DNA of 22,486 nucleotides, taken from positions 1 through 22,486 of the IMG/VR virus record IMGVR_UViG_3300007777_000018; one strand, given 5' to 3'. This stretch comes from a virus. This document shows positions 1-22,486 of this stretch, piece by piece. The notes beneath the pieces were generated by a model. It was not told where the DNA came from. It searched no databases and saw only the letters and a list, made by a program, of their open reading frames with translations. The position numbers and the translations under genes were made by a program. How positions within the stretch are numbered: the stretch's first letter is position 1; every line of letters begins with the position of its first letter.

Positions 1-117
1 ACTAAAGAGGTTAAGGCTTGGCTTGAGACTTTAACAGGTGTAGGTAAAAGAACACCTAATGCAGTTATAAAAAGTATGCTCATGAAAGAGTATGAAATAC
101 ATGGTAAAAAAGAGTAA
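1..117 (+). CDS. C-terminal end of an unidentified gene (partial)
   Basis: An open frame runs in from the window edge and stops with TAA at 115-117, giving 38 residues. The visible end is basic and probably helical, with the stretch TLTGVGKRTPNAVIKSM and the tail EIHGKKE. The GVGKRTPNAVIKS part could be a DNA-binding or helix-hairpin-helix-like segment, but this is too short to name a family. It is followed by a structured gap and then genes on the same strand, so it may belong to the same operon. Confidence 0.5.
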   Translation, partial: TKEVKAWLETLTGVGKRTPNAVIKSMLMKEYEIHGKKE

Positions 118-237
118 AGGAATTTAAAAAAAGGAGGTAATCAGTCGCTCAAAAGAGCTAACCAATTACGGAATTAAAATAGATACTTTGGCGAGTCTCA
201 TCTTAATTATTCCGTATTATATCCTAAAGGTTATATT
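118..237 (+). promoter_or_regulatory. Structured untranslated leader with an orphan Shine-Dalgarno
   Basis: This 120-base gap contains AAGGAGGTAATCA at 132-144, a near full-length match to the 16S rRNA 3' tail, yet no start codon follows at usable distance. It is followed by a small hairpin, GCTC-AAAA-GAGC (147-158), and by a larger imperfect hairpin whose outer arms TACGGAAT (167-174) and ATTCCGTA (209-216) pair perfectly. The next gene starts at 238 behind a weaker AAAGG. A cis-regulatory RNA or a small RNA is possible; no known riboswitch class was recognised. Confidence 0.35.
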
Positions 238-321
238 ATGGCAAAGATAGTAAAAAAAGCAAATAGTTTATTCGATAAGTTTGAGTTAAAAATGGAATTA
301 TGGGCAGAGAGGTTATTTTAA
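238..321 (+). CDS. Small basic/amphipathic protein, 27 aa
   Basis: ATG at 238 opens a 27-codon frame ending in TAA at 319-321. The product reads MAKIVKKANSLFDKFELKME and ends in ...RLF. Its stop overlaps the next start (TAATG at 319-323), the classic arrangement for translational coupling, and AAAGG lies upstream. No family is recognised. It may be a real small protein or simply a leader peptide that feeds ribosomes to the gene at 321. Coding status rests only on the overlap and ribosome site. Confidence 0.45.
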   Translation: MAKIVKKANSLFDKFELKMELWAERLF

Positions 322-656
322 TGGATAAGATTAAATTTGACATTAGCAACCTATTCGCTAAAAAAGAGGTTCTTATATCTAAAGAGGAGATCGTTGAGAT
401 AGTTTACTTTGCTATTCAAAACGGAATAGTAAAGATAGAAACTCAATCTATGGATGTTGAGGCAGATGAAAACTATATGGAATTTGAGGATAGAGTTTTA
501 AGACTTGGCTTCACTAATACAGTTGAAAATGTACTCATAAAACCGTTTGACTATAAAGAGGGCGAAGAATGTTCATCATGTCACGGAGACAAAGAGTATG
601 AAGTATCAGCAGGAAGTCACTCTTTTTTTAAAGAGTGCCATTGTACAAAGGATTAA
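321..656 (+). CDS. Hypothetical protein with C-terminal Cys/His cluster, 111 aa
   Basis: The start at 321 is chosen because it overlaps the stop of the small gene before it; an in-frame ATG at 300 would add seven residues inside that gene. The protein is acidic and has no recognised catalytic motif. The last third carries CSSCHGDKEYEV and then ECHC, a CxxCH...CxC pattern that could hold one zinc ion. The TAA ends six bases before the methyltransferase start and its last codons contain the AAAGGA ribosome site for that gene, so the two are probably co-transcribed. Function unknown. Confidence 0.7.
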   Translation: MDKIKFDISNLFAKKEVLISKEEIVEIVYFAIQNGIVKIETQSMDVEADENYMEFEDRVLRLGFTNTVENVLIKPFDYKEGEECSSCHGDKEYEVSAGSHSFFKECHCTKD

Positions 657-661
657 AAACA

Positions 662-1459
662 ATGCTAGTATTAAGCCTATTTAGTGGAGTTGGTTTACTA
701 GACCAAGCTTTTAGAGAAAAAGGTTTTTGTGTAGTATCTGCAGGAGACCTTTTATATGGTCAAGATATAAGAGATTTTAAAGCCATAGCCAATAAGTTTG
801 ATGGTGTTATCGGTGGCAGTCCTTGCCAAGATTTCAGCACACTCAAGAGAGAAAAGGGAACTTACTCTTTAGAGATGGTTCAAGAGTTTATTAGAGTCGT
901 AAAAGAAGCCGAGCCATCTTGGTGGCTTCTTGAAAATGTCAAAGGTGTACCAGATGTGGAAATACAAAACTACTCGCACCAAAGAATTGACATAAATCAA
1001 GGTTGGTACTCAGATACTAGCAGATTAAGACATATTCAGTTTGGTTCTAAAGATGAGTTATATCTTGACATACCAAGAGGAAATATGGACGGAGTAGAAA
1101 ACAGTTGTGCATTAGCAACAGACGACCGAAGTTTTAGAGAACTTTGCTACTTGCAAGGTCTAAGCGATGATTATGATTTACCAGACTTTAATATCGCAGG
1201 TAAAAAGAAAGCTGTAGGGAATGGTGTACCTCTTGTTATTGGAAGAGTTTTAGCCGATGCAGTTAAAAGTGTAGCTGCTCAGTCACATTTAAAAGAAGTT
1301 GATCCGTCACATCTATTTGACCAGGGACCGTCACAAAAGTTAAGATGCCCTTGTGGATGTAAAAGAGTTTTAGTAGGTCGCAAAAAGTATTATGACTCAT
1401 CTTGTAGAAAGAGAGCCGAAAGGAGAAGAAACAATGAAAAAAACAAAAATACTAACTAA
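662..1459 (+). CDS. DNA (cytosine-5)-methyltransferase, compact phage type
   Basis: Transfers a methyl group from S-adenosylmethionine to C5 of cytosine in DNA. Family motifs appear in order: motif I LSLFSGVGLL (residues 4-13), motif IV GGSPCQDFS (51-59, nucleophile Cys55), motif VI LENVKG (90-95), motif VIII around QRIDI to RLRH (107-124), and motif X AVGNGVP (184-190). ATG 662 is preferred over 635 because motif I begins at residue 4 and AAAGGA sits upstream. At 265 aa it is short: only about 50 residues separate motifs VIII and X, so the target-recognition domain is reduced. After the methylase comes a linker encoded by 24-bp DNA repeats (residues about 205-227) and a basic Cys tail, CPCGC...SSCRKRAERRR, probably a small zinc finger. 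The end overlaps the next gene by 26 bases. Likely roles are protection from host restriction or an orphan regulatory mark. Confidence 0.88.
   Translation: MLVLSLFSGVGLLDQAFREKGFCVVSAGDLLYGQDIRDFKAIANKFDGVIGGSPCQDFSTLKREKGTYSLEMVQEFIRVVKEAEPSWWLLENVKGVPDVEIQNYSHQRIDINQGWYSDTSRLRHIQFGSKDELYLDIPRGNMDGVENSCALATDDRSFRELCYLQGLSDDYDLPDFNIAGKKKAVGNGVPLVIGRVLADAVKSVAAQSHLKEVDPSHLFDQGPSQKLRCPCGCKRVLVGRKKYYDSSCRKRAERRRNNEKNKNTN
1282..1335 (+). repeat. GTCACA array A: three units at 24-bp spacing
   Basis: GTCACA occurs at 1282, 1306 and 1330, exactly 24 bp apart, inside the 3' part of the cytosine methyltransferase gene. Because 24 is divisible by three, the protein shows a matching eight-residue period (QSHLKEVD, PSHLFDQG, PSQKLRCP). 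The sequence entering the first unit, GCTGCTCAGTCACATT, resembles the entry to the last unit of array D (GCTGCTCTGACACATT). The same unit recurs at 2583, 9287 and 20333. Confidence 0.65.
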
Positions 1460-2546
1460 GCTATTAATAGAAAATCCACCAACGGACAAAACTGTTTATG
1501 TAATCAGCATTAGTGGAGGTAAAGACTCAAAAGCAACTCTTATTGTATCTTTACCACTACTTTTAAAAATAGTTAAACCATCTCAAATTAAAGTAGTCTT
1601 TTGCGATACAGGTTGGGAAAAAGATGAGACCATGCAGGAAATTGAAACGATAAAAGATAGATTAAAAGAGTTTGATATAGAGTTTCTAACTTTAACTAAT
1701 CCTAAATATCCAAACGGAATGACTGATTTAATAAAATCTAAAAAAGCATTTCCTACACGAATGGCTAAAACTTGTACTCAATTACTCAAGATGATACCTG
1801 CAGTTGAGTATTATAAAAGTTTAAATTCTAAAGGTCTAAAAGTAATTAGTTTAGTTGGTAAGAGAAGAGATGAGTCAAAAGATAGGATAGATACACCAGA
1901 CGAAGAATATTACTCTTATAAAGATTGGGGATTTACGATATATCAACCTATTGCTGATTGGACTGAAACAGATGTTTATTCTTTTCTTGATGAAACTTGG
2001 GGAATTCCACAATCTTATTTCAATGGTAATAAGAGAGTTGGTTGTGATGAGTGTTTTCAAGCTGATTTAAAATCAATTTCATTGATGAGTGAAGATAAGA
2101 TTAAACAGATGGAAGATGTAGAAAGTGAAGTATCTAAATCTTATACTGATAAAGTACCTACTTTTTTCTTTAGAAGAAATAGCACCTTTCCCGATGGCTT
2201 TGCCCCTATTAGAGAGATAGTAAATTATGCTAAAGATAAATACAATTTTAACTATTACACTTTTCACACTAGATCCCTTAGAATGATGTCAAAAAAAATA
2301 GGTCAAAAAACACTTAGATACAAATTTATACAATCTGGCTACATTCCAAACAAAAGCAATTTTTCAAAATATATAAATGGCATTTTATCAGTTCCACAGT
2401 CTATGCAGTTTGATGTAGAAGTTTTAACAACTAAGATTTTATCCGCTAAAGAGAGAAGTGATTTATTAAAGTTTGAAAAGTTAGAAACTATTGCTAAAGA
2501 AGACAATAATCTATCATGCGACTGCGAGAGTTACAATATGTTGTAA
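1434..2546 (+). CDS. PAPS reductase / ATP-pyrophosphatase-family protein (COG0175-like)
   Basis: The P-loop SGGKDS (residues 27-32) marks the adenine-nucleotide alpha-hydrolase fold used by PAPS reductases and their relatives. Other family landmarks follow in order: FCDTGWE (56-62), the R..KTC..LLK segment (109-119, Cys114), GKRRDES (142-148), YQPIADWTETDV (170-181) and GCDEC (203-207). A second CxC (362, 364) lies near the C-terminus. Start 1434 follows AGGAGA and gives a normal N-terminus; 1392 would lie deep inside the previous gene. It overlaps the methyltransferase by 26 bases, so coupling is likely. Phage members of this family often neighbour DNA methylases; roles proposed in general include sulfur assimilation and DndC-like DNA phosphorothioation. 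No Dnd partners are visible here, so the substrate is unknown. Confidence 0.85.
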   Translation: MKKTKILTKLLIENPPTDKTVYVISISGGKDSKATLIVSLPLLLKIVKPSQIKVVFCDTGWEKDETMQEIETIKDRLKEFDIEFLTLTNPKYPNGMTDLIKSKKAFPTRMAKTCTQLLKMIPAVEYYKSLNSKGLKVISLVGKRRDESKDRIDTPDEEYYSYKDWGFTIYQPIADWTETDVYSFLDETWGIPQSYFNGNKRVGCDECFQADLKSISLMSEDKIKQMEDVESEVSKSYTDKVPTFFFRRNSTFPDGFAPIREIVNYAKDKYNFNYYTFHTRSLRMMSKKIGQKTLRYKFIQSGYIPNKSNFSKYINGILSVPQSMQFDVEVLTTKILSAKERSDLLKFEKLETIAKEDNNLSCDCESYNML

Positions 2547-2566
2547 TATCTTACAACATATATTTT
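2536..2566 (+). terminator. AT-rich stem-loop at the end of the modification operon
   Basis: ATATGTTGTAA (2536-2546) pairs perfectly with TTACAACATAT (2551-2561) across a TATC loop, then ATTTT follows. The stop codon of the PAPS-reductase-family gene lies in the left arm. It is a plausible terminator for the plus-strand operon, and may also slow the convergent dam transcript, although the U tract is short and the stem is AT-rich. Confidence 0.5.
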
Positions 2567-2582
2567 AAAACTCCCTCGATGA

Positions 2583-2636
2583 GTCACACTTTTAAATTGT
2601 GGCCCAGTCACATTTTTGTTCAGCTGCATAGACACA
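2583..2636 (+). repeat. GTCACA array B: three units at 24-bp spacing
   Basis: Units start at 2583 (GTCACACTTTTAAATTG), 2607 (GTCACATTTTTGTTCAGC) and 2631 (GACACACCTAATAATTC), spaced exactly 24 bp. The array fills the 91-bp gap between two convergent genes, downstream of their stem-loop. The last unit carries GACACA preceded by a GCTGC-containing stretch, as also seen in arrays C and D. Confidence 0.7.
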
Positions 2637-2637
2637 C

Positions 2638-3429
2638 CTAATAATTCATAATAAACAGCTCTCTAACCACTTTTTTATTACTATGAACATTCTTTCCTAA
2701 AGTGTACTCAAACTTATCACTTGTAACTATGCGAAAATCATCATATAACTCCCTCACAAACTCACAATCATTATAAGATAGTAGAAACTTACCATTAACA
2801 TTTTTTAAGACCTTGTGGAGCCTCTTATGGTCGTTTATGTCAAAAGTCTTTTTATTTTTGTAATATGACTCTGTTCCTACATAAGGAGGGTCACAATAAA
2901 AGAAAGTATCTGTACTATCATAGTTAAGTATCAGCTTTTCAAAGTCCATATTCTCAATCGTTACCATCTTGAGCCTCTGCGACCATTTAGCAAAATCTTT
3001 ATAAATATTTTTAGGCTTACGACTTTTAGCACTCATCGCAAAATTATCGCCTTTACTTCCAAAACTCATCTGGAGCTTATAGAAATAAAATGATGCCTTT
3101 TCTACAAAGTCACGAGGCTTCATCTTTGAGAACTTTATATCAGTAAAAAGCTCACGAGATATAAGTAACTCATTAAGATACTTTTGCAACAGTAACGGAT
3201 TAGTTCTGATACATCTATGAAGATTAATGAGGTCACTATTAAAATCATTTGCGACCTCTCTATATTTTGCACCTGCAGGAACTTCTTTTGCATAAAGCAC
3301 ATTTAAAGCACCACCGAACACCTCTACATATAAGCTATGATTGCTAGGTATGTGTTTAACTATTTGTTTTGCTAACTTTGATTTTCCACCGACCCATCCG
3401 TGTGGTGGTTTTAGTGTAGTAGTATTCAA
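2638..3429 (-). CDS. dam: DNA adenine methyltransferase, D12 class (Dam)
   Basis: Methylates N6 of adenine in DNA using S-adenosylmethionine. The N-terminal GWVGGKSKL is motif I of the D12/Dam class, followed by VEVFGGAL and the catalytic DPPY with flanking FFYC and VG (residues about 177-185). The length, 263 aa, fits the family. I prefer the TTG at 3429, which has AGGAG five bases upstream and places motif I at residue 11. The ATG at 3474 would add 15 residues, has no ribosome site, and lies inside a palindrome and a repressor operator. The gene follows the lysis genes on the same strand but is separated by a hairpin and its own control region. It converges on the plus-strand modification operon. 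It may protect phage DNA from GATC-type restriction or influence replication; the recognition site cannot be read from sequence. Confidence 0.9.
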   Translation of the reverse strand: MNTTTLKPPHGWVGGKSKLAKQIVKHIPSNHSLYVEVFGGALNVLYAKEVPAGAKYREVANDFNSDLINLHRCIRTNPLLLQKYLNELLISRELFTDIKFSKMKPRDFVEKASFYFYKLQMSFGSKGDNFAMSAKSRKPKNIYKDFAKWSQRLKMVTIENMDFEKLILNYDSTDTFFYCDPPYVGTESYYKNKKTFDINDHKRLHKVLKNVNGKFLLSYNDCEFVRELYDDFRIVTSDKFEYTLGKNVHSNKKVVRELFIMNY

Positions 3430-3452
3430 CTGAACTCCTATATTTTTACTTT

Positions 3453-3475
3453 TATGTATAATTTGGTTATACATA
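3453..3475 (-). promoter_or_regulatory. dam: Perfect 9-bp palindrome upstream of dam
   Basis: TATGTATAA (3453-3461) and TTATACATA (3467-3475) form a perfect inverted repeat around a 5-base loop. On the minus strand it covers the alternative ATG at 3474 and overlaps the operator copy at 3469-3485. It also holds TATAAC and TATACA, either of which could be a -10 element. It could be a second protein-binding dyad or an mRNA hairpin hiding that ATG. Confidence 0.45.
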
Positions 3476-3485
3476 ATTTAATTAT
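3469..3485 (-). promoter_or_regulatory. Repressor operator copy at the dam promoter
   Basis: ATACATAATTTAATTAT is identical over 17 bases to 17799-17815 beside the phage repressor gene. Its core ATAATT-T-AATTAT is a perfect odd-centred palindrome. It lies where a dam promoter should be, 40-56 bases upstream of the TTG start with AGGAG. Repression of dam in the lysogen is the natural inference. Confidence 0.65.
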
Positions 3486-3507
3486 TTTTTAGATAATATT
3501 CGCACAT

Positions 3508-3553
3508 CGGAGAGTGGGAGTTCAAAGTATCACTCTCCGTGTTTTGTCTTTTT
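3508..3553. terminator. Hairpin between the lysis genes and dam
   Basis: CGGAGAGTG (3508-3516) pairs perfectly with CACTCTCCG (3531-3539) across a 14-base loop. On the plus strand it is followed by TGTTTTGTCTTTTTT, a good U-rich tail. On the minus strand, the direction of the late genes, no U tract follows, so it may act weakly or mainly stabilise the late mRNA 3' end. Confidence 0.45.
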
Positions 3554-3987
3554 TAAACCCTTACAAGCTCAAAATGAGGTAAATCATCAAAGCTCTGGTC
3601 GCTAAACTCTTTGTCGCCATCCCAATCGCCACCCCATCTTAATTTATGAGTAATTTTTCCCTCATCAAATAATCTCTCACTTGCTTGAAACATCATCCCT
3701 GCTAGAAGATAAAATCTAGCCTTTGATTTCTCAATCTGTTTAAAGTCTATCGGATAAGGTGCTATATCAACAGCCTCACTCTTTGGTAAAGATTGGTGCT
3801 TAGATTTATGTTTAACACCATCTAACTTGCTACGACCTGCCTTAAAATATTCTCTTTGTTTAGAGTAAGTTCTTGACCCCTCTAAAACAGAAAAATCAAA
3901 AGTCTTTATGACTTCATTACAGATAAGTTTTAAATCACTATGACAAGTATTTAATCGCTCTCTTGATTTACTTCCAAAACTAGCCAT
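3553..3987 (-). CDS. M15-type peptidoglycan peptidase (endolysin)
   Basis: Probable zinc L-alanyl-D-glutamate or D,D-peptidase that cuts cell-wall cross-bridges for lysis. The family signature is seen as SR at residues 38-39, the zinc motif SKHQSLPKSEAVDIAP (His64, Asp74), and a C-terminal DLPHFELVRV in which His138 is the third ligand. At 144 aa it is the size of single-domain phage endolysins. No signal peptide is visible, so it needs a holin; the membrane protein encoded at 16161-16517 is a candidate. It is the last gene of the lysis cassette, 26 bases after the lipoprotein gene. The start at 3987 is followed at once by conserved-looking sequence, and a GGTGG-like site lies upstream. Confidence 0.85.
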   Translation of the reverse strand: MASFGSKSRERLNTCHSDLKLICNEVIKTFDFSVLEGSRTYSKQREYFKAGRSKLDGVKHKSKHQSLPKSEAVDIAPYPIDFKQIEKSKARFYLLAGMMFQASERLFDEGKITHKLRWGGDWDGDKEFSDQSFDDLPHFELVRV

Positions 3988-4013
3988 TTTTTACCACCAA
4001 CATTTTATGCCGA

Positions 4014-4271
4014 TTAGTCGTGAAGTTGTGAAGAACTCACACTCACTTTTTTTTTGTTTTGACTTTCTATCTCATCAACCATAGCCGTGTTACTTTTGTC
4101 ATAAGTTACCACTACATTATCAAGAGCCTCAAGCATAGGATTATCAAGTTCTAACTCTATATAAGCCGTTCTTGCACCTACATAGATAACTTTACCTGTA
4201 CTGTAAACTTTATCAGCACACCCACTAAAAAGAAGCACCATCAAGACACTTACTAAAACTAAATTTTTCAT
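4014..4271 (-). CDS. Small lipoprotein, possible outer-membrane spanin
   Basis: The N-terminus is a classic lipoprotein signal: Lys3, a hydrophobic stretch, then lipobox LFSGC with Cys18. The mature part is about 68 aa, with a TGKVIYVGARTAYIE segment and a Ser/Lys-rich end. Its start overlaps the stop of the preceding gene (ATGA). Between a PLA2-like gene and the endolysin, an o-spanin or other envelope role in lysis is plausible, but it lacks the proline richness of Rz1 and no partner i-spanin is identified. A host-modifying surface lipoprotein is the alternative. Confidence 0.7.
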   Translation of the reverse strand: MKNLVLVSVLMVLLFSGCADKVYSTGKVIYVGARTAYIELELDNPMLEALDNVVVTYDKSNTAMVDEIESQNKKKVSVSSSQLHD

Positions 4272-4654
4272 ATAACAACCTTTTCATTATCTCTAATTTT
4301 ATTCGCCCAAAAAGCACTCGCACCCCACTCTTTAACAAAGTAGTAATAAGTTTTTGCTCTTCGTAACCTAAGCTTTTTTAAAAGCCAACAGCAACTCTCC
4401 CACTCAACTATCCGAAAGAGGTTATTTTTAAAGACCCTATCAGCCACCTCTTTATCTTCAAGTGTCTTGCCAGAGTGATACATAAAGTCGTGAATGTTAC
4501 AAGCCATACTAATATCTAAAAAGTAAAAGCTATCAGGAACAGGAAAGCCGTTTTTAGCTCCACAGCCGTTACATATCTCTTTTTTTTCATCTTCTTTTAG
4601 TTCTCTAAACCCATCTGGAGCATAAAGAACTAACTCAGTTTCATCTTTCATCAT
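4268..4654 (-). CDS. Phospholipase A2-like protein
   Basis: Residues 52-59 read CNIHDFMY, matching the CxxHDxxY core of phospholipase A2 folds, with His55 and Asp56 as the candidate catalytic pair. A CNGCG pair lies at 28-32 and two further cysteines at about 86-87, so disulfides are possible. The C-terminal half (RLRRAKTYYYFV, GASAFW) resembles small prophage proteins I associate with this fold. No signal peptide is seen. ATG 4651 is better spaced from the strong AAGGAGGT than ATG 4654. The gene lies between the last tail gene (D) and a lipoprotein gene, so a role in membrane disruption at lysis or in entry fits. Enzyme activity is unproven; the calcium-binding loop is not obvious. Confidence 0.6.
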   Translation of the reverse strand: MMKDETELVLYAPDGFRELKEDEKKEICNGCGAKNGFPVPDSFYFLDISMACNIHDFMYHSGKTLEDKEVADRVFKNNLFRIVEWESCCWLLKKLRLRRAKTYYYFVKEWGASAFWANKIRDNEKVVI

Positions 4655-4662
4655 TTACCTCC

Positions 4663-5598
4663 TTAATTTTCTAACTCAAGCGATGAAGTCCAACCACCGT
4701 TACGAGTCCATCTATGAGAACAAGTCTCAACACTAAAAACCCCATCATCCTCACTATTGTAAGTATTAAAAAGCTCTACTTTAGTACCTGCATAAACTGC
4801 TTGACCTTTTAGAGAAAGAGAGCCTTTAACAATGCCTTTATTAATAGTTTGGAGTTTTGCTTTTGCTTTTACTTTTGCTTCATTTTCATCTTTGAAAGCA
4901 CTTTTTATTTTTATAATTGGTGTACCATCGCCAACAGTAACTTTTATAATCTTGCCATTATCCAAGTCATGCCATGAAGCCTCACAGCTCTCATAATAAG
5001 TTTTAGAAGAGTGTTTTAATGAAGAACTAGAACAGAGACTCACATCTATCTTGCTTACAGGTAAAGAGTCATCTTCTTTATTTACAAAATATAAAAAATC
5101 GTTCTTGATAGAAAATAAAACATTGTAATCTTTAGCTATTCTCTCAAGGAAATTAATATCGCTCTCATTAGTTTGATTAAGCGATTTTATATCTATATCC
5201 TCAGCTTTAAACTTTACTTTATGCCCTAACCTATCAGCGACAATATTAACGATACTTGAGAGCTTTGTATCTTTGAAGTGGTGGCTTAGTTTCTCTTTTT
5301 GTTTCTCATTGAACTCTACACCTGTAGCCGTAAACTGTAAAGATTTATTATCACTTCTTACTACACTTTGAACATGGAACAAGCCACACTCTAATTTTTC
5401 TTTAACTGTTCCATCGACAAAAGTTTTAAAAGTAAGTTCTACTTTTGCACTTGGTTTAGGTTTAGCAAAGTCTGGCATAACTTTTATAGTAACTTTGTCT
5501 GATTTTACCCCTGCACTATCATTAAAAGTCAAACTCAAAATATTTTTAATATCCACAGCTTGACCATCTATTGAAAGTTCTATTACATCAACTACCAT
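4663..5598 (-). CDS. D: Tail protein D (baseplate hub, P2 gpD-like)
   Basis: P2 gpD forms the baseplate hub that joins the tube to the spike; the family is also called late control D. The protein of 311 aa has the expected size, with an N-terminal beta-rich region and a mid-protein segment LSSIVNIVADRLGHKVKFKAED, then SDINFLERIAKDYNVLFSI, a typical gpD/gp27-like hub signature. The C-terminus VETCSHRWTRNGGWTSSLELE also matches the family ending. It overlaps tail gene X by seven bases and is last in the tail block in P2 order U-X-D. Confidence 0.88.
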   Translation of the reverse strand: MVVDVIELSIDGQAVDIKNILSLTFNDSAGVKSDKVTIKVMPDFAKPKPSAKVELTFKTFVDGTVKEKLECGLFHVQSVVRSDNKSLQFTATGVEFNEKQKEKLSHHFKDTKLSSIVNIVADRLGHKVKFKAEDIDIKSLNQTNESDINFLERIAKDYNVLFSIKNDFLYFVNKEDDSLPVSKIDVSLCSSSSLKHSSKTYYESCEASWHDLDNGKIIKVTVGDGTPIIKIKSAFKDENEAKVKAKAKLQTINKGIVKGSLSLKGQAVYAGTKVELFNTYNSEDDGVFSVETCSHRWTRNGGWTSSLELEN

Positions 5599-5810
5599 AA
5601 TGGAACTCTCTCTTTAGGCTCTAATATTTCAGCCTGTACAGTCACACTAAAATCTGGAAGCTCTATTGTCATACCACTTATTAAAACCATAGGCTTATCA
5701 AAGAGTTGCTTATTGGCACTTATTACATCATTTAGATGTTCTAAGTCGCCATAATGTTTAAGCACTATTAAGTCTATTCTATCGCCATCATTACATCTAT
5801 AAAATGTCAT
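5592..5810 (-). CDS. X: Tail protein X (LysM-like, P2 gpX)
   Basis: A 72-aa protein with the gpX pattern: GDRIDLIVLKHYGDLEHLNDVI forms a LysM-like fold near the N-terminus, followed by SGMTIELPDF and a short terminal tail ending in VPLW. It overlaps U upstream by 14 bases and D downstream by seven, the P2 arrangement. The region just after the conserved core encodes SVTVQA with exactly the same 18 bases used for SVTVQA near the start of the helicase gene (20355-20372). Confidence 0.85.
   Translation of the reverse strand: MTFYRCNDGDRIDLIVLKHYGDLEHLNDVISANKQLFDKPMVLISGMTIELPDFSVTVQAEILEPKERVPLW
5631..5648 (+). repeat. Single GTCACA unit E with TGTACA lead-in
   Basis: AGCCTGTACAGTCACACT is an 18-base perfect match (inverted) to 20355-20372, and its 14-base core CCTGTACAGTCACA is also found at 9279-9292. 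No second unit at 24 bp is present, so this is an isolated site near the 3' end of tail gene X, about 35 bases before the start of D. Confidence 0.5.
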
Positions 5811-6204
5811 CGTAAACCTCTTTTAGAGAAAGATTGTAAGTTTGTACTGTATAGTTACCATCATCTGTAAAATGCTCTTTTGTGATATTTAAGTTAGTCA
5901 ATAAGACCTCTATATCATCATTTAAAGTGGTAAATCTAAGAGACTCACGAGCTTTTAAATAATCTTCTAAGCTATTGAGAGCATTAAGAGGTTGAACTAC
6001 CAAAACACCATTTAAAGATAATTTGTTTTCATAGCCACCTGCATCAGATATTCTTTCTTGACCCTTGATAGGTTTAAAACTCCCAAAAGTTGCACTAAGA
6101 GTTTGAGAGATTTTTTTATAAGCATTTTTATCCATATAAAAAGCGAACTCTCCAAGTTTACCCATGCTAAGTCCACTTACAATATTCTCAATTTCATCCA
6201 TCAT
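5797..6204 (-). CDS. U: Tail protein U (P2 gpU-like)
   Basis: P2 gpU caps or terminates the tail tube. The 135-aa product has the family N-terminal pattern MGKLGEFAFYMDKNAYKKI, then RISDAGGYENKLSLNGVL, and a central LNSLEDYL. The start at 6204 overlaps the stop of the nuclease gene (TAATG), and its end overlaps X. Identification relies on the sequence pattern plus its fixed place between T and X. Confidence 0.83.
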   Translation of the reverse strand: MMDEIENIVSGLSMGKLGEFAFYMDKNAYKKISQTLSATFGSFKPIKGQERISDAGGYENKLSLNGVLVVQPLNALNSLEDYLKARESLRFTTLNDDIEVLLTNLNITKEHFTDDGNYTVQTYNLSLKEVYDDIL

Positions 6205-6725
6205 TAGAACCTTTTGTAAATTCCTCTTTTTTCTAAATTAGCCTCACGACTAAGATTTAAGAGGTATTTTTTTCTCTCTTTACTTATCTGATTATTAGGG
6301 TAGTAAACAGCCCAACCTTGACGAACCAAAGAGAAATTTAAAACATCTATCCAAACCAAATCACGACCGTATCTATCTTTGCCATAATTGTAATATTTGA
6401 CTTTTTTACCTAAGTAACGAGCCTCTACATAATCACGAGCTTTAAACCCAAGAGATAAAACTTTTTTAACTGTATGAGAGTATTTATCTTTGTGTTGTGG
6501 ATTATTAGGATGTATCATCTTGAGAGTTTCCAACTGTTTAAAAGTTCTATGGTTTACTTTGGTTTCAAAAGTATCAAGAGCAATGAGGCGAACTTTAAAC
6601 GGCTTCGCACTTCCTTTTTGTAACATCAAAGTATCGCCATCTATCACATACTTAACTTTTGCTTCTTGCCACTCATTCGCAAATAGTGAAGCCACCATCA
6701 ACATCATTAAAATTACTTTTTTCAT
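6204..6725 (-). CDS. Secreted thermonuclease (SNase-like) cargo nuclease
   Basis: A staphylococcal-nuclease-fold enzyme that cuts DNA and RNA with calcium. An N-terminal signal peptide (MKKVILMMLMVASLFA, then NEW) directs it to the periplasm or outside. Active-site residues are present: VIDGDT (27-32), VRLIALDTFE giving Arg46, Asp51 and Glu54, and DRYGR with Arg121. The ATG at 6725 is chosen over 6728 for its spacing from AAAGG. The mature protein is about 157 aa, normal for the family. It is inserted between T and U, where P2 has no gene, and is coupled to U by TAATG overlap. A secreted nuclease could destroy incoming DNA, limit natural transformation, or recycle host DNA at lysis. Campylobacter prophages are known to carry Dns nucleases with such an anti-transformation effect, though Dns belongs to a different family. 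Confidence 0.87.
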   Translation of the reverse strand: MKKVILMMLMVASLFANEWQEAKVKYVIDGDTLMLQKGSAKPFKVRLIALDTFETKVNHRTFKQLETLKMIHPNNPQHKDKYSHTVKKVLSLGFKARDYVEARYLGKKVKYYNYGKDRYGRDLVWIDVLNFSLVRQGWAVYYPNNQISKERKKYLLNLSREANLEKRGIYKRF

Positions 6726-6739
6726 CATTTTCCTTTGTA

Positions 6740-9223
6740 TTAAGATACATCTTGCATTTGCAGGTCTTGCTCATCATGAGCGAGTTCCTTTTGAGCTTTT
6801 GCAAGTTTCTCTTTTAAATCTTCATAGTCTATTTGACCACCTGCACCTGCATGAACTGTTATCTGATTAGTAATATTCTGATTAACTCCCCCCGTGTTAC
6901 TATTGTTTTGCATAAATGTTTTTGTGTCATTTATTTGATTAGATGTAATATCACTTACACTCTCAAGAGGGATAGTCTGAACTTGCACCTCTTTTAGAGA
7001 AGAAGTACCTTGAAGCACCTTTTTATAATCTGTATTATTTACAGGAGTGATAGCTTTAGGTTTCACAGCCCAAAGTGAGTCTTTAGTTTTTACAGGTGCT
7101 AATTTTTTAGGTTTATCATCTCCAAAGCCAAAGAAGTCTTTAGTGCCGTTCCACATACCAGAGGCTTTATCTGTTACACTTGAAGCCAACCCTTTAACTT
7201 TATTAACCACACTCATAACTGCTTGAAATTTTGCATCTATCCAATTAAAAAAAGTAACAAACGGAGATTTAATTGTGTTTACTATTCCACCCCAAATAGA
7301 ACCTGCAACTTGACCAATTAATACCCAACCATTGACAACCATAGCTCCCATATTAACAACCCAAGTAAGAGCAGATACAACCCATTTAATAGGTGTAACA
7401 GCCAAACCAAAAACAGTCGATATAATTCCACCTACATTAGAGAAGTTAATCCCTACAGCATTTAAAACCGTGCCAATAGCTGAAAAAATAGGAGATACTG
7501 CATCAAAAAGACCACCAACGGCATTTATTAAACCACCGAACAATCCTTGAAACTCTGTAAGAACAGGACTCATCCCCTCAGCAAAACCACTCCAGAGGCT
7601 ATCTATTGAAGTCTTTACAAACTCAAATTTATTGTAAAGATATATACCTGCTCCAGCTATTGCCATCACACCAAGAACTATCGCAGTTACAGGAGAGGCT
7701 AAAAGTGCTAAACCTGCACCAACTCCAGAGGCTATAAGTCCAAAACCTGCAAGAGCTACAGAACCAACCACAAAAGCAGCACCCAAACCAAACACCCATT
7801 TTGAAGCAGTAGGAAACTTTTGAGTAAACTTATCTAATCTCTCTGCACCACTTTTTAAAACATTTGATACTGATTTAATCGCAGGAAGTAAACCATTAGT
7901 TGCACTAATTGATAAACCCTCCATAGCCGATGAAAGTAGTTTAAAATGCCCTGCAGTTGTATCAAGTTTTATAGTCTGAATATTTTTAGTAGTTCCACTT
8001 GAATTATCCAAAGTAGATTGATAATCAAGTAAACCTTTTTTACCTACTTTTAGAAGAGCAATCCCACTACTTAGAGCAGTCATTCCAAAGATGTGTTTTA
8101 GCTTTTTAGTTTTAGCTTCATCACTCATACCAACCATAGACTGATTTAATTCGCCTATGATGTTTGGCATACCTTTAAACTTCCCTTTGGCATCAAAAAC
8201 AGATACACCAAGAGCCTCTAAAGCTTTTCGTGCCTCAGTAGGTGGAGCAGATAATCGTGTGTACATCTGGCGAAGCGAAGTACCTGCCATTGAACCTTGA
8301 ATACCTACATCGCCAAGCTTACCTGCAAGTGCCGAAACTTCACTAAGACCTACACCAAGACCAGAGGCTATCGGTGCAGTATATTTCATAGTTTCGCCCA
8401 ACATCTCTAAATCTGTATTTGAAGTTGTAAAAGTCTTTGCTAAAATATCTGATACCATTCCCATTTTTTCAGCTTTGATGGAGAACCCACTTAAAATATT
8501 TGAACCAATATCAGAAGCTACACCTAAATCAACACTTCCTGCAGTAGCTAAACCAAGAACCCCACTCATTGCTCCAAGTTGTTGTTTAGCATTAAAACCT
8601 GCTTTTGCTAAGTAAGTCATACCTATTGCACTTTGAGAAGCTGACCACTCAGTAGTCGCACCAAGTTCTTTTGCTTTTGCCGTTAGAAGAGTAAAATCCT
8701 CAGCCGTGATATTTTTAGTTAAAGCTTTAACATCAGCCATGCTACTTTCAAAGTTGATAGAAGCTTTAAAGGGTAAAGTTAAAAGAGAAGCAGTAGCAAC
8801 AGCTCCAACTATTGCACCTGTACCCATTTGACTAGCTTTAGGAGTATTTTTTTTAGCTACTCTTGCACCTCTTTGAAGATTATCAGCACTTTTACGAGTC
8901 CAAAAAGCAGTTTGTTTGGCATCATGCTCAATAGCAGTCATATCCTTACGAGCTTCTTTTAAACTATTTCGTGAAGTTTTTATATCAAGGCGAATAGGAT
9001 TAGCACTTATCTTTGCACTTTGACTTCTAATTTTTCCTAAGTGGTTATCAAGTTGTTTGAGATTTCTATTAAGAAGAGGAAACTTAGTGCTTTGTAAAAG
9101 ATTAGCTTTAGTAACTTTTTGAGCATAAGTGTGAATACCTTTAACACTTGCTTGTAAAAAACTACTTCCCTTTATGGCAGGGTTCCACACCATATTTAAA
9201 CTTACTGAACCAAGACCTGCCAT
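6740..9223 (-). CDS. T: Tail tape measure protein T
   Basis: Sets tail length and fills the tube before injection. At 827 aa it is the longest gene. The N-terminal about 150 residues are helical and charged. The TP901-type tape-measure core runs from about residue 155 (NFESSMADVKALTKNI) through SMAGTSLRQMYTRLS to about 480. A strongly hydrophobic block around 487-545 (WVFGLGAAFVVGSVALAGFG onward) is a typical membrane-active tape-measure segment. The C-terminus is Lys/Gln-rich. It starts 229 bases after the HU-like gene ends, and that gap holds array C. AAAGG precedes the ATG. Confidence 0.92.
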   Translation of the reverse strand: MAGLGSVSLNMVWNPAIKGSSFLQASVKGIHTYAQKVTKANLLQSTKFPLLNRNLKQLDNHLGKIRSQSAKISANPIRLDIKTSRNSLKEARKDMTAIEHDAKQTAFWTRKSADNLQRGARVAKKNTPKASQMGTGAIVGAVATASLLTLPFKASINFESSMADVKALTKNITAEDFTLLTAKAKELGATTEWSASQSAIGMTYLAKAGFNAKQQLGAMSGVLGLATAGSVDLGVASDIGSNILSGFSIKAEKMGMVSDILAKTFTTSNTDLEMLGETMKYTAPIASGLGVGLSEVSALAGKLGDVGIQGSMAGTSLRQMYTRLSAPPTEARKALEALGVSVFDAKGKFKGMPNIIGELNQSMVGMSDEAKTKKLKHIFGMTALSSGIALLKVGKKGLLDYQSTLDNSSGTTKNIQTIKLDTTAGHFKLLSSAMEGLSISATNGLLPAIKSVSNVLKSGAERLDKFTQKFPTASKWVFGLGAAFVVGSVALAGFGLIASGVGAGLALLASPVTAIVLGVMAIAGAGIYLYNKFEFVKTSIDSLWSGFAEGMSPVLTEFQGLFGGLINAVGGLFDAVSPIFSAIGTVLNAVGINFSNVGGIISTVFGLAVTPIKWVVSALTWVVNMGAMVVNGWVLIGQVAGSIWGGIVNTIKSPFVTFFNWIDAKFQAVMSVVNKVKGLASSVTDKASGMWNGTKDFFGFGDDKPKKLAPVKTKDSLWAVKPKAITPVNNTDYKKVLQGTSSLKEVQVQTIPLESVSDITSNQINDTKTFMQNNSNTGGVNQNITNQITVHAGAGGQIDYEDLKEKLAKAQKELAHDEQDLQMQDVS

Positions 9224-9278
9224 AATTAAACCTTTTATTTATTTTTTTATATCTATTTTAAAAATCCTAAAAATTCAT

Positions 9279-9387
9279 CCTGTACAGTCACATATTTTAA
9301 AGCTAGATCACTCACACTTTTTATAGCCGGTCTGTCACACTTTAATTGCCAGGACCTGTCACATATTTGTCTTGCAGCTAAGACACA
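9279..9387 (+). repeat. GTCACA array C: five phased units with TGTACA lead-in
   Basis: Units start at 9287 (GTCACATATTTTAAAG), 9311 (CTCACACTTTTTATAG), 9334 (GTCACACTTTAATTGCC), 9358 (GTCACATATTTGTCTTGC) and 9382 (GACACATTT); spacing is 24, 23, 24 and 24 bp. CCTGTACA precedes the first unit, as in D and E. This is the longest copy and lies in the largest gap of the tail operon. Most units continue as GTCACA-Y-WTTT. Confidence 0.75.
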
Positions 9388-9401
9388 TTTAGAATTTTAA
9401 A

Positions 9402-9436
9402 AAGAGATAGAGTCAAGAGGGAATGACCTCTTAACT
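9402..9436 (-). terminator. Probable terminator after the HU-like gene
   Basis: On the minus strand AGTTAAGAGG pairs with CCTCTTGACT (one G-U) across TCATTC, spanning 9436-9411. CTATCTCTTTTTAAAA follows, with the T run beginning about seven bases past the stem. It would separate the HU-like gene from array C and the tape-measure gene, so T and later genes may need readthrough or a promoter in 9224-9400. Confidence 0.5.
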
Positions 9437-9452
9437 CGTATGTGTTTAGTTA

Positions 9453-9773
9453 CTAAGCAGTAACAGGAGCATTCATTGCATCAAGAAGTTTGTCACTCTC
9501 AACGAATTGAACATGAAAACCTGCAGGAGCAGTTCCAAGAGTACCATCTGGTAGTTTGTAGTTTCTCTCTGCATGAGAACGAACCTCTAAAGTACCAAGA
9601 CCAGAAGCTTTGATTGAAGAACCTGCAACAAGTGCATTGAAAGCTAAATCGTTAGCTTTGTCCATAACTTGGTCAACTAAAGTTTTAGTAACTTTGATAC
9701 CATCTGCTGTAAGTGAAGCATGAACTGCCTCTCTAGCCTCTTTTTCATTGATTGATTTTAATGCTGTAGCCAT
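9453..9773 (-). CDS. HU/IHF-family DNA-binding protein
   Basis: A 106-aa protein with the HU/IHF layout. Helices I-II (INEKEAREAVHASLTADGIK, VTKTLVDQVMDKAND) are followed by GSSIKASGLGTLEVRSHAER, matching the HU pattern in which GFGTF leads to the beta arms, and then a shortened, less basic arm (NYKLPDGTLGTAPAGFHVQF). Such proteins bend DNA. It has a very strong AAAGGAG ribosome site nine bases before ATG and a terminator-like hairpin after it, so it may be expressed at high level on its own. Its place between E' and T is unusual for a P2-type tail block. The weak basic arm leaves open a structural or assembly role rather than DNA bending. Confidence 0.75.
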   Translation of the reverse strand: MATALKSINEKEAREAVHASLTADGIKVTKTLVDQVMDKANDLAFNALVAGSSIKASGLGTLEVRSHAERNYKLPDGTLGTAPAGFHVQFVESDKLLDAMNAPVTA

Positions 9774-9841
9774 AATATGACTCCTTTTTGTGTTTTTATT
9801 TTTTACAGCTTTGCCAACCTACTTACAGAGCAGGACTGTTT

Positions 9842-10314
9842 TTATGAGTTATTTAAACTCATTAACTCAAGCTTTTGCTTGTGTTTTTTGATTGATACAT
9901 TGTAATAATCAATCCACTCACTAATCGGTAATGCTTTTTGCTCTCTTACTGTTAAAAGAAAAAACTCACTTACCAACGAATAGCACTCAAGCTTAGTAGC
10001 TTTAGAGCCACCAAGCCGAACTAAAAACCCTGTAAAACTTCCATCACTAAAGCACTATCTTTATTAGCTAAAGCAAGAGCCTCTTTGTAATCAATACCTG
10101 CAGAGATAGAAATTTGTACATAACCACCAACTTTGCCCTTTTCAGTCTCTTTAGCGATGATTTCATCATCAAAACCTGTAAGCTCATTAAGTGTGAGTTC
10201 TGTAACTTTTTTAGTTTCTTTACCCTCTGTAACTTCTACAGTTTCCCCAAAAGGATAAACTCTTGAGAGAGTAACTTTCTCTTTAGCATAATCAATAGCT
10301 TGTATTTTTGACAT
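9842..10314 (-). CDS. E: Tail assembly chaperone E+E' by -1 frameshift
   Basis: Gene E is followed by a second frame with no start of its own. The slippery heptamer GGGTTTT (minus strand, 10030-10024) is read G GGT TTT directly before the E stop TAG. A -1 slip continues from 10024 through about 60 further sense codons (FLVRLGGSKATKLECYSLVS onward, including REQKALPISEWIDYY) to TAA at 9844-9842. The fused product would be 157 aa, with base 10024 read twice. In P2 the E/E' pair uses the same strategy, and tail chaperones in most long-tailed phages have a frameshifted long form that loads the tape measure. The gene order FII-E-E'-T agrees. The frameshift is inferred, not measured. Confidence 0.8.
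10021..10314 (-). CDS. E: Tail assembly protein E (short, unshifted form)
   Basis: A 97-aa protein corresponding to P2 gpE, a tail assembly chaperone not found in the finished virion. It shows the family feature of an early beta region with charged loops, then TELTLNELTGFDDEII (typical of gpE/gp41-like chaperones), and ends in a helix ...ALVMEVLQGF. It begins ten bases after the tube gene, on the same transcript. Most ribosomes should stop here, with a minor fraction slipping into E'. Confidence 0.82.
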   Translation of the reverse strand: MSKIQAIDYAKEKVTLSRVYPFGETVEVTEGKETKKVTELTLNELTGFDDEIIAKETEKGKVGGYVQISISAGIDYKEALALANKDSALVMEVLQGF

Positions 10315-10323
10315 CTAAGCCCC

Positions 10324-10800
10324 TTATATATTGTTGTTAAAATCAGGAGCCATATCAACACCTGCTAAAATACATTTGTAAGGATTTCTACTATAAACAA
10401 TAGTCGGAATTCCATCTACAACCTCAGAGTACATATCAACACGAATTTCAAACTCTCTCTTAGTTGAGTCGCCCTCTTTTACCTCTCCGCTCATTTTGTG
10501 AAGCTGACCTTGAGCAGTAATTAAAAGAGATTTATCTTCGCCATCCTCACGGATATTTCCTTTTAATACAAAAGGTAAACCTGCACTCATGTGAGCTACA
10601 AACTCAGCACCTAAGTTCTTAACTGCAATAGTCATTTTAGGTTGCTTAACTAAGCCTGTACTCTCTTCGTTCACAGTTTCAAACTCGAACTCTGGTTGCT
10701 TTGTACCCTCATCCGTATAACCGAATGTATTTTTACCTGCTATCATAATTGATAGCCCTGTTAGTATCTGGCTTGGTAAGCCTAAACCATTTTTAGTCAT
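10324..10800 (-). CDS. FII: Major tail tube protein FII
   Basis: Forms the inner tube of the contractile tail. The 158-aa length and beta-rich composition fit P2 FII (172 aa). Landmarks are the N-terminal LPSQILTGLSIMIAGKNTFGY, the middle GEVKEGDSTKREFEIRVDMY and the C-terminal NPYKCILAGVDMAPDFNNNI. It lies immediately after the sheath gene with a three-base gap, the invariant FI-FII order. Confidence 0.9.
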   Translation of the reverse strand: MTKNGLGLPSQILTGLSIMIAGKNTFGYTDEGTKQPEFEFETVNEESTGLVKQPKMTIAVKNLGAEFVAHMSAGLPFVLKGNIREDGEDKSLLITAQGQLHKMSGEVKEGDSTKREFEIRVDMYSEVVDGIPTIVYSRNPYKCILAGVDMAPDFNNNI

Positions 10801-10803
10801 TGT

Positions 10804-11991
10804 TTAACCCTCCACCGAGTAATATTCATTAGTTGCATAAGGTTGAATTACAATCGCTCTTACACCTACATTGTTACCTGCATCATAATCCATGTACAAG
10901 ATACCTGCGGCGATTTCAGCACCGTTGTTTTTATCAGACCACCAAACTTTCGCACCAACTGCCGCACCACTATTTACAGCTTTTAGAAGAAAAGCCTCTG
11001 CATCAGCTTTAGCCAAAGTTAGCACATCAGTTACAGGACGATGTTTGTGTCTTTTTAGAGATTTTTGTAAGTTCTCATTTAAAAGGTCAAAGAAACGGAT
11101 CGTCTCAAGTTTGTTAAAACGAGCATCATCGCTTGGTGTTTCAAAGTTATAAAGACGATTTCCATCATCATTAAGTAGCAAAGCACCACCTGCATTAACT
11201 ATCTGATTTACATCACAAGTATCCTCGCCCTCTTCATAAGTAAGAGGAATTACACAACCCTCTACATCATAAATAAGTTGATTAGCATGGTCAAAACAAG
11301 AACCAAACTCGCCCATAAGTGCATCGTGGTAAGCTATGTGACCTGCAACAACTGCAGAGTTAGGTTTAGATATTGTTTTGTTTTCAAAAACACTCCATAC
11401 TTTTCTATATAGTGGGAATGCTAAGTATCTCATAGAACCAAGCTCTTGTAACTTCACGATAGAGTCTGTTACACTATTTAAGTATAAATCCACAATAGCA
11501 ATAGTTTTAGTTCCAACTGCAAAGCTATCAAGAGCATTACGAACAGTTGCATCGTGTGAAAAATAAGAGGCAATAGCAATTCTTACTTTTGCACCAAATA
11601 ATGTACGAGCTTTTTGTAAGTTACCAACAGCAGTTACAATCGCACTTTTAAACTCTGTATCTTCATAAAACACTTGAGGAGTTTTATCAGCATGAGCCTC
11701 AGTAAGTTCTACTAAAGAGATAACTACAGGAGATTTAACATTTTGCATTTTAATATCATGCAAATCCTCTCTAATAGTTCCTGCTTGAGTTTTAAACACC
11801 TCTAAAGCTTCCTCAGCATTTCCAAATCTAAGCAAATTACTCTGACTCTCATCATTTAGCTTTGCAACTACACTCTCATCCATTCCAACTAAAGAAGCAG
11901 AACCAACAAGACCGATAACCGTTGTAGATGTTATAATCGTTGCAGTAGCACTCGCATTTTTAGTAGGTAAAACTTTTATTCCGTTTGGCAT
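10804..11991 (-). CDS. FI: Tail sheath protein FI
   Basis: Forms the contractile sheath. At 395 aa it equals P2 FI (396 aa). Family-like parts are an N-terminal STTVIGLVGSA, a central AVVAGHIAYHDALMGEFGSC and a C-terminal ending VGVRAIVIQPYATNEYYSVE. The C-terminal domain (about residues 285-395: NKLETIRFFDLLNENLQKSL onward) has the typical handle-forming sheath pattern. Neighbours are the DUF4376-like gene upstream and the tube gene downstream. Confidence 0.92.
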   Translation of the reverse strand: MPNGIKVLPTKNASATATIITSTTVIGLVGSASLVGMDESVVAKLNDESQSNLLRFGNAEEALEVFKTQAGTIREDLHDIKMQNVKSPVVISLVELTEAHADKTPQVFYEDTEFKSAIVTAVGNLQKARTLFGAKVRIAIASYFSHDATVRNALDSFAVGTKTIAIVDLYLNSVTDSIVKLQELGSMRYLAFPLYRKVWSVFENKTISKPNSAVVAGHIAYHDALMGEFGSCFDHANQLIYDVEGCVIPLTYEEGEDTCDVNQIVNAGGALLLNDDGNRLYNFETPSDDARFNKLETIRFFDLLNENLQKSLKRHKHRPVTDVLTLAKADAEAFLLKAVNSGAAVGAKVWWSDKNNGAEIAAGILYMDYDAGNNVGVRAIVIQPYATNEYYSVEG

Positions 11992-11992
11992 A

Positions 11993-12310
11993 CTAAGCCT
12001 CCTCTAATTCATTTTTTAAAGCACGATATTTAAAATATATCTCTTTAACTTTTTGACTACCTGCTTTAATCAAAGCACCAAAATCAACCTTACTAAAAGT
12101 TACAGTTTGATTGTTAATATCAATCCACTCTATAACTTCATCATCTGTAGCGATGTTATGCTGAACAGCCATCGTTTTAATGATGTCCTCATTCATAAAT
12201 ACATCAGATACCACTAAACCTGCTTTTAATTCTTTTGTACGAGCTTGATTTAAATCAAACTTTTTACCAAGAATTAAAGCACTTTCACTTGGATTGTTAT
12301 TTGCATCCAT
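11993..12310 (-). CDS. DUF4376-like tail-fibre-associated protein
   Basis: A 105-aa protein. The second half, EWIDINNQTVTFSKVDFGAL then VKEIYFKYRALKNELEEA, matches the pattern of DUF4376-type domains found in phage fibre and fibre-assembly proteins (W..DN.. ... YR.LK). It occupies the position of P2 gene G, the fibre assembly chaperone. It is one base from the preceding gene and one base from the sheath gene. A chaperone or small fibre-bound part is likely; direct proof is lacking. Confidence 0.55.
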   Translation of the reverse strand: MDANNNPSESALILGKKFDLNQARTKELKAGLVVSDVFMNEDIIKTMAVQHNIATDDEVIEWIDINNQTVTFSKVDFGALIKAGSQKVKEIYFKYRALKNELEEA

Positions 12311-12311
12311 T

Positions 12312-12776
12312 TTATAAGTCCTTTATCTTTGTAATTTTAATTGTGTAGTCGTTATAACTAGTGCCATCTTCTTTAACCTCAGTTTGAGTAGATAAGTCAA
12401 AACTTGCTTTTACCCAGTATTTATTCTCATCACTACGAACTAACTCACATCTAGTGTCATATGTATTTACTTCTGATAAAACAGGAGTGCTGAGACCACA
12501 GCAATGTTGTTTAACAAAAAATGTTTTATCAAGATGACCTCTATCTGAACGAATTGTTACAAAAGCATTTGAGGCACTAAATTCAACGGTTACATAACCA
12601 TCTTCTGTAACCGTTCCACTAATCTCGTTTTGACCGAAATACGATGCTCTCCAACTTTCAAGCTCCTCTACTTTTGCTTTTACTTCACCATCCCATTTAT
12701 TGTATTGACCTTTTACTAAGTCCATAAAATCATTTACTTTATTAGTTAAATTTGCTACTTCCGTTGCTAAACTCAT
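12312..12776 (-). CDS. Putative tail fibre tip / receptor-binding protein
   Basis: A 154-aa protein with an N-terminal helical, coiled-coil-like segment (about residues 1-45, ending EELESWRASYFGQ), followed by a beta-rich domain (GTVTEDGYVTVEFSASNAFV and beyond) with three cysteines (HCCGL, YDTRCEL). A short trimeric coiled coil carrying a beta domain is a common design for fibre tips. Its start overlaps the stop of the previous gene. No family is recognised by name. The beta domain would be expected to vary most between related phages. Confidence 0.5.
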   Translation of the reverse strand: MSLATEVANLTNKVNDFMDLVKGQYNKWDGEVKAKVEELESWRASYFGQNEISGTVTEDGYVTVEFSASNAFVTIRSDRGHLDKTFFVKQHCCGLSTPVLSEVNTYDTRCELVRSDENKYWVKASFDLSTQTEVKEDGTSYNDYTIKITKIKDL

Positions 12777-13330
12777 TAATTCGCTCCCATTTCTTTAATT
12801 TCAGCTTCTATTAGATAATGAAAGTTTTTAGTATTCATCCCTAACATCGCTACTATTGGTTCTAAAAATCGCTCCTCAGCCTCTGCCTCTGGCAAATACT
12901 CAGTATTTCTAAAAACCACCTCTCCCTCATTACCTTTTATTGGTATTTTTATAGGGAACTGACCACCAATCTGCTCATTTAAGTAGATGATAGGAGTTTT
13001 AGCTATCGTTCCGACAATCAAATCATCAGAAAATAAACCTACTGCATAAAGGTGCTTGTTATAGCTATCTTCATTAGTTAGATTTACAATCGCTGTAAAC
13101 ACCCCTGCATCATCAAAATATGTACTCTCTACACTCTTATCATCAAAAACATAGTTCTTAATTTGAGTATATGTGAGTGTTGCAGTTTGCTCTAAAAGAT
13201 TTTTTAGAGTTCCATCATTAACACTTGCTGAACCAATCAGAACAGCTCTATTAAACTTACCTCTCATTTGAGAGTTTAAGTAATCTAGTAACTGCTGATT
13301 AGGTAGAGCCGTTAAACCTCCACTTGCCAT
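12776..13330 (-). CDS. Tail fibre-like protein, short (gpH position)
   Basis: A 184-aa protein in the place of P2 gene H. The run of residues about 88-135, YNKHLYAVGLFSDDLIVGTI then LNEQIGGQFPIKIPIKGNEG, resembles the N-terminal baseplate-attachment domain of tail fibre/collar proteins (DUF3751-like). The usual long shaft and collagen-like repeats are missing, so this phage seems to split the fibre over this and the next genes or to have a very short fibre. It overlaps gene I by 19 bases. Confidence 0.6.
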   Translation of the reverse strand: MASGGLTALPNQQLLDYLNSQMRGKFNRAVLIGSASVNDGTLKNLLEQTATLTYTQIKNYVFDDKSVESTYFDDAGVFTAIVNLTNEDSYNKHLYAVGLFSDDLIVGTIAKTPIIYLNEQIGGQFPIKIPIKGNEGEVVFRNTEYLPEAEAEERFLEPIVAMLGMNTKNFHYLIEAEIKEMGAN

Positions 13331-13971
13331 CTATAACCTCCTATTAAAGTTGTCTCATCTAGTGCGATACCCTCATCAATGCTCGTGTCTAAAGTTGAGT
13401 TATAAACCCAACCACCATTTAAAGGAATATCATCACTAATGATTAACTCATTGATACTCATAAATGGACTCACTTTTAAAGGGTCGCTTCCATTACTCAC
13501 TAAAACCTCTGCAGTTATAAGTGGTAAATGAATATCAAAAGACTCTAATTGACTTCTAATATTTTTTGCTTTTTTGATTAGTCTTTTAGAAAGATAAAAT
13601 AATCTATCATCATAAATGAGTGAAGTATCTGCTTTTAAAGTCACATCAACTCTAAACATTCCAACTTCTAAACTATCATCACTCATCCACTCTATAACAT
13701 GAGCTTCATCCCATACAGCATTAACTGCATCTTCAACTGCTCCGATAGTTCCGAGTGATTTTCTTCTAAAAGTTTTTAAATAAGCTCTAGCCTCATGTTC
13801 AAGCATATTGTCAATATTTGCACCCTTTATAACTGCTATGTGAGGTAAAAGAGAGGCATCACATAACATAGGGTCATTACTCAAGTCTTTATAATCTACT
13901 CTTGAGCGAGTATCTAAGAGAACTGCAAATCTTTGAGCTTGTAAGCTTGAATTTTTAGGAAGTAAACTCAT
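13312..13971 (-). CDS. I: Tail protein I (baseplate, P2 gpI)
   Basis: P2 gpI is a baseplate wedge protein. The 219-aa product fits: an N-terminal LLPKNSSLQAQRFAVLLDTR, then MLCDASLLPHIAVIKGANID and VNAVWDEAHVIEWMSDD, corresponding to the gpI pattern in which the first region leads to P.WLLPWLAW...V..W. The start overlaps the gene J stop (ATGA), so J and I are coupled. Confidence 0.85.
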   Translation of the reverse strand: MSLLPKNSSLQAQRFAVLLDTRSRVDYKDLSNDPMLCDASLLPHIAVIKGANIDNMLEHEARAYLKTFRRKSLGTIGAVEDAVNAVWDEAHVIEWMSDDSLEVGMFRVDVTLKADTSLIYDDRLFYLSKRLIKKAKNIRSQLESFDIHLPLITAEVLVSNGSDPLKVSPFMSINELIISDDIPLNGGWVYNSTLDTSIDEGIALDETTLIGGYRWQVEV

Positions 13972-15080
13972 AGCTCTGCCTCTCTAAAATTGAGGGTTAA
14001 ACTCTCAATAACAATTATTTGTTTATCATTAAGTATCACATCTTCAAAATCACTATAAACACGATACACACCATCTATATGGCATTTTCTTATAAAATCA
14101 CTTGCCACCAAGTTTTGACCTATAAAAAAAGAATTGTTAAAATTAGCTCTAATATTTGTATCAATTTCGCTCTGTTTGAGAAGATCAAAAACTTCTATAG
14201 TTGCAGTTAGATTTAAACTAACTATCTCAGCAGGTTTAACTATTACATTGTCGTTAATGGGTCTGACATATTTTGCAGTACAAGCTTCATAAACTCTATT
14301 TATCATAAGTGCATCTACACCCTCAAAAGAGGCTAAATATATATTTACATCAAGCACTTTCTCATCAAGAACCACAATATCATCTATTCTACTATCAGCA
14401 CTCACAACATGATATATATAAGCTTCCTCAGCTCCTGCAGTTGAGTATCTATCTGCACTACTGATTATTCTAAGTCTATATCTATCATCGCTCTCTAAGC
14501 CTGTACCATTTGAAAAAATATTAAGTTGTTTAACTTTTACAGCATAAGTAAGCTCAGTTACTAAGTTCTCTGTTTTTACATCACTCTCAGATACATACTG
14601 CTCTAACTCAACTTTTACAATAGCTACATCGTTACCTGCAAATATAGTTACATCATCAACTGTATGAGCTTTGTATTTATCATCATCACTATTTAAAATC
14701 ACTCCTGCAGGTATTGTTAAATCTACATCACTTGGAGTTAAAAGAGTAAATTCAAAGTTAGCATAAGGATATTCCCCCTCATCTCTAAAAACATTCTCTT
14801 GGCTTCCTAAATGGTCAAGGTCTGCACCTGTAGCCGTTGTGATAAGTAACTGTTTAACAGTCTCTTTTTTATCATTTTGATTTATCATCTGGCGAAGTGT
14901 CAAAACTCTTAATTTTTTCATATAAGGGTCTGACTCCAGAGGAAGCCACTCAGTCTCATTTGTACTAAGCTCTTCTTTTGCAAGTGCTACATTTTCAGCT
15001 AAAAGTTCATCAAAAGTTTTTATTTTAAAAGCAGTAGGCTCTTGTAGAGAAGAGATTTTATTTTCTAAATCATTATACAT
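13968..15080 (-). CDS. J: Baseplate assembly protein J
   Basis: Baseplate wedge subunit of the gpJ/T4 gp6-like family. At 370 aa it is slightly longer than P2 J (302 aa). Typical features are TATGADLDHLGSQENVFRDE (about residues 82-101), FTLLTPSDVDLTIPAGVIL (about 110-128), and DRYRLRIISSADRYSTAGAE (about 199-218), the ...AGs..aY... motif of J proteins. It overlaps W upstream and I downstream. Confidence 0.92.
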   Translation of the reverse strand: MYNDLENKISSLQEPTAFKIKTFDELLAENVALAKEELSTNETEWLPLESDPYMKKLRVLTLRQMINQNDKKETVKQLLITTATGADLDHLGSQENVFRDEGEYPYANFEFTLLTPSDVDLTIPAGVILNSDDDKYKAHTVDDVTIFAGNDVAIVKVELEQYVSESDVKTENLVTELTYAVKVKQLNIFSNGTGLESDDRYRLRIISSADRYSTAGAEEAYIYHVVSADSRIDDIVVLDEKVLDVNIYLASFEGVDALMINRVYEACTAKYVRPINDNVIVKPAEIVSLNLTATIEVFDLLKQSEIDTNIRANFNNSFFIGQNLVASDFIRKCHIDGVYRVYSDFEDVILNDKQIIVIESLTLNFREAEL

Positions 15081-15402
15081 TTACGACTCCCTTTAAGATG
15101 AAGTAACCAATCTTTACATCAAAGTACACCTTACCTGCACCGATAGACTCAGTATTAACAGTTGCACTTTTAAACTCAAGTCTAGGGTCATGCTTACAGG
15201 CATCTTTTAGACATCTTTTAAAGTCAATTATCCAAGAACTATCAAAAGCTCTATGCTTTAACTTTGGTAAGATAGTTCCGTAATCTGGTTTACCAATAAC
15301 ACTACCTTTTAAAGTAGTAAGTCCATCAACAAAGCTCTGCTCTGCACTAACTACATAACCATCTAAGCCAAGTGGTAAAGTAGTGTTTAAAATATCTATC
15401 AT
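15073..15402 (-). CDS. W: Baseplate protein W (gp25-like lysozyme-fold wedge)
   Basis: Wedge component of the gpW/gp25 family. SFVDGLTTLKGSVIGKPDYGTILPKL corresponds to the family pattern of ...Il.T..Gsr...P.yG..L, and DPRLEFKSATV is the usual P.l.i..v segment. The ATG at 15402 is preferred: it overlaps the stop of the previous gene (TGATG) and is seven bases after AAGG, whereas the GTG at 15405 is only four away. The product is 109 aa. Confidence 0.88.
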   Translation of the reverse strand: MIDILNTTLPLGLDGYVVSAEQSFVDGLTTLKGSVIGKPDYGTILPKLKHRAFDSSWIIDFKRCLKDACKHDPRLEFKSATVNTESIGAGKVYFDVKIGYFILKGVVNV

Positions 15403-15587
15403 CACGAAACCTTGTAGCTTCCTGCAGATGAACCACTAGCAACTACAACCTCTGCATTAGCTTGTATCTCTGCTATTACTGCTTTGGCGATTGCATTAGC
15501 TAAACACTTATTTTCATTTGTAAGTTTTAACCCACAGCTTTGCATATTTGCTTCTATTTTTGATTTTAGTGAGCTATCAGTAATCAT
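15402..15587 (-). CDS. Small protein between V and W, 61 aa
   Basis: A 61-aa protein coupled on both sides by overlapping stop and start codons. It has a central helical segment (NKCLANAIAKAVIAEIQANAEVV) and two cysteines, ending in a Ser/Gly-rich tail (ASGSSAGSYKVS). It is not the PAAR tip protein. The place between V and W suggests a baseplate or spike accessory. No function is recognised. Confidence 0.65.
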   Translation of the reverse strand: MITDSSLKSKIEANMQSCGLKLTNENKCLANAIAKAVIAEIQANAEVVVASGSSAGSYKVS

Positions 15588-16156
15588 TTGACCGACCTTG
15601 TATTTTGACTTTCATCTGCATGAGGAGAACCCGTGAACGGACAAATACTCTCAGCCGTAATAACACCCTTGCCACCTATACCTAAATCAATACTAGAACT
15701 ATCAACTGTTACATCATCAGCCGTAACAGTTGCACTTTTACATTCAACAGTTATATTTTTATCTGATTTAACAATTACATCTTTAGCAATATTTAGTGTG
15801 ACAGAACAGGGAGTATTTAGAGAGATTTCTTTAGTTTTAATATCATGTATATAAGTAGTGCCATCTTCAAACTTTTGTATATATTTATCTTCGTCTGCAT
15901 CATCTGGAAGAGGTACAGATTTATAAGTTAAGTTTCTATCGACAAAGCCATCTTCATTATTTCCAAACGGATTAAAAACGATTACTTGGTCATTTATTCT
16001 TACAGGTGTATGAACTACTAAAAAAGAAGAAGCTTGAGTTTTTACAGGAAGCCAATTTGTAACTCTATCATCAACACTAACTTTTACCTCAAGTTTTTTA
16101 CCTGCAGTTTCAGTTGTGTATCTAAATTCAGTTATTAAGCCATACTGTATCATCAT
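15584..16156 (-). CDS. V: Baseplate spike protein V
   Basis: P2 gpV is the trimeric membrane-piercing spike. The 190-aa product has an N-terminal OB-like domain (VKVSVDDRVTNWLPVKTQAS, VHTPVRINDQVIVFNPFGN), a beta-helix formed by short repeats rich in D/T/V/S (residues about 110-170), and the family ending ICPFTGSPHADESQNTRSVK. Two ATGs (16156 and 16153) are equally good. It is the first true tail gene of the operon. Confidence 0.9.
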   Translation of the reverse strand: MMIQYGLITEFRYTTETAGKKLEVKVSVDDRVTNWLPVKTQASSFLVVHTPVRINDQVIVFNPFGNNEDGFVDRNLTYKSVPLPDDADEDKYIQKFEDGTTYIHDIKTKEISLNTPCSVTLNIAKDVIVKSDKNITVECKSATVTADDVTVDSSSIDLGIGGKGVITAESICPFTGSPHADESQNTRSVK

Positions 16157-16160
16157 TAAA

Positions 16161-16517
16161 TCACTTTGCTTTTATTAAGTCTAAAAGTCGTTCTTGGTTT
16201 AAAGACATTCTGTCCATCTTATTAGCTACTCCGATGTAGCACTCTTTAGTGTTTGCTCTCTCTATCTCTAAAGTGTCATTGAGAATATTTACAATCTCTT
16301 TATGTTGCTTTTGGCTATCTTGGTACATAACGATAAATTCTTTTTGATTATTAGCCGTTTTAGTGATTGCATCAGCGAGTTGTTGTTGGTTCTTTTTATC
16401 TCTTAAAATTGCAAAGATAAGACCTGCTGAAACAATCAGCAAAACAACTACACTTATGCCTAAAACTCCATATTCAAAATATGCACTCGCAGTTCCTAAA
16501 ATTAACTTATCAGGCAC
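16161..16517 (-). CDS. Single-span membrane protein, candidate holin
   Basis: A 118-aa protein with one strong transmembrane segment (about residues 17-37, YGVLGISVVVLLIVSAGLIF) followed by a cytoplasmic-type coiled coil (RDKKNQQQLADAITKTANNQ onward). This shape resembles BhlA/XhlA-type holin or hemolysin proteins. A clear AGGGGAG ribosome site precedes the ATG. It is the first gene of the late operon, next to V, and no other holin is visible. Holin is the best guess; a membrane-bound structural accessory is the alternative. Confidence 0.5.
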   Translation of the reverse strand: MPDKLILGTASAYFEYGVLGISVVVLLIVSAGLIFAILRDKKNQQQLADAITKTANNQKEFIVMYQDSQKQHKEIVNILNDTLEIERANTKECYIGVANKMDRMSLNQERLLDLIKAK

Positions 16518-16548
16518 ATTAAACTCCCCTATTTTTTTCGATTACATT

Positions 16549-16578
16549 ATTGTATTAGGTGGGAAGTGGATTAATCAA
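16549..16578 (-). promoter_or_regulatory. Candidate promoter of the late (tail) operon
   Basis: On the minus strand TTGATT (16578-16573) and TACAAT (16554-16549) are separated by 18 bp, a reasonable sigma-70 match, about 30 bases before the first late gene. No P2 Ogr-type dyad (TGTGT-N12-ACACA) was seen. The 114-base gap also separates this operon from the divergent gene at 16632. Confidence 0.4.
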
Positions 16579-16631
16579 TGTAGTTTTTTACTAAATATTG
16601 ATACAATCACACTAAAAATGAGAGGTATATA

Positions 16632-17096
16632 ATGAAGAGTGAAACTAAAAAATATATGTTAATAGGCTTTGTAGCACTTGCAGTAATAGGTGGAATTTTT
16701 GGCGAAAAACCAAAAGAGGAAGTTATATTAGAGGAAGAGAAAATCCCTGTTAAAAAAGAAATTGTGAGAGAACCTACAAAAGTTACTTACAGCGAAGCTC
16801 ATGGAGCATTAGTTAAAAGTTTTGCTTATTCACTACAGGCAGGACAGCTTTGTGATAATTTAAAAATGAGATTAGATACAGAGGACAAAGTAAAGCAAAA
16901 GATAAGAACAGATACAAGAACAGGCATCTATAATAAAGATTATATGATAGGTATTAACTCAGCTTTTGCAGATAATGAACAAGGCACTCTTTGTAATCAA
17001 GCTTGGGCTAACTTTGGATGTGGTGGAGATATAGAAGCAAATCTTTTACAAGCCAACCCTTTTAAAGTCAAAAATGCACAGCTTTGTGAATATTAG
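16632..17096 (+). CDS. Membrane-anchored periplasmic Cys-containing protein (candidate moron)
   Basis: A 154-aa protein with an uncleaved-signal-like N-terminal membrane segment (KKYMLIGFVALAVIGGIFG, residues 6-24), a Glu/Lys-rich linker to about 50, and a globular outer domain with four cysteines (74, 121, 130, 152), probably two disulfides. It stands alone on the plus strand between the late operon and the repressor, converging on the repressor with one base between stops. Genes in this position are often expressed from the prophage and alter the host, for example by superinfection exclusion. No family is recognised, so this role is inference. Its ribosome site is GAGAGG. Confidence 0.65.
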   Translation: MKSETKKYMLIGFVALAVIGGIFGEKPKEEVILEEEKIPVKKEIVREPTKVTYSEAHGALVKSFAYSLQAGQLCDNLKMRLDTEDKVKQKIRTDTRTGIYNKDYMIGINSAFADNEQGTLCNQAWANFGCGGDIEANLLQANPFKVKNAQLCEY

Positions 17097-17097
17097 A

Positions 17098-17784
17098 TTA
17101 ACTTTTTAATATTCTACCGACTACAGTTCCTAAAATATCCAACTGTTCTTGAGACTCATTAGCATTGATTACTTCATCACTATAAGTCTTATTACAGCTT
17201 GATATAACTATATTTCCGTTACACATAAATTTCAAGTTCTTAACCATAGTACCGTTAATAGTTTGAATTACATACTTACCATCATTAAGCCTATAAGATT
17301 TATCTTCTAAAGGATGAAATAATATAATATCATCTTCATTGATATACGGAACCATGCTGTCTCCTACTACAGGAAGAGCAATTATTATTTTGTCTGCATA
17401 CTTTCTTTTAATAGATGCATTATCTATATAAACATACTCTTTAATTTTTAATGCATCTATAATCCCACCACTTCCTGCACCTACATATCCATCGATCAGA
17501 GGTATTCTTAGAGTATGTTCAACAATTTCTTTTAGTCTAGGTGCTTTTGTACTAATAATTTTATTTATTGCTTTGTCACTATCATCAAAAAGATACTGAA
17601 CAGGAATATCTAATATGATAGCTATTGCATCTATTATTTCAATTTTAGGATTAGTACCCTGCTCCCATTTACTAACATTAATAGACTTTAAATCTGTACC
17701 AATAAGCTCATTTATATTATCGGCTAACTCTGATTGTTTCAAACCTCTTAACATTCTATATTTTTTCAATAACTCATAAAACAT
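17098..17784 (-). CDS. LexA/CI-like phage repressor (HTH_XRE + S24 peptidase)
   Basis: Master lysogeny repressor. The N-terminal helix-turn-helix spans about residues 6-66 (KYRMLRGLKQSELADNI, then SINVSKWEQGTNPKIEII). The C-terminal S24 domain has catalytic Ser143 in VGDSMVPY and Lys182 in GTMVKNLK. GYVGAGSGG places a candidate Ala103-Gly104 cleavage site in the linker, so RecA-stimulated self-cleavage (SOS induction) is expected. At 228 aa it is typical. AGGAG lies eight bases before the ATG. The upstream gap carries three related palindromes, one over its own -10, which suggests autoregulation. It is divergent from the early operon. Confidence 0.93.
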   Translation of the reverse strand: MFYELLKKYRMLRGLKQSELADNINELIGTDLKSINVSKWEQGTNPKIEIIDAIAIILDIPVQYLFDDSDKAINKIISTKAPRLKEIVEHTLRIPLIDGYVGAGSGGIIDALKIKEYVYIDNASIKRKYADKIIIALPVVGDSMVPYINEDDIILFHPLEDKSYRLNDGKYVIQTINGTMVKNLKFMCNGNIVISSCNKTYSDEVINANESQEQLDILGTVVGRILKS

Positions 17785-17798
17785 AATAAACTCCTAAA

Positions 17799-17899
17799 AT
17801 ACATAATTTAATTATACTTTATCGCATTTTAATTAAATTACTGTATAAAACAATAAACTACTTAAAGGACTTTTAATCGTAATTTAATTACAATACAAT
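17799..17899. promoter_or_regulatory. Repressor operators and divergent promoters
   Basis: Three copies of an odd-centred palindrome are seen: ATAATTTAATTAT (17803-17815), TTAATTAAATTAC (17829-17841, imperfect, opposite orientation) and GTAATTTAATTAC (17879-17891). The first overlaps a minus-strand TATAAT (17816-17811) for the repressor. The third abuts plus-strand TACAAT boxes (17889-17894 and 17894-17899) for the early genes. Clear -35 boxes were not found. The first site extends to the 17-base match with the dam control region. Confidence 0.7.
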
Positions 17900-17917
17900 C
17901 AATTAAAGGACTGATAT

Positions 17918-18139
17918 ATGATGTTAAAAGATGATATTGATTATTTTTTAGAAGAAATAAAGAATATTAAAACCATGGATATTGCTAATTTGGTTGGTGT
18001 ATCAAGAAACATGGCAGAAAAATATAAAAAATTCTCAAACTATCCAACACTTGATAAAGCTGTACTTATTGAAGATACTTTTAACATACCTGCTCGTATA
18101 TGGGTTGATATTAGAAAATTAAAAGAAGATACTAAATAA
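17918..18139 (+). CDS. Cro-like small HTH regulator
   Basis: A 73-aa protein, the first early gene opposite the repressor, which is the place of cro. TMDIANLVGVSRNMAEKYKKFS (about residues 19-40) is a helix-turn-helix, and NYPTLDKAVLIEDTFNIPARIW resembles the Cro/YdaS-type C-terminal part. AAAGGA lies seven bases upstream of ATG 17918. Its stop overlaps the next start (TAATG). It probably competes for the palindromic operators. Confidence 0.75.
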   Translation: MMLKDDIDYFLEEIKNIKTMDIANLVGVSRNMAEKYKKFSNYPTLDKAVLIEDTFNIPARIWVDIRKLKEDTK

Positions 18140-18597
18140 TGTACTCAACTGCAGACATAGCCTCTTTTTTAGGAACAGACCGACCTAATGTAAATTATTA
18201 CATTAGACAAGGGCATCTGAAAGCGACTATGGTTGATGGAAACTACGAAGTATCTGCACAAGACTATCACTCTTTTAGAGATGAATATTACGACTCCAAT
18301 CTAAGACACTCAAGAAGAGGTACAAACAAAAAATTAACAGATACTCAAGTTAAACTTTTAGCTTTTGTAGTAGCTGACCTGCAAAACAATCAAATCTCTC
18401 TCAAAGAGTTTCAAGACAAGTATAAACAAGAACTACACGACATTCCACAATTTAAAGATTATGTAATTTATAAAAGAGATGCATCCATAAGATACGACAA
18501 TAAGCACAAAGGTTATAGATACCAAAAGTTAGCAGATGATTATGGTTTATCAGTAAGAAGCATACAAGAGATTATTAACACTAAAGAGTCATTATGA
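18139..18597 (+). CDS. Early regulator with two helix-turn-helix regions
   Basis: A 152-aa protein. Residues 3-45 (STADIASFLGTDRPNVNYYI through VSAQDYHSF) look like a MerR/excisionase-type winged HTH. Residues 126-146 (YRYQKLADDYGLSVRSIQEII) look like a second HTH of the Mor/sigma-4 kind. A charged helical middle links them. Such a protein could bridge two DNA sites or act as an early activator. It is translationally coupled to genes on both sides. It is one of the few encoded candidates for binding the phased GTCACA arrays, but nothing shows that directly. Confidence 0.65.
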   Translation: MYSTADIASFLGTDRPNVNYYIRQGHLKATMVDGNYEVSAQDYHSFRDEYYDSNLRHSRRGTNKKLTDTQVKLLAFVVADLQNNQISLKEFQDKYKQELHDIPQFKDYVIYKRDASIRYDNKHKGYRYQKLADDYGLSVRSIQEIINTKESL

Positions 18598-18818
18598 AAA
18601 AAGCACAACTACAACAGATAATTATTGATATTTCAAAAATGGATAAATCAGAACTAAACAAATATGCTCAAAAAGTTTATTTGTCTAAAGATGGCATCAA
18701 ACCAGAGGCTTTTAGTTTTATAGAGAGAGCTTTAGATATTCAGTTGATGAACTTATGTGAAAACACAACTATAAGCCCTCTAGCTATCTGTAGTGAGATA
18801 CGAGAGGGCGAACTATGA
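18594..18818 (+). CDS. Small helical early protein, 74 aa
   Basis: Starts four bases before the end of the previous gene (ATGA overlap) and its own stop overlaps the next start in the same way. The product is mostly helical by composition (KKAQLQQIIIDISKMDKSEL, FIERALDIQLMNLCEN). No family is recognised. Tight coupling in the early operon argues that it is real. Confidence 0.6.
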   Translation: MKKAQLQQIIIDISKMDKSELNKYAQKVYLSKDGIKPEAFSFIERALDIQLMNLCENTTISPLAICSEIREGEL

Positions 18819-18889
18819 GAAAATTTAAAAAGGGAGGATTTTTAACTAAATTATTATTACAACAACGGCAACCAACTAAAAACATATAG
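18815..18889 (+). CDS. 24-residue basic peptide
   Basis: ATG 18815 overlaps the previous stop (ATGA), and TAG lies at 18887-18889. The peptide MRKFKKGGFLTKLLL... is basic and amphipathic. Its 3' part contains AACGGCAACCAA (18864-18875), the exact complement of 19225-19236. The reading frame may exist mainly to carry ribosomes across that RNA segment. Coding evidence is limited to the overlap. Confidence 0.4.
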   Translation: MRKFKKGGFLTKLLLQQRQPTKNI

Positions 18890-18958
18890 AAAACTTATAT
18901 AAGTTTAAGTATGTTTTTAATATAATTTTCAAAATACAACAGTATAAGGTAAGAAATT
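18890..18958 (+). promoter_or_regulatory. Possible second early promoter region
   Basis: This gap holds a perfect 12-bp palindrome ACTTATATAAGT (18893-18904) and a consensus TATAAT (18921-18926), about 33 bases before the ribbon-helix-helix gene. No convincing -35 is at the right distance. The palindrome is a candidate operator for the encoded ribbon-helix-helix protein. Confidence 0.35.
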
Positions 18959-19162
18959 ATGAGCGATGATATTTTCACAGTTCCAACAGATAAAAGTCTG
19001 TTTGACTTTAAATATAAGAGAAAACAAACTAATTACTCAATTCCAGAGGATGTTAAACACGATTTTGATGTTTATGCTTCAAAGATGAATTTGAATAAAT
19101 CAAGAGTTATCGAAACTTTAATCATTAATTTTTTAATAAATGCAGGGGTAAGAGAAAAATAG
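18959..19162 (+). CDS. Ribbon-helix-helix (CopG/Arc-type) DNA-binding protein
   Basis: A 67-aa protein whose second half is a clear RHH fold: strand TNYSIPEDV (residues 23-31), helix A HDFDVYASKMN, helix B SRVIETLIINFLIN. The N-terminal 22 residues are an unstructured-looking extension. RHH dimers bind short palindromes, such as the 12-bp one upstream of this gene. AAGG precedes the start. It sits between the early regulators and the replication genes, so control of replication gene expression is likely. Confidence 0.75.
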   Translation: MSDDIFTVPTDKSLFDFKYKRKQTNYSIPEDVKHDFDVYASKMNLNKSRVIETLIINFLINAGVREK

Positions 19163-19166
19163 ACAT

Positions 19167-19233
19167 AAAAAAAGGGTAACTGCTTGAGAACAGCTACCCT
19201 TGATTGAGATGCAATAACATCGGTTTGGTTGCC
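19167..19233 (-). ncRNA. Predicted antisense small RNA upstream of the primase
   Basis: A sigma-70-like promoter (19265-19237) would start a minus-strand RNA near 19233-19230. It ends at a strong terminator: AAGGGTAGCTG pairs with CAGTTACCCTT (one G-U) across an eight-base loop (19201-19172), followed by seven T (19173-19167, the first two also in the stem). The RNA of about 65 nt begins near GGCAACCAAACC and is fully complementary to the mRNA between the ribbon-helix-helix gene and the primase gene. The plus-strand version of the same DNA forms its own hairpins (AGATGCAATAAC with GTTATTGTATCT). No protein is supported on the minus strand here. Confidence 0.55.
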
Positions 19234-19236
19234 GTT

Positions 19237-19265
19237 ATTGTATCTAATAATCACTTATGTGTAAA
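19237..19265 (-). promoter_or_regulatory. Promoter of the antisense RNA
   Basis: On the minus strand TTTACA (19265-19260) and TACAAT (19242-19237) are each one mismatch from the sigma-70 consensus and are separated by exactly 17 bp. A terminator lies about 40 bases downstream, which makes a self-contained small-RNA unit. Confidence 0.55.
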
Positions 19266-19291
19266 TAAATTAGTTAAATTAGGACAATAAT

Positions 19292-20332
19292 ATGGGAAAT
19301 GAACCTACAATCGAACAAATAAAACAATCTTTAGACATCGTGACAGTAGCCGAAATGTATGGCGAACTTATAAAAAATGGTGCTAACTACAAATATAAAA
19401 ATGACTCAAGCTTAGTCATAAATCCATCTAAACAGATTTTTAGTAACTTTAACGGAGACATAACAGGAGGCTCAGTCCTTGACCTTGTTATGTATATGGA
19501 GAAGAAAGATTTAAAAGCAGGTATTGAGCGACTTAAAGAGTTAAGTTCACTTGATACTTACACAGTTGACCCTGCTCTTCAAATAAAAAGAAAAGAAGAA
19601 GCAAAAGCTAAAAAAACGGTTGACTTCAATAAGCTTCAAGATTGGGGAAACCAAGAGCTTAAAATGGTTGGTATTCATAGACCTATTGAGTATCAAGATA
19701 AAGACGGAAAAACACTTTACTATTTAGTACCAAGTGAACTTGAGCGATTATTTGAAACTAAACAGCTCCCTGCTGAATACAAACAAAAATTAGATTATAT
19801 GTTTTCTAACCTCATAGGTTGGAATAAACACTTCAACTGCTCAAGTATCATTATAAAAGATGATATAGGTCGTATAGTTGATTTAATAGCATATAGACCT
19901 AATAAACCAGACTCATATAATGATTGGAATAATCCAAAGTATATCTACAAAAACTCGCACAACAGAGGAGAGAGCTTTTTATACCCTTTTAGAAAAGAGG
20001 TTGAAAGTATTTTATTTAAACCCTCAAACACAGATAAATATATTATAGTTGGAGAGGGCATCAAAAATGGCTTAAATGCTCTTTTGTATTCAGTTCCTTT
20101 TATTCCTCTTGAAAGTTCATCAAATAAAATTAGTGATAGTTTAATCGCATATATAAGAAACCTGCATGAGCAAGGTTACACAATTATATCTATGTTTGAT
20201 GGAGACAAAGCAGGAGCTAAAGCACATGAAAACTTTATAGCTCAATCTGGACTTCAAGTAAATAACTTTTTAGCCTTTGATAGTGGGCTTGATTTTGTAG
20301 AGTATCTACAGTCTGGAGATAACAATGAATAA
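19292..20332 (+). CDS. TOPRIM primase (DnaG/P4-alpha N-terminal type)
   Basis: Makes primers for phage DNA replication. Residues 1-85 resemble the N-terminal CHC2-type domain (IEQIKQSLDIVTVAEMYGEL, NPSKQIFSNFNGDITGGSVL, LVMYMEK), but none of the zinc-binding Cys/His is present. The TOPRIM domain covers about 248-340, with VGEGIKNG (Glu255) and MFDGDKAG (Asp303, Asp305) as metal ligands. The 346-aa length equals the N-terminal half of a fused primase-helicase. AGGA lies about eight bases before the ATG. Its stop overlaps the helicase start by eight bases. The long leader upstream holds the predicted antisense RNA. Confidence 0.85.
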   Translation: MGNEPTIEQIKQSLDIVTVAEMYGELIKNGANYKYKNDSSLVINPSKQIFSNFNGDITGGSVLDLVMYMEKKDLKAGIERLKELSSLDTYTVDPALQIKRKEEAKAKKTVDFNKLQDWGNQELKMVGIHRPIEYQDKDGKTLYYLVPSELERLFETKQLPAEYKQKLDYMFSNLIGWNKHFNCSSIIIKDDIGRIVDLIAYRPNKPDSYNDWNNPKYIYKNSHNRGESFLYPFRKEVESILFKPSNTDKYIIVGEGIKNGLNALLYSVPFIPLESSSNKISDSLIAYIRNLHEQGYTIISMFDGDKAGAKAHENFIAQSGLQVNNFLAFDSGLDFVEYLQSGDNNE

Positions 20333-22226
20333 TGTGTCAGAGCAGCAGAGCAAAAGTGTGACTGTACAGGCTAACTCTATAACTAACAAAATTCAAGCTA
20401 TAAAAGATAGTGCTAAAAAGAGTTTAACTCCAAGTGATGATTATTTCAACCAAGTAGGCGAGTATTTAACTGCTGTAAATTCTATTAGAGAAAAGAATAA
20501 GCTTCATAATGAAGATAAGTCGGCAATTATATTTAATGCTTTTGTTGAAGAGAAAAAAGACATTGACCGAAGATATGAGGGTACAAAAGAGAAAGATGCA
20601 CTCAAGCTAAAAATGAATGAACTTGAAATGGCTTATTTTAAATATGCTAAGAAAAATGCTTCATACGATAGACTTGGAAAGGCTACTCTTTTTTATGATG
20701 CAATCACAGATATGTATGTAAGAATATCAAGATATATAGATGTTGATAAGGATGGCACAGAGCATGACCGTATCAGAACAGACCGTTTTAAACCATCAAC
20801 TATAAACAAATATATCGACCTTGAGTCTAAAAAACTCGCAGGTGTACATATTGATACAAAATTAAGAACTACTATACTTAGAAACTTCAAGCCATTTATT
20901 AAAGAATTTGCACCACTTAAACCTGCTTTTTATGGCGAGTTCTTTAATACTTACAAGCCGAACGGCTTTTTAGATGTTAATGTACAAAATGTTTTAAGTG
21001 TTGAAAACTTCACAGAAATAACAATGCCTCAGCGATACCCAATAATAAACGCACTACTTGAGAACATAGCACCTTATATAGATGAGCGAGTATTTTTACT
21101 TAATTGGTTAAGTACGATTTTAAACACAGCTAAAAAGACTAAGACTGCTATTATCCTCAAGGGAATTCAAAGAACAGGTAAAGGTGTATTCGCTTCTAAA
21201 ATTATAGAGTATGCAATGCACGAGAGCAACTGTTTTGTAGCTACTAATGCAAATCTTAGTGATAATTTTAATAGCTACTTAGAAGATAAGCTATTTATAA
21301 CTTTTGATGAAGTAAAGGGAGATTTTCACAAAGACAAAGATATTGCAAATAAAATCAAGCTCATAGTGTCCGAAGAGAACATATCTATCAGAACTATGCA
21401 CACAAATCCTTATATGATTAGATTTACAGCTAACTGTATCTTTTTAAGTAATGAAGATTTACCTATTCCAATGGATCAGTCGGATGAGAGATTATCAGTT
21501 ATTGAAACGAAGTCAAAAGTTTTAGCTCAAGTGGCAAGAGAAATGGGATTAAATGGAATGCCAGAGTTTATACCTCTTTTAGAAAAAGAACGAGATGCTT
21601 TTTTAGTTCATTTAAAGATGTGTAAATTTGATATTAATTTAGCAATGTCAACTATCAAAAATAAAACTAAGAAAGCCATCCAAGATGCAACATCTACTAC
21701 TCAATCTGTTTTAAAAACTGCATTTAGAAGCCAAGACCTTGAGACTATTGATGAAATTTTAGAAGAGGCTATTCAAGACACTAGAAACTCTATTCTAATA
21801 AAATCAGAGATTGAAAAAATGGTACAAGGAGAGTATGGAGCTTCTAAAGTAAAAGAGACTATTCCTTTCCCTCATCCAAATATAAATATGAAATCAATCT
21901 TCATGGAAGAGTTAAAAGCAGGTTTTATCTCAAATACTAGCTTAAAATGGTTTAGCAATGTAACAAATATCGAACACATACTAAAAAGCGATACAAAGTT
22001 TGGTAACTTCTGGAACTTGGTACTTAACCAAGCGACACTCATAAAATTAAAATGGGAAGATAATCTAAACACTCCAGAGGGAGTTCAATTAGTAGAGTTC
22101 ACACATAGTGAGAAGTTTAGACCTATCAATCAACATGAAGAGATAAAGACTTTTCACTTCAACCAAAAGACTTTCGCATTCACAGGCAAAAAGACAGCAG
22201 TAGAGCTTACTCAAGACATCTTCTAA
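20325..22226 (+). CDS. SF3 replicative helicase (P4 alpha / D5-type)
   Basis: Unwinds DNA at the phage origin. Walker A is GIQRTGKG (280-287), Walker B LFITFDEV (323-330), and the SF3 motif C is FTANCIFLSNEDLP (367-380). The preceding 230 residues contain the D5_N-like region (LLNWLSTILN). The C-terminal 200 residues are helical and end in a Ser/Phe-rich part, perhaps an origin-binding domain as in P4 alpha. The 633-aa length fits. Together with the overlapping primase gene it equals one split P4-type alpha protein. The first 20 residues, encoded by array D, look like a disordered tail. An iteron-rich region starts directly after the stop. Confidence 0.88.
   Translation: MNNVSEQQSKSVTVQANSITNKIQAIKDSAKKSLTPSDDYFNQVGEYLTAVNSIREKNKLHNEDKSAIIFNAFVEEKKDIDRRYEGTKEKDALKLKMNELEMAYFKYAKKNASYDRLGKATLFYDAITDMYVRISRYIDVDKDGTEHDRIRTDRFKPSTINKYIDLESKKLAGVHIDTKLRTTILRNFKPFIKEFAPLKPAFYGEFFNTYKPNGFLDVNVQNVLSVENFTEITMPQRYPIINALLENIAPYIDERVFLLNWLSTILNTAKKTKTAIILKGIQRTGKGVFASKIIEYAMHESNCFVATNANLSDNFNSYLEDKLFITFDEVKGDFHKDKDIANKIKLIVSEENISIRTMHTNPYMIRFTANCIFLSNEDLPIPMDQSDERLSVIETKSKVLAQVAREMGLNGMPEFIPLLEKERDAFLVHLKMCKFDINLAMSTIKNKTKKAIQDATSTTQSVLKTAFRSQDLETIDEILEEAIQDTRNSILIKSEIEKMVQGEYGASKVKETIPFPHPNINMKSIFMEELKAGFISNTSLKWFSNVTNIEHILKSDTKFGNFWNLVLNQATLIKLKWEDNLNTPEGVQLVEFTHSEKFRPINQHEEIKTFHFNQKTFAFTGKKTAVELTQDIF
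20333..20372 (-). repeat. GTCACA array D: two units with TGTACA lead-in, inverted
   Basis: On the minus strand, CCTGTACA is followed by GTCACACTTTTGCTCTGC (from 20362) and, exactly 24 bp on, GACACATTATTC (from 20338). This is the same layout as the two ends of array C, in opposite orientation. It lies in the first 16 codons of the helicase gene and encodes SEQQSKSVTVQA. Confidence 0.65.
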
Positions 22227-22486
22227 AAACACCGCAAGAAACACCGACCTATATATAGAAACGGGTCGGAAACACATTAAAAATACATAAGAAACACCAC
22301 TAAAAACACCACTAAAGCCCTATATATAGGGATATAACACTATTTTCTATTTTTAACTCCATAGATTTTTCTAAAATATTTTTTTTATTTGAGATTATTT
22401 TATAATTGTATTATGATACTCTATCAAAGCCCATAGTATAGGGCTTTATAGTGCTTTTAGTGTAGTGTTTCTTATGTGTTTCTTAT
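22227..22486. other. Probable replication origin: iterons, inverted repeat, AT-rich core
   Basis: AAACACC occurs at 22227, 22239, 22292 and 22304, with AAACACA at 22270; GTGTTT (inverted) occurs at 22465 and 22476. CATAAGAAACACCACTAAAA and following sequence to the palindrome CCCTATATATAGGG (22318-22331) are mirrored as an imperfect inverted repeat by the window end, about 50 bases per arm. Between the arms, 22332-22420 is almost pure A/T. A smaller hairpin, CCGACC with GGTCGG (22244-22269), lies at the left. In P4 the alpha protein binds iterons at ori and crr; the arrangement beside a P4-type helicase gene suggests the same here. The 260 bases hold no gene. Confidence 0.65.
22426..22447 (+). 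terminator. Stem-loop AAAGCCC / GGGCTTT
   Basis: AAAGCCC (22426-22432) and GGGCTTT (22441-22447) pair perfectly across an eight-base loop, with CTTTT further on. It could end early transcription, but it is also the mirrored partner of the 22318-22331 palindrome within the origin-like inverted repeat, so a replication role is equally possible. Confidence 0.35.

Follow-up and report, generated by a model that had tools for sequence, protein, structure and literature searches.

A predicted antisense RNA gene upstream of the primase gene in a linear plasmid-like element

Positions 19167 to 19265 of the 22,486-nucleotide stretch of DNA analyzed here (the window) probably constitute a gene for a countertranscript RNA that, through translational attenuation, holds down expression of the primase, which is presumably the replication initiator of this linear plasmid-like element. 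The gene is located between a CopG-like ribbon-helix-helix (RHH) gene and a DnaG-type primase gene. The relevant features of the window are as follows.

18850 to 18875, plus strand: second copy of the antisense promoter and RNA 5' end, inverted and locus specific
18891 to 18926, plus strand: predicted operon promoter, with TATAAT at 18921 to 18926 and the palindrome AAACTTATATAAGTTT at 18891 to 18906
18959 to 19162, plus strand: RHH protein, CopG/Arc-like, 67 amino acids; first gene of the operon
19167 to 19201, minus strand: hairpin 1, an intrinsic terminator, with a 13-pair stem (19201 to 19172) and then seven T (19173 to 19167)
19167 to 19230, minus strand: predicted antisense RNA of ~64 nt, with a 5' AACCAAACCG tail, a weak small hairpin, and the terminator
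19201 to 19253, plus strand: hairpin 2 of the mRNA leader, with left arm (19201 to 19218), inner stem, loop (19225 to 19230), and right arm (19231 to 19253)
19231 to 19249, plus strand: part of the right arm of hairpin 2 that is the predicted anti-RBS; its other strand holds the antisense −10
19237 to 19265, minus strand: antisense promoter, TTTACA (19265 to 19260), 17 bp, TACAAT (19242 to 19237), G−14 at 19244
19277 to 19296, plus strand: primase translation start region (AGGA; ATG at 19292), complementary to the right arm
19292 to 20332, plus strand: primase, with DnaG zinc ribbon (PF01807) and Toprim-like region; the predicted controlled gene
20325 to 22226, plus strand: helicase/ATPase (DUF5906), second gene of the replication pair

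Promoter-like matches are common in this AT-rich DNA (41 found in the scanned region versus 48 expected), and terminator-like sites numbered 8 versus 3.3 expected. The antisense promoter belongs to the top class in that region (10 of 12 consensus matches), and hairpin 1 is its strongest terminator. Pairs in which a 10/12 promoter is followed, at a distance of at most 110 nt, by a terminator with a T-run and a stem of 8 or more pairs occur once in the 22.5-kb window, at the antisense site, and none of the same grade appeared in 60 dinucleotide-shuffled windows. The minus-strand promoter and seven-T terminator reported in the first-pass annotation are present as described. The predicted RNA (19230 to 19166) folds at −23.0 kcal/mol, well below shuffles (z = −6.6). 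Its length was proposed there as ~65 nt; the predicted +1 is now placed at the A at 19230, seven nucleotides after the −10, which gives ~64 nt. An Rfam scan returned no family above the gathering threshold (best, Atu_C4; 26.7 bits versus a threshold of 80), and the record holds no further copy of the RNA. Mechanical ORF calling places a 60-amino-acid minus-strand ORF at 19254 to 19072, overlapping the RHH coding region.

Searches of IMG/VR and species genomes yielded 17 relatives of the primase (51 to 77% identity over the aligned part), located on IMG/VR contigs and in Campylobacterota MAGs. We compared these loci with the window, for a total of 18; because the loci are mutually related, counts across them are not independent. 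Three of the 17 relatives lie in MAGs labelled Helicobacteraceae, Sulfurospirillum, and Sulfurimonas, and the MAG bins suggest sulfur-cycling Campylobacterota as hosts. The primase had no tblastn match among published phages and plasmids, and a class-wide search with a primase profile returned, beyond the known loci, weak matches resembling chromosomal DnaG.

The module, including the same two hairpins, separates the RHH gene from the primase gene in all 18 loci. The minus-strand −10 (TAYAAT, i.e., TACAAT or TATAAT) and G−14 are likewise present in every locus, and the −10 always sits 45 to 55 nt before the primase start codon. The predicted +1 is A in 15 of 18 loci, with a start of AACCAC or AACCAA (AACCAM) in most. 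A match to the TTTACA −35 is restricted to the closest relatives; the constant features are the extended −10 and phased A/T, a pattern to be expected of sigma70 promoters in Campylobacterota. In Campylobacter jejuni, ~89% of promoters have periodic A/T in place of a −35 box, together with an extended −10, TGxTATAAT (PMC3656092), and therefore the lack of TTTACA in distant loci does not speak against a promoter. A minus-strand T-run follows hairpin 1 in most loci (missing or poor in L001, L003, L004, and L008; L020 is too short for a judgment). L016 retains its −10 but has lost the match in the left arm of hairpin 2. The hairpin 1 region of L003 (4712 to 4890) consists of about five tandem copies of a ~37-bp unit with one hairpin arm. 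Overall, the 18-locus comparison strongly supports the earlier proposal of a cis antisense RNA acting on the primase-helicase operon.

Covariation was assessed by pairing each hairpin arm with its own partner or with partners exchanged between loci, an alignment-free approach adopted because a MAFFT alignment set the left arm of hairpin 2 out of register. For both hairpins, arms paired far better with their own partners than with swapped ones (hairpin 1, −16.1 versus −7.5 kcal/mol; hairpin 2, −15.2 versus −7.8 kcal/mol), and no rearrangement out of 20,000 was as good in either case. With one locus per clade, the result was again 0 of 14,833 for both. On the plus strand, hairpin 2 of the window folds with z = −4.8 relative to shuffles. 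The non-Watson-Crick pairs of the two hairpins indicate opposite strands: hairpin 1 has 12 G·U to 1 A·C when read on the minus strand (P = 0.003, related sequences), and hairpin 2 has 11 G·U to 3 A·C when read on the plus strand (P = 0.06, related sequences). These opposite wobble preferences argue that the terminator has been selected in the minus-strand RNA and hairpin 2 in the mRNA.

At each locus, the right arm of hairpin 2 has complementarity to the locus's own primase RBS and AUG, often extending to codons 2 and 3 (for example, UUGUAGCC/GGCUACAA in L010, AUUAUAUC/GAUAUAAU in L018, and CCUGCAUUAUAU/AUAUGAUGCAGG in L020; right arm/start site). The mean pairing energy was −13.5 kcal/mol for own partners compared to −9.2 for swapped partners (standard deviation, 0.6; 0 of 20,000 rearrangements as good) and −6.8 for a shuffled RBS. 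Among eight clade representatives, own and swapped energies were −14.3 and −8.3 (0 of 14,833 rearrangements as good). The right arm was also the best 20-nt leader window for RBS pairing in 17 of 18 loci; pairing was weak in L005, L006, and L007. Pairing of the antisense RNA to the leader just upstream of the primase, as first suggested, holds as far as complementarity is concerned; however, the footprint (left arm and loop of hairpin 2) ends ~60 nt short of the primase AUG, and the predicted inhibitor of translation is the right arm of hairpin 2. When the footprint was blocked in folding, RBS accessibility in the window fell from 0.66 to 0.16, with the RBS taken by the right arm; the average over loci fell from 0.45 to 0.26. 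Accessibility in a swapped-leader control also fell about as much (0.53 to 0.37), so the drop is no evidence of selection, whereas the locus-specific complementarity is. In six loci (L001, L003, L004, L008, L009, and L019), the closed RBS structure is already favored at equilibrium, such that folding order matters there, and the attenuation model would require hairpin 2 to form first. No T-run follows the RBS hairpin, and therefore translation, not transcription, is the predicted target.

These features suggest a mechanism for an operon ordered as promoter, copG-like RHH gene, leader, primase, and helicase. In the nascent mRNA, the left and right arms would form hairpin 2 first, and the primase RBS would stay open. 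The antisense RNA would be made constitutively from the opposite strand, in an amount proportional to copy number. Its first six nucleotides are the exact complement of the hairpin 2 loop (UUGGUU, 19225 to 19230), where the 5' tail would begin pairing before spreading along the left arm. The freed right arm would then pair with the primase RBS, AUG, and codons 2 and 3, blocking translation. Together with RHH repressor bound at the operon promoter, the antisense RNA would provide two-level control of copy number, and incompatibility.

The RHH gene lies directly upstream of the primase gene, co-directional with it, in all 18 loci (~64 to 71 amino acids). The best PDB relative of the RHH profile is CopG of pMV158 (E = 0.001), which was also the top Foldseek match to an RHH model of modest quality, at a weak E of 0.5. 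Just upstream of the −10 of the RHH operon, AAACTTATATAAGTTT forms a perfect 16-bp palindrome common to the window, L017, and L021. It is a possible operator, and the RHH protein may repress the operon promoter, as in pMV158. In most relatives, the antisense promoter and RNA 5' end recur in inverted orientation 65 to 118 bp before the RHH gene, and this second copy resembles the module of its own locus more than that of others (score of 32.4 versus 20.5 when swapped; 0 of 3,000). The pattern points to either concerted evolution or a binding site that both copies share. As an RNA-pairing partner, the inverted copy showed no wobble bias (21:23), and for this reason RNA pairing is not claimed for it.

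Several other readings of the module were weighed against translational attenuation. The antisense RNA may be real and act more simply, with the leader duplex leading to RNase III cleavage or with polymerase collision, and with the complementarity of right arm and RBS being secondary. The RNA is fully complementary to the leader, cis-antisense RNAs commonly act through duplex decay, and the three loci with weak right-arm pairing would fit. This reading, however, gives no role to a locus-specific complementarity that exceeds all 14,833 rearrangements, and we consider it unlikely. Because hairpin 2 and the pairing with the RBS involve only the plus strand, a cis-acting switch in the mRNA (a thermosensor or a protein-binding leader) might account for them, the minus-strand promoter being incidental. 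Yet the −10, G−14, and +1 motif are kept in minus-strand orientation in 15 to 18 of 18 loci, the wobble pairs of hairpin 1 (12:1) and the T-run in most loci point to the same strand, and L016 has kept its −10 with a left arm that no longer matches. A switch of this kind is therefore very improbable.

Similarly improbable is the proposal that the inverted repeats are DNA elements, such as RHH operators, an origin, or a site where the primase initiates on single-stranded DNA. They do lie directly upstream of the primase gene, and the locus-specific inverted copy before the RHH gene is what co-evolving operators would produce; DNA sites, however, need neither opposite wobble preferences nor a spaced +1, a terminator, and RBS complementarity. 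AT-rich intergenic DNA rich in promoter-like matches could in principle yield such an arrangement by chance, but the absence of any comparable pair from the shuffled windows and the presence of the module at all 18 loci leave this explanation next to no probability, and the comparative data already contradict it. Translational attenuation by a countertranscript RNA thus remains the reading that we consider likely.

The first-pass annotation had considered lysogens and superinfection immunity, a setting that fits the relatives less well than a plasmid does. Longer relatives start with a gene for a telomere resolvase (ResT/TelK-like), followed by one for a ParA-like ATPase (L066, L067, L069, L072, and L073, at the start or end of records G403, G402, G412, G399, and G408). 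The resolvase of a relative matched PF16684 (E = 3.4 × 10−12), with ResT as the best PDB match (E = 1.6 × 10−5); the gene was found in seven IMG/VR records and one MAG contig, and had no tblastn match among published phages and plasmids. The ParA-like ATPase matched PHROG 164 and did not match Pfam AAA_31. Both ends of the G402 record and ends of G412 and G406 showed perfect terminal palindromes (arms, 49 to 127 bp), as expected if assembly reads around a hairpin end. The relatives are apparently linear plasmids of Campylobacterota, ~26 to 27.5 kb long, with closed hairpin ends. No integrase was detected in the relatives, and terminase and HK97-type capsid families (PF03237 and PF05065) had no match in 14 records. 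The near-complete G402 has no unassigned ORF large enough for a terminase or portal. N15-like telomere elements are comparable in the resolvase gene and closed hairpin ends seen in the relatives; they differ in that no complete phage (head, terminase, and tail) is present here.

Contractile tail genes (sheath, tape measure, and baseplate) are present at 3553 to 16517 of the window and in the relatives. The window is a shorter record without the resolvase and ParA region, and the hairpin ends and missing head genes were seen in the relatives; on this basis, the element is most plausibly one part of a linear plasmid that carries a headless contractile-tail module, possibly a tailocin. Elsewhere in the window (635 to 3474), cytosine and adenine DNA methyltransferases adjoin a PAPS-reductase-like protein, which may belong to a DNA modification pathway. 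With protelomerase, ParA, and hairpin ends present, and integrase, terminase, and capsid absent, control of replicon copy number is a better fit than prophage immunity and is the likelier role of the antisense RNA. We regard as rather unlikely a three-part switch in which read-through from an upstream operon on induction would carry the inverted copy, pair it with the right arm, and override the antisense RNA, thus coupling amplification to headless-tail production.

The parallel with plasmid copy-control RNAs drawn in the first-pass annotation is a good one, with a layout like that of pMV158 and a mechanism like that of pSK41. The copG-RNAII-repB region of pMV158/pLS1 has the same order of RHH repressor gene, intergenic countertranscript, and initiator gene. 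Its RNAII is a short antisense RNA with a 5' tail and a terminator hairpin, in which the tail leads pairing and translation is inhibited (PMC4485353, PMC5703833). By sequence, the antisense RNA here also consists of a 5' tail and a terminator. In contrast, the controlled genes here encode a PF01807 primase and DUF5906 helicase rather than a rolling-circle Rep_2 initiator. The site to which RNAII pairs directly precedes the translation signals, whereas here the pairing would end ~60 nt upstream of the AUG, with the freed right arm covering the RBS; pMV158 is also circular, and the element here linear. Closest in mechanism is the RNAI-rep system of pSK41/pSK1 (staphylococcal RepA_N plasmids), in which a stem-loop forms over the rep RBS once the antisense RNA binds (PMC5703833); here, too, a leader segment is predicted to pair with the RBS. 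However, the pSK41 scheme has a RepA_N initiator and no CopG-like gene, and its RNAI has two stem-loops and a dispensable 5' tail.

The leader-switch logic is shared with the repABC ctRNA (Rhizobium etli p42d and Ti plasmid RepE). Without that ctRNA, a large stem-loop leaves the repC SD and AUG open, and the leader is switched when the ctRNA pairs (PMC3155836); for p42d, the 5' tail was suggested to mediate loop-linear recognition (PMC4485353). The alternative structure there is a transcription terminator, whereas the RBS hairpin here lacks a T-run, and the genes differ. The pT181 RNAI-repC and pIP501 RNAIII-repR systems follow a pre-emptor logic, in which the antisense RNA takes the left arm and the right arm forms an inhibitory structure (PMC5703833). 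That logic is common to the module here, but attenuation there is mainly transcriptional and here would be translational. Given the different initiator, the antisense module belongs to none of the pMV158, pSK41, pT181, and repABC systems. The parallel with P4 CI RNA, also raised earlier, stands insofar as both are short RNAs acting on a primase-helicase (alpha) operon. CI RNA arises by processing of the sense-strand leader and acts by causing termination; because it comes from the sense strand, the parallel is weak, the RNA here having its own promoter and terminator on the strand opposite the controlled operon.

To our knowledge, antisense replication control has been worked out on circular plasmids, and in the literature searched we found no report of it for telomere phages or for linear plasmids with hairpin ends. 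If correct, our reading would give a family of Campylobacterota linear elements, one not represented in the public phage and plasmid collections that were searched, a copy-control and incompatibility module open to testing. It would also constitute an evolutionary parallel to pMV158, with the same repressor and antisense layout placed before an unrelated initiator. The covariation of the right arm with the primase RBS would make this family well suited as a natural system in which to test translational attenuation triggered by antisense RNA.
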